From: Flavobacterium sp. N2820
Lineage (GTDB): Bacteria > Bacteroidota > Bacteroidia > Flavobacteriales > Flavobacteriaceae
Length of the DNA stretch: 64,000 nt
NCBI RefSeq assembly: GCF_025947285.1
Contig: NZ_CP110008.1
Location: 1,627,001 to 1,691,000 of the forward strand
Direction: 5' to 3'
Position 1 is the first letter of the stretch. Every line of letters begins with the position of its first letter. The translations under genes and the position numbers were made by a program. Below are positions 1-64,000 of this stretch, piece after piece. The notes beneath the pieces are model-generated. The model was not told the DNA's origin. It ran no database searches and saw only the letters and a program-made list of their open reading frames with translations.

Positions 1-1435
1 ACTGAATAAATGGCCCAGTATTTCCAGCAAAATCAACAGATTCTTCTGGATTGAATAGCATTTGTTTTTTCGGATCAACCTTTAACATGTAATATTTCAA
101 CGCACCTAAACCAATTGTTTTGAATAAAACCGCTTTTTCATCTTCAGAATAACCTTCTAATTTTCCTAAATCTTCAGAAATAGTTTGCGCTGTTGTAGTC
201 ATTTCTGCCATTAAATCATCTGCATCTACAACTGTTCCTTCACGAGATTTCATTTTTCCTGAAGGCAATTCTACCATTCCATAGGATAAATGATACAAGC
301 TATCTGCCCAATCAAATCCTAACTTTTTCAAGATTAAGAATAATACTTTAAAATGATAATCTTGTTCGTTTCCAACCGTATAAACCATTCCGCCAACATC
401 AGGAAAATCTTTCACACGTTGGATTGCTGTTCCAATATCTTGTGTCATATAAACCGCTGTTCCGTCTGAACGAAGCACGATTTTTCTATCTAAACCATCC
501 GCCGTTAAATCAATCCAAACTGAACCATCTGGATCTTTCTCGAAAATGCCTTTTTCTAAACCAAATTGCACTACTTCTTTTCCAAGTAAATAGGTGTTTG
601 ATTCATAATAATAGCTATCAAAATTTACGCCAAGATTTTTATACGTTTGTGCAAAACCATCATATACCCATTGGTTCATCGTTTTCCAAAGTGCAATAAC
701 TTCTGGTTTTCCATTTTCCCAATCTAAAAGCATTTGTTGTGCTTCTAAAATAGAAGGAGCCAATTTCTTTGCTTCTTCTTCGGTTTTACCTTGAGCGATT
801 AATGCTGAAATTTCTTTTTTATATTGTTTATCAAACTCCACATAGAAATTCCCAACCAATTTATCCCCTTTCAATCCTGTTGATTCTGGGGTTTGTCCGT
901 TACCGAATTTCTGCCAAGCCAACATCGATTTACAGATATGGATTCCTCTATCGTTAATGATTTGTGTTTTGTATACTTTTTTTCCAGAAGCTTTAATGAT
1001 TTCGGCAACCGAATAACCCAATAAATTGTTTCTGATGTGACCTAAATGCAACGGTTTGTTCGTGTTTGGGGAAGAATATTCGACCATTACCGCTTTTTCT
1101 TCTTCTTTTGGAACTACAAAACCAAACGTTTCGTTGTTTTTAATTGTATTGAAAAATTCCACATAAAAAGCATCCGAGATCACGATGTTTAAAAATCCAC
1201 CTACAACATTGAACTTAGCCACTTCATTTACATTTGCCACTAAGTAACTTCCTATCTGATTTCCAATTTCAACCGGATTACCTTTTAAAGCTTTAACCAA
1301 AGGAAAAACCACCATCGTAATATCACCTTCAAACTCTTTCCTTGTAGCTTGAAATTCAACTTTTTCGATAGAAATATTGAACAATTCAAGAACCGCTTTT
1401 TGGATGTGTGATGTTAATGTGTGATGTAATGTCAT
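1..1435 (-). CDS. argS: Arginyl-tRNA synthetase (3' end of gene outside window)
   Basis: Charges tRNA-Arg with arginine in the cytoplasm. Translating the minus strand from the ATG at 1435 gives 478 residues, against nearly 600 usual for the family, so the anticodon-binding C-terminus lies beyond base 1. The class I signature is visible as SSPNTNKPLHLGHIRNN (HLGH is the HIGH box), and a KMSKS-like GKMKSREGTVVDADDL lies further on. The N-terminal additive domain (about residues 1-110) precedes the catalytic core. A TAnnTTTG promoter element lies at 1458-1465 on the same strand. The upstream gene is divergent. Identification is certain from the signature motifs. Confidence 0.96.
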   Translation of the reverse strand, partial: MTLHHTLTSHIQKAVLELFNISIEKVEFQATRKEFEGDITMVVFPLVKALKGNPVEIGNQIGSYLVANVNEVAKFNVVGGFLNIVISDAFYVEFFNTIKNNETFGFVVPKEEEKAVMVEYSSPNTNKPLHLGHIRNNLLGYSVAEIIKASGKKVYKTQIINDRGIHICKSMLAWQKFGNGQTPESTGLKGDKLVGNFYVEFDKQYKKEISALIAQGKTEEEAKKLAPSILEAQQMLLDWENGKPEVIALWKTMNQWVYDGFAQTYKNLGVNFDSYYYESNTYLLGKEVVQFGLEKGIFEKDPDGSVWIDLTADGLDRKIVLRSDGTAVYMTQDIGTAIQRVKDFPDVGGMVYTVGNEQDYHFKVLFLILKKLGFDWADSLYHLSYGMVELPSGKMKSREGTVVDADDLMAEMTTTAQTISEDLGKLEGYSEDEKAVLFKTIGLGALKYYMLKVDPKKQMLFNPEESVDFAGNTGPFIQ

Positions 1436-1457
1436 TTTTGCCTTTTTTTAGAACGTG

Positions 1458-1465
1458 CAAAGGTA
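1458..1465 (-). promoter_or_regulatory. -7 promoter element of argS
   Basis: On the minus strand this reads TACCTTTG, a perfect match to the Bacteroidetes -7 consensus TAnnTTTG, 23 nt upstream of the argS start. No well-spaced TTG -33 box was found. Confidence 0.5.
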
Positions 1466-1614
1466 AGAATTTTGACAATAGAATGATGAAATAAAATTTT
1501 AGAATTTACCTCCAAATGTTAAAAAAAATAAAAATAACAAAAATGCTGTAACAATTAACAATTGTTGAAGTCTATTAACCACAATCATCAATCATTCTAA
1601 TTAAATAAAAACAA

Positions 1615-4029
1615 ATGAAACTAAAACTAATTATCACCTGTTTCTTGTGTTCTATTGCTTATAGTTTTGCACAAAATTCAGGAAGTATTAAAGGCAAAGT
1701 AATCGACAAAAACACAAATGAAGCCTTACCTTATGTAAACATTATTATAAAAGATAATGATAAAATTGTTACAGGAAGTGTAACCACCGACGACGGAAAT
1801 TTCACAATCAACAAATTAGCATTACAAAAATACACGGTTGAAATTCAATTTATTGGCTATTCCACTGTTGTGAAAAATATCGATTTAAGTACTGATGCTA
1901 ATTTAAATCTAGGCACAATTGCAATTATTGAAGATGTAGCGCAATTAAATGATGTTGAAGTAGTGGCTGAACGTTCAAATATGGTGCAAAAAATCGATAG
2001 AAAAGTAATCAATGTTGGAAAAGATTTAATTGCTTCAGGAACTACAGCTTCTGAAATTATGAATAACATTCCAACCGTTAGCATTGATCCTCAAACCAAA
2101 GAGATTAGCATGAGAGGAAACAGCAATGTTAGGGTTTTAGTAGACGGAAAACCTTCAAATGTTTCGGTGGAGCAATTGTTACAACAAATTCCTTCGGCAT
2201 CGATTAAGCAAATTGAATTGATTACCAATCCTTCGGCAAAATACAATCCAGAAGGAATGAGCGGAATAATTAATATTATTTTACACAAAAATTCGCAAGA
2301 TGGTTTTAATGGCTCATTAAATACTGGAGTAACTTTTGGAATTACACCAAAAACCAATTCAGCTTTAAACATGAATTACCGTGTTGGAAAAGTGAATTTT
2401 TATACCAATTATGGCTTTAATCACGGCATAAATGCAAACAATGGCTTTGTAAATAGCGAAAGAACGAATCAAGAAAATCGTCAAGAATTTCAATTTAAAA
2501 ATAAAAACAATTCGCATCTAATTAAATTTGGAATGGATTATTACATCAACGACAAAAACACGTTATCGGCCTACACCAACCAAAGTTTTACTTATGGTTC
2601 TGGTAGCGGTTTAACAACTGTCGTATATGATGATGCAATTAACAACAGAAATACTACACAACTTTTTGGCAATACGGGTGATGACAAAAATCAGACGTAT
2701 GATATGGTTTTTAAACATGATTTTGATAAAAAAGATGAAAATTTAGAACTTCAATTCAACTATTCTCATACCGTTAGTAACGAAAACACTGTGTATGATG
2801 AAACGATTTCGAATCCAACTTTTAATTTTGACAGAACCAATTTAGTAAAAGGAACTACTGATTATTTTCAGTTTAATGCCGATTATGTAAACCCGTTAAC
2901 TGAAAGTACAAAATTAGAATTGGGTGTTGAAACTAGAATTCAAAATTCGGGTAATCGTTTTAATGATATTAATCCGAGTTTTACTAGTGCAAATAATTCG
3001 TTTGAGTTCGGAAGAAATATTTATTCGGCTTATGCAAATTTTGGGAAGCAAATTGGAAAATGGAGCGGTCAACTTGGTGTTCGTTTAGAATATTTTGACT
3101 TAGATGCCAATTTTGCAATAAATGAAACAAATCCTAGTTTTACTGATGCTCAAAACATTTCTGACGACTTGTTTACGGCTTATCCGTCTGCATTTGTGAC
3201 GTATACTGCAAACGATAAAAACTCATTCAATTTTAATTATTCGAGAAGAGTTGACCGACCAAGTATTGGACAAATTAGTCCAATTAGAGAATGGACAACC
3301 CCATTGATGGAATCTAGAGGAAATCCAGGATTAGTTCCACAATTCACCAATTCATTTGAAGTGAATTATACGAGAACTACAAAAATTGGTTCGATTACGA
3401 GTGGTGTGTTTTACAGAAGTATTTCGGATGAAATTTCAAGAGTCGTTTACAATGACCCAAACAATGTAAATAGAAACATTTTATCCTATGATAATTTTGA
3501 TAATAATGACGCTTTTGGAATTGAAACTTCAGGAAATTTAAAATTTACACAATGGTGGTCTGTTAATGCAAGTGCCGATGTATATTTTAAAACCGCTAAA
3601 GGAACCGTACAAAATGCTAGCACAAATGCCTTAGAAAATGCAGAAGTTGATGTAACTACTTTTAATGCAAGAATCAACAATAGTTTTACAGCTACAAAAG
3701 ATTTGCGTTTTCAATTATTTGGAATGTATAGAGGAAAAGACAGAGGATTACAATATGACAGAGAACCAATGTACAAAATGGATATTGGAGCAACCTACAA
3801 CATTTTAAAAGGAAAAGGAACAATAACAGCTCGTTACAATGATGTTTTTGAAAATATGAACTTTGCATTTGATGGAAATATTCCTTACCGTCAACAAGGT
3901 GCTTTTTACTGGGAAAGTCAAACGTTTTATGTAGGATTCAATTACATTTTTGGTGGTGGAAAAAACCGAGCTTTAGCGAGAAAACAAAGAGATGCTAATG
4001 AAACTCAAAGTGGTGGCGGAATGTTTTAA
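1615..4029 (+). CDS. TonB-dependent outer membrane receptor with regulatory N-domain
   Basis: 804 residues. A signal peptide (1-19, ending SFAQ) is followed by a carboxypeptidase-like regulatory beta-sandwich (about 22-105, starting SGSIKGKVIDKNTNEALPYV), a plug (about 125-225, with SEIMNNIPTVSID and ISMRGNSNVRVLVDGKPS) and a long beta-barrel of the outer membrane beta-barrel family type up to the Gly-rich tail GGGMF. These proteins import large ligands across the outer membrane, powered by TonB. No SusD partner is adjacent, so the substrate (siderophore, peptide or other) cannot be told. The gene stands alone, divergent from argS, and ends at a strong terminator. Confidence 0.9.
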   Translation: MKLKLIITCFLCSIAYSFAQNSGSIKGKVIDKNTNEALPYVNIIIKDNDKIVTGSVTTDDGNFTINKLALQKYTVEIQFIGYSTVVKNIDLSTDANLNLGTIAIIEDVAQLNDVEVVAERSNMVQKIDRKVINVGKDLIASGTTASEIMNNIPTVSIDPQTKEISMRGNSNVRVLVDGKPSNVSVEQLLQQIPSASIKQIELITNPSAKYNPEGMSGIINIILHKNSQDGFNGSLNTGVTFGITPKTNSALNMNYRVGKVNFYTNYGFNHGINANNGFVNSERTNQENRQEFQFKNKNNSHLIKFGMDYYINDKNTLSAYTNQSFTYGSGSGLTTVVYDDAINNRNTTQLFGNTGDDKNQTYDMVFKHDFDKKDENLELQFNYSHTVSNENTVYDETISNPTFNFDRTNLVKGTTDYFQFNADYVNPLTESTKLELGVETRIQNSGNRFNDINPSFTSANNSFEFGRNIYSAYANFGKQIGKWSGQLGVRLEYFDLDANFAINETNPSFTDAQNISDDLFTAYPSAFVTYTANDKNSFNFNYSRRVDRPSIGQISPIREWTTPLMESRGNPGLVPQFTNSFEVNYTRTTKIGSITSGVFYRSISDEISRVVYNDPNNVNRNILSYDNFDNNDAFGIETSGNLKFTQWWSVNASADVYFKTAKGTVQNASTNALENAEVDVTTFNARINNSFTATKDLRFQLFGMYRGKDRGLQYDREPMYKMDIGATYNILKGKGTITARYNDVFENMNFAFDGNIPYRQQGAFYWESQTFYVGFNYIFGGGKNRALARKQRDANETQSGGGMF

Positions 4030-4036
4030 TTTAGTG

Positions 4037-4064
4037 ATTAGGCATTAGGCATTAGGCATTAGGC
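4037..4064 (+). repeat. Tandem heptamer ATTAGGC x4
   Basis: Four exact head-to-tail copies of ATTAGGC (4037-4043, 4044-4050, 4051-4057, 4058-4064) directly after the receptor stop codon and before its terminator. Confidence 0.9.
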
Positions 4065-4070
4065 AAAAAT

Positions 4071-4107
4071 AAAAAAGCGTTCTGAAAATTTCAGAACGCT
4101 TTTTTTA
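4071..4107 (+). terminator. Rho-independent terminator between convergent genes
   Basis: GCGTTCTGAAAATTTCAGAACGC (4077-4099) is a perfect palindrome with a T-run downstream and an A-run upstream, so it can end both the receptor transcript and the facing ketoacyl synthase transcript. Confidence 0.92.
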
Positions 4108-4146
4108 TACTAATCTTTTCTCTTGCTTCTTGCCTCTTTTCTCTTA

Positions 4147-5154
4147 CTACCATCTAATAATCACACTTCCCCAAGTAAATCCTGAACCAAAAGCAGCCAG
4201 AACTACCAAATCGCCTGATTTGATTTTGCCTTGTTCCCAAGCTTCTGTTAAAGCAATTGGAATGGAAGCAGCAGTTGTATTTCCGTATTTTTGTATGTTG
4301 TTAAAAACTTGGTCATCCGTTAAACGAAATTTCTGTTGAATGAATTGTGAAATTCTCAAATTCGCTTGATGTGGCACCAACATAGTAATATCAGAAACTT
4401 GTAAATTATTCGCTTGTAACCCTTCGTTAATGACTTCACTAAAACGAACTACAGCATTTTTAAATACGAATTGTCCGTTCATGTACGGATAATAGCTTTC
4501 GTCATTTGGATCGTTATCGGCAATAATGTCGGTTACCCAACGTTTCCCCATTCCTGGAGCAATTAAGGATAATTCTTCGGCATGTTGTCCTTCAGAATGT
4601 AAATGTGTAGATAAAATTCCTTTTGATAAATCTTCTTCTCTTGAAAGCACAGCTGCTCCAGCGCCATCTCCAAAAATTACCGAAACACCTCTACCGCGAG
4701 TTGTCATGTCTAAACCTGTTGAATGTAGTTCAGAACCGATTACTAAAACATTTTTATACATTCCGGTTTTAATGTATTGATCCGCAATTGAAATAGCATA
4801 CACAAATCCTGAACATTGATTACGAACATCTAAAGCGCCAACCGTTCTTAAACCTAAATCGCGTTGTACTAAAACGCCTGGGCCAGGAAAATAATAATCC
4901 GGACTCAAAGTAGCAAAAATAACAAAATCGATATCTTCTTTTACCACTCCTGATCGCTCAATAGCAATTTTAGCTGCTTTTACACCCATTGAAGTAGTCG
5001 TATCCTCACCTCTTATGATGTGGCGACGTTCTTGAATTCCTGTTCGCTCTTGAATCCATTCATCATTGGTATCCATTTTTTGCGCCAAATCGTTATTAGT
5101 AACAATATTATCTGGCACATAATAACCTAATCCTGATATTTTTGAGTGGTACAT
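4147..5154 (-). CDS. 3-oxoacyl-ACP synthase III (KAS III) family protein
   Basis: 335 residues, full length for the thiolase-fold KAS III family, which condenses acyl-CoA with malonyl-ACP to start fatty acid or lipid synthesis. The triad is intact: Cys114 in RNQCSGF, His262 in VPHQANLRI, and Asn292 in GNTTAASIP. The gene stands alone; the rpmF-plsX neighbours expected for the housekeeping fabH are absent, so it may be a paralogue serving another lipid or secondary pathway. I therefore give no symbol. A TAAATTTG -7 element precedes it. Confidence 0.9.
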   Translation of the reverse strand: MYHSKISGLGYYVPDNIVTNNDLAQKMDTNDEWIQERTGIQERRHIIRGEDTTTSMGVKAAKIAIERSGVVKEDIDFVIFATLSPDYYFPGPGVLVQRDLGLRTVGALDVRNQCSGFVYAISIADQYIKTGMYKNVLVIGSELHSTGLDMTTRGRGVSVIFGDGAGAAVLSREEDLSKGILSTHLHSEGQHAEELSLIAPGMGKRWVTDIIADNDPNDESYYPYMNGQFVFKNAVVRFSEVINEGLQANNLQVSDITMLVPHQANLRISQFIQQKFRLTDDQVFNNIQKYGNTTAASIPIALTEAWEQGKIKSGDLVVLAAFGSGFTWGSVIIRW

Positions 5155-5183
5155 ATTTTAAATTTAAATTAAAAAACAAGATG

Positions 5184-5191
5184 CAAATTTA
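5184..5191 (-). promoter_or_regulatory. -7 promoter element of the KAS III gene
   Basis: Reads TAAATTTG on the minus strand (TAnnTTTG), 30 nt upstream of the start codon. No matching -33 TTG is apparent, so support is moderate. Confidence 0.4.
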
Positions 5192-5337
5192 TCGATTTCT
5201 TAAAAAAGAAATGTATATTTTAAAAAAAATGACAAAATCACAATGTATAAATTTACAAAATAATTAACATGAAATTACTTTTTGGATGTTTTTTTTAAAG
5301 TATTTTAGTGGCACTAATTTTACTAATTCTTACCACA

Positions 5338-7746
5338 ATGAAAAAACAAATAATACTTCTTTTCTTATTGATTAGTGGTTTAACTTTTGCACAAGAAAAC
5401 CTAACTTATCAAAAACCATCAGCTGAAATTTTAGCTTTAGCGGATTATGAAAGAGCACCATCCGTAAGTATGGATTCAAAGAAAGAATACATGCTTTTAA
5501 GTTACAGAAACACTTATAAAACCCTTGAAGATTTGAGTCAAGAAGAGATGCGTTTGGGTGGTTTACGTATCAATCCAATTACGAATATTTCAAGTACAGT
5601 AACTTATATCAATAACTTAAAAATTAGAAAAATTAAAGATAAAGTTGAAATGCAAGTGAGTGGATTACCAAAAAATGCATTAATTACGAATGTTTCTTGG
5701 TCGCCAAATGAACAGAAAATTGCATTTACAAATACCACATTGACTGGCGTTGAATTGTGGATTATTGATGTTGTTTCGGCTTCAGCCAAAAAAATCACAA
5801 CGGATAATTTGAATGCTAATTTAGGAAGTCCTTATAATTGGATGAAAGATAATGAAACTTTATTAGTAAAAATATTGCCTAAAAACCGCCCTGCTTTAAT
5901 TGATAGTGAAAAAGATTTACCTAAAGGACCAACCGTATCAGTAAGTGATGGATCAAAATCGCAGAATAGAACCTATCAAGATTTATTAAAAAACAAAACC
6001 GATGAAGCTAATTTTGACGCTTTAGTAACGTCTGAATTATACAAAATTTCAATTTCTGGAAATGCTACTTTATTTAAATCGGCAGCAATTTATGCAGGTG
6101 AAAGCTTTTCGCCAGACGGAAATTATTTAATGTTAACAACGATTCAAAAGCCCTATTCTTATATTGTTCCTCTTAGTCGTTTTCCTCAAAAATCGGTAGT
6201 TTATGATTTGAATGGAAAAGAAATTAAACTAGTCAACGAAGTACCTCTAACTGAAATTATGCCAAAAGGTTTTTCATCCGTACGAACAGGAAGAAGAAAC
6301 ATGAATTGGAGAGCTGATCAACCAGCCACTTTATATTTTGTAGAAGCTTTAGATGGTGGAAACCAAGCAAAACCGGCTGAATTTAGAGATGAAGTATTTG
6401 TATGGGAAGCACCTTTTTCTTCTAATCCAACTTCATTAATAAAAACAAAACAACGTTATGCAGGAATAATGTGGGCTAACGAAAAAATTGCAATTGTAGC
6501 TGATTCATGGTATGATACGAGAAATACAAAAGCCTATTTATTTAATCCCTCAAATTTAACAATTGCTCCAAAAATTATTGAAGACCGTAATTCACAAGAC
6601 ATCTATTCTGATCCTGGAAATTTTGAAATGATAAAAAATAAATTTGGAAGATATGTAATTGCAGTTGAAAACAACAAAGGTTATTTAATGGGAGCTGGAT
6701 TTACAAAAGATGGGCAATTCCCATTTATTGATGAATATGACTTTACTACTCTGCAAAAAAAGAGACTTTACACTTCAAAAATGAAAGACAAAAAAGAAGA
6801 CTTGTTATCTATTGAAGATTTTAAGAAAGGTGATGTATTAGTAATGATTCAATCTAAAAACGAATATCCAAATTATTATTTTAGAAACATTAAATCTAAC
6901 AATAAGTTAACACCAATTACTTCCTTCAAAAACCCATTTGAAAGCATCAAAAATGTTCACAAAGAAGTTATTAAGTACAAGCGTAAAGATGGTGTTGAAC
7001 TTTCGGGAACATTATACCTACCTGTTGGCTATGATAAAGTAAAAAAAGAAAAACTACCCTTATTAATTTGGGCTTATCCAGCAGAATACAAAGACAAGAA
7101 TTCAGCTGGACAAAACGATAAAAACCCTAACGAATTTACATTTCCAAATTATGGTTCTTTCATTTATTGGGTAACCAAAGGGTATGTCGTTTTAGATGAT
7201 GCCGCTTTCCCGATTATTGGAGAAGGAACTACAGAACCAAATGACACTTTTATTCCGCAATTAGTTGCCAATGCAGAAGCCGCAATTGATGCAGTGGATA
7301 AATTAGGATACATTAATCGCAAAAAAGTAGCAATTGGCGGTCACTCATATGGTGCATTTATGACTGCAAATTTATTAACACATTCTAATTTATTTGCTTG
7401 TGGAATTGCCAGAAGTGGCGCTTACAACAGAACATTAACACCATTTGGATTTCAAAGTGAGCAACGCAATTATTGGGATGTTCCTGAAATTTACAACACT
7501 ATGTCGCCTTTTATGAATGCCGATAAAATGAAAACACCCTTGTTATTGACGCATGGGGAAGCTGATAATAATCCAGGAACGTTTACTTTACAAACAGAAC
7601 GTTATTTTCAGGCTTTGAAAAATTTAGGTGCACCTGTGAGAATGGTTATCTTACCAAAAGAATCTCATGGCTATGCAGCTAAAGACAATATTTTACACTT
7701 GCTTTGGGAACAAGACCAATTTTTAGAAAAATATCTAAAAAATTAG
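5338..7746 (+). CDS. Secreted S9 family (prolyl oligopeptidase-type) serine peptidase
   Basis: 802 residues from the ATG at 5338. The frame is open to a GTG at 5308, but the signal peptide MKKQIILLFLLISGLTFAQ begins at the ATG. A long beta-propeller region is followed by an alpha/beta-hydrolase domain (about residues 560-802). The nucleophile is Ser670 in GGHSYGAF, with Asp in THGEADNNPG and His in KESHGYAAKD. It is probably a periplasmic or surface dipeptidyl- or oligopeptidase that cleaves small peptides. Single-gene unit, convergent with the ABC gene downstream. Confidence 0.9.
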   Translation: MKKQIILLFLLISGLTFAQENLTYQKPSAEILALADYERAPSVSMDSKKEYMLLSYRNTYKTLEDLSQEEMRLGGLRINPITNISSTVTYINNLKIRKIKDKVEMQVSGLPKNALITNVSWSPNEQKIAFTNTTLTGVELWIIDVVSASAKKITTDNLNANLGSPYNWMKDNETLLVKILPKNRPALIDSEKDLPKGPTVSVSDGSKSQNRTYQDLLKNKTDEANFDALVTSELYKISISGNATLFKSAAIYAGESFSPDGNYLMLTTIQKPYSYIVPLSRFPQKSVVYDLNGKEIKLVNEVPLTEIMPKGFSSVRTGRRNMNWRADQPATLYFVEALDGGNQAKPAEFRDEVFVWEAPFSSNPTSLIKTKQRYAGIMWANEKIAIVADSWYDTRNTKAYLFNPSNLTIAPKIIEDRNSQDIYSDPGNFEMIKNKFGRYVIAVENNKGYLMGAGFTKDGQFPFIDEYDFTTLQKKRLYTSKMKDKKEDLLSIEDFKKGDVLVMIQSKNEYPNYYFRNIKSNNKLTPITSFKNPFESIKNVHKEVIKYKRKDGVELSGTLYLPVGYDKVKKEKLPLLIWAYPAEYKDKNSAGQNDKNPNEFTFPNYGSFIYWVTKGYVVLDDAAFPIIGEGTTEPNDTFIPQLVANAEAAIDAVDKLGYINRKKVAIGGHSYGAFMTANLLTHSNLFACGIARSGAYNRTLTPFGFQSEQRNYWDVPEIYNTMSPFMNADKMKTPLLLTHGEADNNPGTFTLQTERYFQALKNLGAPVRMVILPKESHGYAAKDNILHLLWEQDQFLEKYLKN

Positions 7747-7760
7747 GAAAAAACTCAGAA

Positions 7761-7796
7761 AATAGACCTTTGAATTGAAAAATTTAGAGGTCTATT
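7761..7796 (+). terminator. Bidirectional terminator between S9 peptidase and ABC ATPase
   Basis: The 9-bp stem AATAGACCT (7761-7769) pairs with AGGTCTATT (7788-7796). An A-run lies to the left and TTTTAT to the right. It overlaps the ABC gene stop codon at 7792. Confidence 0.6.
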
Positions 7797-8712
7797 TTAT
7801 GGTAAGAAAAACCATTTGTGCTTTTTCAATAATTTGTTCGTTTTCAAAAAACAACGTTTGATTTCCATATTTAGCTTCAATTAAATAATGACTTCCCCTG
7901 AAGTAAGATGTGATTATTTCTACCATTAAATCCGAATTAGAAACCACTTTTAATTGATGCGGATAAACCAAAAGCGTTTCATTGTGGAAAATAATTTCGT
8001 TAACATCACCAAACATAGAAGCAACATACTTATTCTTAGGATGATTGTAAATATTTTTTGGAATACCACTTTCAATAATTTTACCTTCTTTCATGATGAC
8101 AACCTCATCAGCAAATGCTAACACATCAGTACTATCATGTGTGGCAACAATACAAGTTATGTCTCGATTTTTTAGATAAGCAAACAATTTTCTCCGAAGG
8201 CTGTTTTTTCTAAAATTATCAATATGACTAAACGGTTCATCAAGCAATAAAACTTCGGGTTCTAATGCTAATACTCTTGCCAAAGCTACACGTTGCATTT
8301 GACCACCGCTTAATAACTTTGCTTTCACATTGGCATACTCGGTCATTTCAACAATTTCTAATAATTCAGCTATACGAGCTTGTTTTTCTTCTGGAAAAAA
8401 ATTAGAAAGATACTTCCCAACATTTTCTGCTACGGTAATAAAAGGCATTAAATCAAAATCTTGTGCCAAATATTTCATAAAAGGCATTCCTGGAATCAAA
8501 TGAAATTTTGGACCTAAAACTTCAGTAGTATTCCAAAAAATTTGTCCTTCATTCAAATCATATAATCCGTAAATTGCCTTTAACAAAGTACTTTTCCCAC
8601 AACCACTTTCGCCAATTATCGCTAAATTCTTCCCTTTAGTTAAGCCAAATGAGATGGATTGCAAATTGGGCTTATTTATATAGGAAAAGGAAACATTCTG
8701 AACCGTTAGCAT
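7792..8712 (-). CDS. ABC transporter ATP-binding protein
   Basis: 306 residues. Walker A is GESGCGKST (34-42), the Q-loop is near LAQDFDLMP, the signature is LSGGQMQRVALARV (134-147), Walker B is VLLLDEPF (154-161) and the H-loop is in VATHDSTDV. The C-terminal extension (IPKNIYNHPKNKYVASMFGDVN, then a TOBE-like tail) resembles PotA/FbpC-type importer ATPases. No permease or binding protein is adjacent, so the substrate is unknown. The gene is transcribed away from the prophage. Confidence 0.88.
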   Translation of the reverse strand: MLTVQNVSFSYINKPNLQSISFGLTKGKNLAIIGESGCGKSTLLKAIYGLYDLNEGQIFWNTTEVLGPKFHLIPGMPFMKYLAQDFDLMPFITVAENVGKYLSNFFPEEKQARIAELLEIVEMTEYANVKAKLLSGGQMQRVALARVLALEPEVLLLDEPFSHIDNFRKNSLRRKLFAYLKNRDITCIVATHDSTDVLAFADEVVIMKEGKIIESGIPKNIYNHPKNKYVASMFGDVNEIIFHNETLLVYPHQLKVVSNSDLMVEIITSYFRGSHYLIEAKYGNQTLFFENEQIIEKAQMVFLTIK

Positions 8713-8740
8713 GGTATTTTTTTTTTCAAAATTACGAATA

Positions 8741-8767
8741 AAAAAAAGCTACTCAAAAGAGTAGCTT
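8741..8767 (-). terminator. Host terminator facing left, likely that of the ompA-like gene
   Basis: AAGCTACTC (8746-8754), AAAA loop and GAGTAGCTT (8759-8767) form a 9-bp hairpin. Read on the minus strand it is followed by a T-run (8745-8741), so it stops transcripts coming from the right. It lies upstream of the ABC gene and just outside the prophage end. Without the prophage, the gene feeding it would be the ompA-like gene now at 44801-45499. Confidence 0.75.
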
Positions 8768-8792
8768 AATTCATTATCTAAATAAGGGCTAT

Positions 8793-8819
8793 AAAATAAA
8801 TTGTACATAAATAAATAAT
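8793..8819 (+). repeat. Left inverted terminal repeat / transposase site
   Basis: Contains the core TGTACATAAATAAATAAT (8802-8819). Its reverse complement matches 44747-44773 at 24 of 27 positions. Expected role: binding site for the MuA-like transposase at the left phage end. Confidence 0.75.
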
Positions 8820-8821
8820 AT

Positions 8822-8893
8822 AAAAAAGGTCGAAAAGTCTAATAAAATAAGGCTATCAGACCAAAAAAGGTCAAAATGTGCAATAAAATAAAA
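8822..8893 (+). repeat. Two 31-bp direct repeats inside left end
   Basis: 8822-8852 and 8863-8893 are 25/31 identical, 41 bp apart, sharing AAAAAAGGTC and AATAAAATAA. They are probably additional transposase or repressor binding sites, comparable to the multiple subterminal sites of Mu. Confidence 0.7.
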
Positions 8894-8992
8894 CGTGCAT
8901 TAGTACTCTATCTACTACTATTTTAGTTCCATTCACAAAAGCATTTTAAACGCATTTAAACGCTTTACTACTACTCTACGGTACAAACATAC

Positions 8993-9032
8993 AAAAAAGC
9001 CTTATTTTATTGATAAATAAGGCTCTTTTTTT
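8993..9032. terminator. Bidirectional terminator left of the repressor
   Basis: AGCCTTATTT (8998-9007) pairs with AAATAAGGCT (9015-9024), a 10-bp stem with a 7-nt loop. T-runs follow on both strands. It likely ends the leftward repressor transcript before the host ABC gene. Confidence 0.8.
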
Positions 9033-9334
9033 GCTGTTTAAACACCAATTAACAACTATTTAATTGGCTTTTAAAAGTTGGAATCAAAAGAACAACAAAA
9101 ACAATTCATTTTATTAAATTTTTGATTTGCGGTTACAGTTGGGGTTACAGTTGCAGTTACAAAACAATAAAAAAAATTAACTTTTAAAAGATATGTATTA
9201 CAAAAAAACAAGATGAAAGTATTCAAAAACAAGTTTAAAGTAATACTTATTGCCTTTATTAAAACATATAAAAACAACAAAAACCGCTAATTATCAGAGG
9301 TTTAAGTGTTATTTGAGTAAATTTTATATAAAAA

Positions 9335-10027
9335 TCAGCTCATTGAGTTGATTCTAATAGATGCCTTTATTAGCGCAAGTGCCTTTATTGAGTTTAAATG
9401 CACGTCTTTTGGCTGATGATGTGAGTTCTGAGAAACAATCTTAATATACTCTTCTCCCTTTTCTGATTTATGGATCCATTTTACGGTTACATATTCCTCA
9501 CCTTCTAAATTTATTGAAAGCAAATACATTTCTCCAAAAAATATGCTTTCTATACTATTATTGAGCTCTTTATACATAATGATGTCACCACTTTTTAAAA
9601 GCGGATACATACTATCTCCAGTTACATAAATAGCGCCATCACATTTTGGAAGATTAGGTATTGAAATAAAATCGATAGGCTTTTTATTTCCATTATCGTT
9701 TTTAAATAGTCCAACCACTCCTGCAGTTGCCTCAATATCATACAATGGTACCTTCTGGGAATCAATTGTTTTGTCGGTCTTTAATTTATAAACGGCTTTA
9801 GGCTCTAAAAGAACATTATTAGGCACGTGATCATCTTGTAACAAATAGTCGAAACTTATTTCGAGGACTTCTTTAATTTTCAATATAAAATCAAGTTTAG
9901 GGGTTGTTGATTTCCTGTAATTTCTAATGTTTGCCTCACTTGTTCCCATAGCATCAGCGAACAAAGAGTTGTTTCCTTTGTAGTACTGGATGGCTATCTG
10001 GTTAATTTTATCATTTATTATACTCAT
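9335..10027 (-). CDS. Phage repressor, HTH plus S24 (LexA/CI-type) peptidase
   Basis: 230 residues. The N-terminal helix-turn-helix (about 8-62, with ADAMGTSEANIRNYRKS) binds operators. The C-terminal S24 domain carries Ser139 in VTGDSMYPLLKSGD and Lys183 in VTVKWIH. An Ala102-Gly103 pair in IEATAGVVG sits where LexA-type proteins self-cleave, so RecA-stimulated induction by DNA damage is likely (inference). It is divergent from the Ner-like gene, with two TCGAA-N6-TTCGA palindromes between them. Expected role: maintenance of lysogeny by repressing the transposase operon. Confidence 0.9.
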   Translation of the reverse strand: MSIINDKINQIAIQYYKGNNSLFADAMGTSEANIRNYRKSTTPKLDFILKIKEVLEISFDYLLQDDHVPNNVLLEPKAVYKLKTDKTIDSQKVPLYDIEATAGVVGLFKNDNGNKKPIDFISIPNLPKCDGAIYVTGDSMYPLLKSGDIIMYKELNNSIESIFFGEMYLLSINLEGEEYVTVKWIHKSEKGEEYIKIVSQNSHHQPKDVHLNSIKALALIKASIRINSMS

Positions 10028-10050
10028 AAATAGGCAATTAGAAAAAAATA

Positions 10051-10066
10051 TCGAAAAAATATTCGA
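10051..10066. promoter_or_regulatory. Operator 1, TCGAA-N6-TTCGA
   Basis: Sixteen-bp inverted repeat TCGAA (10051-10055) / TTCGA (10062-10066) in the repressor-Ner intergenic region. It has the same architecture and length as operator 2, with centres 31 bp apart, about three DNA turns. Confidence 0.7.
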
Positions 10067-10081
10067 ATTTATTTTTTTAAT

Positions 10082-10097
10082 TCGAAAGAACTTTCGA
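10082..10097. promoter_or_regulatory. Operator 2, TCGAAAG-AA-CTTTCGA
   Basis: Perfect 7-bp arms around AA. The near-consensus -7 element GATATTTG (10096-10103) overlaps its right edge, so a bound repressor would block the rightward early promoter. The start codon of the Ner-like gene follows at 10136. Confidence 0.7.
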
Positions 10098-10135
10098 TAT
10101 TTGTTTCAGATTTCAAAACAAAGCTACTAAATATT

Positions 10136-10321
10136 ATGACAGAATTTACATCAAAGCAAAGAAAATTAATAAATAAATCTGCATTAGCCTCTAAGTATCA
10201 ATGCACAGATGCTTATGTAAGACTTGTTTTAAAAGGAGAAAGAGAACAAAATACGGACATAGCTAAGTCAATAGTTGAAGACGCAAAAAAAATGTTGGAA
10301 ATTTTAGAACAAAAAGGATAA
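10136..10321 (+). CDS. Small HTH protein, Ner/Cro-like
   Basis: 61 residues, lysine-rich, with a plausible helix-turn-helix (NKSALASKYQCTDAYVRLVL). Its position is that of Mu ner: first gene of the early operon, facing the repressor and 3 bp before the transposase. Expected role: negative regulation of early transcription during lytic growth. Function is inferred from position and fold only. Confidence 0.7.
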   Translation: MTEFTSKQRKLINKSALASKYQCTDAYVRLVLKGEREQNTDIAKSIVEDAKKMLEILEQKG

Positions 10322-10324
10322 ACC

Positions 10325-12316
10325 ATGTTTGAATATTTTGAAAATAGAGTTTTATGTGTGCAAGCCAGTTGGCTTACATCCTCTGGAATAGTCAGCGAGC
10401 CAAATTATAAGCAGCTCTGTTCAAGAGGTCACATTATAAAACTACAAACAGGCGGAAACGGAAGAAAAGCATTAATCGAATTTAACACAATGAGAACAGA
10501 TATAAAAAATAAAGTAATTGAAATAGCGGGCGACCCTTACGCAAAGGTTACCACGATTTCATTTATTGATTATATCGAGCAAGACCAAAAAGCCTACGAG
10601 TTCTTTAAAAATTACACGTTAGATTCTGGCGAGGCACTTCCTGAAAAGAATATCAAAGAGTATTGCACTAATGCGAACATCTTAAACGCAATCAACACTA
10701 TTTATCAAAACAAAGCAATGCAACGCAAAGCATTAGCTGGAGCAAAATTAAACGTTTGGCAAAAAATTGCAGAGGTTGTTTCTGAACTTCCAAAGCACAC
10801 TTATCCGCATACGTTACCAACTAACCATAGAAGACTTAAAGACAAGCTTAATCAGTATTTAAACGATGGTTACACAGTTTTAATACACAAAAACTTTTGC
10901 TCTAAAAACGCCGAGAAAATTAATGAGGAGGCAGGTCGTTGGATATTTGCACGTTGGTGCGATAGAGTGCAAAAGTGTACGAGCTTCAATCAATTACTAC
11001 GTGAGTATAACCAAGAGGCACAAGAGCGTGGATGGAAGGAACTGAAAACGGAACAGTCACTGATCAATTACTTATCGCCTTTAGAATACTTGTGGTATGG
11101 TTACCGTTACGGAGAGCTAAAAGCAAAAGAAAAGTTTACGTATCACCACAAAACGGCTCTTCCATCAATGAGAGATTCACTTTGGTATTCAGATGGTACA
11201 AAACTAAACTTCTACTACCAAGACGAAAACGGCAAAACGGCTACAATGCAAGTGTATGAAGTTATGGATGCTTACTCTGAGGTTTTCTTGGGTTACCATA
11301 TTTCAAAAACGGAAGATTACCAAGCACAATACCACGCTTATAAAATGGCAATGAAAACGGCGGGAGTTAAACCTTACCAAATTTCATTTGATAACCAGGG
11401 CGGACACAAAAAATTAGAAAGTGGTAATTTCTTAAATAAGATTTCACATTTAGCAATCAAAACGCAACCATATAACGGTAAGTCTAAAACAATTGAAAGT
11501 GCATTTGGTAGATTCCAACAACAATATTTAGCGCAGTACTGGTTCTTTACAGGACAAAACATTACAGCGAAAAAAGTTTCGAGCCGTCAAAACTCGGAAA
11601 TGATTGGAGCCAACATTCACAACTTACCAACGCTAAGCGAAATAATGTCAATTTATACAAAGTGTCGTGAGCAATGGAACTCGGCACCAAATCCAAAAAC
11701 AGGAGTGTCAAGATTGGAAATGTACTATAACTCTGAAAACCCTGACACACCTCAAGTATCGCCACTTCAAATGGTAGACTTCTTTTGGATTGAAAGAGAA
11801 AAACAAGTTACCTGTACATCTGGAGGCATAACCTTCAAAGAGAAAAATGTACAATTTGACTATATGGTGTACAACGGAGATAGAACGCCAGACTTACAGT
11901 GGTTAAATGAGAACATCAATAAAAAGTTCACAATCAAGTTTGATCCAGACGACATGAGTTTGATTATGCTTTACGAAAAAACGCCTCTAGGTTTAAGACT
12001 GGTTAAAGAAGCCGAAACCAAAGTTGTGCTACATAGAGCGAAACAAGAACAGGAAGAGTTTGAAGCGGGTTACTTTAAAACAGTTGGCGATAAGCTAAAA
12101 GAAATTAGAATAGCTAACCGAGATAAAGTCGAAGAGATTTTAGAGCAAGAAGGCAGACGAAATGCAGACTACGGATTGAATGAGCCAGCACTTGCAGGAA
12201 TTGAAAGCTCTAGAGCTAAAAAGCAAAAAACCGCAATCGGTACCTATCAAAAGAAAGTGAGCGAAGCGGTTTTACTAGACGAAAACGGAGACGTAGACAT
12301 CTACAACATTATGTAA
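10325..12316 (+). CDS. MuA-like DDE transposase
   Basis: 663 residues, the length of the MuA family. It catalyses strand transfer of the phage ends into target DNA during integration and replicative transposition. The acidic triad fits Asp290 (SLWYSDGTKL), Asp356 (ISFDNQGGHK) and Glu391 (KSKTIESAFGRF), with 34 residues between the second Asp and Glu as in DDE integrases. The N-terminus holds end- and enhancer-binding HTH segments, and the C-terminus is charged and helical (about 570-640), where MuA binds MuB. It lies between the Ner-like gene and the MuB-like gene, as in Mu. Confidence 0.93.
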   Translation: MFEYFENRVLCVQASWLTSSGIVSEPNYKQLCSRGHIIKLQTGGNGRKALIEFNTMRTDIKNKVIEIAGDPYAKVTTISFIDYIEQDQKAYEFFKNYTLDSGEALPEKNIKEYCTNANILNAINTIYQNKAMQRKALAGAKLNVWQKIAEVVSELPKHTYPHTLPTNHRRLKDKLNQYLNDGYTVLIHKNFCSKNAEKINEEAGRWIFARWCDRVQKCTSFNQLLREYNQEAQERGWKELKTEQSLINYLSPLEYLWYGYRYGELKAKEKFTYHHKTALPSMRDSLWYSDGTKLNFYYQDENGKTATMQVYEVMDAYSEVFLGYHISKTEDYQAQYHAYKMAMKTAGVKPYQISFDNQGGHKKLESGNFLNKISHLAIKTQPYNGKSKTIESAFGRFQQQYLAQYWFFTGQNITAKKVSSRQNSEMIGANIHNLPTLSEIMSIYTKCREQWNSAPNPKTGVSRLEMYYNSENPDTPQVSPLQMVDFFWIEREKQVTCTSGGITFKEKNVQFDYMVYNGDRTPDLQWLNENINKKFTIKFDPDDMSLIMLYEKTPLGLRLVKEAETKVVLHRAKQEQEEFEAGYFKTVGDKLKEIRIANRDKVEEILEQEGRRNADYGLNEPALAGIESSRAKKQKTAIGTYQKKVSEAVLLDENGDVDIYNIM

Positions 12317-12363
12317 AAAACACGGATTGCAGTCCGAATTAATAACTAAACTAAAACAAAAGT

Positions 12364-13224
12364 ATGACAACAGATTTTAAAAAACAAGTTCAGGAAAGTC
12401 TTAGAACTTTCATCGCGCAGAAAGGAAGCCAAAACAAAGCGGCAAACTCTTTAGCTGGAGTATCATCTGCATTGCTTTCACAAATTATGAACGATAACTG
12501 GGACAACATCTCTGAGGCAATGTGGAGAAATATCGCAAGCCAAATAGGTGCCAGTGCAAAAACTTGGTCTTTTGTTGAAACTACAGACTACAAACTAATC
12601 ACAAAGCTTTTAACAGATGCTCAAGAAAACGCCAACGTTTTTGCAATGACTGGCGATGCTGGTTCTGGTAAGTCTAAGTCCTTTGACCTTTACATACAAG
12701 ACCACAAAAACGCCTATTTATTGAGCTGTGCAGAATATTGGAACCGTAAAGAGTTCTTAGTGCAATTATTAACGGCGATGGGTGTTGACTATACAGGGTA
12801 CACAGTTGCCGAGATGATGAATGAAATTGTTAAGAAATTAAAATCTTCTGAAAATCCGCTTATCATTTTAGACGAGGCGGACAAATTACCAGATACAGTG
12901 CTTTACTTCTTTATCACACTTTACAACCGATTAGAAGACCACTGCGGAATCATTCTTTGTGCAACGGATCATTTATCTAAACGAATCCAAAAAGGCATCA
13001 AGTTAAACCGAAAAGGATACAAAGAAATTAACTCACGTATAGGTAGAAAGTTCATCGAGTTAAGAGGTGTTAATGCCACAGACGTTGCGCAAATATGTAT
13101 GGCAAACGGAGTGGAAGAAACAAAAGCAATAAAACAAATCTTTAACGAGTGCGACGGAGATTTAAGAAGAGTTAAACGTTCTATTCACGCTTACAAAAAT
13201 CGAAAGGTAAATGAGCAAGATTAA
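12364..13224 (+). CDS. MuB-like AAA ATPase (target-DNA selector)
   Basis: 286 residues. An N-terminal HTH (about 17-62, GSQNKAANSLAGVSSALLSQ) is followed by an AAA domain with Walker A GDAGSGKSK (97-105) and Walker B LIILDEADK (166-174). This is the arrangement of MuB, which coats target DNA with ATP, stimulates the transposase and gives target immunity. It is directly downstream of the transposase. Its 3' end overlaps the next ATPase gene by 14 bp. Confidence 0.88.
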   Translation: MTTDFKKQVQESLRTFIAQKGSQNKAANSLAGVSSALLSQIMNDNWDNISEAMWRNIASQIGASAKTWSFVETTDYKLITKLLTDAQENANVFAMTGDAGSGKSKSFDLYIQDHKNAYLLSCAEYWNRKEFLVQLLTAMGVDYTGYTVAEMMNEIVKKLKSSENPLIILDEADKLPDTVLYFFITLYNRLEDHCGIILCATDHLSKRIQKGIKLNRKGYKEINSRIGRKFIELRGVNATDVAQICMANGVEETKAIKQIFNECDGDLRRVKRSIHAYKNRKVNEQD

Positions 13225-13843
13225 AAGAGCCATTTCGGTTGACGAAATAGAGAAAATGAAGTTCAAAGAATTACAATTGTCGCCTTTTTTTGGCAAGTTA
13301 TTAGGCAGCCCCGAATGCTCAGGCGTTTGGATTGTTTGGGGCGAATCCTTTAACGGAAAAACAGCCTTTTCGCTTCAACTTGCTAAAGAGCTAACAATGT
13401 CAGGAAAAGTATTTTATAACACACTGGAAGAGGGAGCTCGTAAATCATTTCAAACGGCAGTTATAAATAACAACATGAAAGAAGTAGCTCGAAAGTTCGT
13501 AATTGGAAATCGAGAAAACATTGACAACTTAAAAGAAAGGCTACGCAAAAAGAAATCACCTGATATAATTTTTATTGACTCCATCCAGTACACTGGAATG
13601 ACAAAAAAAGAATATCAAAGTTTAAAAGAGGAGTTCCCAAACAAGTTATTCATTTTCATTAGCCACGCTGACGGAAAAAACCCAAAGGGAGCATTGGCAA
13701 ACTTCGTAAAATATGATGCTGACATCAAAATACGAGTAGAAGGTTACAAGGCGATGTGTTTAAGTCGACTTGGAGGAGATAAAGAACCATACATTATCTG
13801 GGCGGAAGGTGCTGCTCAATACGATTTCAATTTAAAACAATAA
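13211..13843 (+). CDS. P-loop ATPase, RecA/DnaB-like fold
   Basis: 210 residues with Walker A GESFNGKT (44-51) and a hydrophobic Walker B strand DIIFIDS (118-124). The later SHADGKNPKGALANFVKYDA resembles the sensor region of RecA-like ATPases. It overlaps the MuB-like gene by 14 bp, so the two are probably translationally coupled. Mu has no second ATPase here. A role in replication or recombination is inferred from position; the exact activity is unknown. Confidence 0.65.
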   Translation: MSKIKRAISVDEIEKMKFKELQLSPFFGKLLGSPECSGVWIVWGESFNGKTAFSLQLAKELTMSGKVFYNTLEEGARKSFQTAVINNNMKEVARKFVIGNRENIDNLKERLRKKKSPDIIFIDSIQYTGMTKKEYQSLKEEFPNKLFIFISHADGKNPKGALANFVKYDADIKIRVEGYKAMCLSRLGGDKEPYIIWAEGAAQYDFNLKQ

Positions 13844-13850
13844 CAACATC

Positions 13851-14222
13851 ATGACAACCTTAGCAAAATTAAATTTAGACCAGGACCAATACGAATTAAT
13901 GATTTTTGGGATTTACTCTCGTTGGTGCGAAAGCGTTACCATAAATCACAAACAATATCAAACCGTACTCGCAAATGCAATGGTAAACAAATGGTTTATC
14001 ATCGAGTTATTAAAGTGCGAAGAGGAGTTTCACAACTTAACAGATAGATATGTTGGCTCTCCTACAATATCAACACAAGACCTAAAAAATTGCTACAAAG
14101 AAACAACATATCGATTGTTTAGTATTAAGCCAACAGCTTTACTGGATAGTTTAAAATGTTCTGGTTCTAAAAGCATAAGAAGCAACGGAGTTCCAGTTTT
14201 CACAGCATTAAATCAAAACTAG
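13851..14222 (+). CDS. Hypothetical phage early protein
   Basis: 123 residues, soluble, two Cys, no motif recognised. It starts 7 bp after the ATPase gene in the same early operon. Confidence 0.6.
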   Translation: MTTLAKLNLDQDQYELMIFGIYSRWCESVTINHKQYQTVLANAMVNKWFIIELLKCEEEFHNLTDRYVGSPTISTQDLKNCYKETTYRLFSIKPTALLDSLKCSGSKSIRSNGVPVFTALNQN

Positions 14223-14223
14223 T

Positions 14224-14361
14224 ATGCCACAGAAAATAAAAACACTCAGCGAACGAATAACGGAGTTAGAGGAATGGCTAAAGCACAACCACGATAACCC
14301 GTTTAGAACATGCGTAGAAAGCGACCTTAGAGAATTAAAGGAACAACAAAAAAAACAATAA
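14224..14361 (+). CDS. Small hypothetical phage protein (45 aa)
   Basis: An ATG at 14224, one base after the preceding gene, opens 45 codons: starts MPQKIKTLSERITELEEWLK, ends ELKEQQKKQ. It is charged and helical, probably coiled coil. The stop is followed by the next ATG after one base, so it fills the operon exactly; that tight packing is the main evidence. Confidence 0.65.
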   Translation: MPQKIKTLSERITELEEWLKHNHDNPFRTCVESDLRELKEQQKKQ

Positions 14362-14362
14362 G

Positions 14363-14593
14363 ATGCATTTAGAAGAAATCAGCCAACGTATTGAGGAACT
14401 ACAGGATGCCCTTGTAATAGATACAGAACTAAAGAAAACAATTTTTACTCCAGGAGAGCGAATTTGTATCAATCAGGAAATTGCATCGCTTCTAGATAGA
14501 AGAAAGTACTTGTTTTCTGAAAAAAAACTTAAGGAAGTTTTCGTATACAATGTTCCAGAAAGCATAGAGAACAAACTAAAAAAATTAAAGTAA
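14363..14593 (+). CDS. Small hypothetical phage protein, helical
   Basis: 76 residues, mostly helical (EEISQRIEELQDALV). It resembles its 45-aa upstream neighbour in composition. Its stop overlaps the next start as TAATG. Confidence 0.6.
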   Translation: MHLEEISQRIEELQDALVIDTELKKTIFTPGERICINQEIASLLDRRKYLFSEKKLKEVFVYNVPESIENKLKKLK

Positions 14594-15351
14594 TGAATTT
14601 AATTAATAACATCGAAGTAATCGAACCACAAATTTTAACAGAAATGAGCACAGAAACATTAGAAAAACCAATCGACGTAAGCCAATTAACAGAGCAGGAA
14701 CTATTAGACGCATTGGCAAAAAAGAAAAACCACAAAAACGAACAACGTGAGGCTTACAAAGCTTTAGTTGCAGAGACTGTTCCAAAAGCAATTTTTAGAT
14801 TGTGCCACGCTTCCGAAATTCTATCAGTTGCCAAAAAGGAAACCTTTGAATTTTTTGAAAACATTCTTTCACTTAAAAATGAGGTGTACGAATTAAAAGA
14901 AAAACAACGCTCGCACACCTTTTCAACGGATACATCTCAAATTACTATTGGTTACCGAGTGAACGATGGTTGGGACGACACGGCACACGCAGGAGTTGAA
15001 AAAGTTAAAAACTTTATCACATCGTTAGCAAAGGACACAGACACTGCAGCACTTGTAGAAATGGTTTTTGATTTATTGAAAAAAGATGCCAACGGAAACT
15101 TAAAAAGTAACCGAGTGCTGGAGCTTCAAAAGTTAACCCAAAAATTTAACAACCCTGAGTTCTCAGATGGAGTGGAAATCATATCAAAAGCATTTAAGCC
15201 TGTTCGCTCATCGTGGTATATTGAGGCTTGCCTTATAGAAGAGGGTAAAAAGACACCAATTCCTTTGAATATTTCAAGTGTTGATTTTGCAGAGGGTTAT
15301 AAGTTCGATTTTTTCAGTAAAGAAGATAAAGAAGATGGCAGTTCAAATTAG
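14593..15351 (+). CDS. DUF3164 family protein
   Basis: 252 residues. The segment ITIGYRVNDGWDDTAHAGVE followed by KVKNFI matches my memory of DUF3164, a family common in early regions of Mu-like phages; its biochemical role is unknown. The start overlaps the upstream stop (TAATG); a second ATG at 14644 is possible. The C-terminus ends with a charged tail, and the next gene starts inside it. Confidence 0.7.
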   Translation: MNLINNIEVIEPQILTEMSTETLEKPIDVSQLTEQELLDALAKKKNHKNEQREAYKALVAETVPKAIFRLCHASEILSVAKKETFEFFENILSLKNEVYELKEKQRSHTFSTDTSQITIGYRVNDGWDDTAHAGVEKVKNFITSLAKDTDTAALVEMVFDLLKKDANGNLKSNRVLELQKLTQKFNNPEFSDGVEIISKAFKPVRSSWYIEACLIEEGKKTPIPLNISSVDFAEGYKFDFFSKEDKEDGSSN

Positions 15352-15523
15352 AGAAATAAGAAAGGGCGAGGAATATGAAGTAAACGGCAAAAACGTGTAC
15401 AAAGATTCCAATAACAACTGGATTTCCCGTGAAGAGTTAACCGAAGAGGAATTCGTAACCTTCAGAAGACACAATAAGCTCGCAGAAGACAACCAGCGCT
15501 TCTACGGCAATAAGAAAGTTTAG
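15335..15523 (+). CDS. Small hypothetical phage protein
   Basis: 62 residues from the ATG at 15335 (MAVQIREIRKGEEYEVNGKN). The frame is open further upstream, but that part lies inside the DUF3164 gene. The overlap of 17 bp suggests coupling. No function recognised. Confidence 0.6.
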   Translation: MAVQIREIRKGEEYEVNGKNVYKDSNNNWISREELTEEEFVTFRRHNKLAEDNQRFYGNKKV

Positions 15524-15537
15524 TTGGTTAATTGGTC

Positions 15538-15654
15538 TCCCGAGTGGCGAAATTGGTAGACGCTAGCCCACTGGTAGGGCGAGATAGTGGAAGGTTCAAT
15601 TCCTTGCAATCGTGGAATACGACTATCGTACAGGTTCGAATCCTGTCTCGGGAA
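15538..15654 (+). tRNA. Unusual phage tRNA-like gene with oversized middle
   Basis: The outer frame is canonical. The 7-bp acceptor TCCCGAG (15538-15544) pairs with CTCGGGA (15647-15653), discriminator A. The D-arm GTGGCGAAATTGGTAGACGC equals that of bacterial tRNA-Leu. The T-arm ACAGG-TTCGAAT-CCTGT lies at 15630-15646. Between D-stem and T-stem lie 66 nt instead of the usual 20-45. They hold GCCC-ACTGGTA-GGGC (15566-15580), a 6-bp stem GATAGT (15583-15588) / ACTATC (15622-15627), and inside it a second T-loop mimic AAGG-TTCAATT-CCTT. No anticodon loop with U33 is clear; the first hairpin would read TGG but has C at position 33. It may be an aberrant tRNA or a tRNA mimic. Confidence 0.6.
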
Positions 15655-15678
15655 CAAAACTTTAAAAATCAAACAACA

Positions 15679-15894
15679 ATGAGAACTCAAAAAATAATAC
15701 CTAGAAAGTATTACAGCATTAAATTGCCTCTTACTCCAACTATGTTACACGCTTTCCTATTGTACTATTTCAATGCACCAAGTTGGCTAATTGGTATTTA
15801 TGGAACTTTATGTGTAATAGTTTGGATTATAGTTTTTATAGGAATCTATAATCAGGAGCAAGATGAATCACTTGTTAATTCAACTAAAGAGTAA
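15679..15894 (+). CDS. Small phage membrane protein
   Basis: 71 residues from the ATG at 15679 (MRTQKIIPRKYYSIKLPLTP). The frame is open further upstream but runs through the tRNA-like gene. One or two membrane helices (about 22-58, ending LCVIVWIIVFIGIY). Function unknown. Confidence 0.55.
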   Translation: MRTQKIIPRKYYSIKLPLTPTMLHAFLLYYFNAPSWLIGIYGTLCVIVWIIVFIGIYNQEQDESLVNSTKE

Positions 15895-15904
15895 AATAAT
15901 AACC

Positions 15905-15973
15905 AACGGCGGAGCTTGCAAATGATAAAAAAACAAACATCATAAAAATTGGGAACCGCAACACTCCGCCGTT
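15905..15973 (+). other. Long stem-loop in early region
   Basis: AACGGCGGAG (15905-15914) pairs perfectly with CTCCGCCGTT (15964-15973). Inside, TTGC (15916-15919) pairs with GCAA (15958-15961), and ATGAT/ATCAT can form an inner hairpin. It lies in the 94-bp gap before the next gene. There is no T-run, so it is not a simple terminator. It may be an RNA regulatory leader, processing site or replication-associated structure. Confidence 0.6.
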
Positions 15974-15988
15974 TAAAAACAAACAACT

Positions 15989-16282
15989 ATGAACGCAACG
16001 CATTACTTTGTTTACACTGGGCACGCCACCCAAACAAAAAACAAACTCCAAGAGGAATTTATGGCTTACTTAAAAAGCCTTCAGGGAACTTTAGTAAAGG
16101 CAAAAGAGTTAATCAAATTACAAAACGAAATCAGAGCCAAAGCACAAGAGCTGAACGAAAAATACAAACGATGTCAACCTTTAGTGCTGTCCTTTTCTAA
16201 TTTGTACACTAAAAACGGTTATATGATTAATGGCTTTCACTTTTTAACCTTTCAAGTAATACAGGCTTATGAACGCAACTAA
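15989..16282 (+). CDS. Hypothetical phage early protein
   Basis: 97 residues, starting 16 bp after the stem-loop (MNATHYFVYTGHATQTKNKL). Central charged helix (about 28-65), no motif recognised. It overlaps the GemA-like gene by 14 bp. Confidence 0.6.
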   Translation: MNATHYFVYTGHATQTKNKLQEEFMAYLKSLQGTLVKAKELIKLQNEIRAKAQELNEKYKRCQPLVLSFSNLYTKNGYMINGFHFLTFQVIQAYERN

Positions 16283-16688
16283 AGAACAAAAGCGAGCCAT
16301 TGCCATAAATACGGCAAACAAGGACATCAAAGAAGAGTTTGTGCAATGGGCAACAAAAGACGTAAAAAAAACCTCCACAAACGACTTAACTTTTGAAGAG
16401 GCAAACAAAATTCTCGTTCAAATAGGACAAAAGCCACACAAGGCAGAAAACTGGGCAATTTTTGACAATAACAACCCAAAGCACAGAACAGTTCTTTCAT
16501 TAATGAGACAGGCGCAGTGGGTAAAGCCACACGAACGCCACGGAGAGGTTCCAGACTTGGAACGCTTAGATGCCTTTTTAAAGAGTAATAAATCGCCAGT
16601 TAAAAAGCCTTTAAAGACTATGGAACCCGAAGAGCTAGAAAAGATTATCAAAGCATTTAAAGGAATCGTTAAATCAGTATATAAGTAG
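16269..16688 (+). CDS. GemA / Mu gp16-like protein
   Basis: 139 residues. A helical N-terminus, the segment LSLMRQAQWVKPHER, and a C-terminal helix pair starting MEPEELEKIIKAFKGIV resemble the GemA/gp16 family (DUF1018) of Mu-like early regions, implicated in modulating host gene expression. The family call is from pattern memory and moderate. Confidence 0.55.
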   Translation: MNATKEQKRAIAINTANKDIKEEFVQWATKDVKKTSTNDLTFEEANKILVQIGQKPHKAENWAIFDNNNPKHRTVLSLMRQAQWVKPHERHGEVPDLERLDAFLKSNKSPVKKPLKTMEPEELEKIIKAFKGIVKSVYK

Positions 16689-16689
16689 T

Positions 16690-17004
16690 ATGGAAAAGTT
16701 TTTTATAATAATATTCATTTTATTGGCACTATTCGGGATATTCACTTTTATAATGGGATGTTTATTCATTTCGGCTGCAAATGACCCCGATAAATGCGAT
16801 TGCACAGATCCAAACCAATGCGAGAAATGGTGCAGCGCAAAGGAACTTTTTACACGGGCAACTTCCTATAAAATTACTGAAGAGTGTAAACATCCAAATA
16901 CATTAACTCAGGTTTTAGAATCCTTCGCCACTTGCGAAACCACTATCGAAGTTTGTGCCGATTGTAACGAACCACTAACAGAACCTAAAACAGAATGCAG
17001 ATGA
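16690..17004 (+). CDS. Cys-rich protein with N-terminal membrane anchor
   Basis: 104 residues. One N-terminal membrane helix (about 4-28) is followed by a Cys-rich segment (CDCTDPNQCEKWC), and the C-terminus holds CADCNEP. The paired CxxC-like motifs suggest disulfides or a small metal site. It is a short-gap member of the early operon. Function unknown. Confidence 0.55.
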   Translation: MEKFFIIIFILLALFGIFTFIMGCLFISAANDPDKCDCTDPNQCEKWCSAKELFTRATSYKITEECKHPNTLTQVLESFATCETTIEVCADCNEPLTEPKTECR

Positions 17005-17252
17005 AAATGCACCTTTTATCAATTATGAAAATCGTTGAGTTAGGATTTAAAGAACTCAAAGGAGATAAGTTAGACAACAACGAATATTACCGATGGTGGC
17101 AAATTAAAAAAAACGACTGCGAGTTAGACATTACCTACGAGTTTGACAATAATAATAAAGTAAAAAACGCCTACTTGGAGTTTAACGGAGAGCAACTAAA
17201 AGGCAAAATTATCACACTTGCCGATATTGAAACACTAATAAAACTAATGTAA
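16995..17252 (+). CDS. Small hypothetical phage protein
   Basis: 85 residues, overlapping the preceding gene by 10 bp. ATGs at 16995, 17001 and 17007 are alternatives. It has an alternating beta pattern (DCELDITYEFDNNNKVKNA). Function unknown. Confidence 0.55.
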   Translation: MQMKMHLLSIMKIVELGFKELKGDKLDNNEYYRWWQIKKNDCELDITYEFDNNNKVKNAYLEFNGEQLKGKIITLADIETLIKLM

Positions 17253-17482
17253 TGATAAGAACCATTTTTTTAATAACCGCAATAATCATTTTTACACTTG
17301 GAGTTGCACTCCAGTTTATTTGCACGCTTCAACACATAAGCCTTTTATGCTTTGGCGTTTCAAGTTTAATGTTTTTACTCTTAAAAGACAAACCAATTAA
17401 AAAGGCAACCAACAATTGCAAAGGAAACTGTAAAAATTGTGCATGTAAAATCAATTATGATGAACAACATAACCAAACGTAA
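17252..17482 (+). CDS. Small membrane protein with Cys-rich tail
   Basis: 76 residues. Two membrane helices (about 5-25 and 29-46) are followed by CKGNCKNCACKINY. It overlaps the preceding gene by one base (TAATG). This is the second Cys-rich membrane protein in the same operon. Confidence 0.55.
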   Translation: MIRTIFLITAIIIFTLGVALQFICTLQHISLLCFGVSSLMFLLLKDKPIKKATNNCKGNCKNCACKINYDEQHNQT

Positions 17483-17738
17483 CCGACTACTGGAGCAATA
17501 CAAATCCTACGAGGATTATTTGCCCTTTTGCCCTTCAGAAAACAAACCAAAGTTAATGGAGGAAATGCTAAGAATTAACGACCAAATAAAAAAGATTCAC
17601 ACAATGACACTTTCACAGCTACAAACCCAAGTTGATGAATATGTCGACACCAAAAAAAGCAAACTAAATGAAAGTAGAACTATCCCTATTGGCAGAAACA
17701 TATATAATAATTGCGGGAGCCTTACAGCCAGTTTATAA
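17457..17738 (+). CDS. Small hypothetical phage protein
   Basis: 93 residues from ATG 17457 (MMNNITKRNRLLEQYKSYED), helical. It overlaps the next gene by 71 bp, unusually much for this operon; the last residues may not be genuine, since an indel or shift near 17640-17665 would end it just before the next ATG. Confidence 0.45.
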   Translation: MMNNITKRNRLLEQYKSYEDYLPFCPSENKPKLMEEMLRINDQIKKIHTMTLSQLQTQVDEYVDTKKSKLNESRTIPIGRNIYNNCGSLTASL

Positions 17739-18000
17739 CAGTAAATCTCACACAAGAAGAGAAAAGTCTACTTTATCAATTGCCCTTGATGTTGTTGCAA
17801 AAGTTGATAGTAAAGTATGTAGCTTAAAAGGTAAAACATCTTTGTTTTCACAAAAAAAGAAAGTCAAACTTTCACTTAAACATCATGAAGCGGATATGTT
17901 AGAATTATTATTAATTGACCAAATTCAGTATGCGACTGAGCCATACATCAAAGGTCAAATTCAAAAAACAATTGATCAACTAAATCAAAAGCTAGCGTAA
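17668..18000 (+). CDS. Hypothetical phage early protein
   Basis: 110 residues beginning MKVELSLLAETYIIIAGALQ; the ATG follows an in-frame TAA directly. The C-terminal half is helical (KHHEADMLELLLIDQIQYAT). Its stop overlaps the next ATG (TAATG). No function recognised. Confidence 0.55.
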   Translation: MKVELSLLAETYIIIAGALQPVYNSKSHTRREKSTLSIALDVVAKVDSKVCSLKGKTSLFSQKKKVKLSLKHHEADMLELLLIDQIQYATEPYIKGQIQKTIDQLNQKLA

Positions 18001-18458
18001 TGGAACTGCAAACCACATACAGAGCAAAAGGCAAAACAATAGGTCTCGAGTTCTTGTTTAAATACGACTTAAACGGCAATTTAAAGGTTTTTGAAATTGT
18101 GGAAGGAGAGCTAAACACGGAGCAAATGATTTGGTTATTTAGTAGCAACTTTCCAGCAACTGAAGAAATAATAAAAACCAAGTGGATTAAGCTAGATAAG
18201 TACAAGAAAGTATTTGAAATAACCACATCGCCCGCCGTTATAACCTTTGATGCTCTCTGGAACCTATACGACTATAAAGTAAAACGTTTTGACGCTGAGA
18301 AGTCATTTAAAAAGCTAAAAGAACATGAAATAATAAAGTGCTTTACATCGATACCAGGATACAACAAATACCTATACCGAAAACAAATAGCAAAAGCGCA
18401 TTTATCAACATTTATCAACCGCAGATATTTTGAGGACGATTATAACAAAGTACAATAA
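18000..18458 (+). CDS. DnaT-like phage replication accessory protein (candidate)
   Basis: 152 residues. The C-terminal half (about 85-150) has FDALWNLYDYKVKRFDAEKS, then a helix, then LSTFINRRYFEDDY. This resembles the C-terminus of phage replisome organisers and DnaT-like proteins (pattern FWxxYP-K...AxKxW...WLxxxRWEDE). A replisome-loading role would suit a phage that replicates by transposition. Weak but specific pattern. Confidence 0.5.
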   Translation: MELQTTYRAKGKTIGLEFLFKYDLNGNLKVFEIVEGELNTEQMIWLFSSNFPATEEIIKTKWIKLDKYKKVFEITTSPAVITFDALWNLYDYKVKRFDAEKSFKKLKEHEIIKCFTSIPGYNKYLYRKQIAKAHLSTFINRRYFEDDYNKVQ

Positions 18459-18460
18459 CT

Positions 18461-18781
18461 ATGGAACAGGAAGATTTAAGAGCCAAAGTAAATAGAATTA
18501 ATGCTATTCTATTTCAAACAGGATTAACGAGCGTGCAAGTTGATACATTTTGGAAAAAAATGAGAGCAGAATACTTTAAAAGAAAGAAAATGCAAGCCAT
18601 TTGTAACGCAATTGGAGAACTCAAAAAAGGTGCAACGGCAATTAAGGATTTCGGAAACTCATTAGATGAATTAAATCCAGCTATTAAAGAGCTAACGGGA
18701 AGTTGTTACGCAATTAAAAACTATCAGAGCCAAACAAGAAACGTAGTGCCAACAAATTTTTATAAAAGATGCCACAAGTAA
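18461..18781 (+). CDS. Hypothetical phage early protein, helical
   Basis: 106 residues, Lys-rich and helical, possibly coiled coil around 45-85. It is adjacent to the DnaT-like gene and overlaps the next gene by 13 bp. Not recognised. Confidence 0.55.
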   Translation: MEQEDLRAKVNRINAILFQTGLTSVQVDTFWKKMRAEYFKRKKMQAICNAIGELKKGATAIKDFGNSLDELNPAIKELTGSCYAIKNYQSQTRNVVPTNFYKRCHK

Positions 18782-18954
18782 CCAAAGTAATGCACATTGA
18801 AATTACACCAGAGCAGTTCCTGGACAACTGCTCTGATAACGAACTAAAAGAAATTGATTTATTAATACAATCCCAACGCTTCCAGAACCGAATAAACGGG
18901 GTTAAAATAAGCGGATTTAAACAAGCTAAAAAAGAAGATGACAAAACAAAGTAA
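18769..18954 (+). CDS. Small hypothetical phage protein
   Basis: 61 residues (starts MPQVTKVMHIEITPEQFLDN), helical, overlapping the genes on both sides. The start may instead be the later ATG at 18790. Not recognised. Confidence 0.5.
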   Translation: MPQVTKVMHIEITPEQFLDNCSDNELKEIDLLIQSQRFQNRINGVKISGFKQAKKEDDKTK

Positions 18955-19150
18955 AAAACACAGCATTTTAGAAAGCGTTGCCAATACGATAATTGGCTTA
19001 GTGGTAAGTTACCTAGTACAGCTATTAGTATTTCCACTATACGGCATACAAATAAGCCACAGCACGAATATTCAAATAACCTTGATATTCTTTATTATTT
19101 CATTCACTCGCTCTTATGTAGTTCGTAGAGCATTTAACAAATTAAAATAA
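18938..19150 (+). CDS. DUF7220-like small membrane protein
   Basis: 70 residues with two membrane helices (about 13-34 and 45-60) and the ending RSYVVRRAFNKLK. The arrangement (N-terminal ESVANTIIGLVVSYLVQ, C-terminal FTRSYVVRRAFN) fits the phage family I know as DUF7220; its role is unknown. Confidence 0.6.
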   Translation: MTKQSKKHSILESVANTIIGLVVSYLVQLLVFPLYGIQISHSTNIQITLIFFIISFTRSYVVRRAFNKLK

Positions 19151-19156
19151 ATCAAC

Positions 19157-19396
19157 ATGCAAAAAGAAATTTACTTCAGAATTATTGAATTAGAAAATCA
19201 TCAAGTTTTATTACAAAAATCATGGAATGAAGATGACGACAAACCTAGTTTAATTTTTACATTTAACTTGAAAAGTTGTTGTATAAACAAAACCCATAGT
19301 TTTACCAATGAAATTTCCAGAGATAAAGTATTTGATACTTTTACTGATGAACAGGCTCAAAATATGATTGATTCAACGTCTAAACTTTTTGATTAA
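19157..19396 (+). CDS. Small hypothetical phage protein
   Basis: 79 residues with a beta-rich N-terminus, no motif recognised. It ends at 19396 where the next ATG begins. Confidence 0.5.
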   Translation: MQKEIYFRIIELENHQVLLQKSWNEDDDKPSLIFTFNLKSCCINKTHSFTNEISRDKVFDTFTDEQAQNMIDSTSKLFD

Positions 19397-19917
19397 TGAT
19401 TCTACCATTTAGCCAACAATTAAACGGAAAGCCTACCTACTTTGTAGAGAAAGTATTAAACGGTCTTTTAAGAAAAGAAATAGATCCATCAGGCGACCTT
19501 CTGACAAGCGTAGTTGAATTTGCTAGAAAAAGCGATGCAACTTATGGTTGGACACTTGAAAATATTTACCAAGTAAAGCCAAAATTCCACACCATCAGAG
19601 AAGACAAAAAAAACCGATGGAAGGTTGGTACTAAAATTGATTTCTTTATCAATTGCCGTCAAAAAGATATGTTTCGCTTTGCTCCAGTTCTGCCTGTAGT
19701 GAGTATTCAAAGGGTTTTTATGACATATTTACCACAATGTGGTAATGGGTTTGAGCTTTCAATTAACGGAAGAAAGCTAGCACCAAACGAAATAGAAATA
19801 CTTGCAATTAATGATGGCTTTGACTCTATAGAGGAATTTGAAAATTATTTTATTTCGGTAATGAAAGATGACGAGTTTTCGGGTAAAATTATTCACTGGA
19901 CAGATTTTAAATACTAA
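19396..19917 (+). CDS. ASCH/PUA-like domain protein (candidate)
   Basis: 173 residues. KFHTIREDKKNRWKVGTKID is close to the HTIR-containing ASCH motif, and a beta strand with FAPVLPVVSIQ follows, typical of the PUA-like fold. ASCH proteins bind RNA or modified nucleic acids. In this phage it may be linked to nucleic-acid metabolism or the right-end cassette (inference). Starts overlapping the upstream stop. Confidence 0.5.
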   Translation: MILPFSQQLNGKPTYFVEKVLNGLLRKEIDPSGDLLTSVVEFARKSDATYGWTLENIYQVKPKFHTIREDKKNRWKVGTKIDFFINCRQKDMFRFAPVLPVVSIQRVFMTYLPQCGNGFELSINGRKLAPNEIEILAINDGFDSIEEFENYFISVMKDDEFSGKIIHWTDFKY

Positions 19918-19919
19918 TT

Positions 19920-20126
19920 ATGATAACATCGCAACAAATAGAGGCAACAAAAGCCTTTCAGGAACTAGAAAAAGTAACGCAAAGCATCTACAGACGTAAG
20001 CAAATGATGGATCAAGTAAAGCAAGAACTTCAAATTGCTAAAAACGTTGGCTTTGAACAATACGAATCTGTATATCATCCCAGACCGTATGTTGGAAAAG
20101 TAATTAAAGAGTTATTAGAAATTTAA
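19920..20126 (+). CDS. Small hypothetical phage protein, helical
   Basis: 68 residues with a helical N-terminal half (IEATKAFQELEKVTQSIYRR). Two bp after the ASCH-like gene. Not recognised. Confidence 0.5.
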   Translation: MITSQQIEATKAFQELEKVTQSIYRRKQMMDQVKQELQIAKNVGFEQYESVYHPRPYVGKVIKELLEI

Positions 20127-20134
20127 TATATTTG
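20127..20134 (+). promoter_or_regulatory. -7 promoter element TATATTTG
   Basis: Perfect TAnnTTTG at the end of the preceding gene, 15 nt before the ATG at 20150. No TTG -33 box at the usual distance. Confidence 0.4.
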
Positions 20135-20149
20135 TCAAAAGCAAAAAAA

Positions 20150-20401
20150 ATGGAATTAACTAAAGAAGAATACCAAAAAAAAAGAGAAGAAATAATAAAC
20201 AATTTCACTCAAGGATTTATTGATAAAACATATAATAATAATGCCTATACTATGGCAATTATTGAAAGTTTAATTAGAAATGAAAATCCATATAATATTA
20301 TTGAAAAACTTGTTATTAATCAAGACATTCTAATTAAAAAATTAAATGAAGTGATTACTAATTCTCCTATGCCTCCAATAATAATACAAAATCAAAAATA
20401 A
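20150..20401 (+). CDS. Small hypothetical protein with AT-rich codons
   Basis: 83 residues from the ATG at 20150 (MELTKEEYQKKREEIINNFT); the TTG at 20132 in the same frame belongs to the promoter element. More AT-rich than the neighbouring phage genes and preceded by its own promoter, so possibly a later acquisition (moron). No function recognised. Confidence 0.5.
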   Translation: MELTKEEYQKKREEIINNFTQGFIDKTYNNNAYTMAIIESLIRNENPYNIIEKLVINQDILIKKLNEVITNSPMPPIIIQNQK

Positions 20402-20408
20402 AACAACC

Positions 20409-20870
20409 ATGAAAAAATTATTTTCCCTTTTATTGCTCATAACCTTTGGAGCATTTGCACAAGATAAAGCAACCATTAACGCAATGGTGCAATCTAATAC
20501 AGTTGAAGAGATAAAAGCTACCTCCGACAAAATTTCAGTTCTTGCAGCGGATAAATTTAACTTTTACAAAGTAACTGATAGAACTTTACGAGAGGACAAA
20601 TTTAAAGTTGTGGTTTATACTCCCGCATCAATGACCGAAGAGGAAAAGCAAGAGTTTACACCCGAAGAAAAAGCAAAGTGCTTATTGGTAGTTTGGAAAG
20701 CAACTGAAAGCGGATATACATTTTATGATGTAACAAGTACGGAGCAAAACCTTAAACCTTTCTGGAACCAAACATTTACCACAACCGACACACAATACCG
20801 AGTGAATAAAGAGCTCAAGTATAAAATAGTCCGAAATGAAGAAACCTACAGTATTTTAAAATCTTATTAA
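20409..20870 (+). CDS. Hypothetical exported protein
   Basis: 153 residues. Signal peptide MKKLFSLLLLITFGAFAQ, mature part without membrane helix; ends NEETYSILKSY. An exported protein in the early region of a prophage could act in superinfection exclusion or host envelope change; this is speculation. Confidence 0.55.
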   Translation: MKKLFSLLLLITFGAFAQDKATINAMVQSNTVEEIKATSDKISVLAADKFNFYKVTDRTLREDKFKVVVYTPASMTEEEKQEFTPEEKAKCLLVVWKATESGYTFYDVTSTEQNLKPFWNQTFTTTDTQYRVNKELKYKIVRNEETYSILKSY

Positions 20871-21104
20871 ATGGACTCTAAAACGGCAACAATAACAATA
20901 GAAATGGCTGGAGGTTTTGATATTGATTTTTCAAAAAGTACAGAAGAAATAGAAAAATTTATAGTGGATAATTTAATTAAAGAGTTGACTTTTAGAAAAG
21001 AATCAGTAAAAATGGCCACACTTACTGAAAAGAAAAAAGACAAACCTATGTTTAGAAGTATTAAATTTAAAGAAATAAAACAAAACATTGAACTTTTATT
21101 TTAA
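20871..21104 (+). CDS. Small hypothetical phage protein
   Basis: 77 residues, directly after the exported protein with no gap. Beta start (SKTATITIEMAGGFDIDFSK), then helical. Last gene before a strong terminator. Confidence 0.5.
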   Translation: MDSKTATITIEMAGGFDIDFSKSTEEIEKFIVDNLIKELTFRKESVKMATLTEKKKDKPMFRSIKFKEIKQNIELLF

Positions 21105-21110
21105 TAAATT

Positions 21111-21141
21111 AAAAACCCGACTGATTACGTCGGGTTTTTTT
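21111..21141 (+). terminator. Terminator of the early region
   Basis: ACCCGAC (21115-21121) pairs with GTCGGGT (21129-21135), followed by TTTTTTT. Closes the long early operon. Confidence 0.9.
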
Positions 21142-21157
21142 GTGTGAAATATTTTCT

Positions 21158-21165
21158 TACTTTTG
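21158..21165 (+). promoter_or_regulatory. -7 promoter element TACTTTTG
   Basis: Perfect TAnnTTTG just after the early terminator, with a TTG at 21140-21142 (15-nt spacer, slightly short). It ends 4 nt before the ATG at 21170, so the transcript would be essentially leaderless. Confidence 0.5.
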
Positions 21166-21169
21166 CTAT

Positions 21170-21451
21170 ATGTCAGTAGGGAACAACAATAGAGCAATTG
21201 GTATTCAAAAGAATAAGCTACTCCGATACAAAAAAATTAAAGAATTGTATCAGGATTCAGTTAAGGATCATCCGCACGTGCCTACGACTAAAATTCTTAG
21301 TGAATACATTTACCCTGTTTACCCAATTTCCCGCACTACTTTATACGAGGTTCTTTGTACGCCAATAAATAAGCTACTTAGAGAACTGGAAGAAATGGAA
21401 ACCAAACAACTTGCCATTCAAAAAGCACAAGTAAGACTATTTCCCGACTAA
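21170..21451 (+). CDS. Putative HTH regulator (middle/late activator position)
   Basis: 93 residues from ATG 21170 (MSVGNNNRAIGIQKNKLLRY). The segment starting TTKILSEYIYPVYPISRTTLY looks like a helix-turn-helix. The gene has its own promoter and lies between early and structural genes, where Mu has the activators Mor and C, but I see no Mor-family signature. It ends overlapping the facing gp37-like gene by 4 bp. Confidence 0.55.
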   Translation: MSVGNNNRAIGIQKNKLLRYKKIKELYQDSVKDHPHVPTTKILSEYIYPVYPISRTTLYEVLCTPINKLLRELEEMETKQLAIQKAQVRLFPD

Positions 21452-21900
21452 ATATTTGCCGAGCTTATCTCGTAAACAATTTGATACTCCTGTATTCCAT
21501 CATCACGGCGCACTCGTTTGTGGCTTTTTCTCATTAATGCCCCAGTATTTGCCGTAGGTTTCCATCCGTGCACTTTTTTATGCACATCATCAAGAAGACC
21601 AAAAACCGACCACGCATTATCCTTTTGACCTTGCGGTGCTCTACTACTAGTGTTTGATAATTTTAGGTTCGCAATTGTAATGGTTATACTTCCTGCAGCA
21701 GTTTGTCTATTAACGGGAGTAGCACTATTATCACGACCTATGTTTTCAAAAACTAAACTAGCAATATCAATAAGCGCACAAGGAAACTGTGCGGGCGGGT
21801 TTGGACTGTAGTCGTCTAATTGTCCCCAATCCTCGTCTACATATTTAAGCGCCGTTACTTCGGCAACTTTGTTCTGTATAGCTTGTATAATATCTTGCAT
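21448..21900 (-). CDS. Mu gp37-like (DUF1834-type) tail/head completion protein
   Basis: 150 residues. Position after the gpG-like gene and size fit the gp37 family of Mu-like phages, thought to act at the head-tail connection or tail terminator. The C-terminal DDGIQEYQIVYEISSA is typical of such proteins. Last gene of the leftward head operon. Confidence 0.6.
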   Translation of the reverse strand: MQDIIQAIQNKVAEVTALKYVDEDWGQLDDYSPNPPAQFPCALIDIASLVFENIGRDNSATPVNRQTAAGSITITIANLKLSNTSSRAPQGQKDNAWSVFGLLDDVHKKVHGWKPTANTGALMRKSHKRVRRDDGIQEYQIVYEISSANI

Positions 21901-22427
21901 TATTTTTTCATTTGGTTAAAAATATAATCTTTAAATTCTTGTACATTTAAGTCCACAATATCCTCAACTCTTTGCCTTACGATTGGATGGTCGCCAATAA
22001 ACTGTCGTTGCTCTATTTTCATTTTAGCACCAACTTTCTGAAGTGCTAAGTTTTTCCATTGTTGCGCCTCTGCAGACAAACGTTGCGCACGTTCTCCTTT
22101 TCCTTTTGACGCTCCTGAAGCTTTGTAATACATTGCCCAAAAAAAGCGTTTCATTTTTTCAGTTACTTCAATTTCTCCGCCGTCGTTATTTATAGATGCA
22201 TAAGGCAAAGAACTACTCCAGTTTATATCGTTTGAACTTTGCTTACTTCTAATTGAGCGACGCAAGTTCCCAGAGCGAACCATTAAAGAGCCACGTCTAT
22301 TAGGTAAATTTGTACCTCGCCATTTGTTTGTAAAAAATCCTTTCCGTTCAAAGTTTCGGTCAAACTCTTCCGTTAAGTCCACTCGAATATCAGAGAGAAT
22401 ATTTTTAGTAAAGTCTTTAATTTCCAT
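21900..22427 (-). CDS. Phage virion morphogenesis protein (Mu gpG-like)
   Basis: 175 residues. FERKGFFTNKWRGTNLPNR, RSGNLRRSIRSK, then LPYASINNDGGEIEVTEKMK is the well-known pattern of the gpG/virion morphogenesis family, needed for tail-head completion. Overlaps the gp37-like gene by one base and the gpF-like gene by 11 bp. Confidence 0.82.
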   Translation of the reverse strand: MEIKDFTKNILSDIRVDLTEEFDRNFERKGFFTNKWRGTNLPNRRGSLMVRSGNLRRSIRSKQSSNDINWSSSLPYASINNDGGEIEVTEKMKRFFWAMYYKASGASKGKGERAQRLSAEAQQWKNLALQKVGAKMKIEQRQFIGDHPIVRQRVEDIVDLNVQEFKDYIFNQMKK

Positions 22428-23265
22428 CTTTCAATTTACTTGCTCCAGCTACTTTATTGTATGGATGTTTTGGCGGCATTAACTTTTGTTCTTTGCCCGG
22501 GTTAAATCTAAAAATCTCAAGTCGGTTTTTGCCGTCCTTTCCAATTTCGGTTGTCGCTTTCTCTCCCGCTTTAATTGACTTATCCGATTCGCTCGCCTCG
22601 TACTTATCTTTTAGAACCTCCACAGCTGTGCATCGACAACGCCAACCATTTGGAGGATAAAAGCTATTCCAAAAAGCGTCTTCTTTTGGTAACGTAATAT
22701 CGTGCAATGCTTTGTGGCTATCACGCACACGGTCATCGCTCGCTGTTCTATACTGTAAGTTGTAACGCTCCGAAGTTCCTAACTCAGACCATTTGGCAGC
22801 CATTTCCGACGAGTTAATTGCAAACTGGTATTCTGCCTCCAAGTACGTTTGATTATACAACACGTTTAATCTGTCGAACTCGCTCGCTAATTCTTTGTAC
22901 GGCTTAATTGTTCCGTCCTCATTTAATAGCAACTGCGAAGCTTCAAAAAGTTGCGCATTGGCTTTTAAACCTCCAAACAAAAAAGCATCGCTTTGTAAAG
23001 CCTTTTTCATTTGCTCGGGCATATCGTTGTCCTTGATTCCTAAATTTAAAATATCATACGTTCCCTTGATTAGGTTTTGGTATGCTTTTTCTTTTTTCAG
23101 GTCTTCAGGTTTGTAGCCTTTGTTCTTGTGCAACTGTTTAAAAGCCTTTAACGAGGTGTTTAAAAAGCGTTTAAACGTATCGTTTAAAGAAAGATTTAAA
23201 CGCTTTTTTTCGGCTTGACAGTCGTTACAACCACAATCATATAAATAATTTAATCGTGTATGCAA
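22417..23265 (-). CDS. Phage minor head protein (Mu gpF-like)
   Basis: 282 residues. The C-terminal head-morphogenesis motif is clear: YRTASDDRVRDSHKALHDI, then FYPPNGWRCRCTAVEVLK. Members are minor capsid proteins acting with the portal. An N-terminal Cys pair (YDCGCNDCQ) may bind metal. Located downstream of the portal gene. Confidence 0.85.
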   Translation of the reverse strand: MHTRLNYLYDCGCNDCQAEKKRLNLSLNDTFKRFLNTSLKAFKQLHKNKGYKPEDLKKEKAYQNLIKGTYDILNLGIKDNDMPEQMKKALQSDAFLFGGLKANAQLFEASQLLLNEDGTIKPYKELASEFDRLNVLYNQTYLEAEYQFAINSSEMAAKWSELGTSERYNLQYRTASDDRVRDSHKALHDITLPKEDAFWNSFYPPNGWRCRCTAVEVLKDKYEASESDKSIKAGEKATTEIGKDGKNRLEIFRFNPGKEQKLMPPKHPYNKVAGASKLKDGN

Positions 23266-23285
23266 TGCCCCGAAATAATCAGGGC

Positions 23286-24509
23286 TTAAACGAAAAAACC
23301 GTCTTCGATACTTAGCGATAATTTGTTAGCGGGTTCCGCTTTTTTAGCCCCTACAACTTCAATTCCAAATTTAGTCTTTACCCAAGTTGGGTTTACCTCA
23401 AAAAAGTTAGCAGCCTGCACTGTCATTTTCCAAAGCTCTGTTAAATCTTCCGTTGGATCAAAACCAAAACTTACGCCTTCAGGAATAATTCCTAAAAGTA
23501 CAAGACCAGGAATAACGGTTGTATTCCAGTGTTGCTCCAATAGTGTTAAATCACTATCAACTAAATCCTGAACAATTGAAATACTTGCCGTTTCTTTTGC
23601 ATTGGAACCGTTGGCAGTATCTTGACCCACAACAGCTCCAGAAATGCCCATCGACATTTCATTATTACAAAGCGTAATTAAGTTTTTATAAACATCTCCG
23701 TTTGTCGTAACGCCTTTCGCAAACTCAAAACTTTCAGAGTCGTCAATAATGAACCAAGCAGCAGAACCCATGTCGGTCATCATTTGTTTAGCTCGGTTAA
23801 CCATTACTTTATCCTGTGTGTTTGTTTTCATCACACGAGGCGGAACTCCGTATATTTCGGCTAGTTCACTCCAGCAACTTTGAGAAAATCTTTTGAATAA
23901 AACGTGTGGCACGCATCCATTCAAAAGTCCTAAGTCTTTATTATCTCCAAACTCCATCAACCAAGAGCCGTATTCCTTTTGTTTTCGATACTCTATTTTT
24001 TTACCGTCATCAGTATAATCAAAGAATATCAAACCATTTACAGGGTCAACGTTTTGACGTGGAATTAATGTAGTAGTAAGCTTTTCATTTTCATAGTTTA
24101 GCTCAACTAAAGAGTGTCCGTTGTAAACTGTTTCTAAAATAGCTTTGTTGATTCCATACACCCAATTTTGATTGTTCAAAAGGTCGGTAAGTTCCTGGTC
24201 AATCTTTCCGTTTTTGTCTTTAATTACAAAGGCTCTGGAAAGCGACTTTAACATACGGTTGTTAATTTGCGAGCGTAGGTGTAAATCCTTTTGAATTTCG
24301 GCATACAAATTATACAACGGATAACGTTTGGCGTTTTCTGCTGCAGTTGCTAATTGTTGAGCAGACAGCCACTCTTTAATATCTTTTCGAGTTTGCGTAA
24401 TTGTTTTTGGAACAATTCCAGAAACATAATTTTTGCCTGTTCCTTTAACCTTCCAAACGCCTTGCCCTGCTAATTCGAATACAGGTATTTTATTGTTATT
24501 ATTCTCCAT
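23286..24509 (-). CDS. Phage portal protein (DUF935, Mu gp29-like)
   Basis: 407 residues, somewhat shorter than typical gp29. DUF935 features: QIQ-type start near RKDIKEWLSAQQLATAAENA, AEIYGVPPRVMKTN, then GQDTANGSNAKETASI. Forms the ring through which DNA enters the head and to which the terminase docks. Confidence 0.85.
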   Translation of the reverse strand: MENNNNKIPVFELAGQGVWKVKGTGKNYVSGIVPKTITQTRKDIKEWLSAQQLATAAENAKRYPLYNLYAEIQKDLHLRSQINNRMLKSLSRAFVIKDKNGKIDQELTDLLNNQNWVYGINKAILETVYNGHSLVELNYENEKLTTTLIPRQNVDPVNGLIFFDYTDDGKKIEYRKQKEYGSWLMEFGDNKDLGLLNGCVPHVLFKRFSQSCWSELAEIYGVPPRVMKTNTQDKVMVNRAKQMMTDMGSAAWFIIDDSESFEFAKGVTTNGDVYKNLITLCNNEMSMGISGAVVGQDTANGSNAKETASISIVQDLVDSDLTLLEQHWNTTVIPGLVLLGIIPEGVSFGFDPTEDLTELWKMTVQAANFFEVNPTWVKTKFGIEVVGAKKAEPANKLSLSIEDGFFV

Positions 24510-24511
24510 AA

Positions 24512-24973
24512 TTAATAATCATGATTAAATTTTGCTCTTGATCCAAATTGAAATGGTTGTGTGTCGCCAGCACTTTCCTCGGTTCTATCTAGTTGCGGAA
24601 GTGAAGAAAGGTTAATTGTTCCGTTTGCTATTTTAGTGAACCATGCAATGGCTCTGTCGTAGCGTTCCTTTGCCTTTTCGTAAATGAAGTCGGCATTGCA
24701 AAGCTCTGCAATGTGCCATTTTGCTAATGTGCAACAATGCTGTAGAATTAAGGAATTGCGGTCTAATCCAGTAGCTCCAAAAATTGCATCAACATCATAA
24801 AGCAAACGCCCATCCAACCACTTTTTGTTATCTGGGTTTGGTGTTAAATAACTTTTAGCCTCTTCAATAGCAGCCGCAATTCCTTGTGCCACAATATCGT
24901 CGTCGCCTTCTGTTATTTGGTCTAATTGGTAATCGTAGATAACGTTACCTAAGTCTTCTTTTGTTATAAACAT
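24512..24973 (-). CDS. Mu gp36-like protein (DUF1320)
   Basis: 153 residues: FITKEDLGNVIYDYQLDQIT, then IEEAKSYLTPN and AKERYDRAIAWFTKIANGT are the DUF1320 pattern (head-tail adaptor-like). In Mu this gene follows the capsid gene; here it sits between terminase and portal. Confidence 0.75.
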   Translation of the reverse strand: MFITKEDLGNVIYDYQLDQITEGDDDIVAQGIAAAIEEAKSYLTPNPDNKKWLDGRLLYDVDAIFGATGLDRNSLILQHCCTLAKWHIAELCNADFIYEKAKERYDRAIAWFTKIANGTINLSSLPQLDRTEESAGDTQPFQFGSRAKFNHDY

Positions 24974-24978
24974 GGTTT

Positions 24979-26505
24979 TTAAAATTTTCTGTTAGGAATG
25001 TGCCCAACATGATAATCAGTATTTTCTTTATTTGAAATATTTTGAATAATCCAAACTGCTCCTTCTAATCCATCAGGTCCGTCCATCATTTTCGAATTTG
25101 GCGCAACCCCTAGGAATTCCTCCTCCATCAACTTCATACTTGGATTATCTTTTTCATCAATGTTAAAAATTAAACATTCCTGTTTATACATTGGTTCTAG
25201 TGTACCCTCTATCCTAGTGTATTTATCGTCCTTTTTTCTTTTGTCTAAGGACATAAACAAAGGAACTCTATTCATTAATTTAGCAACCGTTTTGAATAAC
25301 GGTTTTAAAACCTGTTCCCAAAATGGATCCTGAAGAGAATTGTTTTCAATCCAGTTTTTGAAAGTATCTACTTTATTTTGCTTTACCCAATCATTAGCCG
25401 CATAAACATTGTTTACAAATGTTCGTTGTGTCATGTTATCAAGCCAACACTTGTATAAATAGAAAACTCCAGCTTTGTAACCAATCACACCTGTAAACTT
25501 TCTAGAACTATTTTTATTGTCCTTATTGCTAGTTGCTGGATCGGAATAAGTTAAAACGAATTCACAACTTTTTAATGGCGGACATTTACCCCAATACACT
25601 TTTTTAAACAGCTTACCGACACGAATTGGATTATTAAAGTATTCTTTTTGAATGGCGCTTGTTGTCATTGTTCTGAAAGCTAAATCGATTAACTCCTCAG
25701 TATTTCTTTGCGGCCATGTTGATTTTCCGTTTTTATCTCGAATATTGACTATTTCGTGAATGTTTGCCTTTTTAGCCATTTCCGTTATACAGCAGTACTT
25801 TGCTATAATGTTACCACAAGCAATTATTAATAACGGTACTGAAATGGAACGTGTAGGAATCAAGGCAGTTTCAATCCAACTGTACTTTTTTTCAATAGTT
25901 TCTCGATTATTACAGTCAACATCTGTATCAATATCATCAATCAATATAAGGTCAGGGCGTGCAGCATCGTTGCGAGTTCCACGAGGCGATTGTCCAGCTC
26001 CAACACCACGAAAAGAGACACCTTTTTTTGTCGTGAAATCACCATCTTCCCAACCAGTTAATGCTTTTTGTTCACCATAATCATTCTTTAATCGGTCATT
26101 AATCTCAAGAATGGTTTTATAAGGTTTTAATAAACGATCGGCGTCATCTTTAGTAGCGGAAACAAGAACAACGGTTTTCTTTTTACCTGTCATTGTCAAG
26201 TACAGAACTTCCATCATTGTTCTACCAGACTTTGATAAATCACGTGCCCAAGAACGAACTTCATACCACTCAGGATTTGCAAGAACCCGTTTAGTTGCTT
26301 TTACATGGAATGGCGCAGGTTCTGAGGTGTAGAAGTTTGCAAAGTAAAACTTAAACCATTCTTCTGGATTTGCTTCTAACTTTGAAATTCTTTTAAGTTT
26401 ATCAGAAGCATTTTCGTTCAAATCAACAGGCGTAGCCCTATACTGATTTATTACAAAATCATCCCATCCAATTAAATGCTCTTTTTCTTTTCTACTTAGT
26501 GCCAT
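24979..26505 (-). CDS. Terminase large subunit (Mu gp28-like)
   Basis: 508 residues. The ATPase part includes WARDLSKSGRTMMEVLYL in place of a classic P-loop, motif III-like VVLVSATKDDADRL and Walker B PDLILIDDIDTD (about 185-196). The nuclease domain starts with FVLTYSDPATSNKD. It cuts and pumps phage DNA into the head, expected to be headful packaging from the integrated copy as in Mu. Overlaps the small subunit gene by 14 bp. Confidence 0.87.
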   Translation of the reverse strand: MALSRKEKEHLIGWDDFVINQYRATPVDLNENASDKLKRISKLEANPEEWFKFYFANFYTSEPAPFHVKATKRVLANPEWYEVRSWARDLSKSGRTMMEVLYLTMTGKKKTVVLVSATKDDADRLLKPYKTILEINDRLKNDYGEQKALTGWEDGDFTTKKGVSFRGVGAGQSPRGTRNDAARPDLILIDDIDTDVDCNNRETIEKKYSWIETALIPTRSISVPLLIIACGNIIAKYCCITEMAKKANIHEIVNIRDKNGKSTWPQRNTEELIDLAFRTMTTSAIQKEYFNNPIRVGKLFKKVYWGKCPPLKSCEFVLTYSDPATSNKDNKNSSRKFTGVIGYKAGVFYLYKCWLDNMTQRTFVNNVYAANDWVKQNKVDTFKNWIENNSLQDPFWEQVLKPLFKTVAKLMNRVPLFMSLDKRKKDDKYTRIEGTLEPMYKQECLIFNIDEKDNPSMKLMEEEFLGVAPNSKMMDGPDGLEGAVWIIQNISNKENTDYHVGHIPNRKF

Positions 26506-27055
26506 CTGTCATTTTTTGTTTAATAAAGGCATCCGCATATTTTGTTAATTCATTAGCAAATGCTGAATCGATAGTTCTAATAAATAGAATTAAGTTTTTA
26601 GAAACATTAATCGTTTCACCGATGTTAGTCTCTGTTTCCAGCCTTTTAATAGCCGTAGTAAGCTTACTAATCATGTCGGTATCTTTTGAGTTTGGAAAGT
26701 TTCCAATTAATATCGGAAAGTCTTTTGGTTCATAAACAGGATACTCTAAACGTTCTGTTCCATCAGAATCTTTCAACTTATATGGTTTTGTCAAATGACT
26801 AGGAATATCACGAACAACAGGACGTGTTTTTATTTCCTCATTTACTGCAGAAAGTTGATTGTATAAATCAGAAATTTGTTTGTCTTTAGTTACCAATAAA
26901 GATGTTTTTTCCTTTTCCCAATTGTCTTTTTTAACCCAAGTACCAACTGTTTTTTCAGATATATTCAAGCGCTCAGCAATTTCTTTTTGAGACATTCCAT
27001 CATTGATGTAATAGCGTTTTGCTAAATCATATTCCACTTGTTTTTTTCTAGCCAT
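26492..27055 (-). CDS. Terminase small subunit with HTH
   Basis: 187 residues from the ATG at 27055 (MARKKQVEYDLAKRYYINDG); the frame is open to 27166 but that would add an unlikely leader. The HTH MSQKEIAERLNISEKTVGTW binds phage DNA for packaging initiation. First gene of the leftward head module. Confidence 0.8.
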   Translation of the reverse strand: MARKKQVEYDLAKRYYINDGMSQKEIAERLNISEKTVGTWVKKDNWEKEKTSLLVTKDKQISDLYNQLSAVNEEIKTRPVVRDIPSHLTKPYKLKDSDGTERLEYPVYEPKDFPILIGNFPNSKDTDMISKLTTAIKRLETETNIGETINVSKNLILFIRTIDSAFANELTKYADAFIKQKMTDGTK

Positions 27056-27247
27056 ACTTCTAATATTTACCCCAAAACTCCAAAAAATACCCACTTTTAA
27101 AAAACAGTCGTTTAATAGCTTTACAGCTTTGTAAGTACTGCAAACACAAGCGTTCGACTTCCGCACTTTGGTTTTTTTAAGAAATCTATCTAACTAAACT
27201 TTGTCATCTCAAAAGGCGATAAAAAGCTTAGTAATAATTGAAATAAG
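27056..27247. promoter_or_regulatory. Divergent late control region
   Basis: 192 bp between the leftward terminase operon and the rightward capsid operon; must hold both promoters. No consensus TAnnTTTG was seen, which suits activator-dependent late promoters as in Mu. TTACA-gctt-TGTAA (27121-27134) near the middle is an inverted repeat that could bind an activator (weak). Confidence 0.45.
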
Positions 27248-28243
27248 ATGCCAAAACCGAAACCACTACAAGCATTCATTTTTAACGACGAAACTCAAGA
27301 GAACAGCTACGGATTTTCAATCCTAACTGAAGGTATTGATTTAACTCGATTTATGAAAAACCCAGTAATGTTATCAGATCACTGGAACAGCAACTGGAAT
27401 GTTATCGGTAAATGGAATGATGTTAAAAAAGAAGGAGCAATCCTTACTGGTTTACCTGAGTTCGACACCGAAGACACGGATGCGGCGTTAATTGCTGGAA
27501 AGGTAGAGCGTGGATTTATCAAAGGATGTTCAATGGGCATTGTGTTTGACCGTGAAAACTTATCTCTTATAGGGGGTAAAGTTGTCTTAACCAAATGCGA
27601 GCTTGTTGAAGTGTCGGTGGTTCCAGTTCCATCTAACGCAAACTCGGTAAGGCTATTTTATGAAGATGGTAAAGTTATGGACGAAAAAGAAATCCAAGAG
27701 CTAAGCCTTTCGGTTATTCCTAGCATCATTAATCCCGAATTAAATTTAAAAATCGATAACATGAAAAAAATCATTTTAAGCGCAGCCGCTTTGATGGTAT
27801 TAGGTTTTAAAGACCAAGTACCTGCTGAAGGTGTAGATGCAACCGAAGTGGAGTCAAAAATTCTTTCACTTTCTGCGGAATTAGAGAAAGTTAAAGGACA
27901 AAATGCGGCTTTAGAATTAGCGGCAAAAACTGCTAAAGAAGCACAAGAAGCAGCTGCAAAGTTAGCTATTGAGAAAAAGGTAAAATTAGCCATTACAGAA
28001 GGCAAATTTGGAGCAGATAAAGAAGCCGAAATGGTTGCTTTAGGTTTAGCCTCTGAAAGTGCGCTTGACACTGTTATTGGTTCTATTATGCCAAAACAAA
28101 ACTTCTCTGCTGGTGTTACATCACCAACTGGAGCTGTAGGAACTGAAGTTAAAACAATGGACGACTTCCAAAAGTTATCACTTGATGCTCAGTTAGCATT
28201 CAAAAACGACAACCCAGACGAGTACAAAAAATTATTTAACTAA
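27248..28243 (+). CDS. Prohead protease-scaffold fusion
   Basis: 331 residues. N-terminal HK97-type protease domain (1-140) with His45 (MLSDHWNSN), Ser95 (KGCSMGIVF) and the family signature ELVEVSVVPVPSNANS. The C-terminal part (about 195-331) is Ala/Lys/Glu-rich coiled coil, the scaffold. An in-frame ATG at 27761 could start a separate scaffold product, as Mu Z arises within gene I. Directly upstream of the capsid gene. Confidence 0.85.
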   Translation: MPKPKPLQAFIFNDETQENSYGFSILTEGIDLTRFMKNPVMLSDHWNSNWNVIGKWNDVKKEGAILTGLPEFDTEDTDAALIAGKVERGFIKGCSMGIVFDRENLSLIGGKVVLTKCELVEVSVVPVPSNANSVRLFYEDGKVMDEKEIQELSLSVIPSIINPELNLKIDNMKKIILSAAALMVLGFKDQVPAEGVDATEVESKILSLSAELEKVKGQNAALELAAKTAKEAQEAAAKLAIEKKVKLAITEGKFGADKEAEMVALGLASESALDTVIGSIMPKQNFSAGVTSPTGAVGTEVKTMDDFQKLSLDAQLAFKNDNPDEYKKLFN

Positions 28244-28254
28244 AAAGAGAAGAG

Positions 28255-29163
28255 ATGCCAGCAAATTTTGCAGATGTTTGGTTAGCTAGAGTGCGCCAAA
28301 ACTTGACTACTCAAAACGTAGCTCCATGGTTGGACGGTATTCCAGAACTTGACACAAACGTGTTAGAAATGGGTTCAGGAGATGCGTCAGAATTGAATGT
28401 TATCCACATTCCACGTACATCATTTAACCCTGATGTATTAATCAATAATACGGCTTATCCTTTAGCGATTCAAGCGTACACAGACGACGAAACTGTTGTT
28501 AGTTTAGATAAATTCCAAACTAAGGCAACATCAATTTCTGATGATAAAATCATTGGGGCGTCTTACGATGTTATTGATCCAGCAACAAAATCGCACACGG
28601 TGTCTATTAATGCTAAGAAATTCCAAAAAGCGGCTCACGCAATTGCACCAGCTTCAAATACTGCGAATACTCCAGTAATTGCTGCAACGGGTACGCCTAG
28701 AGTTTCAGGAGGTCCAGCTTCTTTAGTTTACGACGATTTAGTAAACTTAAAAGATGCTTTAGACGCAGCCGAAGTTCCAGTTGAAGGAAGACGTTTAGTT
28801 TTATCAACTGCACACTGGAATGATTTGTTAGTTGACCGTAAAAACTTCGGTGACAAATTAGTGAACTACAACACAGGTATGCCCGCTCCAGTTATTGCTG
28901 GATTTGAATTATACCAGTATAACGGTAACCCATTATACGCCAGTACTGGAGTTAAAAAAGCATTTGGAGCAGTTAAAGATGCGGGAGACCGTCAAGGTTC
29001 TTTTGCTTTCTGGATAGGTCAAATTGCTAAGAAAACGGGAATGACTAAGCAATACTTTAAAGAGGCTAAGAATGATCCTGAAGCTCAAACGAACTTAATC
29101 AATTACAGACATTACTTTATTGCGATGCCTTTTGATTCAAAAGCAATCGGAGCTATCTATTAG
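28255..29163 (+). CDS. Major capsid protein
   Basis: 302 residues, position and size of Mu gpT. Features of HK97-fold capsids: early helix (FADVWLARVRQNLTTQNVAP), extended beta segments and the C-terminal NLINYRHYFIAMPFDSKAIG. Follows the protease-scaffold by 11 bp and is followed by a strong terminator, fitting a highly expressed protein. Confidence 0.85.
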   Translation: MPANFADVWLARVRQNLTTQNVAPWLDGIPELDTNVLEMGSGDASELNVIHIPRTSFNPDVLINNTAYPLAIQAYTDDETVVSLDKFQTKATSISDDKIIGASYDVIDPATKSHTVSINAKKFQKAAHAIAPASNTANTPVIAATGTPRVSGGPASLVYDDLVNLKDALDAAEVPVEGRRLVLSTAHWNDLLVDRKNFGDKLVNYNTGMPAPVIAGFELYQYNGNPLYASTGVKKAFGAVKDAGDRQGSFAFWIGQIAKKTGMTKQYFKEAKNDPEAQTNLINYRHYFIAMPFDSKAIGAIY

Positions 29164-29171
29164 TATAAACC

Positions 29172-29205
29172 AAAACTGCCGTCTTTAGGCGGCAGTTTTC
29201 TTTAA
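29172..29205 (+). terminator. Terminator after the capsid gene
   Basis: AAAACTGCCG (29172-29181) pairs with CGGCAGTTTT (29190-29199), followed by CTTT. Strong stem; likely attenuates rather than fully ends the late transcript. Confidence 0.85.
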
Positions 29206-29217
29206 AACTTATCACAC

Positions 29218-29502
29218 GTGTTAGAATATATTTTACCATTTATAGGAACAATTGTAACCGCACTGGTTACTTGGTTTTTTGCAAGAAGAAAAACAAACGC
29301 AGAGGCAAAAATGGCGGAGATTGATGCTGAAGTAAAAGCCGCCGAGTTTTACAAAAGTTTATTAGACGACGCAATGAAACGTTTAGAAAACGCCATTACA
29401 ACGATTAATAATCAGGACGCAAAAATACAAATGCTACTTAGTGAAATTGAACATCTAACCGATGAGTTGAAAAAATTTAAACAATTAAACGGAAAAGTCT
29501 AA
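29218..29502 (+). CDS. Holin-like small membrane protein
   Basis: 94 residues starting at GTG 29218. One N-terminal membrane helix (about 2-20, ILPFIGTIVTALVTWFFA) then charged coiled coil. Adjacent upstream of the amidase gene with overlapping stop/start, the usual place of a holin. Identification rests on topology and position. Confidence 0.6.
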   Translation: MLEYILPFIGTIVTALVTWFFARRKTNAEAKMAEIDAEVKAAEFYKSLLDDAMKRLENAITTINNQDAKIQMLLSEIEHLTDELKKFKQLNGKV

Positions 29503-29981
29503 TGAGAACAGGAAAAGACATTAAAGACATATTTATTCACTGCTCTGCTGGATATGGTTCTATTGAATCGATTCAAAAGTTTTGGAAGTCTTTAGGATGG
29601 AATTCTCCTGGTTATCATTTGATTATTGACTTAGACGGGAAAGTACACCAATTACAACCATTTACTAAGTATTCTAACGGCGTAAAAGGTTTCAATACAA
29701 ACGCAATCAATATTTCATATATAGGAGGTGTTGAAAAAACAAACGTAACCAAGGCATTAGATTCAAGAACGCCAAAACAAAAAGAAGCTCTTTTAAACGC
29801 TATTAAAACAGCGATTAAATGGGTTGAGATTAACGGAGGTTCTAAATCACAATTAAGAATTAGAGGACACCGAGATGTGTCTCCAGACAAAAACGGTAAC
29901 GGCATTATTGAAAGTTGGGAAAGAATTAAAGAGTGCCCTTCTTTTGATGTCATACCAGAGTATAAACATTTACTGAAGTAA
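29502..29981 (+). CDS. Endolysin: N-acetylmuramoyl-L-alanine amidase
   Basis: 159 residues, amidase_2 fold. Zinc ligands fit His13 (DIFIHCSAG), His123 (RGHRDVSPD) and Cys145 (KECPSFDV). Cleaves the amide between MurNAc and the stem peptide to burst the host. No signal peptide, so a holin must release it. Confidence 0.93.
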   Translation: MRTGKDIKDIFIHCSAGYGSIESIQKFWKSLGWNSPGYHLIIDLDGKVHQLQPFTKYSNGVKGFNTNAINISYIGGVEKTNVTKALDSRTPKQKEALLNAIKTAIKWVEINGGSKSQLRIRGHRDVSPDKNGNGIIESWERIKECPSFDVIPEYKHLLK

Positions 29982-29982
29982 A

Positions 29983-30474
29983 ATGAAAAACATAATTAGC
30001 AAAGGTTGTTTGTTTTTTGTTCTCACCATTTTGCTGATTTCCTGCGGAAGCACTAAATCAGCTGTGGTGCAGAATAACACAGCAACAGAGAAAACCATCA
30101 CCGAAACCGTTCACGATACAATTTTCAAAATAGAAGCCGATAGCTCGACTTATCAGGCATTACTAGATTGTCAAAACGGAAAGGTCGTGGTAAAAGAAGT
30201 TATCAACGCCGAACCAGGGCGCACTTTAAAAAGCCCAAAGGTTCGGATTGATAACAACAAATTACGAGTCGATTGTGAGGCAAGAGCACAGGAGCTATTT
30301 GCACAATGGAAGTCAACACACGAGACCGAAAAGATATTTGTGAGTAAAGAAATTCCAGTAATTACAAATAAGCTCACTTGGTGGCAACAAACAAAAATTC
30401 GCCTTTTTTGGATTTTACTGATATACGTTTCGGTTAGTCTGATTTGGAAAGGTATAAAACCAAAATTTTTATAG
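29983..30474 (+). CDS. Putative u-spanin: lipoprotein with C-terminal membrane helix
   Basis: 163 residues. Lipobox LLISC with lipidation Cys21 after an N-terminal signal, and a C-terminal membrane helix (about 139-156, IRLFWILLIYVSVSLIW) with a short cytosolic tail. A protein anchored in the outer membrane by lipid and in the inner membrane by a helix is the architecture of a unimolecular spanin, which fuses the two membranes at lysis. Its place 1 bp after the endolysin supports this. Confidence 0.65.
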   Translation: MKNIISKGCLFFVLTILLISCGSTKSAVVQNNTATEKTITETVHDTIFKIEADSSTYQALLDCQNGKVVVKEVINAEPGRTLKSPKVRIDNNKLRVDCEARAQELFAQWKSTHETEKIFVSKEIPVITNKLTWWQQTKIRLFWILLIYVSVSLIWKGIKPKFL

Positions 30475-30475
30475 T

Positions 30476-30946
30476 ATGAAAACAGAGATTTTTAAAAGTA
30501 ATCCAAACTTAAAAGAGGTTCACATGACCTCTGATGGACAGTGTTTTTATAATGATAACGATGCAAAAATGCACGCCAAAACATTAGAAGACAAAACGGT
30601 TGAATTAGTAATGAATCCTACGTTCTTAGTCGACATTGAAGTTGTTGATGAGGAAAAACTTGACGGAGGTTCTGGCGATGCTCCAGCATTGGAGGACATG
30701 ACAAAAGCAGAATTAGTTCAGTTTGCAAAATTGAATTATAAAGTAGAGTTAAAAGAAAAGTCTGCTAAACCAGAGCTTTTAGCGGCTATCAATGATTTAA
30801 TCAAAAAAGACGAGGATGCTAAAGTCGTAACTATGGAAGGTAAAGCTCCAGAAGGTGAAGCTCCAGCAGTTGACGCTCCAAAAGAGGAAATTACTGCGGG
30901 TGACAATGCGGCAAAAGTAGAAGGAACTAATACAGAAAAAGAGTAA
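30476..30946 (+). CDS. Phage protein with HeH/LEM-like helix pair
   Basis: 156 residues. The middle (about 74-110) MTKAELVQFAKLNYKVEL, then KPELLAAINDLI is a helix-extended-loop-helix pattern, often DNA-binding. The C-terminus is acidic and Ala-rich low complexity. Between lysis genes and sheath; possibly a head-completion protein. Confidence 0.55.
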   Translation: MKTEIFKSNPNLKEVHMTSDGQCFYNDNDAKMHAKTLEDKTVELVMNPTFLVDIEVVDEEKLDGGSGDAPALEDMTKAELVQFAKLNYKVELKEKSAKPELLAAINDLIKKDEDAKVVTMEGKAPEGEAPAVDAPKEEITAGDNAAKVEGTNTEKE

Positions 30947-32139
30947 TGAGACCAGGAGTATCAATAGGATTTGAAAACGGCAATCTTGGAGTTGTAGCCA
31001 CAAGCCCTGACGGAGTTTGTGCTATCGTAGGAAGTGCCGCTGCCAATGGCTCGTTTGCTTTAGAAACACCATACACGGTGTATTCATTAGACGAGGCGGA
31101 AACGTTAGGAATTATCCCAACGGTTGCCGCAAACTATGAACTACATAAAACCATTAAAGAGTTTTACGCTGAAGCGGGAACTGGAACGGAGCTTTGGATT
31201 TATGGTGTTGCAAAAACACAAACATTAGATCAGTTAGTGGCTGACTCGGAAGCGGTTCTATTAGCATCTAATAGACGCATCAGATTTGTAACGCTTAAAT
31301 ACGCTCCATCTGTAGCCGATACAGATACAACAGCGGGTTTACGCACTGGTTTTCCTGCAACATTAGCGGCGGCTCAAGCAATTGCTGATGAGTACACGAC
31401 AGAAAAAACACAACCAGTTGTTTACATTATTGAGGCTTACAACTATACAGGAGTTCCTGCAGATTTAGTAGGCTTTTCGGCAACCACTTACAACCGTGTT
31501 GCGGTTTTGATTGGAGATACAGAAACTCGTACGGGAGCAACGGCTTCTAAAGGTGCGGCGGTTGGAGTTCTTGCGGGTAGAATTGCAAAAAACCAAGTGC
31601 ACGTAAATGTGGGAAGAGTTAAAGACGGAGCATTGAAACCGCTTAACTTCTATGTTCTTGACACACCAGTTGAACAGGTAAACATCGACGCTCTTTACGA
31701 CAAAGGTTTCATTACACCTTGTACTCACGTTGGAAAGTCGGGTTACTATTTTGTAGATGATCATTTGGCTTGTACAGTTGAAGATGACTATCATTTTTTA
31801 ACTCGTAGACGTGTAATTGATAAAGCCTATGTGTTGGCAAACGCTACACTATCAAACTTTATCCTGGACACGGTTCCATTAACTGGAGAGGGCAAAATGC
31901 AAGCCACGTATGCTAAGGCATTGGAGGCTGAAGTAGAAAGAGTAATTGTACAGGAAATGACTGCAAAAGGAGAAATCTCGGCAGACACTACTATTGCAAA
32001 TGATACAGGAGTTGAAGTGTTGATTGATACTACAAACGTTATCGCAACAGATTCAAAAATCAAAGGAAAAATCAGAGTAAGACCTCACGGCTACGGAAGA
32101 TTTATAGAGTTTTCAATTGGGTTTAATATAACGGCATAA
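30946..32139 (+). CDS. Tail sheath protein (DUF2586-like)
   Basis: 397 residues. MRPGVSIGFENGNLGVVATS is the N-terminal strand typical of DUF2586 sheath proteins, and the C-terminus IKGKIRVRPHGYGRFIEFSI fits sheath domain IV. Forms the contractile sheath. Overlaps the upstream stop by one base and precedes the tube gene, as in contractile tails. Confidence 0.82.
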   Translation: MRPGVSIGFENGNLGVVATSPDGVCAIVGSAAANGSFALETPYTVYSLDEAETLGIIPTVAANYELHKTIKEFYAEAGTGTELWIYGVAKTQTLDQLVADSEAVLLASNRRIRFVTLKYAPSVADTDTTAGLRTGFPATLAAAQAIADEYTTEKTQPVVYIIEAYNYTGVPADLVGFSATTYNRVAVLIGDTETRTGATASKGAAVGVLAGRIAKNQVHVNVGRVKDGALKPLNFYVLDTPVEQVNIDALYDKGFITPCTHVGKSGYYFVDDHLACTVEDDYHFLTRRRVIDKAYVLANATLSNFILDTVPLTGEGKMQATYAKALEAEVERVIVQEMTAKGEISADTTIANDTGVEVLIDTTNVIATDSKIKGKIRVRPHGYGRFIEFSIGFNITA

Positions 32140-32143
32140 GAAT

Positions 32144-32557
32144 ATGGCATTTAATTCAAGACAATACGAATGGGCGGATTTAACGCTTGTTCTAGGAGGT
32201 AGAGATGTAACGGGAATTCGTGGCATCAAATACTCTGAAAAGGCAGAAAAGGAGGCTTTGTTTGCTAAAGGAAGATTTGCCCACAGCATTCAAACTGGAA
32301 ACATTGCGGTTGAGGGAGAAATCACTTTACTACAATCGGAGTACGAGGCTTTAGTTACAGCGGGTAACGGCTCTATTCTAGGACTTTCTTTAGATGGCGT
32401 TTTTGCTTATGGAAACCCAGCAGTTGGAGACCCACTTATTACCGATAGAGTAATTGGTATTAGCTTCACAGAAGCCGCTAAAGAATTCAAGCAAGGCGAT
32501 AAGTTTATGGAAATCACACTTCCATTCGTTGCCTTATCAGTAAAAAATCAAGCATAA
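32144..32557 (+). CDS. Tail tube protein
   Basis: 137 residues, beta-rich: QYEWADLTLVLGGRDVTGIR, KSxAGDIAVEGE-like TGNIAVEGEITLLQSEYEAL. Directly after the sheath gene, followed by a strong terminator. Confidence 0.78.
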   Translation: MAFNSRQYEWADLTLVLGGRDVTGIRGIKYSEKAEKEALFAKGRFAHSIQTGNIAVEGEITLLQSEYEALVTAGNGSILGLSLDGVFAYGNPAVGDPLITDRVIGISFTEAAKEFKQGDKFMEITLPFVALSVKNQA

Positions 32558-32560
32558 ATT

Positions 32561-32590
32561 AAAAGCCCGCTTTCGGGCGGGCTTTTTATA
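32561..32590 (+). terminator. Terminator after the tail tube gene
   Basis: AAAGCCCGC (32562-32570) pairs with GCGGGCTTT (32577-32585) around TTTCGG, followed by TTTTA. Confidence 0.9.
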
Positions 32591-32604
32591 AAAAACAAAC
32601 ACAA

Positions 32605-32910
32605 ATGAAATCAAACATTGCAACCCCAGAACAAATTAAGGCGTGGAAGGAACAACACCTAGACGTTTACCAAATTGAAATTCCAGAAGACAACAAAGTT
32701 TGTTATCTGAGAAAGCCAACCAGAACCGAATTAAGTTATGGCTCTAAAGTTGGCGCCCAAGACCCTATGAAGTTTAACGAACATATCTTAAATGTTTGTT
32801 GGCTTGCGGGAGACGAGGAAATAAAAACAAATGATAGTTTGTTTTTAGCCGTTTCCACACAACTAGAGGAGGTTTTAGCTTTCAAAAAGGCTCAGCTAAA
32901 AAAGCTTTAG
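32605..32910 (+). CDS. Tail assembly chaperone, short form
   Basis: 101 residues (starts MKSNIATPEQIKAWKEQHLD, ends KKAQLKKL). Lies between tube and tape measure genes, where lambda G/GT and Mu-like chaperones lie. Its last codons contain A AAA AAG (32898-32904), a classic -1 slippery heptamer in the right phase. Expected role: coats the tape measure during tail assembly. Confidence 0.75.
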   Translation: MKSNIATPEQIKAWKEQHLDVYQIEIPEDNKVCYLRKPTRTELSYGSKVGAQDPMKFNEHILNVCWLAGDEEIKTNDSLFLAVSTQLEEVLAFKKAQLKKL

Positions 32911-33062
32911 AGTCGTCAGAAGTTGACGAAAACGAATGGATTCGGATAGCAAACGCCCAATTGAGATATTATTTTCATCTCAATCCTGATGACTTAACAG
33001 ACCAAGAGTGGGCAAGTTATTACAATGAATTAATCTACATAAGAAAATCAGAAAACAAATAA
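32605..33062 (+). CDS. Tail assembly chaperone, -1 frameshift long form
   Basis: After slipping at 32898-32904, reading continues from GCT at 32904 for 52 codons (ALESSEVDENEWIRIANAQL, then YYFHLNPDDLTDQEW) to TAA at 33060-33062, just before the tape measure ATG at 33064. A hairpin TCGTCA (32913-32918) / TGACGA (32924-32929) starts 8 nt after the slippery site, the ideal spacing for a stimulator. Predicted product 152 residues. The -1 segment has no start codon of its own. Equivalent of lambda gpGT. Confidence 0.8.
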
Positions 33063-33063
33063 A

Positions 33064-35019
33064 ATGAGTAGCCAAGCACTAAGTTATATTATTCAAATGA
33101 ATAGCAACTTTGATAAGGTGTATACCTCATTCAATAAGTTTGCTACTGGAGTAAACACTGGTGTAGATAATATTCAAAGAAAATTAAACAGCGTTAGTCT
33201 TAACGCTATGATCCAAAACATTAATTCGGCTGCAGATGGTTTAAACAGTTTAAACGATCCTGGTATGAAGTTGAGTACAAATATGTATGACCTTCAAGCC
33301 ATTACTGGAGTCGCTGGCGATAAGCTAAAAGAAATTGAAGGCTATGCCCGCCAAAACGCCAAAACCTTTGGGGGTGAGGCATCGGCATCGGCAGAATCAT
33401 ATAAGTTAATCCTGTCGCAATTATCTCCTGAAATCGCAAAAATGCCAAAAGCTTTGCAGTCGATGGGTAAAGAGGTATCGATTACATCTAAACTTATGGG
33501 CGGGGATACTGTTGCGGCAACCAACGTTCTTACAACGGCAATGAATCAGTATCAGGTTTCTTTAGAAGACCCAATTAAGGCATCTAAAGAAATGGCACGA
33601 ATGAATAACGTAATGGCAGCCTCAGCCAAAGAGGGCTCTGCGGAACTTCCACAAATTGCACAGGCATTGGAGCAATCAGGATTAGCGGCTAAAACGGCGG
33701 GAGTATCTTTTGAAGAAACAAACGCATTTATTCAGGTACTAGACAAAAACGGAAAAAAAGGAGCTGAAGGCGGAGTTGCATTGCGTAACGTAATGGCAAC
33801 TTTGGCACAAGGTAGATTTTTGCCAAAAGACACCAAAGCCGAGTTAGCAGCTGCAGGAGTAAACATCGATACATTAACGGATAGCTCGCTTTCGCTTTCG
33901 GACAGATTGAAACCTTTAAAGGGTATTATGAACGACCAGGCGTTGGTAACTAAACTTTTCGGCAAAGAAAACAGTAATGCCGCAATAGCTATGATTTCCA
34001 ATACCGATGAGGCAAACCGATTAACTGAGGCAGTTAGCGGAACTAATACTGCATACGAACAGGCTGCAATTATAATGGAAAGCCCATTAGAAAAGAATAA
34101 GCGATTAAAGGCGCAAGTTGATGACTTTAAAATATCGTTGTTTAACGGCACAAATGGTTTAATTGGTTACGCTTCAGAAATTGGAAACGTTGCCAGAGAT
34201 GTTGGTAACCTTATGCCTATTTTATCGGGTGCGGGAACTGTGCTTTCAACTTTAACCAGTGCAACAAAGATGCAAGCGTTATGGTCTGGAATAACAACAA
34301 CCGCAACTTCTATATGGTCGGGTGCTCAAATGGTTTTAAATACAATTATGACCGCTAATCCAATTGGACTTTTAGTGGTAGCAATTGGAGCTCTTGTGGC
34401 TTTAGTTTATTCCGCAATTAAACATTATGACCAGTGGGGGTCTGCGGTTCTTTTCTTACTAGGTCCTTTCGGAATATTGATAAATATTATCATGAGCGTA
34501 AAAGACCATTGGGACTCTATCGTAAACGCCTTTAAATCGGATGGAATTGTTGGAGGTCTTAAACGTATTGGACTTGTGTTATTAGATGCAGTAATGAAAC
34601 CATTGCAACAAATTTTAGAGGTTGTTGCAAAAGTAGATCCAACAGGTCTCGCACAAAAAGGACTTGACAAAATCAAGGCTTTCAGAACGGCTAACAACTT
34701 GGTAACACAAGGAGAAAAAGTAACTAAAGGTAAAGAAGCCGCAGATAAAGCGGTTATAAAAGAGCCAAAAGTACCAGGAGTTAAGGAGACGGAAGGCGGA
34801 GGAACTGGAGGAACTAAAGACGATGAGTCGGTCAAAAAATCTAATCAGGCAGTTGCAACTGGAGGCACAAAACACAATTATATTACAATAACCATCAAAG
34901 AGTTAAACGGTTTAAAAGATGTTGTTGTTAGTGGGAAAGATGCGGCAACAAAAGCGGGAACCGAAGTGGCAGACGAATTATTAAGAGTTATAGCAATGGC
35001 AGGAACAGCCACAGGATAA
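33064..35019 (+). CDS. Tail tape measure protein (TP901 type)
   Basis: 651 residues, helical. The TP901 core region (about 65-370) includes FGGEASASAESYKLILSQL, then VLDKNGKKGAEGGVALRNVM. A hydrophobic stretch (about 425-480, with PIGLLVVAIGALVALVYSAI) fits membrane insertion during DNA injection. Sets tail length; the short protein predicts a fairly short tail. Confidence 0.87.
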   Translation: MSSQALSYIIQMNSNFDKVYTSFNKFATGVNTGVDNIQRKLNSVSLNAMIQNINSAADGLNSLNDPGMKLSTNMYDLQAITGVAGDKLKEIEGYARQNAKTFGGEASASAESYKLILSQLSPEIAKMPKALQSMGKEVSITSKLMGGDTVAATNVLTTAMNQYQVSLEDPIKASKEMARMNNVMAASAKEGSAELPQIAQALEQSGLAAKTAGVSFEETNAFIQVLDKNGKKGAEGGVALRNVMATLAQGRFLPKDTKAELAAAGVNIDTLTDSSLSLSDRLKPLKGIMNDQALVTKLFGKENSNAAIAMISNTDEANRLTEAVSGTNTAYEQAAIIMESPLEKNKRLKAQVDDFKISLFNGTNGLIGYASEIGNVARDVGNLMPILSGAGTVLSTLTSATKMQALWSGITTTATSIWSGAQMVLNTIMTANPIGLLVVAIGALVALVYSAIKHYDQWGSAVLFLLGPFGILINIIMSVKDHWDSIVNAFKSDGIVGGLKRIGLVLLDAVMKPLQQILEVVAKVDPTGLAQKGLDKIKAFRTANNLVTQGEKVTKGKEAADKAVIKEPKVPGVKETEGGGTGGTKDDESVKKSNQAVATGGTKHNYITITIKELNGLKDVVVSGKDAATKAGTEVADELLRVIAMAGTATG

Positions 35020-35020
35020 A

Positions 35021-35689
35021 ATGGGAAACGTATTAGATAGTAGAGACATATTATTTGCAAGTTTAATGGGTAGCCAAGCGGTTGCACTTATTCAACGCTC
35101 GAACTTATTACAAAATGAGTTGTCAAAGCGTGTATTGCCTCCAATACCTTTTTTGCCCCTAAAAAATGAAACCCAAATTGAAAAGGCGTCGGATTTTAGT
35201 TTTGAAAATAATTGGCAAACTAATGATAGTACTCCTGAAGGTTCGCAGTTCTTTCCTATGTCGTTTAGCTTTACTGAAGGCGGGCAAAAATGGTTATTTC
35301 CGTTTGAGCCAATGATTAACATTTCATCAGGGAATAATATCATTAAACGCAACGTAGCCAAACAAGGAGAAAAGCTAATTGGAACTATAAAAGAGCGTTG
35401 GAGCAGAAAGGACTTTGACATACAAGTTACAGGAGTGTTAATGGGAAGTATGTTAAAAGGTTTACCTGAGGATACATTTCCAAGAGAACAAATGGAACGG
35501 TTATTTGAGTTCCTGAAGCATTCAAAAGAGTTCTTTATTTACTGCCACCCTTTGGAGATTTTAGGAATAACAAAAGTAGTTGTGGAAGATTATAGCTTCC
35601 CATTTACAAAAGGAGAAAACGTACAGGCTTATGACCTTAAACTAACAAGTGACTTTGCCTACAATTTATTGATAAAAGAAGAATTTTAA
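35021..35689 (+). CDS. DUF6046 tail protein
   Basis: 222 residues. WLFPFEPMINISSGNNIIKR and VVVEDYSFPFTKGENVQAYD are the pattern I know from DUF6046, a Bacteroidetes phage tail protein found after the tape measure gene. Possibly the counterpart of Mu gpN or an inner baseplate protein. Confidence 0.7.
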   Translation: MGNVLDSRDILFASLMGSQAVALIQRSNLLQNELSKRVLPPIPFLPLKNETQIEKASDFSFENNWQTNDSTPEGSQFFPMSFSFTEGGQKWLFPFEPMINISSGNNIIKRNVAKQGEKLIGTIKERWSRKDFDIQVTGVLMGSMLKGLPEDTFPREQMERLFEFLKHSKEFFIYCHPLEILGITKVVVEDYSFPFTKGENVQAYDLKLTSDFAYNLLIKEEF

Positions 35690-35692
35690 ATT

Positions 35693-36121
35693 ATGCGATT
35701 CGTTCGTTCGCTTTTGATGCTGTTAATGTTGGTGACATTCAGCACGGGATTCGGTTCTACAACTACCGACCTGAAGCAAAATTCAAAAGACAAACATGTT
35801 GTAACGGCTTTTAAAGTGGTTGCTCCTGAGTTTGTAAGTGTTGTATCATTTGAAAGCTCGGTTTTAATTACTGAGAATTATGCAAGTACGGAAAGTACAA
35901 ATTTTGTCACGAAAAAAGTCTTTAACCCAAACATTGTAGCCGTCATTTCAGACGTAGGTTGGAGGAATTATCAGGAGCGAAATAAAGACATTCCATATAA
36001 AGAAAAGCTCATTGATAATTACAATTATAAGAACAAATTGAATAAGGTTGTGCCGGAACATCGAATACGTGATAATCCATTTGACAACTCGCCCACGTTC
36101 TTAATAAAACGGTATTATTAG
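35693..36121 (+). CDS. Hypothetical exported protein
   Basis: 142 residues with signal peptide (about 1-20, MLLMLVTFSTGFG). Mature part basic, no motif. Unusual inside a tail operon; followed by a terminator, so it may be a lysogenic-conversion gene or part of the lysis process. Not recognised. Confidence 0.5.
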   Translation: MRFVRSLLMLLMLVTFSTGFGSTTTDLKQNSKDKHVVTAFKVVAPEFVSVVSFESSVLITENYASTESTNFVTKKVFNPNIVAVISDVGWRNYQERNKDIPYKEKLIDNYNYKNKLNKVVPEHRIRDNPFDNSPTFLIKRYY

Positions 36122-36134
36122 ATAAAAATAAATC

Positions 36135-36166
36135 AAAGCCATTCGTGTTAAATGGATGGCTTTTTT
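36135..36166 (+). terminator. Terminator inside the tail region
   Basis: AAAGCCAT (36135-36142) pairs with ATGGCTTT (36156-36163), followed by TTT. Confidence 0.75.
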
Positions 36167-36169
36167 AAA

Positions 36170-36241
36170 CGGGTGATAGCATTACTGGGATAATGCGTTT
36201 GAAGTAATTCAAAAGATGTGGTTCGATTCCACGCAACCCAC
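36170..36241 (+). ncRNA. Degenerate tRNA-like element
   Basis: 72 nt in tRNA order in a 133-bp gap. Acceptor pairs only 4 of 7 (GGGT 36171-36174 / ACCC 36236-36239). D-arm TAGCATTACTGGGATAATGC has the TA and GG expected. Middle hairpin TTTGAA-GTAA-TTCAAA (36198-36213) is one base short of a normal anticodon arm and holds GTA. T-arm TGTGG-TTCGATT-CCACG (36217-36233) is canonical. Either a decayed tRNA gene or a structural mimic. Confidence 0.55.
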
Positions 36242-36254
36242 AAATTAGAAAACA

Positions 36255-37226
36255 ATGTACAACATCATTTGGGACATAAAATTTAAAACTAATGGAACGA
36301 TTTACTCGCTCCAAACTGTGTCTTCTATTGATATTGAATGCAGCGTTGACAATTTAGCCGATACGGCAGTTATTACACTTCCAGAGGCGGTTATGAATCA
36401 AGTGTTAAATATTGGAAATGAAGTCGCACGAGGTTCGGAGGTTGTAATAAAAGCGGGCTACGATAAAACGCTACAAGCTGAATTTGTAGGCTATGTTCTT
36501 GATGTTGCTTCAAACGACAGCTCTTTAAAAATTATGTGCGAAGATGCGCTCTTCATTTTTAGAAAGGCGGTTAAAGATGTGGAGCTGAAGAATACAAATG
36601 TTTCCAAAATTGCAGACTATTTAGTCAAACAAATAGATCCTTCTTTTAAGTTGGTTTGCGATTATGATATTTCATACGAAAAGTTTGTCATCCATCAGGC
36701 AACCGCTTTTGATGTTTTGAAAAAATTAGCTGAGGAAACAAAAGCTAATATTTATTTCAATACTGAAAAAAAGGAATTGCACATACACGCTCCCTATTTA
36801 GAAAAAGGCGGAGAGGTAATTTATTCGATGCAAAGAAATGTAGAGAAAAGCTCTTTGGAATTCAAAAAGGCACTTGATAGAAAGGTTGAAGTAACCGTTG
36901 AAAGTACAAACGTAGCGGGCAAGATTGAAAGCTATACGGCTGGAACAACTGGAGGCGACAAAGTAACTTTAAAGGTTGGCTCTGTTTCTAAAGTCGATTT
37001 AAAAAAGATAGCCGATGCGGAGCTTATCCGTAGAAGTGCTGATATGTACGAGGGAGCAATCGATACGTGGTTAATTCCATTTGTGCAACCTACATACACA
37101 GCAAAAATAAAAGACGAGGATTATCCTGAAAAGGACGGCAAATATTATGTAGTTGGGGTTAATACTTCAGTTAGTGAAAGCGGAGGAAAACGAACGGTTA
37201 AACTTGGAATTAAAGTAAGCGTATAA
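36255..37226 (+). CDS. Baseplate hub protein, gpD/gpP-like
   Basis: 323 residues. Pattern of the late control D / Mu gpP family: beta-barrels with FVGYVLDVASNDSSLKIMCE, DALFIFRKAV, then TAFDVLKKLAEETKANIYFN. Forms the hub at the tail tip. Followed with one-base overlap by the spike-like gene. Confidence 0.75.
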   Translation: MYNIIWDIKFKTNGTIYSLQTVSSIDIECSVDNLADTAVITLPEAVMNQVLNIGNEVARGSEVVIKAGYDKTLQAEFVGYVLDVASNDSSLKIMCEDALFIFRKAVKDVELKNTNVSKIADYLVKQIDPSFKLVCDYDISYEKFVIHQATAFDVLKKLAEETKANIYFNTEKKELHIHAPYLEKGGEVIYSMQRNVEKSSLEFKKALDRKVEVTVESTNVAGKIESYTAGTTGGDKVTLKVGSVSKVDLKKIADAELIRRSADMYEGAIDTWLIPFVQPTYTAKIKDEDYPEKDGKYYVVGVNTSVSESGGKRTVKLGIKVSV

Positions 37227-37735
37227 TGGATACATCGGCAGAAATAAAAAAGGCATTGCGTGAAGCTTTGGGAATCAATCCCAATTTGGCTATTACTGCA
37301 ACCGTGGTTTCAGTTAATGGAAGCACTTGCTCTATTAAGTTAGCTAGCGAGTTGGTTCTGACGGATGTTCGCCTTTGTGCCACGATAAGCGATGACGCCG
37401 ATATGATGGTTATTAAACCAAAAGTAGGTAGCGAAGTAATTGCAATGAGCCAAACTGGAAAGCTTGACGGCTTGTTTATTGTGAAAGTTGACGCAGTAGA
37501 ATCAATACATTATTCTAAGGCAGATTTTGAATTTGTAATTGACGGAACAACGGGTAAAGTTACTTTGAAGAAATCGGGTGCAAACTTTGGGCAATTGATT
37601 AATGATTTTATTGACGCAATTTCTGGAATGCAAACGATTAATTCAGATATGACAACTGGAGCTTTACAGCCAACAGTTATAGCACAACTAAATGTCATTA
37701 AATCTAAGTTTAATTTGATTTTAAATAACGTTTAA
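37226..37735 (+). CDS. Baseplate spike / gpV-like protein
   Basis: 169 residues. OB-fold-like start (ITATVVSVNGSTCSIKL, KPKVGSEVIAMSQTG) and a C-terminal segment starting GTTGKVTLKKSGANFGQLIN. Fits the gpV/gp45 membrane-piercing spike group by pattern and position. Confidence 0.65.
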   Translation: MDTSAEIKKALREALGINPNLAITATVVSVNGSTCSIKLASELVLTDVRLCATISDDADMMVIKPKVGSEVIAMSQTGKLDGLFIVKVDAVESIHYSKADFEFVIDGTTGKVTLKKSGANFGQLINDFIDAISGMQTINSDMTTGALQPTVIAQLNVIKSKFNLILNNV

Positions 37736-37738
37736 ACG

Positions 37739-38077
37739 ATGAAAGATATAGGGATTCAATTAAAGGATAGCACAAATGCAGTTGAGAACATCGATTTAAA
37801 AGTTGTAATTGTTAAAGGTGTTGACGATAAAATAATAAGTGGTTTGGCTGTTGGTAGAACGCTTGCCCAAAATCAGGCGGTTATCTTAATTGCTAATCCA
37901 GGAGAGTTTCCTTTTAATCCTAAAATTGGGGTAGCCATTGACGAGCTGATATTGGATAACGATTATTTAAGATTCCGACACCGCATTCGTGAACATTTTG
38001 CAAAGGATGGATTAGTAGTTAAAAGAGTTGAATTATCAGAGAATAAACCTTTACAGATAGAGGCTAATTATGAGTAA
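37739..38077 (+). CDS. Baseplate wedge protein, gpW/gp25-like
   Basis: 112 residues with the gp25-like ending LDNDYLRFRHRIREHFAKDG, VKRVEL. Position between spike and J-like genes supports the call. Overlaps the next gene by 8 bp. Confidence 0.65.
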   Translation: MKDIGIQLKDSTNAVENIDLKVVIVKGVDDKIISGLAVGRTLAQNQAVILIANPGEFPFNPKIGVAIDELILDNDYLRFRHRIREHFAKDGLVVKRVELSENKPLQIEANYE

Positions 38078-38351
38078 GGAAGTAACATACAGCGGACAAT
38101 CATTTTATAACAAAGTGGTCGAATGTACGGGCGATATTGAAAACGCCTTCGCTATGTTATTATTAAATAAAAAGACATCAACAACCGAAAGGTTACAAGT
38201 TGGAGAGGTTTTAAAAGTAAGCGAAGTTACCGACTTTGAAGTCGTTGATTTTTTTACTGAGGTAAATAGACCCGCAACATTAAAAGAAAATATAATTGTG
38301 GAGGCAACTGAAAATTATTTGATACCAGGAGAGTTTCCTTTTAGTTTTTAA
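38070..38351 (+). CDS. LysM-like small tail protein
   Basis: 93 residues. VTYSGQSFYNKVVECTGDIE, then TTERLQVGEVLKV resembles the LysM-like gpX class of small tail proteins that sit at the hub. Short C-terminal extension with ENYLIPGEFPFSF. Confidence 0.55.
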   Translation: MSKEVTYSGQSFYNKVVECTGDIENAFAMLLLNKKTSTTERLQVGEVLKVSEVTDFEVVDFFTEVNRPATLKENIIVEATENYLIPGEFPFSF

Positions 38352-38354
38352 ATT

Positions 38355-39206
38355 ATGGCAAGAGATAGAAAAACGATTAAAAAAGAGTTGACAGATACAT
38401 TTATGTCTAACCCCTTAATTATTGCTTTGTATGGTTTAGTAAGTGGTCAAACATTTGAGGAGCAGTTCTCTTTGGTTTCTGTTGAAAATGTTTGGTTTGA
38501 TAATATTTCTTTAGCCATTTATGAGCATGAGCAAATTGTGGCTACAAATGCCCTTAACTCTCGACCGCACAATTTGTCCTGGTACTTAGAAAAATGTAAA
38601 AACTTTCACGATGGTTTGGAGTTGGTTTGGTTAGACGGACAATTTCAATATGACTTAACTTCGGTTCTGGATGCAGAGGAAAGAAAAATAATTGATAGAG
38701 TTGCCGTTTTGGAGTCGTCAAATGGAGAGCTAGTGGTTAAAGTTGCCACAGATAACGCAGGAAATATTGAGCCATTAAGCGCACCGCAGTTAGTTCGATT
38801 TACAAATTATCTGCAGTTGATTAAAGATGCGGGAAATCGCATTAGAATTATCAACCAAGAGGCAGATAAATTGAAACTAACATTGGATGTTTATGTTGAT
38901 GTTTCAATAATTGATTTATCTACAGGACAACTTCTAAATACTGACGATGTTGTTTATCCAGTTAAGGAAGCAATTGATAACTATTTGTCAAATCTTGAAT
39001 TTAATGGGGCATTAGTAAAAGAGTTTTTAAAGAATGAAATTCAAAAAGCCTCAGGAGTTAAACTTCCTCTTATTCAAGGTTTAGAATGGCAGTATGCTAC
39101 TTTCCCATTTGAGACCATTGGTGAGTGGAAAGTTCCAGAAGCGGGTTACTTTAAAATTGAACCAGCAGATTTAACAATTAACTATTTGCCTTATGTTTTG
39201 GATTAG
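38355..39206 (+). CDS. Baseplate J-like protein (Mu gp47-like)
   Basis: 283 residues. Order and the segment LKLTLDVYVDVSIIDLSTG, VVYPVKEAIDNYLSNLEFNG match baseplate J proteins, though shorter than the canonical family. Overlaps the next gene by 14 bp. Confidence 0.6.
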   Translation: MARDRKTIKKELTDTFMSNPLIIALYGLVSGQTFEEQFSLVSVENVWFDNISLAIYEHEQIVATNALNSRPHNLSWYLEKCKNFHDGLELVWLDGQFQYDLTSVLDAEERKIIDRVAVLESSNGELVVKVATDNAGNIEPLSAPQLVRFTNYLQLIKDAGNRIRIINQEADKLKLTLDVYVDVSIIDLSTGQLLNTDDVVYPVKEAIDNYLSNLEFNGALVKEFLKNEIQKASGVKLPLIQGLEWQYATFPFETIGEWKVPEAGYFKIEPADLTINYLPYVLD

Positions 39207-39657
39207 CACCAATTTTAAACAGCAATTTTTAGACCTATCACCCACATTTTTTAGGGGCGAAAGGTTTGAGGCTTTCTTAGGCGTTTTTGCTAAACCATTG
39301 CAAACATTAGCTGATACGACACTTTACCAAATGCAACATGATAGCACCGTTATTTATTTGGAAAAGGTATTGAATGAATATTTTGCAATTTCAACGTATA
39401 ACCCAAATAGCCATATTGCCACAAGGCAGATTTATATTGAAGATGCGCCACAAGCGGTCAAAAATTATATTTATCAACCTGAAGAAACAAACCCTGTTTA
39501 TTTAGGCTTGGTTTACTTGGATAGAGAAATTGCTTTAGATCAATATCATTTTATTGTGAAAATACCAGTTTCAATATCATTTAATGAGGCAAGATTGAGA
39601 GCATTAATTGATTTTTACAAATTGGCGGGAAAAAGATATTTAATAGAAACGTATTAA
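39193..39657 (+). CDS. Baseplate/tail protein, Mu gp48-like position
   Basis: 154 residues. Downstream of the J-like gene and before the fibres, the place of gpI/gp48. ISFNEARLRALIDFYKLAGK suggests the C-terminal part of that group. Sequence call weak; position call good. Confidence 0.55.
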   Translation: MFWISTNFKQQFLDLSPTFFRGERFEAFLGVFAKPLQTLADTTLYQMQHDSTVIYLEKVLNEYFAISTYNPNSHIATRQIYIEDAPQAVKNYIYQPEETNPVYLGLVYLDREIALDQYHFIVKIPVSISFNEARLRALIDFYKLAGKRYLIETY

Positions 39658-39660
39658 CGT

Positions 39661-40461
39661 ATGAAAACAATAAATTTTGATTACACGGGTGGTTTCCCAT
39701 TAGAGCAACCCGTACTAAAGAGAATGCAGTCAGGAACTTTATTAGTTTTAGAGGCATTTGTTAAGCATTTAGGCTGTGCCGATACAGGAAATTTTATTAT
39801 TTCTGGGTGTACTATATCGGGTGCAAATATTACTCCTGGTATCATGTATATTGATGGAGAGCTTTGCCCTTTTGCTGGAGCTGTAGGAACTGCAACAACT
39901 AAAATACAAAAGCAAACTAATACAGTAACCGCTCCATTTGAAAATGGAACAAACCCGCCCGTTTTTATTGAAACGATAGCGGTTGTTAATGCGGCGGGAA
40001 CCGAGCTACAAAACTTTACAAGATTTTATTTTGTTCAAGACGCTAATTATGTTCACACCGACAATAATTTCACGGCTGTACTATTGGCAAAACTGAATAG
40101 CATAGCTTCTGGCGCAGAGGTTAACGTTCAAACCAACTGGAATGAAACCAATCCATTATCTGATGCCTTTTTGGTTGGAAAACCAACGGGCGATTTAATG
40201 ACATATTTGTGGAGAGGTAGAGTTATAATTGGCAATATTGGTTCTGGTACTGAAATTCCTATTTCTTTTCCTGATGTTGGAACCACTCAATACTCTGTTC
40301 TAGGTGTATTAAACGGTAGTAACTCTAATTTAGGACTAGATAACGATGTTACCTATGTTATTGGTCAGCAAACCGCAACCTCTTTCAAAATTTCTTTTGA
40401 TGAGTACGAAAATCACAATCAACAATTAACCTTTAGTTATTTTATTATTCCAAATCCATAG
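39661..40461 (+). CDS. Tail fibre protein
   Basis: 266 residues, beta-rich and Gly/Asn/Thr-rich, N-terminal FDYTGGFPLEQPVLKRMQSG, middle HTDNNFTAVLLAKLNSIASG then AEVNVQTNWNETNP, typical of Bacteroidetes phage fibres. Likely links baseplate to the receptor-binding part. Confidence 0.65.
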   Translation: MKTINFDYTGGFPLEQPVLKRMQSGTLLVLEAFVKHLGCADTGNFIISGCTISGANITPGIMYIDGELCPFAGAVGTATTKIQKQTNTVTAPFENGTNPPVFIETIAVVNAAGTELQNFTRFYFVQDANYVHTDNNFTAVLLAKLNSIASGAEVNVQTNWNETNPLSDAFLVGKPTGDLMTYLWRGRVIIGNIGSGTEIPISFPDVGTTQYSVLGVLNGSNSNLGLDNDVTYVIGQQTATSFKISFDEYENHNQQLTFSYFIIPNP

Positions 40462-40464
40462 ATT

Positions 40465-40950
40465 ATGAAATATATAGCAATAAGCCTCCCAGAAAAGCCA
40501 TTCATTGTATGGTCGTCTATTCCAGATGGTGCGTATGAGAATCCAGAAAGCGAATATTTTGAGCATCCATTAGTTTTAGACGAGGAGGACGTTCCTTCTA
40601 CAGAATTTGGCGTATGCCCTTTAAAAATTGTTGAGGGCGCTTTGGTGTCTAGAACTCCCGCAGAAATGACTGCATTTGAATCGCAGTGGATTCAGTCCGA
40701 ATTTTTGCGCAACAATAAATTAATTATTAATCAGGTAAATGAAGGGAGTTTTACCTACGACACTCAAACATTTCCAATGGATGAACGTTCGCGTATTTTC
40801 TATCAAGCATTTGACAGAGCTAGAGGCACTGTTGGAGTGAAGTGTATGACGACTGCGGGCGCATTGTATACATTGCCTGTTGAAAATATTGATGCCTTTA
40901 TGGATGCGTACTTTTCACAATTAAGAGAACTTTCAAAACCACTTGTATAA
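40465..40950 (+). CDS. Fibre-associated hypothetical protein
   Basis: 161 residues between two fibre genes. Start MKYIAISLPEKPFIVWSSIP; later AFDRARGTVGVKCMTTAGAL. May be a fibre chaperone or a minor fibre component. Confidence 0.5.
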   Translation: MKYIAISLPEKPFIVWSSIPDGAYENPESEYFEHPLVLDEEDVPSTEFGVCPLKIVEGALVSRTPAEMTAFESQWIQSEFLRNNKLIINQVNEGSFTYDTQTFPMDERSRIFYQAFDRARGTVGVKCMTTAGALYTLPVENIDAFMDAYFSQLRELSKPLV

Positions 40951-40952
40951 TT

Positions 40953-41789
40953 ATGCCACTAGGAATAGAAACAAAAGTAGATAGCCCAGATAAGTTAGCA
41001 GCGGTTTCTGGTAAACCAACAGAAAATTATTTGTTTGCCGAGGAGTTTAACCAAATAGTGCAAAAAAGCGACGAGCTAGAAGCAAGTAAAGCGGATTTAG
41101 TGGGGGGTAAAGTTCCTGCAGAACAATTACCTTCTTATGTAGACGATGTTTTAGAGTTTACTGATTTAGCTTCATTTCCAGTTACAGGCGAAACGGGTAA
41201 AATTTATTTGGCTTTAGATACGAATAAGACTTATCGCTGGAGTGGTTCTGCTTATGTTCAGATTGGTGTTGGTAAAAGAACATGGATGGTTGCTTGGACG
41301 GGGGTTTTATATTTTGATGGGAATTCAGGTAATGGTAACTGGTCAGGTTTAAATGCAACAAGTGCAAGTACTTTCGGATTATTAGGCGGAACAAATGGAA
41401 CTATATTTCAGACTCCAGTTGGTACTGGTGGATTACCAAGCCCTCAATCTCCAGCACGTGTTATACCTTATAATTGCAAGATAAAATATTTTCATATTAG
41501 AAACGGAGTATCTCCTTTTTCAGCAGTTAGTCCCGCTAATTTTAGATTAAGATTTCATACACACACACCTAATGGGACAACAACTTTGAACAATCCAGTT
41601 TTACAGGGTGAGTTTGATAGCACAGGATTTAACATGCCTACTAACTATGTTTATCCTTCAAGTTGTTTTACAAATAACAATTTGACTTTACAAGCCGGGG
41701 ACGTAATTACGCCAATAATGAGAGGTTTGCAGGCTTTGACGGCTGGTGCTTTAATTAGTGATTTTTACTTAGAATTTGAAGAGATATGA
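40953..41789 (+). CDS. Tail fibre / receptor-binding protein
   Basis: 278 residues. LPSYVDDVLEFTDLASFPVT, GETGKIYLALDTNKTYRWSG is a fibre shaft motif common in phages of this phylum. The C-terminal half (about 110-278) is beta-rich, Thr/Asn-rich, and the likely host-recognition part. Overlaps the next gene by 4 bp. Confidence 0.7.
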   Translation: MPLGIETKVDSPDKLAAVSGKPTENYLFAEEFNQIVQKSDELEASKADLVGGKVPAEQLPSYVDDVLEFTDLASFPVTGETGKIYLALDTNKTYRWSGSAYVQIGVGKRTWMVAWTGVLYFDGNSGNGNWSGLNATSASTFGLLGGTNGTIFQTPVGTGGLPSPQSPARVIPYNCKIKYFHIRNGVSPFSAVSPANFRLRFHTHTPNGTTTLNNPVLQGEFDSTGFNMPTNYVYPSSCFTNNNLTLQAGDVITPIMRGLQALTAGALISDFYLEFEEI

Positions 41790-42235
41790 TACAATTTTTA
41801 GAAAATAGTAAGCCGATTTTTACATCGGATAGAGAGGACTTAATAGATTTTTATACTTCGAAAGGGTATGAAGTTTGCCCAATTTTGTACAATGGAAGTT
41901 TTTTAAGTCCAATTTGGAATGGAACTGCTTTTGTAGAAGGTGCAACACCCGAAGAAATAGCAGAAGCAAACAATCCAATAGTTCCACAAACAATATCAGC
42001 AATGCGCTTAAAGCTTCAATTGTTTGATATGGGGATTACTGACGAGGATATATTTGAAGATATTGATTCCATACCAGAATTTATGTTTTCAATCACTGAT
42101 AAAGAAAAAGCTAAAATTAAGTATAAAACAGCCACAAGTTTTGAACGAACAAATGGAGAATTAAACTTTGTAGCAACAATGGAAGGTTTAACTCAACAGC
42201 AAGTTGACGAAATTTTTATTAATGGCAATTTATAA
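41786..42235 (+). CDS. Fibre-associated / tail fibre assembly-like protein
   Basis: 149 residues following the receptor-binding gene with an ATGA overlap. The sequence AMRLKLQLFDMGITDEDIFE resembles the C-terminal region of phage tail-fibre assembly proteins. No adjacent invertase, so no G-segment-like switching is seen. Confidence 0.55.
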   Translation: MIQFLENSKPIFTSDREDLIDFYTSKGYEVCPILYNGSFLSPIWNGTAFVEGATPEEIAEANNPIVPQTISAMRLKLQLFDMGITDEDIFEDIDSIPEFMFSITDKEKAKIKYKTATSFERTNGELNFVATMEGLTQQQVDEIFINGNL

Positions 42236-42238
42236 GTT

Positions 42239-42580
42239 ATGGGAATTTTACTCTACATCATCGCAACAATCCTATGGATTTTAATTACCCCAATTAACTG
42301 GGTAATTGTATCGTTTAAACACGGTTTAAGTAATGGTTATTTTACTGAAACGGCAATTGATATTGATAAGTTTGGCAACCGCAATTTTAGAACGTTCTTA
42401 AACGCATCAATGCGGTTAAAAAATGGTTATAAGTTTGGCAACGTCAATGAAACTATTAGTAGCGCATTAGGTAAAAACCAAAGAGATAAAACGCTTAGCT
42501 GGTTTGGAATAGGAATCTGTTTTGTACTGGACAAAATAGAAAAAGACCATTGTGAAAAATCAATAAACGAAAACGTTTAA
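42239..42580 (+). CDS. Hypothetical phage protein with N-terminal membrane helix
   Basis: 113 residues. N-terminal membrane helix (about 3-26) then basic soluble part. Last gene of the fibre operon, ends just before the structured element. Confidence 0.5.
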   Translation: MGILLYIIATILWILITPINWVIVSFKHGLSNGYFTETAIDIDKFGNRNFRTFLNASMRLKNGYKFGNVNETISSALGKNQRDKTLSWFGIGICFVLDKIEKDHCEKSINENV

Positions 42581-42751
42581 ACTTCAGGGAGGAATGAAGT
42601 AAAAAAAAGTCCTCCGACATTTAAAAATCTTTCTCAGGGATTTATTTAAAATTACGACACCAAAGCCGATCGGAGGACAAAAGTCTTCTGGTTGGCTTTT
42701 GTGCGTTATATAAATCCCTGAGAGCAACAAAAGTAATCTAAAATTATAAAT
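42581..42751 (+). promoter_or_regulatory. Structured leader with interleaved stems (pseudoknot-capable)
   Basis: 171 bp without genes but dense in pairing. A hairpin ACTTCA/TGAAGT (42581-42586 / 42595-42600) has GGGAGGAA in its loop. Stem A GTCCTCCGA (42609-42617) pairs with TCGGAGGAC (42670-42678). Stem B TCTCAGGGATTTAT (42632-42645) pairs with 42710-42723, 14 bp. The order A-B-A'-B' makes a pseudoknot. ACAAAAG (42677-42683) / CTTTTGT (42696-42702) forms another hairpin. It precedes the right-end cassette and is a candidate RNA switch or protein-binding leader. Confidence 0.65.
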
Positions 42752-42880
42752 ATGGCAAAACAATTTAACTACAAACAGCAGTACGGTGTTATTGTTATTT
42801 GTGAAACGGAAGAGGAGCAAATTAAGATGTTCGAGGAGCTAAAGGCTAAAGGTTTAAAACTTAAAGTAGTAACAACATGA
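42752..42880 (+). CDS. Small conserved-looking protein (42 aa) of right-end cassette
   Basis: ATG 42752 opens 42 codons (starts MAKQFNYKQQYGVIVICETE, ends KLKVVTT). Beta-alpha-beta pattern (YGVIVIC...EEEQIKMFEEL...LKLKVV). Its stop overlaps the ATPase start as ATGA, so they are coupled. It occupies the place of Mu com but lacks the zinc finger of Com. Confidence 0.65.
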   Translation: MAKQFNYKQQYGVIVICETEEEQIKMFEELKAKGLKLKVVTT

Positions 42881-43572
42881 TAGTAAAAATTGAGAACAAA
42901 ACTAAAGACTTTGAAAGCTATAGAGCTCAAAGGGTAAAATCTTTATTTAATGCAGAGGACGGCTCACAATTTACACAAGATTTTAATATTGAAATTGACG
43001 ACATGGATTGGGGCATTGGTTTAATTGTTGGGGCGAGTGGTTCTGGTAAGACTTCCATTGGTAAGCAATTCTTTGGAGAGGATAAAATTTGCAATCTTTA
43101 TGCGGGTTGGGAACATGACAAACCAATTGTAGACTGTATTTTGCCTGATGGAGATTTCAACACAGCTACAGGAGCCTTGGCGGCTGTAGGTCTTGGAGAT
43201 GTTCCAAGTTGGTTGCGACCTTTTCACGCATTATCAAATGGTCAACAATTTAGAGCGGGTTTAGCTCGGTTAGTTACTGAAGCACCCGACGAGGTTGTTG
43301 TTGATGAGTTTACCAGTGTAGTGGACAGACAAATTGCCAAAATTGGTGCGCTAGCCTTTGCAAAGAACTGGAGGCGAAATAAAGGAAAAAAAGTAGTGCT
43401 ATTATCTTGCCACTATGATATTATCGAATGGTTACAACCAGACTGGGTATATGATGTAAATACCAAAGTATTAAAAAAAAAATTGAACTCGGCAACCGAC
43501 CAGAGATTAAAATCGACATTTGGAAGGTCAACGGAACTTACTGGAAGTATTTTAAAGAGCATTACTATTTAG
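42877..43572 (+). CDS. ABC-type ATPase domain of a split ATPase-GNAT protein
   Basis: 231 residues in this frame. Walker A GASGSGKT (52-59), signature-like LSNGQQFRAGLARL (119-132), Walker B VVVDEFTS (140-147), His179 switch in LLSCHYD. This is the ABC part of the group known as ABC-type ATPase fused to acetyltransferase (COG2401, from memory). Codons 199-203 are TTA AAA AAA AAA TTG on a run of ten A's (43473-43482); beyond it this frame runs 30 residues of unlikely sequence to TAG, while the -1 frame continues into the GNAT domain. Confidence 0.85.
   Translation: MIVKIENKTKDFESYRAQRVKSLFNAEDGSQFTQDFNIEIDDMDWGIGLIVGASGSGKTSIGKQFFGEDKICNLYAGWEHDKPIVDCILPDGDFNTATGALAAVGLGDVPSWLRPFHALSNGQQFRAGLARLVTEAPDEVVVDEFTSVVDRQIAKIGALAFAKNWRRNKGKKVVLLSCHYDIIEWLQPDWVYDVNTKVLKKKLNSATDQRLKSTFGRSTELTGSILKSITI
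43473..43482 (+). other. A10 slippery tract between ATPase and GNAT
   Basis: Ten consecutive A's. It fits either -1 ribosomal or polymerase slippage, or an on/off length-variable tract. Nine or twelve A's would join the two domains in one frame. Confidence 0.8.
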
Positions 43573-44000
43573 ACCTACCACATCCGCCTGCAGCCGAATA
43601 CTTTGTTGGAGTTGTAAACGGGGAACTTGTGGCACACGTTGCTGTTTGTCCTTTGTTTACGGCTAAGGCTTACAGGGCAACTCGTTTAGTTGTTATGCCC
43701 GAGTGGCAAGGTGCTGGAGTTGGAACCGCATTTTTAAATGAGGTTATGCAATACCATTTAGAAGGTAACGGCAGATGCGGGCATAAGTTCCCGACGTTCT
43801 TTCACACTAGCCACCCGCAATTAGCATCTTATTTAAGAAGTGCAAAAGTTTGGATACAAACAGGCGCAATGCTATATGGCTCTAATAAAACAAGAAGCAA
43901 CGCTAGTATCGTTAAGACTGGGAAAAAGGGAACTATTACAGGCTGTGGATATGGCGGACATTTTAGAGCTATTCAAAGTTTTAAATATATAGGAAAATGA
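43482..44000 (+). CDS. Mom-like GNAT acetyltransferase domain, -1 frame of ATPase
   Basis: From ATT 43482 the -1 frame reads 172 residues: IELGNRPEIKIDIWKVNGTY, then YFVGVVNGELVAHVAV and LVVMPEWQGAGVGTAFLNEV, which holds the acetyl-CoA loop of GNAT enzymes. There is no ATG; only a GTG at 43629 inside the fold, which would drop strands, so a separate full-length gene is unlikely. Joined to the ATPase by -1 slippage or a one-base change in the A-run, the product would be 374 residues. By position at the right end and by the YYLDLP...TRLVV pattern it may correspond to Mu Mom, which modifies adenines (inference). Confidence 0.75.
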   Translation: MELGNRPEIKIDIWKVNGTYWKYFKEHYYLDLPHPPAAEYFVGVVNGELVAHVAVCPLFTAKAYRATRLVVMPEWQGAGVGTAFLNEVMQYHLEGNGRCGHKFPTFFHTSHPQLASYLRSAKVWIQTGAMLYGSNKTRSNASIVKTGKKGTITGCGYGGHFRAIQSFKYIGK

Positions 44001-44665
44001 AAAAATTAAGAGTTTTTATAAGTGGTCAAAAGTATTTTGGAGAGCAAGTGTTTAGCTTGTGCCAAAGCCTTGACTTTATCGAAATTGTAGGAGTTTGCGC
44101 TCCGCTCGATGATAAGTACATCGGTAAAACCGCAAGAAAGTTTAATATTCCAGTTGTGCCTGCGGGCGCATTAAACGCCGATACAATGCCCAATAATGTA
44201 GATATTGGTATTACGGCGCACTCATTTGATTATATCGGCGTACGCACAAGATATAAGCCTAATATTGGTTGGATAGGTTATCACCCGAGTTTGTTACCAC
44301 GTCATCGTGGGCGTTCGTCTATTGAATGGGCTATCAAAATGCGGGATGCAATTACAGGCGGAACAGTGTTTTGGTTAAATGCTGGAATTGATCGAGGTGA
44401 TATTGCATATCAGGAGATTTGCTTCATAGATCCGAAAATGTACGCAATGGACACAAAGAAGGCAGCAAAGTTGTTGTGGGAGCATGAGCTTCAGGACTTA
44501 GGATTAAAGTTGATTCGACAGGCGCTGATTGATATAAGTAACGGAGTTATTATAAAGAAGCCACAGCGTAAGGAGTTTAGCACCTTTGAGCCAAGCACTG
44601 ACGTCAAGGATATATTTAAGCCAGACTTATTGATGTTGGAGCAATATGCATCTGATAGCAAATAA
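43997..44665 (+). CDS. Formyltransferase-fold protein
   Basis: 222 residues of the formyltransferase (Fmt/PurN-like) fold: HPSLLPRHRGRSSIEWAI (96-113), then TGGTVFWLNAGIDRGDI (120-136), with His96 and Asp132 in the positions of the catalytic His and Asp. The usual catalytic Asn two residues before His is Gly94 (GYH instead of NxH). Start overlaps the GNAT stop (ATGA). It probably transfers a one-carbon or related group to a small amine or a DNA-base precursor made by the GNAT enzyme (inference). No C-terminal tRNA-binding domain, so not Met-tRNA formyltransferase. Confidence 0.82.
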   Translation: MKKLRVFISGQKYFGEQVFSLCQSLDFIEIVGVCAPLDDKYIGKTARKFNIPVVPAGALNADTMPNNVDIGITAHSFDYIGVRTRYKPNIGWIGYHPSLLPRHRGRSSIEWAIKMRDAITGGTVFWLNAGIDRGDIAYQEICFIDPKMYAMDTKKAAKLLWEHELQDLGLKLIRQALIDISNGVIIKKPQRKEFSTFEPSTDVKDIFKPDLLMLEQYASDSK

Positions 44666-44666
44666 T

Positions 44667-44690
44667 AAAAGCCCTATTAAGGGCTTTTTA
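44667..44690 (+). terminator. Terminator of the right-end cassette
   Basis: AAAAGCCCTT (44667-44676) / AAGGGCTTTT (44679-44688) with T-run. Last phage transcription signal before the right end. Confidence 0.88.
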
Positions 44691-44719
44691 AATAGTGTTT
44701 AAACATTGATTAAATGTTA

Positions 44720-44727
44720 TATATTTG
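44720..44727 (+). promoter_or_regulatory. Outward-facing -7 element TATATTTG
   Basis: Perfect TAnnTTTG between the last phage terminator and the right end. It would read out of the phage, antisense to the host ompA-like gene. No proper -33 box; may be chance. Confidence 0.25.
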
Positions 44728-44736
44728 CTCTGAAAG

Positions 44737-44774
44737 TGCACAATTCATTTTTTATTTATGCACAATTCATTTTT
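44737..44774 (-). repeat. Right inverted terminal repeat with tandem 22-bp site
   Basis: TGCACAATTCATTTTT occurs twice, 44737-44752 and 44759-44774, spaced 22 bp. The segment 44747-44773 is the inverted partner of the left end 8793-8819 (24/27). Expected transposase binding sites R1/R2. Confidence 0.75.
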
Positions 44775-44800
44775 GCGATTATATAAAAAAAAATATTTTT

Positions 44801-45499
44801 TTAATTTCCAGCTTCTTTTTCTGCGTCATCAATCATTTTTTGATTGGCAACGATAGCAAATTCTACACGTCTATTTAAACTTCTACCCGTTTCCGAATCA
44901 TTTGTTTCGATTGGTTCTGCTTCTCCCATACCAACTACTGAAAAACGCGCAGGAGACAATCCTTTACCCGATAGATATGATTTAACAGCAGCCGCTCTTT
45001 CTGAAGATAAATTTAAATTATAACTTTGAGAACCTTTACTATCGGTGTAGCCATAAATTTTTATATCTGTATCAGAATATTCTTTAAAAACGGGCACCAA
45101 TTTATCTAAATTTTGCTTAGCGGTTAGTGTTAAAGCCGATTTATTGAATTCAAAATTAACAGAATTTTCTCCCAATACTAAATGAATTCCCTCACCAACT
45201 CTTTGTACTTGAGTTCCTGGTAAAGCTGTTTCAATTTCTCGAGCTTGTTTATCCATTTTATTTCCAATCAAACCGCCAATTGTTCCTCCAACTACCCCAC
45301 CAATAACAGCACCTAAAGGCGTATTGCCTCCTTTTCCTAAGTTGTTCCCTAAAATTCCTCCAATTACTGCACCTGAGGTGGTACCAATAGCAACTCCTTT
45401 TTGGGTATTGTTTGCGTTTTTTATAGCTTCACAACCCACAAATGAAGTAGAAAACAAAACAATTGTAATCATACTAAATGCGATATACTTTTTTTTCAT
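44801..45499 (-). CDS. OmpA-family lipoprotein with glycine zipper
   Basis: 232 residues. Signal and lipobox SFVGC, then glycine-zipper region (about 36-85, GAVIGGILGNNLGKGG), then the OmpA peptidoglycan-binding domain (about 105-225; YGYTDSKGSQSYNLNLSSER, then GEAEPIETNDSETGRSLNRR). Anchors outer membrane to peptidoglycan. Cotranscribed with the lipocalin gene. Its natural terminator now lies beyond the prophage at 8741-8767. Confidence 0.93.
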   Translation of the reverse strand: MKKKYIAFSMITIVLFSTSFVGCEAIKNANNTQKGVAIGTTSGAVIGGILGNNLGKGGNTPLGAVIGGVVGGTIGGLIGNKMDKQAREIETALPGTQVQRVGEGIHLVLGENSVNFEFNKSALTLTAKQNLDKLVPVFKEYSDTDIKIYGYTDSKGSQSYNLNLSSERAAAVKSYLSGKGLSPARFSVVGMGEAEPIETNDSETGRSLNRRVEFAIVANQKMIDDAEKEAGN

Positions 45500-45510
45500 A
45501 ATTTCTTTTT

Positions 45511-45978
45511 TTAATTTAATCTGTTAAATTCATAAACCAAAGTGGTGATTTTTCCTGCAACTTCTACATTATCTAATAGCTCAAATGAATTTTCTGTTAA
45601 ATTAGCCACTTTTAAAATGTACCCTTCTTTTACCCTTTTAGCCTTTGCATCAGCACCAATAAATTTTAAAACAAGATTTCCTTCTTGATTTACATACCAT
45701 GTAATTTCACTAGAAAACGAAGGACAACCCGGTTTTTTTAAGGCCATTTCTCCTTCATTATTATTGGAAACAAAACGCCACTCACTCGCCTCAAAACACT
45801 GAGAATCAGCCACACCAAAAGAATTAATCTTGATATAAGAAGAATTTGGATACGAAACCGATGTGAGTTTCCAATTTCCTTTTAAACCTACCGCTGTCTT
45901 ATTGTCTAATTTTGTAACAGGATTAGTTTTGCATGAGACAATCAAAAAAAACAAACCAAAAATAATTACACTTTTCAT
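45511..45978 (-). CDS. Lipocalin-like lipoprotein
   Basis: 155 residues. Lipobox IVSCK; then GLKGNWKLTSVSYPN, beta-barrel pattern of the Bacteroidetes lipocalin family. Eleven bp upstream of the ompA-like gene; promoter TACCTTTG at 46009-46016. Confidence 0.8.
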   Translation of the reverse strand: MKSVIIFGLFFLIVSCKTNPVTKLDNKTAVGLKGNWKLTSVSYPNSSYIKINSFGVADSQCFEASEWRFVSNNNEGEMALKKPGCPSFSSEITWYVNQEGNLVLKFIGADAKAKRVKEGYILKVANLTENSFELLDNVEVAGKITTLVYEFNRLN

Positions 45979-46008
45979 AATAAATTGTTTTACAGAAGAT
46001 TATATCTA

Positions 46009-46036
46009 CAAAGGTAACCCTTATAATCCCAGCAAA
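46009..46036 (-). promoter_or_regulatory. Promoter of the lipocalin-ompA operon
   Basis: On the minus strand TTTG (46036-46033), 16-nt spacer, TACCTTTG (46016-46009): both boxes of a Bacteroidetes promoter. Confidence 0.65.
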
Positions 46037-46145
46037 CGTTAATTATAACCCAATTTGACCACCAGACAATTTGTCATAAAACTAAAAATGGTATCCATTT
46101 TGAAATACAAGTAAAATCAATTGTTTAACTAAAAAATTTTAAAAT

Positions 46146-48029
46146 ATGGCATCAGGAAAAATTAATGTTTCAGTAGAAAACATCTTTCCCTTAATTAAAA
46201 AGTTTTTGTACAGCGACCACGAAATTTTTCTTCGTGAATTAGTATCGAATGCTACCGACGCTACTTTAAAATTAAAACATTTAACCAGTATTGGTGAAGC
46301 TAAAGTAGAATATGGCAATCCAATAATCGAAGTAAAAATCGACAAAGAAGGCAAAAAACTACACATCATTGACCAAGGTTTAGGAATGACCGCTGATGAA
46401 GTAGAAAAATACATCAATCAAGTAGCTTTTTCTGGCGCAGAAGAATTCTTAGAAAAATATAAAGATTCGGCTAAAGATTCAGGAATTATTGGCCACTTTG
46501 GATTAGGTTTTTACTCGGCTTTTATGGTGGCTGAAAAGGTAGAAATCATTACTAAATCATATAAAGACGAACCTGCAGCGCATTGGACATGCGATGGAAG
46601 TCCGGAATTTACTTTAGTACCTCATGACAAAACGGAAAGAGGTTCGGAAATCATCTTACATATTGCTGAAGATTCTTTAGAATTTTTAGAAGAATTTAAA
46701 ATCCGTGAATTGTTAACCAAGTACAATAAATTTATGCCTGTTCCGATTAAATTTGGAACCAAACAAGAAGCGCTTCCAAAACCTGAAGATGCAGGCGATG
46801 ATTACAAAACGGAATACCTTGAAGTAGATAACATCATCAATAATCCAAATCCGGCTTGGACAAAACAACCGGTAGATTTAACGGATGAAGATTACAAAAA
46901 ATTCTATCACGAATTGTATCCAATGCAATTTGAAGAGCCGTTATTCAACATACACTTAAATGTGGATTATCCATTCAACTTGACTGGAATTTTATATTTC
47001 CCAAAAATGGGCGCTGATTTACAATTGCAAAAAGATAAAATTCAATTGTACCAAAATCAAGTATATGTGACTGACAATGTGGAAGGAATAGTTCCTGAAT
47101 TTTTAGGAATGTTGAAAGGTGTGATTGATTCACCAGATATTCCGTTAAACGTTTCGCGTTCGTATTTACAAGCGGATGGAAATGTAAAGAAAATTTCAAA
47201 CTATATCACTCGTAAAGTAGCTGATAAATTAAAATCGTTATTCAACGAAAACCGTGAAGATTTCGAACAAAAATGGAACGACATCAAAATTGTGTTGGAA
47301 TACGGAATGCTTTCGGAACCAAAATTTTATGATAAAGCTGGTGATTTTGTATTGTATCCAACTACAGATAACAAATATTACACTTTAGCCGAATTAAAAG
47401 AAGCTATTGCTCCAAATCAAACCGATAAAAACGGAAAACTAGTAGTTTTATACGCTTCAAATAAAGACGCACAACACAGTTATATTGATATTGCAAAAGA
47501 AAAAGGCTATCAAGTGTTGTTATTAGATTCTCCAATTGTTTCACATTTAATTCAAAAATTAGAAGCTGATAATGAAAATATATCCTTTGCTCGTGTAGAT
47601 GCAGATCATATCGATAAATTAATTCAGAAAGAAGAAGAAACGATTTCTAAGTTATCAGATGAAGAAAAAAATAAGCTAAAAGAAACTTTAGAAACAGTAG
47701 TTCCGAAAGAAAACTATACAGTTCAATTGGAAAATTTAGACAGCAATGCAGCTCCCTTCATGATAACGCAGCCTGAATTTATGCGAAGAATGAAAGAAAT
47801 GAGTGCATCTGGCGGTGGTGGAATGTTTGGTATGGGTAATTTTCCAGATATGTATAATTTAGTAGTAAACACAAATTCAGAATTAGCAACTACGATTTTA
47901 AACAGCACAGAAGATGCACAAAAAGACTTAGTAAAACAAGCCTTAGATTTAGCAAAACTATCACAAGGATTACTAAAAGGCGAAGAACTAACGGCTTTTG
48001 TAAAGCGAAGTTTTGAAACTTTAAAGTAA
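46146..48029 (+). CDS. htpG: Molecular chaperone HtpG (Hsp90)
   Basis: 627 residues, full length. N-terminal ATPase with FLRELVSNATDATLK, GHFGLGFYSAFMV; middle domain with NVSRSYLQADGNVKKIS; C-terminal dimerisation. ATP-driven folding helper in the cytoplasm. Single gene ending at a strong palindromic terminator. Confidence 0.97.
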   Translation: MASGKINVSVENIFPLIKKFLYSDHEIFLRELVSNATDATLKLKHLTSIGEAKVEYGNPIIEVKIDKEGKKLHIIDQGLGMTADEVEKYINQVAFSGAEEFLEKYKDSAKDSGIIGHFGLGFYSAFMVAEKVEIITKSYKDEPAAHWTCDGSPEFTLVPHDKTERGSEIILHIAEDSLEFLEEFKIRELLTKYNKFMPVPIKFGTKQEALPKPEDAGDDYKTEYLEVDNIINNPNPAWTKQPVDLTDEDYKKFYHELYPMQFEEPLFNIHLNVDYPFNLTGILYFPKMGADLQLQKDKIQLYQNQVYVTDNVEGIVPEFLGMLKGVIDSPDIPLNVSRSYLQADGNVKKISNYITRKVADKLKSLFNENREDFEQKWNDIKIVLEYGMLSEPKFYDKAGDFVLYPTTDNKYYTLAELKEAIAPNQTDKNGKLVVLYASNKDAQHSYIDIAKEKGYQVLLLDSPIVSHLIQKLEADNENISFARVDADHIDKLIQKEEETISKLSDEEKNKLKETLETVVPKENYTVQLENLDSNAAPFMITQPEFMRRMKEMSASGGGGMFGMGNFPDMYNLVVNTNSELATTILNSTEDAQKDLVKQALDLAKLSQGLLKGEELTAFVKRSFETLK

Positions 48030-48068
48030 TCCAAATTGTCATTCTGAACTTGTTTCAGAATCTAATTT

Positions 48069-48107
48069 AATCCTGACAGGTTTTTGAAACCTGTCAGGAT
48101 TTTTTTA
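48069..48107 (+). terminator. Terminator of htpG, CCTGACAGG-type palindrome
   Basis: AATCCTGACAGGTTT (48069-48083) pairs with AAACCTGTCAGGATT (48087-48101), then T-run. The same arm recurs at 48946-48960, so it is probably a dispersed repeat used as a terminator. Confidence 0.9.
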
Positions 48108-48113
48108 TATTTG
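48106..48113 (+). promoter_or_regulatory. -7 element TATATTTG
   Basis: Perfect TAnnTTTG just after the htpG terminator, 20 nt before the ATG at 48134. Confidence 0.5.
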
Positions 48114-48133
48114 GATGAGTTAATTCAAAATAA

Positions 48134-48865
48134 ATGAAATTTCACTTCCAAATAACATTATTACTATTAATTTTTAGTTTTTCTTATTCACAAAAAAATA
48201 AAGAATTTGAGAAGTTAAAGAAATACAACGGCTATAAAGTTGTAATAAATCCCAAATCAAAATATAATTGGACTTATAAGTATAAGCTAAAAAATGGTTA
48301 TATAACTCAACAAGATAACTATGCAAAAAAACAATTGGTTTATAAATGTACCCACTTATATGACACGTTAAACAACATACAACACACCATTGAATTATTT
48401 AGTAAAGAAAAAGGTTACAAAAATGATTCAATTTTTATGAAAGAAATTGATTTAGTAACAAATGAAATAAATGAAATTTATACCAATAGAGAAATCATAA
48501 AAAAAGAAGGTGATTATAACGCTGAAGGAAATTTAATAACATATGATGATTCAATTTTTGTAAAATATGAATATAAATATGATTCTCTAAATAATATCAT
48601 TGAAGAAAAAATATATGAATATCCTGAAAAAACTAAAACTGAAACCATTACCTACAAATACGACAAATTTAATAATGTAATTGAAGTCAATCGTGAATTT
48701 AACTATCCGGTTGAATTCCCGGTCATCTATGTTGGAGGAAGAGCACATTATAAAAAGGAATACTACAGATATATCTATAATAAAGACGGACTTTGGATAA
48801 AAAAATATTGGATTGTAGAGGGCAAAGAAACCCTAATTGAGAGAAGAAAATTTTTTAAAAATTAA
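48134..48865 (+). CDS. Secreted protein with YD/Rhs-like repeats
   Basis: 243 residues. Signal peptide (about 1-20, LLLIFSFSYSQ). Repeated KYDSLNNIIEE, KYDKFNNVIEV and YNKDGLWIK segments resemble short Rhs/YD-type repeats. Tyr/Lys/Asn-rich. Function unknown; possibly antigenic or cell-surface. Confidence 0.6.
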   Translation: MKFHFQITLLLLIFSFSYSQKNKEFEKLKKYNGYKVVINPKSKYNWTYKYKLKNGYITQQDNYAKKQLVYKCTHLYDTLNNIQHTIELFSKEKGYKNDSIFMKEIDLVTNEINEIYTNREIIKKEGDYNAEGNLITYDDSIFVKYEYKYDSLNNIIEEKIYEYPEKTKTETITYKYDKFNNVIEVNREFNYPVEFPVIYVGGRAHYKKEYYRYIYNKDGLWIKKYWIVEGKETLIERRKFFKN

Positions 48866-48945
48866 CCATAAAACTACCTTTTAAAAAGTCAAAAAAAAGA
48901 GTCAAAACCTAGTTTAATACCATAGAACAAAGAATTATTGCGTTT

Positions 48946-48980
48946 AATCCTGACAGGTTTCAAATGCAGTCAGGTTTTTT
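48946..48980 (+). terminator. Degenerate CCTGACAGG palindrome / terminator
   Basis: AATCCTGACAGGTTT followed by a decayed arm ending GTCAGG (48969-48974) and nine T's. Second copy of the htpG terminator repeat. Confidence 0.65.
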
Positions 48981-49010
48981 TTTGTAAATTTACGTTTTAC
49001 CAAATATATT

Positions 49011-49409
49011 ATGACACTTTCTTTAGAAACACCCGCTTTATTATTCTCTGCTACTTCTTTAATCCTATTAGCATATACCAACCGTTTCTTAACAATCGCT
49101 CAAATTGTACGAAGCTTAAAGAAAAACTACGACGACAATCATAACAAAAGTATTTTATTGGAAATCAAAAACCTAAATCTTAGATTAACGCTAATACGTT
49201 ACATGCAACTTTTTGGAGTAATGTGTTTGTTCTTATCGGTTTTTGCAATGTTATTGCTTTATGTCAATCAAGAAAATTTTGGAATTTATTTTTTTGGAGC
49301 TAGTTTACTTTGTTTATTGCTTTCGTTAGGCATTTCTTTTTGGGAAATTAGTATTTCGGTAAACGCACTTCGTGTTCATTTAAAAGATTTGTCAGAAGAC
49401 ATTGAATAA
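49011..49409 (+). CDS. DUF2721 membrane protein
   Basis: 132 residues, two or three membrane helices (about 8-25, 63-83, 87-105); start PALLFSATSLILLAYTNRF and end ISISVNALRVHLKDL fit DUF2721. Role unknown. Ends 4 bp from the facing gene. Confidence 0.75.
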   Translation: MTLSLETPALLFSATSLILLAYTNRFLTIAQIVRSLKKNYDDNHNKSILLEIKNLNLRLTLIRYMQLFGVMCLFLSVFAMLLLYVNQENFGIYFFGASLLCLLLSLGISFWEISISVNALRVHLKDLSEDIE

Positions 49410-49413
49410 ATTA

Positions 49414-50010
49414 TTATTCTACAATCCACAACAAAACTGGTTTTTCTGATTTTTGCAAACGTGTATCTAATTTTTCCATAAATTCATTTGAAACTGCTGG
49501 ACAACCCCAACTCAATGGCGCAAATTTTGGATACACTTCATTATTTTTCACAGCATTCCAAGAGTGTAAAACCACAACTCTTTTGACCGCACTTTTATTA
49601 CTTTCTTCCAAACCGTATAGCCAATATTTCACATTGATTCCCCAAGAACTATAATCGCGGTTGCCAATTTTATATTTTCCTTTCATGGAGCAATGGCTAT
49701 CAACTCTGTTATCAAACCTTACTTTTTCCCATTTAGTTGGATTTTCTTCAAATTGGTCACAACTGCCATGAGTAACTAAATTTTTGTCCACTACTTTTTT
49801 TGTTTTAAAATCATAAATAAAAAAACGATTCTTGCCTGAATGAATACTTAAATCGACTAAAAAGTAATAATTTTCATCAAACCCTTCTTTCTGACAAAAT
49901 GCTAATGCTTCTGTGTGAATTTTAGAATAGTCTTTTGAAGCTTCTACGTTATTTTCGGCATCATTGCAACATAAAAAACTAAGAATCATAACAAGAAAAA
50001 AGTGTTTCAT
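49414..50010 (-). CDS. L,D-transpeptidase-like (murein) protein
   Basis: 198 residues. Signal with lipobox-like LCC (about 12-15). Catalytic region with HGSCDQF, VVLHSWNAVKNNEVYP, APLSWGCPAVSNEFM: the SxGC-type Cys and preceding His of YkuD-like transpeptidases. Probably acts on peptidoglycan in the periplasm. Confidence 0.8.
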   Translation of the reverse strand: MKHFFLVMILSFLCCNDAENNVEASKDYSKIHTEALAFCQKEGFDENYYFLVDLSIHSGKNRFFIYDFKTKKVVDKNLVTHGSCDQFEENPTKWEKVRFDNRVDSHCSMKGKYKIGNRDYSSWGINVKYWLYGLEESNKSAVKRVVVLHSWNAVKNNEVYPKFAPLSWGCPAVSNEFMEKLDTRLQKSEKPVLLWIVE

Positions 50011-50116
50011 ACAAATGGGTTTAAAAACTATAACTCCATTTTATTTTTTTTATTTAAACCAAGATTGTTAAATTCATACTAAATTTCTGAATTCTGAATT
50101 CTAATTTCAAATTCGT

Positions 50117-50124
50117 TATATTTG
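50117..50124 (+). promoter_or_regulatory. -7 element TATATTTG of the DMT transporter
   Basis: Perfect TAnnTTTG, 22 nt before the ATG at 50146. Confidence 0.5.
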
Positions 50125-50145
50125 CGCCCCTTAAAAATTTAGGCT

Positions 50146-51051
50146 ATGTCAAACAACAATATTATTAAAGGCGTTTTTCTTGTTGCATTAGGTGCTACCA
50201 GTTATGGAATGTTAGCTACTTTCGTAAAACTAGCGTATCAAGAAAATTTTACAACTGCTGAAGTAACTTCCTCTCAATTTATCTATGGAATTATTGGCGT
50301 TTTAATCATTAATCTGTTTCAAAGAACAAAAAATAAAAACACTGCTGTAAAAGCAACTTCGAAAAACATTATGCACTTAATGTTGGCTGGAACTTCATTA
50401 GGAATGACAAGTGTTTTTTATTATTTAGCGGTAAAATACATACCCGTTTCTATTGGAATTGTATTATTAATGCAAACGGTATGGATGGGTGTTTTATTAG
50501 AATGGTTTTTAGATAAAAAAGCGCCTTCTTTCCAAAAAATAATTGCCGTACTTATTGTTTTAATTGGAACTGCCTTAGCGATAAATATTTTTAAAATTGA
50601 TTTCAATGACACAACCATCAATTGGTCTAACGGAATTTTTTGGGGAATTTTAGCAGCTGCATCATTTACTACAACTATGTTTACTGCAAACAAAGTTGCA
50701 CTAGGAATTTCATCGGCACAAAGAAGTTTATACATGCTTTTAGGTGGAGCAGTAATTGTTTTTGGCTTTAGTGTATATACACAAACAGCACCCTTTAATT
50801 TCGAAATTTTTACCAAATGGGGAATTATTTTAGCGCTTTTTGGAACCATTATTCCACCAATGTTGCTAAATGCCGGTTTTCCGCACACAGGTATTGGATT
50901 AGGAAGTATTGTTTCTTCATTAGAACTACCTGTTTCGGTATTAATGGCTTTTTTCTTATTAAATGAAAGTGTTTTATTGATTCAATGGATTGGCATTGTG
51001 TTAATAATTTTTGCCATTGTAATAATGAATATTCAATTTCACAAAAAATAA
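50146..51051 (+). CDS. EamA-type DMT transporter
   Basis: 301 residues with ten predicted membrane helices in two repeats of the drug/metabolite transporter superfamily (start KGVFLVALGATSYGMLATFV, second repeat GIFWGILAAASFTTTMFTAN). Exports or imports a small metabolite; substrate unknown. Confidence 0.87.
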   Translation: MSNNNIIKGVFLVALGATSYGMLATFVKLAYQENFTTAEVTSSQFIYGIIGVLIINLFQRTKNKNTAVKATSKNIMHLMLAGTSLGMTSVFYYLAVKYIPVSIGIVLLMQTVWMGVLLEWFLDKKAPSFQKIIAVLIVLIGTALAINIFKIDFNDTTINWSNGIFWGILAAASFTTTMFTANKVALGISSAQRSLYMLLGGAVIVFGFSVYTQTAPFNFEIFTKWGIILALFGTIIPPMLLNAGFPHTGIGLGSIVSSLELPVSVLMAFFLLNESVLLIQWIGIVLIIFAIVIMNIQFHKK

Positions 51052-51165
51052 CCACATCTTTTTTTGTGTTAATAAGTTTATTTTCAACTATTTAATTCAA
51101 TAATTTTTTTTCATACTTTAGAAATAATAACCATTACAAGAAATTGTAAATAAACTATTTTAAAG

Positions 51166-51891
51166 ATGAGAAAATTATTAGCTGAATTTTTCGGAACCTT
51201 TTGGTTGGTATTTGGTGGATGTGGTGCTGCCGTTTTTGCTGCTGGAATTCCAAATATTGGAATTGGATTAGTAGGAGTTTCATTAGCATTTGGACTAACC
51301 GTTTTAACTATGGCGTATGCTGTAGGTCATATTTCTGGTGGTCATTTCAATCCCGCAGTTACTTTAGGATTGTGGGCAAGTGGTCGTTTTTCTGAAAAAG
51401 AAATTTTACCCTATGTTGTATCACAAGTTTTAGGCGCTACAGCTGCAGCAGGAGTTTTATACCTAATTTTAAATGGTGGAGGTGGAACAGATTTTGCAGC
51501 AGATTCGGCAGGTGCTTTTGCATCAAATTTCTATGAATCTAATGCATTTGATACAAAAACATATTATAACGGTGTTGGATTTTCAATGGAAGCCGCTTTT
51601 TTAGCTGAATTCATATTAACAATGTTTTTTTTAATTATCATTCTAGGAGCAACCGACAGATTTGCCAACGGAAAATTTGCTGGGATTGCAATTGGTTTAG
51701 CACTAACATTAATTCACCTAATTAGTATTCCAATCACAAATACTTCTGTAAATCCCGCACGTTCTACTTCACAAGCCTTATTTGTGCAAGGCGAAGCAAT
51801 AAGTCAATTATGGTTATTTTGGGTAGCTCCAATTGCTGGTGCCATTGCAGCTGGATATATTTACAAAAATTTATTACAAGACAACAAATAA
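51166..51891 (+). CDS. aqpZ: Aquaporin Z-like MIP channel
   Basis: 241 residues, six membrane helices. Both NPA boxes are intact: [14 protein letters not shown] and [13 protein letters not shown]. Loop residues fit water-selective AqpZ more than a glycerol channel. Passes water across the inner membrane. Confidence 0.93.
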
Positions 51892-51940
51892 AATTGACTT
51901 TAAAGAATTAAATTAGCGGTGTTTTAACATCGCTTTTTTT

Positions 51941-52543
51941 ATGCTGAATTTGTTTCCCAAAGAAAAAATAATATTGCCATTACCCGATGCGGTTTTTGAA
52001 TTTTATCCAAATTTCTTCCACCATGAAGAAGCAGATATCTTGTTTGAAAAACTACGATTAGAGACACCTTGGCAACATGATGAAATTACCATTTTTGGAA
52101 AAAAAATTTTGCAGCCTAGACTCACTTGTCTTTTTGGAAATGAAGGAAAACCCTATTCCTATTCTGGTTTAACAATGCAACCAAAACCTTGGAATAGCAC
52201 GATTATGCACATAAAAAATGAAGTTGAAGCCAATTGCAATGAAAACTTCACAACCGTTTTAGCAAATTTATATAGAAACGAAAAAGACAGCAACGGTTGG
52301 CATGCCGATAACGAACGTGAATTAGGTAGAAATCCGATAATTGCATCGGTAAGTTTTGGAGAAGAACGAAAGTTTCAATTGAAACATATTTCGGACAACA
52401 ACATAAAATTATCCCTCGATTTAACCCACGGAAGTTTATTACTAATGAAAGAAGGCAGTCAAATTCATTACAAACACCAAATTCCAAAAGCATCACAACC
52501 AAAGAATAATAGAATAAATTTAACATTTCGGACGATTTTATAA
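51941..52543 (+). CDS. alkB: AlkB-like 2-oxoglutarate/Fe(II) dioxygenase
   Basis: 200 residues. GWHADNERELG (HxD iron site), later SLLLMKEGSQIHYKHQIPK (distal His) and RINLTFR (2-oxoglutarate Arg). Repairs alkylated bases by oxidative demethylation. Compact form close to ALKBH2. Confidence 0.88.
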   Translation: MLNLFPKEKIILPLPDAVFEFYPNFFHHEEADILFEKLRLETPWQHDEITIFGKKILQPRLTCLFGNEGKPYSYSGLTMQPKPWNSTIMHIKNEVEANCNENFTTVLANLYRNEKDSNGWHADNERELGRNPIIASVSFGEERKFQLKHISDNNIKLSLDLTHGSLLLMKEGSQIHYKHQIPKASQPKNNRINLTFRTIL

Positions 52544-52749
52544 CTATTTTTCAAAAAACAAGTTTTAAATCATTCTATTTTTAAAAATTCCTAAAAAAAC
52601 AATTGACCCATTTTTTGAATTTATTTTTTTACTAATATTGAACTACAAACCAATAAAAAAGATAAAATAGCATTCATTTGATGAAATCGCGAAAACAAAG
52701 AATAAAAAGTGATTCCATTTGTTACCGATGAAAAAAAGTGTTTAAACTA

Positions 52750-53031
52750 ATGAAAAAGAAGAAAATTTCAGAATTCGACAACGAAACCCTAAATAGAGTT
52801 GTTGCGATGGCCCAAGAGGAAAAAAAACCTTTTGAAGTTTTAAAAGAAGAATTTGGCGTGTCAGAAAACGAAGTGACTGAATTGATGCGAAAACGTTTAT
52901 CTAAAGACAATTTTGAACTTTGGAAAAAGAAAGTTACAGCAACTAAACCTAAACCTAAACCAATTAAATACAACGAATTGGAAGACGATGATTTAGATAG
53001 TAAATATTACTTTAAAAATAAATTTGATTAA
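52750..53031 (+). CDS. DUF2805 (TIGR03643-like) protein, copy 1
   Basis: 93 residues from the ATG at 52750 (MKKKKISEFDNETLNRVVAM). Conserved FEVLKEEFGVSENEVTELMR, then FELWKKKV is the family pattern, HTH-like. Basic, Lys-rich tail. Paralogue follows 88 bp downstream. Confidence 0.7.
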   Translation: MKKKKISEFDNETLNRVVAMAQEEKKPFEVLKEEFGVSENEVTELMRKRLSKDNFELWKKKVTATKPKPKPIKYNELEDDDLDSKYYFKNKFD

Positions 53032-53118
53032 ATTTTCAACTCTTGTTCAGCAAGAGTTTTTTTTTCAATTTTTTTAGAAAAAAAGTTTAACGAAATTCAG
53101 GTCGACCTAATAATTGAA

Positions 53119-53352
53119 ATGACTTGGGAAGACCGACCCCCTTTTGAAGCAATAACATTTCAATTTGGTATTTCTGAACAAGAAACATTTGAAATTATGT
53201 GTTGCGAAATGAAAACTTCTAGCTTTAGAATCTGGCGCAAACGGGTTCAAAGAAGAACAACCAAGCATGCGAAACTTAGAACAAATGGAATCGACCGATT
53301 CAAATGCAAATTACAAAGACAAATAACTCACAACAAAATATCTAAACGATAA
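53119..53352 (+). CDS. DUF2805 (TIGR03643-like) protein, copy 2
   Basis: 77 residues from ATG 53119 (MTWEDRPPFEAITFQFGISE, then FRIWRKRVQRRTTKH). The family normally has about ten residues before this point; the frame is open upstream to 53068 (NEIQVDLIIEMTW in frame), but has no ATG/GTG/TTG there. Either translation starts at a rare codon such as ATT, or the N-terminus is lost. Confidence 0.65.
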   Translation: MTWEDRPPFEAITFQFGISEQETFEIMCCEMKTSSFRIWRKRVQRRTTKHAKLRTNGIDRFKCKLQRQITHNKISKR

Positions 53353-53405
53353 AATTGTAACATTTTATTCATTTTACATACTTATGTTAATAAACTAAGA
53401 TTAAA

Positions 53406-55268
53406 ATGAAAAAAATAATTCTTTCACTAGCAATGGTGAGTTTTCTTTGGAGTTGTACTTCAACCCAAAATGTAACCTCAACAAAAAACGAAGTTGATGT
53501 TACTATTGATTTAGTCAATGTAAAAGACGACAAAGTAATGGTAACCATTAAAACCCCAACTTTCACAACAGAAACGACTTCGTTTCACATTCCAAAAACG
53601 GTTCCTGGTACTTACTCTGAAGATGATTACGGTCGTTTTGTAGAACAAGTAAAAGCATTTGATGCTAAAGGAAATGTGCTTAAAGTGGCTAAAACAGATG
53701 AAAATTCATATACCATTTCAGAAGCAACAAAATTGGCTAAAATTACTTATTTAGTAAATGACTCTTTCGATACCGAAGGTGGTGCTGGATTTGGTGAGAG
53801 CGAAGACATATTTTCTCCATCAGGAACAAACATTAATGCAGGTGTAAATTTCATGCTAAATACACACGGTTTTATCGGATATTTCAAAGGAAAAGAAGAA
53901 ACTCCATACAAATTAACAGTGAAACATCCTGCTAATTTATTAGGCGTATCTGCAATGATTGACGCAGATAATAGTGATACTTCTGATGTTTTTGTAATGC
54001 CAAAATATGCTAGTTTGGTAGAAATGCCAATCATGTATTCAAAACCAGATTATACTTCATTTATGGTTGATGACATGGAAATCATCATCAGTGTGTATTC
54101 TCCAACAGGAAAATATACGGCAAAACAAATTACGCCAAACATGGAAACGATGATGAAGGCACAAAAACGATTTTTAGGCCCAATCGACTCAACAAAAAAA
54201 TATGCAATTTTACTTTATTTATCAGATGTAGCTGCTAAAGATGCAAAAGGATTTGGTGCACTAGAACACCCAACTTCAACAGTAGTTGTAATGCCTGAAG
54301 TAATGGGATTAGAAATGTTACAAGAACAATTGAAAGATGTAGTTTCACACGAGTTTTTTCATATTGTAACCCCTTTAACCATTCATTCAAACGAAATCCA
54401 AAATTTTGATTTCAACAAACCTGAAATGTCTGAACATTTATGGATGTATGAAGGAGTAACAGAATATTTTGCAAATTTATTCCAAGTAAACCAAGGTTTA
54501 ATTGACGAGGCAGCTTTCTATGAAAGAATGGCAGGTAAAATTGCACAATCGCGCCAAATGAATGACAATATGAGTTTTACTAAAATGAGTAAAAACGTAT
54601 TAAACCCACCTTACAAAGAGCAATATTTAAATGTATACCAAAAAGGGGCATTAATTGCTATGTGTATGGATATCATTATTAGAGAAAATAGCAACGGTAA
54701 AAAAGGAATTTTAAATCTGATGCAAGAATTATCTAAAGAATATGGAACTACAAAAGCATTCAAAGACGAAGAATTATTCGGAAAAATTACAGCATTAACC
54801 TATCCTGCGGTAGGAGAATTTTTAAACAAACATGTTGCTGGAGAAACGCCAATTCCATACGAACAATATTTTGCAAAAATGGGTGTGTCTGAAACAACAA
54901 TTGAAGTAGCAGGAAATCCATTCTTAAAAGGACAAACTCAACCTTATATTACAGTTGATCCAAATACAAAAGAAATCATGATTTTACCTGAAATTGAATT
55001 GAATTCTTTTATGACTACTTTAGGATTAAAAAATAATGATAAAATTCTTGCCATTAATGAAACAGCCTATAATCTTGACAATATCTACGATATGATTATG
55101 GCTAGTATGAACTGGAAAGATGGTGAAGCTATTACTGTAAAAATCAAAAGAGACGGAAAAGAGCAAACAGTGAAAGGAAAAATTGTAATGCCTAAAGAAA
55201 AACAAGATGGCTATCAATCAACAGACGACTCTAAAAAAACTATTCGTGAAGCTTGGTTAAGAGGTTAA
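53406..55268 (+). CDS. M61 family (glycyl aminopeptidase-like) metallopeptidase, lipoprotein
   Basis: 620 residues. Lipobox FLWSC (Cys17). Zinc motif HEFFH in VSHEFFHIVTPL and downstream Glu in MYEGVTEYFANLF. C-terminal PDZ-like part (about 500-600, GLKNNDKILAINETAYNLDN). Outer-membrane- or periplasm-anchored peptidase. Confidence 0.85.
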   Translation: MKKIILSLAMVSFLWSCTSTQNVTSTKNEVDVTIDLVNVKDDKVMVTIKTPTFTTETTSFHIPKTVPGTYSEDDYGRFVEQVKAFDAKGNVLKVAKTDENSYTISEATKLAKITYLVNDSFDTEGGAGFGESEDIFSPSGTNINAGVNFMLNTHGFIGYFKGKEETPYKLTVKHPANLLGVSAMIDADNSDTSDVFVMPKYASLVEMPIMYSKPDYTSFMVDDMEIIISVYSPTGKYTAKQITPNMETMMKAQKRFLGPIDSTKKYAILLYLSDVAAKDAKGFGALEHPTSTVVVMPEVMGLEMLQEQLKDVVSHEFFHIVTPLTIHSNEIQNFDFNKPEMSEHLWMYEGVTEYFANLFQVNQGLIDEAAFYERMAGKIAQSRQMNDNMSFTKMSKNVLNPPYKEQYLNVYQKGALIAMCMDIIIRENSNGKKGILNLMQELSKEYGTTKAFKDEELFGKITALTYPAVGEFLNKHVAGETPIPYEQYFAKMGVSETTIEVAGNPFLKGQTQPYITVDPNTKEIMILPEIELNSFMTTLGLKNNDKILAINETAYNLDNIYDMIMASMNWKDGEAITVKIKRDGKEQTVKGKIVMPKEKQDGYQSTDDSKKTIREAWLRG

Positions 55269-55433
55269 AATTGAAGATTAAAGAATAATGATTTTTGAAT
55301 TTTGATTACTTTAGAACTTGAAATTAAATTTAGAAATTAAATTTGTTCTTGAAATTGAAATAGAATCCTCAAAGTACATAGTATTTTGAGGATTTTTTTA
55401 TTTACTTTGCGAACTCAAAATAAAAATTTCAAA

Positions 55434-56153
55434 ATGAAGAAAATAGTTTTAGCGTTGCTTACAGTTATATCTTTTATTTCTTGCGAAAAGAAAGAAACCG
55501 TTGAAGATGCAAACGTTCACATTACAGTAAATGTTGATGGTTTAAGCCAAGGAAAATTATATTTACAAAAAATAGAAGATACTACTTTAGTAATTATTGA
55601 CAGTATACTAATTAATGGCGATTCTAAATTTGAAAGTCACGTTAAATTAGATAGTCCAGAAATGTTATATCTTTTTTTAGATAGAGGAAAAACCAATTCT
55701 ATTGACAACAGTTTAGCATTTTTTGCTGAACCAGGAAACATTACCATTGAAACTACTTTAAAACATTTTTTTGCTGATGCAAAAGTTAAAGGTTCAAAAA
55801 ACCATGATTTATGGATGGAATTCAAAAAAATCAACGACCGATTTAATGACGAAAATTTAGTTTTAATGGAAAAACGTTTACAAAACGAATTAAAACCAAA
55901 TCCATCATCTACAGATAGTATTGAAGCAGCCTACGAGAAGCTTTTAAAGAGAAAATACAGATACACGGCACATTTTGCAACCACACATGGAGATGCAGCC
56001 ATAGCGCCTTATTTAGCGCTTTCTGAAATTGCAAACATCAATATGCCCTATTTGGATACTATTCAAAAAAGTATGAAACCCGATGTAGCTAAATCAAAAT
56101 ATGGTAAGATGCTTACCGAATATGTAAAAGAAAGAAAAGCTACTGAAAAATAA
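55434..56153 (+). CDS. DUF4369 lipoprotein
   Basis: 239 residues from the ATG at 55434 (MKKIVLALLTVISFISCEKK; the frame is open upstream). Lipobox FISC. Domain with GLSQGKLYLQKIEDTTLVII matches DUF4369, often the N-terminal part of thioredoxin-like lipoproteins; here the thioredoxin part is absent. Confidence 0.75.
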   Translation: MKKIVLALLTVISFISCEKKETVEDANVHITVNVDGLSQGKLYLQKIEDTTLVIIDSILINGDSKFESHVKLDSPEMLYLFLDRGKTNSIDNSLAFFAEPGNITIETTLKHFFADAKVKGSKNHDLWMEFKKINDRFNDENLVLMEKRLQNELKPNPSSTDSIEAAYEKLLKRKYRYTAHFATTHGDAAIAPYLALSEIANINMPYLDTIQKSMKPDVAKSKYGKMLTEYVKERKATEK

Positions 56154-56170
56154 TAAAGTAATATTACTAG

Positions 56171-56199
56171 AAACCACAACAAATAAGTTGTGGTTTTTT
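56171..56199 (+). terminator. Terminator of the DUF4369 gene
   Basis: AAACCACAAC (56171-56180) / GTTGTGGTTT (56187-56196), T-run. Confidence 0.88.
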
Positions 56200-56222
56200 G
56201 TTTACTAAAACTCCTAAAAACG

Positions 56223-56255
56223 AAAAAACCATCACTGTTAAGTGATGGTTTTAAT
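56223..56255 (-). terminator. Terminator of tRNA-Thr
   Basis: AAACCATCAC (56226-56235) pairs with GTGATGGTTT (56242-56251); on the minus strand followed by a T-run, 8 nt after the tRNA 3' end. Confidence 0.85.
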
Positions 56256-56258
56256 TTG

Positions 56259-56332
56259 AGCCGGCGGAGGGACTCGAACCCACGACCTGCTGATTACAAA
56301 TCAGCTGCTCTAGCCAGCTGAGCTACGCTGGC
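56259..56332 (-). tRNA. tRNA-Thr (anticodon TGT)
   Basis: 74 nt cloverleaf on the minus strand: acceptor GCCAGCG, D-arm TAGCTCAGCTGGCTAGAGCA, anticodon arm CTGAT-TTGTAAT-ATCAG with TGT, T-arm CGTGG-GTTCGAGT-CC.... CCA is not encoded. One A-C mismatch in the acceptor. Confidence 0.95.
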
Positions 56333-56409
56333 AACTCAAATTTCGAGTGCAAATATAAGGGTGAATTTTTAATTTCCAAATATTTTTTGCACTTTTTTTA
56401 TTGATTTTT

Positions 56410-56679
56410 TTAATTTAATTCGTTTATTTTTGCAACAAATTGATTAGCAGCCGCTTCGTATTCTTTACGAATTTGTTTGAAATGTGCTTTTTTATTTTCA
56501 ACATCTCTTTGATTTGCTTTCGTCATTAAAGAATCAAAAGTTTCGTAGATTTCGTCCTCTAATTTTTCAGAAGCTTCCGTTGGTCTTCCACCGTTAGTCA
56601 TTTCCCAAACATATACAATGTTTAAGATATCACCATAAACGTAATTGATTTCTTTTTTCAAGTTTTTAACGCTTGCCAT
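56410..56679 (-). CDS. Conserved hypothetical helical protein
   Basis: 89 residues, entirely helical (KNLKKEINYVYGDILNIVYV), highly charged. Position next to tRNA-Thr. I recall such short proteins as conserved in Flavobacteria but know no function. Confidence 0.7.
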   Translation of the reverse strand: MASVKNLKKEINYVYGDILNIVYVWEMTNGGRPTEASEKLEDEIYETFDSLMTKANQRDVENKKAHFKQIRKEYEAAANQFVAKINELN

Positions 56680-56736
56680 TTTTTATAAATTTAAAATTTG
56701 GTACAAAATTACATAATATATTTTGTTCTCAGCAAA

Positions 56737-57696
56737 TTATATCGAAATTTCTAATAAAGTAGCTTTTCCTTTGAGTGTTAAATGATCTATAATTGCAGGA
56801 ATCAAAATCGTATCACCCATTTGATAACGCATAATTTCACCATTTAAAACCAATTCAAATTGTCCATTGGTACACATAAAAACAGTAAAAGCGTCTTTGG
56901 ATTTTTTCCACAGAAAACAATCTTGTAGGGCAATAATATTCGTTTTAAAATAAGAACAATCCACCACAGACGAAGAATGATTTGGTAATTCAGAATATTC
57001 AATTTTTGAATCAGTAGTATTGTAATTAATGGCTTCCAAGGCTAACTCGGTATGCAGTTCTCTTCCTATTCCGTTAGCATCAACTCTATCCCAATCGTAA
57101 ATTCGATAAGTAACATCACTGGTCTGCTGAATTTCTGCAACTACAACTCCTGCTCCAATTGCATGAATAGTACCAGTTTCTAAAAAGAAAACATCGCCTT
57201 TTTTTACGGGATATTCATTTAATAAAGAGACTAAATTCTTGCTTTCTAATTTTTCTAAATATTCTTCCGGATTGGAATCATTTTTAAAACCTACTACTAA
57301 ACGAGCTGCTTCGTCGGCTTGCATTACATACCACATTTCAGTTTTTCCAAATGAATTATGGCGTTCTTTTGCTAATTCGTCATTGGGATGCAACTGTATC
57401 GACAAATCTTCTTTAGCATCAATAAATTTAAACAATAATGGGAATTGTTTTCCAAAACGAGCAATTACAGATTTTCCTAAAATTTCTAGTGGATATAAAT
57501 CAATAATTTCATTAATGTTTTTTCCTTCAAAAACACCAGTTGCAACTATACTAACATCCCCAGGAACCGTTGAAATCTCCCAACTTTCACCAGTAGTTTC
57601 AGAAACGATTGGCTTGTTTAGATAAGATTTTAACTTGGTTCCGCCCCAAATGCGGTCTTTCAGAATAGGGATAAAGGTTAAAGGATAAAACTTCAT
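56737..57696 (-). CDS. manA: Mannose-6-phosphate isomerase, class I type
   Basis: 319 residues, cupin fold of the small phosphomannose isomerases. DRIWGGTKL at the start, zinc site LSIQLHPNDELA and Glu in FGKTEMWYV, later ETGTIHAIGAGVVVAEIQQT. Interconverts fructose-6-P and mannose-6-P for cell-surface sugars. Confidence 0.9.
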   Translation of the reverse strand: MKFYPLTFIPILKDRIWGGTKLKSYLNKPIVSETTGESWEISTVPGDVSIVATGVFEGKNINEIIDLYPLEILGKSVIARFGKQFPLLFKFIDAKEDLSIQLHPNDELAKERHNSFGKTEMWYVMQADEAARLVVGFKNDSNPEEYLEKLESKNLVSLLNEYPVKKGDVFFLETGTIHAIGAGVVVAEIQQTSDVTYRIYDWDRVDANGIGRELHTELALEAINYNTTDSKIEYSELPNHSSSVVDCSYFKTNIIALQDCFLWKKSKDAFTVFMCTNGQFELVLNGEIMRYQMGDTILIPAIIDHLTLKGKATLLEISI

Positions 57697-57777
57697 GTTC
57701 AGAATGGTGAATTACAAAGATGCAAAAAACTAACCAATTACTAAAATTGATTCGCTTAGTTTTTACAATAAAATACT

Positions 57778-58230
57778 TTATTTCGAATTTTTAATTGCAG
57801 TTAACGCTTTTGTAATGTGGTTTTTAGCACTCATATTATCAAAAATATAAATTGCTTTTCCTGTAGCGTCAAATACATAGGTAACTCTACCAGGAACTAG
57901 TCCAAAAAGCGCCGTTGGAACTCCAAATAACTTGCGTAGTTTTCTATCTGTATCCGAAAGTAAAATAAAAGGCAAACGATGCTTTTGTTGAAAATTTTGA
58001 TGCGAACTAACCGAATCACCACTTACACCTATAACTTCTGCACCCAAATCCTGGAAATCTTGATAGGCGTCTCTAAAACTACACGCTTGCGTAGTACAAC
58101 CTGGCGTATTGTCTTTTGGATAAAAATAAATCACAACAGGTTTGTGTTGTACAAAATGACTATCGAAAGCTGTTCCGTCTTGTTTAACTGCTGTAAAATG
58201 AGGCAATTTATCACCTATTTGAATTGACAT
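57778..58230 (-). CDS. bcp: Peroxiredoxin (thioredoxin-dependent, Bcp/PrxQ)
   Basis: 150 residues. FYPKDNTPGCTTQACSFRDA has the peroxidatic and resolving Cys of PrxQ. Reduces peroxides using thioredoxin. Two bp before the queD-like gene stop, so in the same leftward operon. Confidence 0.92.
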   Translation of the reverse strand: MSIQIGDKLPHFTAVKQDGTAFDSHFVQHKPVVIYFYPKDNTPGCTTQACSFRDAYQDFQDLGAEVIGVSGDSVSSHQNFQQKHRLPFILLSDTDRKLRKLFGVPTALFGLVPGRVTYVFDATGKAIYIFDNMSAKNHITKALTAIKNSK

Positions 58231-58232
58231 GT

Positions 58233-58643
58233 TTAATTTCCTTTATACGTTACAAAGTTTCTCGGCGTTTCATATAATGTAATTTCTAAGACTTTATCTG
58301 GTGCTATTAAAACACGAAGTTTATTCCAAATAATGTATGCTATATGTTCGGCTGTTGGGTTCAAAGCCGCAAATTCAGGAACATCTTCATTTAAATTTTT
58401 ATGATCAAAAGCTTCTTCAATATGCTCTTTAATCAAATCAGACAAAATTTTAGTATCAATAACATATCCTGTTTCTTGATCAACTTCACCCGTAACTGAT
58501 ACAATTAATTCGTAATTATGACCATGAAAATTTGGATTGTTGCATTTACCAAATACTTCCTGATTTTTTTCCATAGTCCAATCTTTTCGATACAATCGAT
58601 GTGCGGCGTTAAAATGGGCTTTTCTTGAAACAGTTACTATCAT
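58233..58643 (-). CDS. queD: 6-pyruvoyl-tetrahydropterin synthase / QueD family
   Basis: 136 residues. Zinc His in HFNAAHRL and NFHGHNYELIVSVTG, catalytic triad region FDHKNLNEDVPEF. Makes 6-carboxytetrahydropterin for queuosine or a related pterin. Confidence 0.87.
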   Translation of the reverse strand: MIVTVSRKAHFNAAHRLYRKDWTMEKNQEVFGKCNNPNFHGHNYELIVSVTGEVDQETGYVIDTKILSDLIKEHIEEAFDHKNLNEDVPEFAALNPTAEHIAYIIWNKLRVLIAPDKVLEITLYETPRNFVTYKGN

Positions 58644-58715
58644 GGGATTTGATTATTGATTAATGTTTTTTGATTGCTGAAGTATTCTGAAATCTTAAAT
58701 CTAAATTCTTTATTC

Positions 58716-59243
58716 TTAAATTTTATGATCTTCTAGATAGTGATAAAATTGGTCGAAAATAATTTTAAACCAAACGGTGTACAAAGCTGGATTTTGAATC
58801 ATATCCTCTTTAATTGACTCAATTTTCATCCATTTCCAACTTTCCACTTCGTCGACATTAATGATAGGCTTGTCGTTATAATAACCAATCATAACGTGGT
58901 CTAATTCGTGTTCGGTTAAACCATTATCAAAAGGTGCTTTGTATATAAAATGAAACAATTCTTTTAAATCTGCCTCAAAACCCATTTCCTCAAACAAACG
59001 ACGTTTTCCAGCTTCAATATTTGTTTCTCCAGCTCTTTGATGGCTACAACAAGTATTGGTCCACAATAACGGCGAATGATATTTATGATGAGCGCGTTGT
59101 TGCAACATAACTTCATTCTTATCGTTTAAAATAAAAACAGAAAACGCTCTGTGTAAAACTGCTTTTTCATGCGCTTCCATCTTATTCATCAGTCCAATTG
59201 GCTCATCATTTTCGTTTACCAATATCACTTGTTCTTCTTTCAT
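58716..59243 (-). CDS. idi: Isopentenyl-diphosphate delta-isomerase, type 1
   Basis: 175 residues from the ATG at 59243 (MKEEQVILVNENDEPIGLMN); a TTG at 59264 is less likely. Nudix fold with LLWTNTCCSHQRAGE (active Cys), RRLFEEMGFEADL and DELDHVMIGYY-like EHELDHVMIGYY. Balances IPP and DMAPP in isoprenoid synthesis. Confidence 0.93.
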   Translation of the reverse strand: MKEEQVILVNENDEPIGLMNKMEAHEKAVLHRAFSVFILNDKNEVMLQQRAHHKYHSPLLWTNTCCSHQRAGETNIEAGKRRLFEEMGFEADLKELFHFIYKAPFDNGLTEHELDHVMIGYYNDKPIINVDEVESWKWMKIESIKEDMIQNPALYTVWFKIIFDQFYHYLEDHKI

Positions 59244-59541
59244 AGCTTTTAATATACTTGTCAAAAATACGAAAAAAGTTAGGACTAAAGCGCTGTTTTT
59301 TTGTTTGTGAAAAGTTTAACGTCTGTTGAATTACAATCCCTTTTTAAAAGTAAATGGGAAAAGAAATCACTAAAATGAAAAAATATAAAATATTTTGACT
59401 ACTTTTGTATCATTGGTAATGATAATAATTTCTTCTTGCAAAACTTTGACTCAAAGTACTTTATACATTTTTGTTTATTTAGCTTGTGTGTTTTTATCCT
59501 TATACTTTTAAATAATATTAATTTAATTACGTTTACATTTA
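59244..59541. other. Intergenic region with cold-shock gene leader
   Basis: 298 bp. A TACTTTTG -7 element (59400-59407) predicts a 130-nt AT-rich 5' leader for the cold-shock protein gene, as common for cold-shock mRNAs. No ORF or clear hairpin seen otherwise. Confidence 0.5.
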
Positions 59542-59988
59542 ATGGCTAGACCACAGGAAACTTTTAACAAAAAAGAACAAGAGAAACTTAGAGCTAAGAA
59601 AAAGAAAGAAAAACAAGAAAAAAAGGAAGCTCGCAAAGCAAATCCAAAATTATCGGGAGAGGATATCTATGTGTATGTCGATGAAAATGGACACTTAACA
59701 AACACACCGCCAGATCCTTCTAAAAAAATCATTGTAGACGTAGAAAGCATTGAAATCAATACTTCTAGAAGAACAGCTGCTGAAGAAGCACCTGTAGATA
59801 GAAGAGGAACAATTGATTTTTTCAACGAATCTAAAGGTTTTGGTTTCATTAAAGAAATTGAAACAGGTGAAAAATATTTCGTTCACATCAGTGGTCTTTT
59901 AGACGATGTAAAAGAAGGAAACTTAGTAACCTATGAATTAGAAAAAGGAGCTAAAGGAATGAATGCCGTTAGAGTTAAAAAAATATAA
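59542..59988 (+). CDS. Cold-shock domain protein with basic N-terminus
   Basis: 148 residues. N-terminal Lys/Glu-rich segment (1-35), then C-terminal cold-shock domain (about 86-148) with GTIDFFNESKGFGFIKEIET (RNP1) and YFVHIS (RNP2). Binds single-stranded RNA or DNA. Ends at a terminator. Confidence 0.88.
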   Translation: MARPQETFNKKEQEKLRAKKKKEKQEKKEARKANPKLSGEDIYVYVDENGHLTNTPPDPSKKIIVDVESIEINTSRRTAAEEAPVDRRGTIDFFNESKGFGFIKEIETGEKYFVHISGLLDDVKEGNLVTYELEKGAKGMNAVRVKKI

Positions 59989-60008
59989 TTCTTGTAAGAT
60001 ATATAAAC

Positions 60009-60036
60009 AAAATCACAGTGAAAGCTGTGATTTTTG
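60009..60036 (+). terminator. Terminator of the cold-shock gene
   Basis: AAAATCACAG (60009-60018) / CTGTGATTTT (60025-60034), T-run. Confidence 0.88.
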
Positions 60037-60089
60037 TGTTTTAAAACGACTTTTATTTGTAAATTTCCATACGCTAAATAAAATTAAAC

Positions 60090-60971
60090 ATGTATAAATT
60101 CTCATTGTTGCTTTTTTTAACATCATTTGTCTTAGTATATGGCCAAGAAAAAATGAAGGACACTACAATAATAGTAAAAACCTATTCACAAAGATGGGAA
60201 TTGAATGATGCTGTAAAAAAAGGAACTTTTAGACTTATGTCATACAAACCCATTTATTTGACAGCAGGTAGAATTTCAAGCAACCCAAATAAATTACCAA
60301 AAAGCGAAAATCCAGATTATTCAGCATCCGAAAGTAACCCTTATAATAATATAGAAGCAAAATTTCAATTGAGTTTTAAAACAAAAGTAATCCAAGACTT
60401 ATTATGGGGAAAAGGAGATATTTGGATAGGATATACACAAAAAGCACATTGGCAAATTTACAATACCGAAATTTCTAGAGCATTTAGAGAATTAAATTAC
60501 GAACCCGAACTTATTTTTAAATATCCATTACAAATTAATTTTCTTGGCGGACAATTCAAATCAATCGGAGCCTCCTTTAACCATCAGTCAAATGGAAAAA
60601 ACCTACCTACTTCCAGAAGTTGGAACCGAATTATTTTTCATACAGGATATGAAATAGACAATTGGATCATCACATTAAACCCTTGGATACGATTAGCAGA
60701 TGATGAAGATGAAAATCCTAAAATAACCAAATACATTGGAAATGGAGAACTAAATGTAGCATATACATACAACAAACATCAATTTTATACTATTATCACT
60801 CACCCATTTTCTAGTTTTGAAGGCGGAAGTATTCAATTGAATTATGTTTTCCCAATAAAAGGACATTTACGGGGTCAAGTCCAAGTGTTTGAAGGGTATG
60901 GAGAAACCATGATTGATTATAATCACAGACAAACTACATTGGGAGTCGGAATTTCTTTTGCAGATTGGTAA
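60090..60971 (+). CDS. pldA: Outer membrane phospholipase A (OMPLA)
   Basis: 293 residues. Signal peptide (about 1-19, FVLVYGQ), 12-strand barrel. Active-site GASFNHQSNGKNLPTSRSWN holds the His-x-Ser of OMPLA and the following Asn. Hydrolyses misplaced phospholipids in the outer leaflet. Confidence 0.87.
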   Translation: MYKFSLLLFLTSFVLVYGQEKMKDTTIIVKTYSQRWELNDAVKKGTFRLMSYKPIYLTAGRISSNPNKLPKSENPDYSASESNPYNNIEAKFQLSFKTKVIQDLLWGKGDIWIGYTQKAHWQIYNTEISRAFRELNYEPELIFKYPLQINFLGGQFKSIGASFNHQSNGKNLPTSRSWNRIIFHTGYEIDNWIITLNPWIRLADDEDENPKITKYIGNGELNVAYTYNKHQFYTIITHPFSSFEGGSIQLNYVFPIKGHLRGQVQVFEGYGETMIDYNHRQTTLGVGISFADW

Positions 60972-60973
60972 TC

Positions 60974-62539
60974 TTAAACAACTTGTAAACTTTCAGCAAT
61001 TTTTAAGGCACATTTCTCACCATCTATTGCTGCAGAAATAATGCCTCCAGCAAAACCAGCTCCTTCACCGCAAGGATACAATCCTTTAATTTGAATGTGT
61101 TCCAATGAAAAATTATCTCTGGGAATGCGCACGGGTGATGACGTTCTACTTTCTGGAGCGTGTAAAATAGCTTCATTAGTCATGTAGCCTTTCATTGATT
61201 TTCCAAATTGAACAAAACCTTCTCGCATAATTTGAGCTAAAAATCCAGGAAAAACTTGTCCCATTTCCACCGAAGTAGTTCCGGGAACATACGATGTTTT
61301 TGGAATAGCCGCCGAAATTTTATTTTGCGTAAAATCAACCATGCGTTGTGCTGGAACTTTTTGAGTTTGTCCAGCTAAATACCATGCTTTTTGTTCAATA
61401 GCTTTTTGAAATTCCATTCCGGCTAACGGGCCAAATTTTTCATACGGTTTAAAATCCTCCAATTTTAATTCGACTACAATTCCAGAATTTGCCGTCGCTT
61501 GATCACGTTTTGAAGGCGACCAACCATTCGTAACTACTTCGCCCGGAGCAGTAGCACAAGGCGCAATTACACCTCCAGGACACATACAAAACGAATACAT
61601 TCCACGACCATTGACTTGTTTTACAATTGAATAGGGTGCTGGAGGCAAATAATCACCTCTAAAATCGCACGAATATTGAATTTGGTCAATTAATTCCTGT
61701 GGATGTTCTGCTCGAACGCCTAAAGCGAAAGGTTTGGCCTCGATAAGAATATTTTTTTTATGCAGTAACTCGAAAATATCACGAGCCGAATGTCCGGTAG
61801 CTAAAATGACTTTATTTGCTGAAATAATATCCCCATTTTGAATAACAACACCTTGCATTTCGTTATTTTTTACTACAAAATCAGTTACTCGAGTTTCAAA
61901 TAGTACTTGACCGCCACAAGCGAGGATTTTTTCTCTGATGTCTTGAATTATCTGTGGTAATTTATTGGTTCCAATGTGTGGATGCGCTTCTACCAAAATA
62001 TCAGGTGTGGCTCCAAAACCTACTAAAAGTTCTAAAATTCGATCCACATCGCCACGTTTTTTAGAACGCGTATATAACTTTCCATCGGAATAAGTTCCAG
62101 CACCACCTTCACCAAAACAATAATTAGAATCTTCATTTACAATTCCATCTACATTAATTGCTTTTAAATCGCGACGACGACCACGCACATCTTTTCCTCG
62201 TTCTAAAACGATGGGCTTCAAACCTAGTTCGATTAGTTGCAAAGCAGCAAATAATCCAGCTGGGCCTGCACCAACAACAATTACTTCTTGTTTGTTAGCT
62301 ACATTTGGATAATCGGGTAATTCGATTTTAGAAGCAACATAGTCTTCGCCAATCAAATAAACATTTGCTTTAATGTTCATTTTTATAGCTTTTTGACGCG
62401 CATCGATAGAACGTTTTAAAACCACCACTTTTTGAATTTCTTTTGGACTGACCTGAAATAACTTAGCAACATGTTGGGCTAACAAACTTTCGTTTGCAGC
62501 TACTTCTGGTGAAACTTGAAATTGAAATTCGCGTGGCAT
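60974..62539 (-). CDS. FAD-dependent oxidoreductase (COG2509-like)
   Basis: 521 residues from the ATG at 62539 (MPREFQFQVSPEVAANESLL); the open frame continues to 62626. After an N-terminal domain (1-85), FAD Rossmann motif VVGAGPAGLFAALQLIELG, then GEGGAGTYSDGKLYTRSKKR and C-terminal GLYPCGEGAGFAGGIISAAI. Substrate unknown. Confidence 0.85.
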   Translation of the reverse strand: MPREFQFQVSPEVAANESLLAQHVAKLFQVSPKEIQKVVVLKRSIDARQKAIKMNIKANVYLIGEDYVASKIELPDYPNVANKQEVIVVGAGPAGLFAALQLIELGLKPIVLERGKDVRGRRRDLKAINVDGIVNEDSNYCFGEGGAGTYSDGKLYTRSKKRGDVDRILELLVGFGATPDILVEAHPHIGTNKLPQIIQDIREKILACGGQVLFETRVTDFVVKNNEMQGVVIQNGDIISANKVILATGHSARDIFELLHKKNILIEAKPFALGVRAEHPQELIDQIQYSCDFRGDYLPPAPYSIVKQVNGRGMYSFCMCPGGVIAPCATAPGEVVTNGWSPSKRDQATANSGIVVELKLEDFKPYEKFGPLAGMEFQKAIEQKAWYLAGQTQKVPAQRMVDFTQNKISAAIPKTSYVPGTTSVEMGQVFPGFLAQIMREGFVQFGKSMKGYMTNEAILHAPESRTSSPVRIPRDNFSLEHIQIKGLYPCGEGAGFAGGIISAAIDGEKCALKIAESLQVV

Positions 62540-62598
62540 TTTAAAAATGAATTTAAGATTATTCAGTTGCAAAAATAGTAATTTGAAAATTGACTTTG

Positions 62599-62606
62599 TA
62601 ACTTTG
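62599..62606 (+). promoter_or_regulatory. -7 element TAACTTTG
   Basis: Perfect TAnnTTTG, 20 nt before the ATG at 62626. Confidence 0.5.
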
Positions 62607-62625
62607 TACCATCGAAACTTATACA

Positions 62626-62862
62626 ATGCGAAAAATAAAGTTAATTTGGGATTTTAGAGGAGAAGCCGCCGCAAAAACAGCAGAACACCACGACATTCAT
62701 CTAAACGAATATTTAGAGAAAGAGAATATTACTTTAGAAAAAACAGGATTTGAAGTTGTCAATGAAATGCATGCCATTGCTTACATAGTAGTTGAAGAAA
62801 AAGACATGATAACTTTTAGAGATGCATTAAAACCCCATCGAGGTGAGGTTTATTTAAGTTAG
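62626..62862 (+). CDS. Conserved hypothetical protein (78 aa)
   Basis: 78 residues: MRKIKLIWDFRGEAAAKTAE, then ALKPHRGEVYLS. Looks like a widely conserved Flavobacteria protein with a ferredoxin-like beta-alpha-beta pattern. No function recognised. Convergent with the AraC gene (overlap of 4 bp). Confidence 0.75.
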   Translation: MRKIKLIWDFRGEAAAKTAEHHDIHLNEYLEKENITLEKTGFEVVNEMHAIAYIVVEEKDMITFRDALKPHRGEVYLS

Positions 62863-63740
62863 TTTTTAAGTCTATTAATAAAATCTTTTGTGGTTTCTCC
62901 AGTGTGTTTTTTAAATAATTTCATGAAGTAGCTTGGACTTGAAAACCCTAAAGCATAAGAAATTTGACTAGTGTTCAGGTTTCGTTCAACCATTAAGCGC
63001 TTACTTTCTAATAACAATCGCTGTGTAATCAATTCTGTTACCGTTTTATTTAAAATAGATTTTGTAATTCTATTTAAGTGTTTTAAGGTAATCGCCAATT
63101 TACCCGCATAAAACGAAGGTGATTTTTCTGTTTTGAAATAAGCTTCTAATTCTGTTTCAAACTGTTTCAATTTGTAATTATAAACAGGTTGATTAATTGT
63201 ATTAACAGCCGAATATAATCTAGTGATTTCGATAAAAATAGTATCCAAAAGATTGAGCATTTTATCGTTTTTATACATTAAATTCAAATCATATTCTTGA
63301 ATCAGTAACTCAAAATAAGGTATAATTTGATTCATTTGTTGATTGGAAAGAAGTAATTCTGGGCTATTTTTAAACGATTGAAAATAAGAATATTCTTCTA
63401 TCTTTTTAGTCTTAAAATACAGATTAAAAATCTCTTTCGAACAAAAAACAATGTATCCTTCAACATCTTGAGAAAGTTTCCATGAATGAATTTGCCCTGG
63501 TTGCATAAAAAACAAACTCCCTGAACAAATTGTAAATTTATCAAAATCAATAACATGCTCGCCATTTCCACTTGTAAACAAAACCAATAAATAAAAATTA
63601 TGACGGTGCATCGTTTCTATAAAATGGTGCTTAAACAAATGTTTTTTTAATGAGTTTACATATAGACTATTTAAAATATTTCGATCAAAATTTTTAATTT
63701 CGTATACAGGATGATCCATGCTAATGTCTTTTTTGTACAT
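62859..63740 (-). CDS. AraC-family transcriptional regulator
   Basis: 293 residues. N-terminal cupin sensing domain (about 30-130, IDFDKFTICSGSLFFMQPGQ), C-terminal double HTH (about 195-290) with KLAITLKHLNRITKSILNKT and ISYALGFSSPSYFMKLFKKH. Targets unknown; adjacent divergent DUF983 gene is one possibility. Confidence 0.9.
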   Translation of the reverse strand: MYKKDISMDHPVYEIKNFDRNILNSLYVNSLKKHLFKHHFIETMHRHNFYLLVLFTSGNGEHVIDFDKFTICSGSLFFMQPGQIHSWKLSQDVEGYIVFCSKEIFNLYFKTKKIEEYSYFQSFKNSPELLLSNQQMNQIIPYFELLIQEYDLNLMYKNDKMLNLLDTIFIEITRLYSAVNTINQPVYNYKLKQFETELEAYFKTEKSPSFYAGKLAITLKHLNRITKSILNKTVTELITQRLLLESKRLMVERNLNTSQISYALGFSSPSYFMKLFKKHTGETTKDFINRLKN

Positions 63741-63782
63741 GTTTTAGCGAAGATACAAAATCTTAAAAGGTAAAAGTTAAAT

Positions 63783-63790
63783 TATCTTTG
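63783..63790 (+). promoter_or_regulatory. -7 element TATCTTTG
   Basis: Perfect TAnnTTTG, 15 nt before the ATG at 63806. Confidence 0.5.
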
Positions 63791-63805
63791 CTGAAATTAA
63801 TTTCA

Positions 63806-64000
63806 ATGAAAAACACACTAATAAACATTTTTAAAAATAATTGCCCAAATTGCGAAAAAGGAAAAGTTTTTAAAAATGGATTAATTAATTTTGGTTTTGG
63901 GTTCCCAATGATGAATGAATATTGTCGAAATTGTAATACAAAATTCGAAAAAGAACCTGGTTATTTTTTTGGTGCTATGTTTGTAAACTATGGCCTTGGT
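63806..64000 (+). CDS. DUF983 membrane protein (5' part only)
   Basis: 65 residues visible to the window edge. Two Cys pairs CPNCEKG and CRNCNTKF followed by EKEPGYFFGAMFVNYG are the DUF983 pattern: a zinc-ribbon-like start and membrane helices beyond the edge. Role unknown. Confidence 0.85.
   Translation, partial: MKNTLINIFKNNCPNCEKGKVFKNGLINFGFGFPMMNEYCRNCNTKFEKEPGYFFGAMFVNYGLG

Follow-up and report, generated by a model that had tools for sequence, protein, structure and literature searches.

A Mu-like prophage of Flavobacterium ends on its right in a small gene cassette; what does this cassette do for the phage that carries it? The prophage, with its transposase, DNA transposition protein, and head and tail genes, lies in the 64,000-nucleotide stretch of the Flavobacterium sp. 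N2820 genome analysed here (the window), and an initial annotation had proposed that its last genes make a DNA base modification. The 42-aa ORF, ABC ATPase, GNAT domain and formyltransferase are present from 5' to 3' in the order then given, and both ATGA overlaps (42877–42880 and 43997–44000) are confirmed (Table 1). The ATPase-GNAT fusion that had been described is not one ORF, however: the 0-frame ATPase stops at 43572, and the GNAT domain lies in the −1 frame relative to it. The cassette is probably a phage DNA-modification system, housed in an exchangeable right-end slot of Mu-like Bacteroidota phages and operating through a programmed −1 shift and acyl transfer by an ATPase-GNAT protein. 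A second copy in the same genome is identical over 31547–44783 and diverges from window base 44784; because it is cut by the contig end, this copy is not counted as independent evidence and gives no left boundary for the prophage.

Table 1. Features of the cassette and its surroundings, in window positions
Feature	Position	Strand	Remarks
Promoter-like element of small RNA	42728..42760	-	TTTTG (42756-42760), 20 nt, TACTTTTG (42728-42735)
Candidate small RNA, transcribed away from cassette	42601..42723	-	5' end (~42723-42725) inferred
42-aa ORF	42752..42880	+	phrog_28816
ABC ATPase ORF, 0 frame, 231 aa	42877..43572	+	N-terminal half of phrog_11143
GNAT acetyltransferase domain, −1 frame	43455..44000	+	C-terminal half of phrog_11143
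A10 run with in-frame slippery heptamer A_AAA_AAA (43473-43479)	43473..43482	+	
Formyltransferase-fold ORF, 222 aa	43997..44665	+	closest: 10-formyl-THF dehydrogenase hydrolase domain
Terminator-like hairpin and T run, closes operon	44667..44689	+	read directly from sequence
Prophage right end	44737..44783	.	two copies of TGCACAATTCATTTT

The ATPase contains Walker A, an LSNGQ signature, a DE Walker B and an H-loop, and the 42-aa module corresponds to the C-terminal end of ParB-like proteins in non-Mu relatives. Among the nearest relatives (the best 80 of 269), this module is found in all 78 loci with at least 200 nt upstream, and the formyltransferase follows in 54 of the 56 distinct loci that extend 700 nt or more downstream, counts that are not independent events because the loci are nearest relatives and related by descent. 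The other two of these 56 loci have no formyltransferase, and none was seen in five Planctomycetota ABC-GNAT loci. Eighteen of the 28 records with a formyltransferase match are also in the ATPase match list, while the other ten match over 49–66% of the query and include methionyl-tRNA formyltransferases. Recurrent co-occurrence of the genes, whose absence the initial annotation had named among the grounds for refuting its proposal, was thus found, and the proposal survives on that point.

The two halves of the ATPase-GNAT protein are joined across a conserved motif. An in-frame A_AAA_AAA is kept at 42 of 42 distinct split junctions, a set without L054, whose contig stops before the GNAT domain, and at three of three further split junctions. 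Between the slip site and the GNAT core, no ATG, GTG or TTG in the GNAT frame was found in any of the 42 split loci, and a possible GNAT-frame start codon upstream of the slip site is present in eight. Judged by median dN/dS, which is 0.067 for the ATPase (60 pairs, 31 sequences) and 0.089 for GNAT (80 pairs, 41 sequences), both halves are under purifying selection. The A run comprises 8–11 A in 33 of the 42 loci and only 7 A in nine, and in this A7 subgroup a covarying hairpin begins about 5 nt downstream of the slip site. All of its 72 cells are paired, double-changed cells number 7 against 2.5 in shuffled alignments (0 of 500 shuffles), and its alifold z score is −5.6 (0 of 200 column shuffles); two other measures, pairs changed on both sides (51/500) and further pair types (82/500), fall within the shuffles. 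In the test by groups, which covered 41 of the 42 loci (L032 left out), the A9, A10 and A8/A11 groups gave no supported consensus structure downstream, nor did alifold of all 42 downstream stretches jointly. Outside the A7 subgroup, single members fold well over 45 nt (L055 and L056 at −11.7, L008 at −13.9 kcal/mol), with no shared structure.

We read the split as a programmed −1 shift that would yield both the ATPase alone and an ATPase-GNAT protein; in the window, the GNAT domain would be reached by a shift within 43473–43482. Decay of a dead gene, or a sequencing error, is very improbable. Homopolymer runs are error-prone, and two relatives that stand near the split loci (L021, from which the GNAT fold was taken, and L039) read through both halves in a single frame; in L032 and L036 the ATPase has early stops. 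Against this, 42 distinct junctions are split alike, and the frame break does not look like decay because the slip motif is universal among them, purifying selection acts on both frames, and the slip site and GNAT core have no start codon between them; the covarying hairpin argues the same way. A stronger competitor is transcriptional slippage, by which the frame would change on the A run during RNA synthesis and not on the ribosome. Long A runs are known slippage sites in the portions of the literature consulted (PMC5009743, PMC4066793), and the 33 loci with 8–11 A are those without a supported consensus structure, whereas the nine loci with only 7 A place their hairpin at the spacing typical of ribosomal shifts. 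Slippage is a real possibility. Downstream of the window's own A10 run no structure gained support (z −0.52; A10 group z −1.25), so that the shift there may be weak or may come from transcriptional slippage. Two further observations were set aside. The 0-frame stop that is conserved behind the slip site had been considered as a trace of selection for the short product; in-frame fusions, too, have a stop there in the corresponding frame, so it follows from the protein sequence and is uninformative. Both slip codons are AAA in 42 of 42 loci, the AAA share of lysine codons elsewhere being 67.5%, and the naive product of 10^-15 was dropped as a probability since it ignores the relatedness of the loci.

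Immediately upstream of the cassette, the stretch 42581–42751 folds very stably (MFE −62 kcal/mol, z −8.9), as expected of the structured leader that the initial annotation had proposed. The fold stands, but its assignment to the cassette does not. The U-tract and promoter-like element lie on the opposite strand, and the same element occurs in cassette-less prophages beside methyltransferase or thymidylate-synthase-like genes; the idea of a cassette-specific riboregulator or Com-like target was therefore rejected. The stretch appears to encode a small RNA with a pseudoknot, divergent from the cassette on the opposite strand: a long two-part hairpin with apical AGAAGAC-N-GTCCTCC, a U-tract end, and a GGAGGAC tail that pairs back to the apex. 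Bacteroidota promoters have the consensus TTTG/TAnnTTTG, and the −33 part of the element found here lies across the opening codons of the 42-aa ORF. Searches of Rfam 15 at gathering score returned only a tRNA elsewhere in the whole window and no match in 12 related loci, and the seven matches to 42560–42800 are all far below their families' gathering scores.

The bare apical motif is unspecific, matching 33 of 298 genomes against about 50 for a reversed control pattern, so that the presence of the RNA rests on inspection of individual loci. From 45 places matching the motif, 30 loci were fetched, one per genome with three further genomes left out, and 22 were judged genuine by us from fold, promoter and tail. 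TAnnTTTG stands at the expected place in 20 of these 22 RNAs (the −33 part joins it in 11) and in none of the eight loci judged spurious; a separate set of 25 RNA sequences was selected by the promoter-like element and hence forms no independent test of it. The tally of outer-stem pairs in that set likewise arises by construction and is not evidence of covariation. The pseudoknot helix was tested separately, and a model of this helix only (R1) found 13 of the 35 loci given, missing L067, whose leader looks like a family member. These pseudoknotted RNAs of phages may constitute a new family, one that would mark, and perhaps govern, a swappable right-end "modification island" of Bacteroidota transposable phages.

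The 22 genuine RNA loci also reveal what else occupies this slot. Three carry the cassette; among the 19 without it, nine hold a D12 N6-adenine DNA methyltransferase, eight a thymidylate-synthase-like gene, and two are unreadable, these assignments being based on Pfam for 15 of the 17 genes and on visible similarity for two incomplete genes, in L148 and L167. In L026, L028 and L037 a C5-cytosine DNA methylase, and in L062 a thymidylate-synthase-like gene, lies between RNA and cassette. The isolated Flavobacterium phage fF4 carries the same small RNA, with a DNA methyltransferase at the slot as described in the part of its report consulted (PMC7761591). The mom-like position claimed by the initial annotation is borne out by these neighbors, which support the slot as the counterpart of the Mu com-mom position. 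With an adenine methyltransferase or a thymidylate-synthase-like gene in 17 of the 19 cassette-less RNA loci, the predicted DNA-modification role of the cassette is well supported by location, although slot neighbors provide guilt by location only. The likeness to Mom does not extend to the GNAT domain, which is outside the Mom family: it has no match to the Mom profile PF25680, on which Mu Mom itself scores 253 bits, hhalign of A5 against Mom gave 0.2% probability, and its only Pfam matches are to Acetyltransf_1/7/10 with E up to 1.

The formyltransferase fold had been named correctly: the protein scores 59.9 bits on PF00551 (cut-off 26.1), and Foldseek aligns it to 2cfi with E 5.5e-17 (TM 0.75 by query length). 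Its best solved relatives are hydrolase domains of 10-formyl-THF dehydrogenase (FDH), and sequence and fold likeness extends also to Fmt and ArnA. Amine formyltransferases use an Asn two residues before the catalytic His. In the present group this Asn is replaced in 65 of 65 ORFs, as in FDH, while His96, Ser98 and Asp132 are invariant in 35 rows. The triad matches the His-Ser-Asp of the FDH hydrolase, whose acceptor is a phosphopantetheine thiol according to the part of PMC6802093 consulted. By its residues, the protein would belong to an FDH-hydrolase-like subgroup with a His-Ser-Asp triad and the Asn replaced.

In the mechanism that we favor, the soluble ABC ATPase would dimerize on DNA, and the C-terminal GNAT domain would acylate an exocyclic amine of a base, a CoA thioester being the donor, with the formyltransferase-fold protein, using 10-formyl-THF, supplying or finishing the acyl group. 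The programmed −1 shift at A_AAA_AAA would produce a mixture of ATPase alone and ATPase-GNAT, from which mixed dimers with one catalytic arm could form. As to the chemistry, our own tentative guess is that the formyltransferase makes formyl-CoA, as in the proposal for HypX, and that GNAT uses it to N-formylate the base. That the whole would amount to an unprecedented DNA modification, with formyl-CoA as donor, an ATPase-coupled GNAT formylating a base amine, a −1 shift setting the ratio and a pseudoknotted RNA marking the island, is on the unlikely side.

Methionyl-tRNA and sugar formyltransferases formylate amines, and the order of events may be reversed, with GNAT adding an aminoacyl-type group to the base and the formyltransferase then formylating its free amine. 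The resemblance to the amine-formylating Fmt and ArnA in sequence and fold agrees with this order, and loci without a formyltransferase match fit a decorating rather than a supplying step. It is nevertheless unlikely, given the universal replacement of the amine-formyltransferase Asn and the thiol acceptor of FDH (PMC6802093, in part). A yet different role for the enzyme, auxiliary purine or translation metabolism as PurN or Fmt, is suggested by PHROG and source names and is hardly credible: the scores are far below the NCBIfam equivalog cut-offs (fmt 55.6 against 201.5; PurN 28.8 against 150.1), the catalytic Asn is lost, and the gene is tied to the ATPase-GNAT. The substrate, too, could be other than DNA. 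Modification of a host protein such as RNA polymerase or a restriction enzyme, for host takeover or anti-restriction, has a precedent in the phage GNAT Rac, which acetylates host RNA polymerase (PMC7824862, in the text available), and RimI is the best distant NCBIfam match of the GNAT domain, far below cut-off. We regard a host-protein target as improbable, since DNA-modification genes occupy the slot in relatives, packaging genes lie next to the cassette in Gordonia phage AnClar and, as we read the ORFs, in L006 and L077, and the published prediction for GNAT with ABC ATPase is base modification (PMC7824862, same text).

The preferred reading, a DNA-modification system, makes the bare prediction of a GNAT and ABC ATPase base modifier testable and gives it a genetic address, the methyltransferase slot of sister phages. 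The conserved frameshift offers a clear stoichiometry hypothesis for an ATP-driven modification enzyme, and the presence of a formyltransferase hints at one-carbon chemistry of folate acting on DNA. Modification cassettes of transposable phages shape the resistance of these phages to restriction, and scans with the flanking RNA as a marker should uncover others.

Several known systems share parts of this design. With Mu com-mom, the cassette has in common a right-end position after the tail genes, a small ORF before a GNAT-fold modifier and a presumed protection of phage DNA. Mom produces N6-carbamoylmethyl-adenine in DNA, whereas the cassette GNAT has no Mom match and is accompanied by an ATPase and a formyltransferase; the 42-aa protein has no zinc-finger match and resembles the end of ParB-like proteins. 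Phage fF4 and its prophage relatives are likewise transposable, and they too have the small RNA and, near the right end, a gene for DNA modification; in fF4 a methyltransferase takes the place that the cassette occupies here. The slip site recalls dnaX-type −1 frameshifting in its A-run heptamer, in the short spacer and hairpin of the A7 subgroup, and in two products sharing an ATPase. In dnaX the shift shortens the protein; here it would lengthen it, and most members have no supported hairpin. The formyltransferase shares with the FDH hydrolase domain its fold, triad and replaced Asn (IYHPSLLPRHRG versus GYHPSLLPRHRG), and the HypX N-terminal domain is grouped with that hydrolase as closest known, a likeness taken by citation, the comparison itself having been run on FDH. 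To our knowledge, formyl-CoA formation by HypX has been proposed but not yet shown. Unlike FDH and HypX, the phage protein is a stand-alone 222-aa enzyme without further domains. One further system qualifies the remark of the initial annotation that it knew of none described with this exact set: acyl base modification by GNAT and ABC ATPase was already predicted (Iyer 2013, according to the part of PMC7824862 consulted), with Tenacibaculum phage pT24, which the window ATPase matches, as an example. The words "formyl" and "ParB" are absent from the available text of PMC7824862, and a search of titles and opening lines of abstracts, with few subscription papers among them, returned no formyltransferase or frameshift in such systems. 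The cassette, like the system outlined in that source, is found in phages and joins an ABC ATPase and a GNAT domain, through the putative shift, as one functional protein; to these it adds a formyltransferase and a ParB-tail module, a division into two frames with a conserved slip site, and a place in the modification slot of transposable phages.

The prophage is of the transposable type, with a transposase and a DNA transposition protein at its left followed by head, sheath, tape measure and baseplate genes, further tail-region ORFs and then the cassette. All four cassette elements that the initial annotation had named, a 42-aa protein, an ATPase, a GNAT domain and a formyltransferase, are present at the positions it assigned, and the genes overlap by ATGA at either joint. 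The same genome holds the right-hand 13.2 kb of the prophage once more (locus L017, G000:C1:3042385-3055624), cut by the contig end; this second copy is identical over window 31547-44783 and diverges at 44784, which fixes the right end of the prophage. It may stem from a recent transposition or reflect the edge of the assembly and, since it ends at the contig end, offers no independent evidence for the reading frame. Among the tail genes, ARAGORN called a tRNA at 36154-36241 whose anticodon has two bases; the call is probably false since the Rfam tRNA model has no match there.

Coordinates of the cassette, its slip site and the candidate small RNA (L numbers denote loci of relatives)
Feature	Window position	Strand	Also in
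Candidate small RNA with promoter-like element	42601-42760	minus	L104, L016, L030, L033, L085, L004, phage fF4 (L175)
42-aa ORF	42752-42880		
ABC ATPase ORF	42877-43572		
A10 run with slip site	43473-43482		
Formyltransferase ORF	43997-44665		

The ATPase ORF encodes 231 aa, and the GNAT domain lies in another frame, −1 relative to the ATPase. ATPase and GNAT correspond to the N-terminal and C-terminal half, respectively, of a single phage family, phrog_11143, which many relatives encode in one ORF (361-409 aa among the 37 listed). Relatives were collected from annotated phages, IMG/VR (the best 80 of 269 ATPase matches and 13 formyltransferase matches) and further genomes, yielding 81 distinct junction sequences: 42 split alike and 39 in frame. 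All 42 split junctions carry A_AAA_AAA in the ATPase frame within runs of 7 to 11 A, and three further split loci, L119 (Flavobacterium palustre), L120 and L138 (another family), agree. The 0-frame product, measured from the match start, is 227-231 residues long in 40 of the 42 and is broken by an earlier stop in L032 and L036. Among in-frame junctions the heptamer occurs in L021 and L039 only, both near split ones by similarity. These two loci retain the A run while ATPase and GNAT share a frame; slippage on it would, as in dnaX, yield a shorter protein, so that both forms might still arise.

Judging by median dN/dS, purifying selection acts on both the ATPase frame (0.067, 60 pairs) and the GNAT frame (0.089, 80 pairs). 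Separate initiation of the GNAT is unlikely in most split loci because in all 42 its frame is free of ATG, GTG and TTG from the slip site to the GNAT core; upstream of the slip site, 8 of 42 have such a possible start codon. We infer that a programmed −1 shift occurs. Nine split loci have seven-A runs only, followed by a hairpin whose consensus start is 5 nt past the heptamer (4 nt when L049 and L059 are folded singly), a consensus spacing within the 5-9 nt quoted for heptameric shift sites in an excerpt of PMC5009743. All 72 pair cells of this hairpin are standard and three pairs are altered on both sides, giving 7 double-changed cells versus 2.5 in shuffles (0 of 500), and every slid version did worse. 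Two other measures fell within shuffles (51 and 82 of 500). Its alifold energy is −11.64 versus −1.89 ± 1.74 for column shuffles, none of 200 being as good. No supported common structure was found in the three other run-length groups (z −1.4, −1.25 and none), the groups together with the A7 loci covering 41 of the 42 split loci (L032 was left out), nor downstream of the window junction by itself (z −0.52). Since the hairpin is supported in the A7 loci and the other groups show no supported common structure, this split appears to be maintained in two ways, by a short run plus hairpin or by a long run on its own, and the latter may act by transcriptional slippage.

The gene set is conserved. At a match limit of E 1e-3, which takes in a shorter, distant subfamily, the formyltransferase gene is present in 54 of the 56 distinct loci whose sequence extends 700 nt or more beyond the GNAT; the two without it, L006 and L077, run into ORFs read as terminase genes. 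Wherever at least 200 nt of upstream sequence is available (78 loci), the 42-aa module lies ahead of the ATPase. In about 20 non-Mu relatives it makes up the C-terminus of a larger protein (22 of 79 ORFs are extended, with L006 and L089 among them apparently spurious), and ten extended proteins scanned gave ParB_N above cut-off in five, below it in L086 and no match in four. Distant ABC-GNAT fusions (L121-L125, 32-37% identity) occur in Planctomycetota genomes with no formyltransferase match.

The formyltransferase has the superfamily fold in a structure model (pLDDT 87.9), and its closest relative by sequence (1s3i, E 2e-16) and by structure (2cfi, E 5.5e-17, TM 0.75) is the hydrolase domain of 10-formyl-THF dehydrogenase. 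Two residues before the catalytic His, all 65 formyltransferase ORFs have Gly, Ile or Val; 10-formyl-THF dehydrogenase has Ile at this position, and PurN, Fmt and ArnA have Asn. Because GNAT enzymes use CoA thioesters, the favoured but unproven chemistry of the cassette is a relay in which the formyltransferase would make formyl-CoA for use by the GNAT. His96, Ser98 and Asp132 are invariant in a 35-row alignment; according to an excerpt of PMC6802093, His, Ser and Asp form the triad moving formyl to phosphopantetheine in the dehydrogenase's hydrolase domain, and a related HypX domain is proposed, without direct proof, to make formyl-CoA.

Many Mu-like Bacteroidota loci contain the folded element that precedes the cassette, its stem sequences differing widely among them. 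The candidate RNA starts after TTTTG-N20-TACTTTTG, folds into two stacked stems carrying AGAAGAC-N-GTCCTCC at the apex, and closes with GGAGGAC and a U run. A pseudoknot helix joins tail and apex, with 98% of 198 cells paired and 18 double-changed cells versus 6.2 in shuffles, and folding z-scores of six members range from −4.6 to −9.4. Rfam contained no matching family. Across 298 genomes of the genus, the bare apical motif had matches in 33 and a reversed control in about 50, and genuine loci were therefore decided by inspection (22 of 30 fetched, one per genome). Given these 22 loci versus an ATPase found in 4 of 299 genomes of the genus, the small RNA belongs to the phage slot, the counterpart of Mu com-mom, and not to the cassette. 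Hypervariable stems, a conserved pseudoknot, its own promoter-like element and a U-tract define a candidate new phage small RNA family marking this right-end modification slot.

Three of the 22 genuine loci hold the cassette. Beside the promoter-like element of the small RNA in the other 19 lies a D12 N6-adenine DNA methyltransferase (nine loci) or a thymidylate-synthase-like protein (eight), Pfam having been run on 15 of these 17 genes; of the remaining two, L153 stops short and L163 is disrupted. In the isolated phage fF4 the small RNA is followed by a DNA methyltransferase, and its authors (PMC7761591) place DNA-modification genes among the last ORFs of most related prophages and liken the position to that of mom. 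These slot contents are the strongest argument for the putative role of the cassette in modifying DNA. Between small RNA and cassette, L026, L028 and L037 carry a C5-cytosine DNA methylase, and thus two modification systems in one slot, while L062 carries a thymidylate-synthase-like gene. The thymidylate-synthase-like slot proteins of L154, L156, L157, L158, L171, L172 and L062 are short (211-214 aa) and may be hydroxymethylases for base modification, not dTMP makers.

An acyl base modifier composed of a GNAT and an ABC ATPase is a published prediction (PMC7824862, in excerpt). Four aspects appear new within the literature searched, part of it in excerpt: (i) the tight partnership of the ATPase-GNAT with a formyltransferase; (ii) the putative conserved frameshift in two designs; (iii) the ParB-tail nature of the 42-aa protein, and (iv) the candidate small RNA marking the slot.
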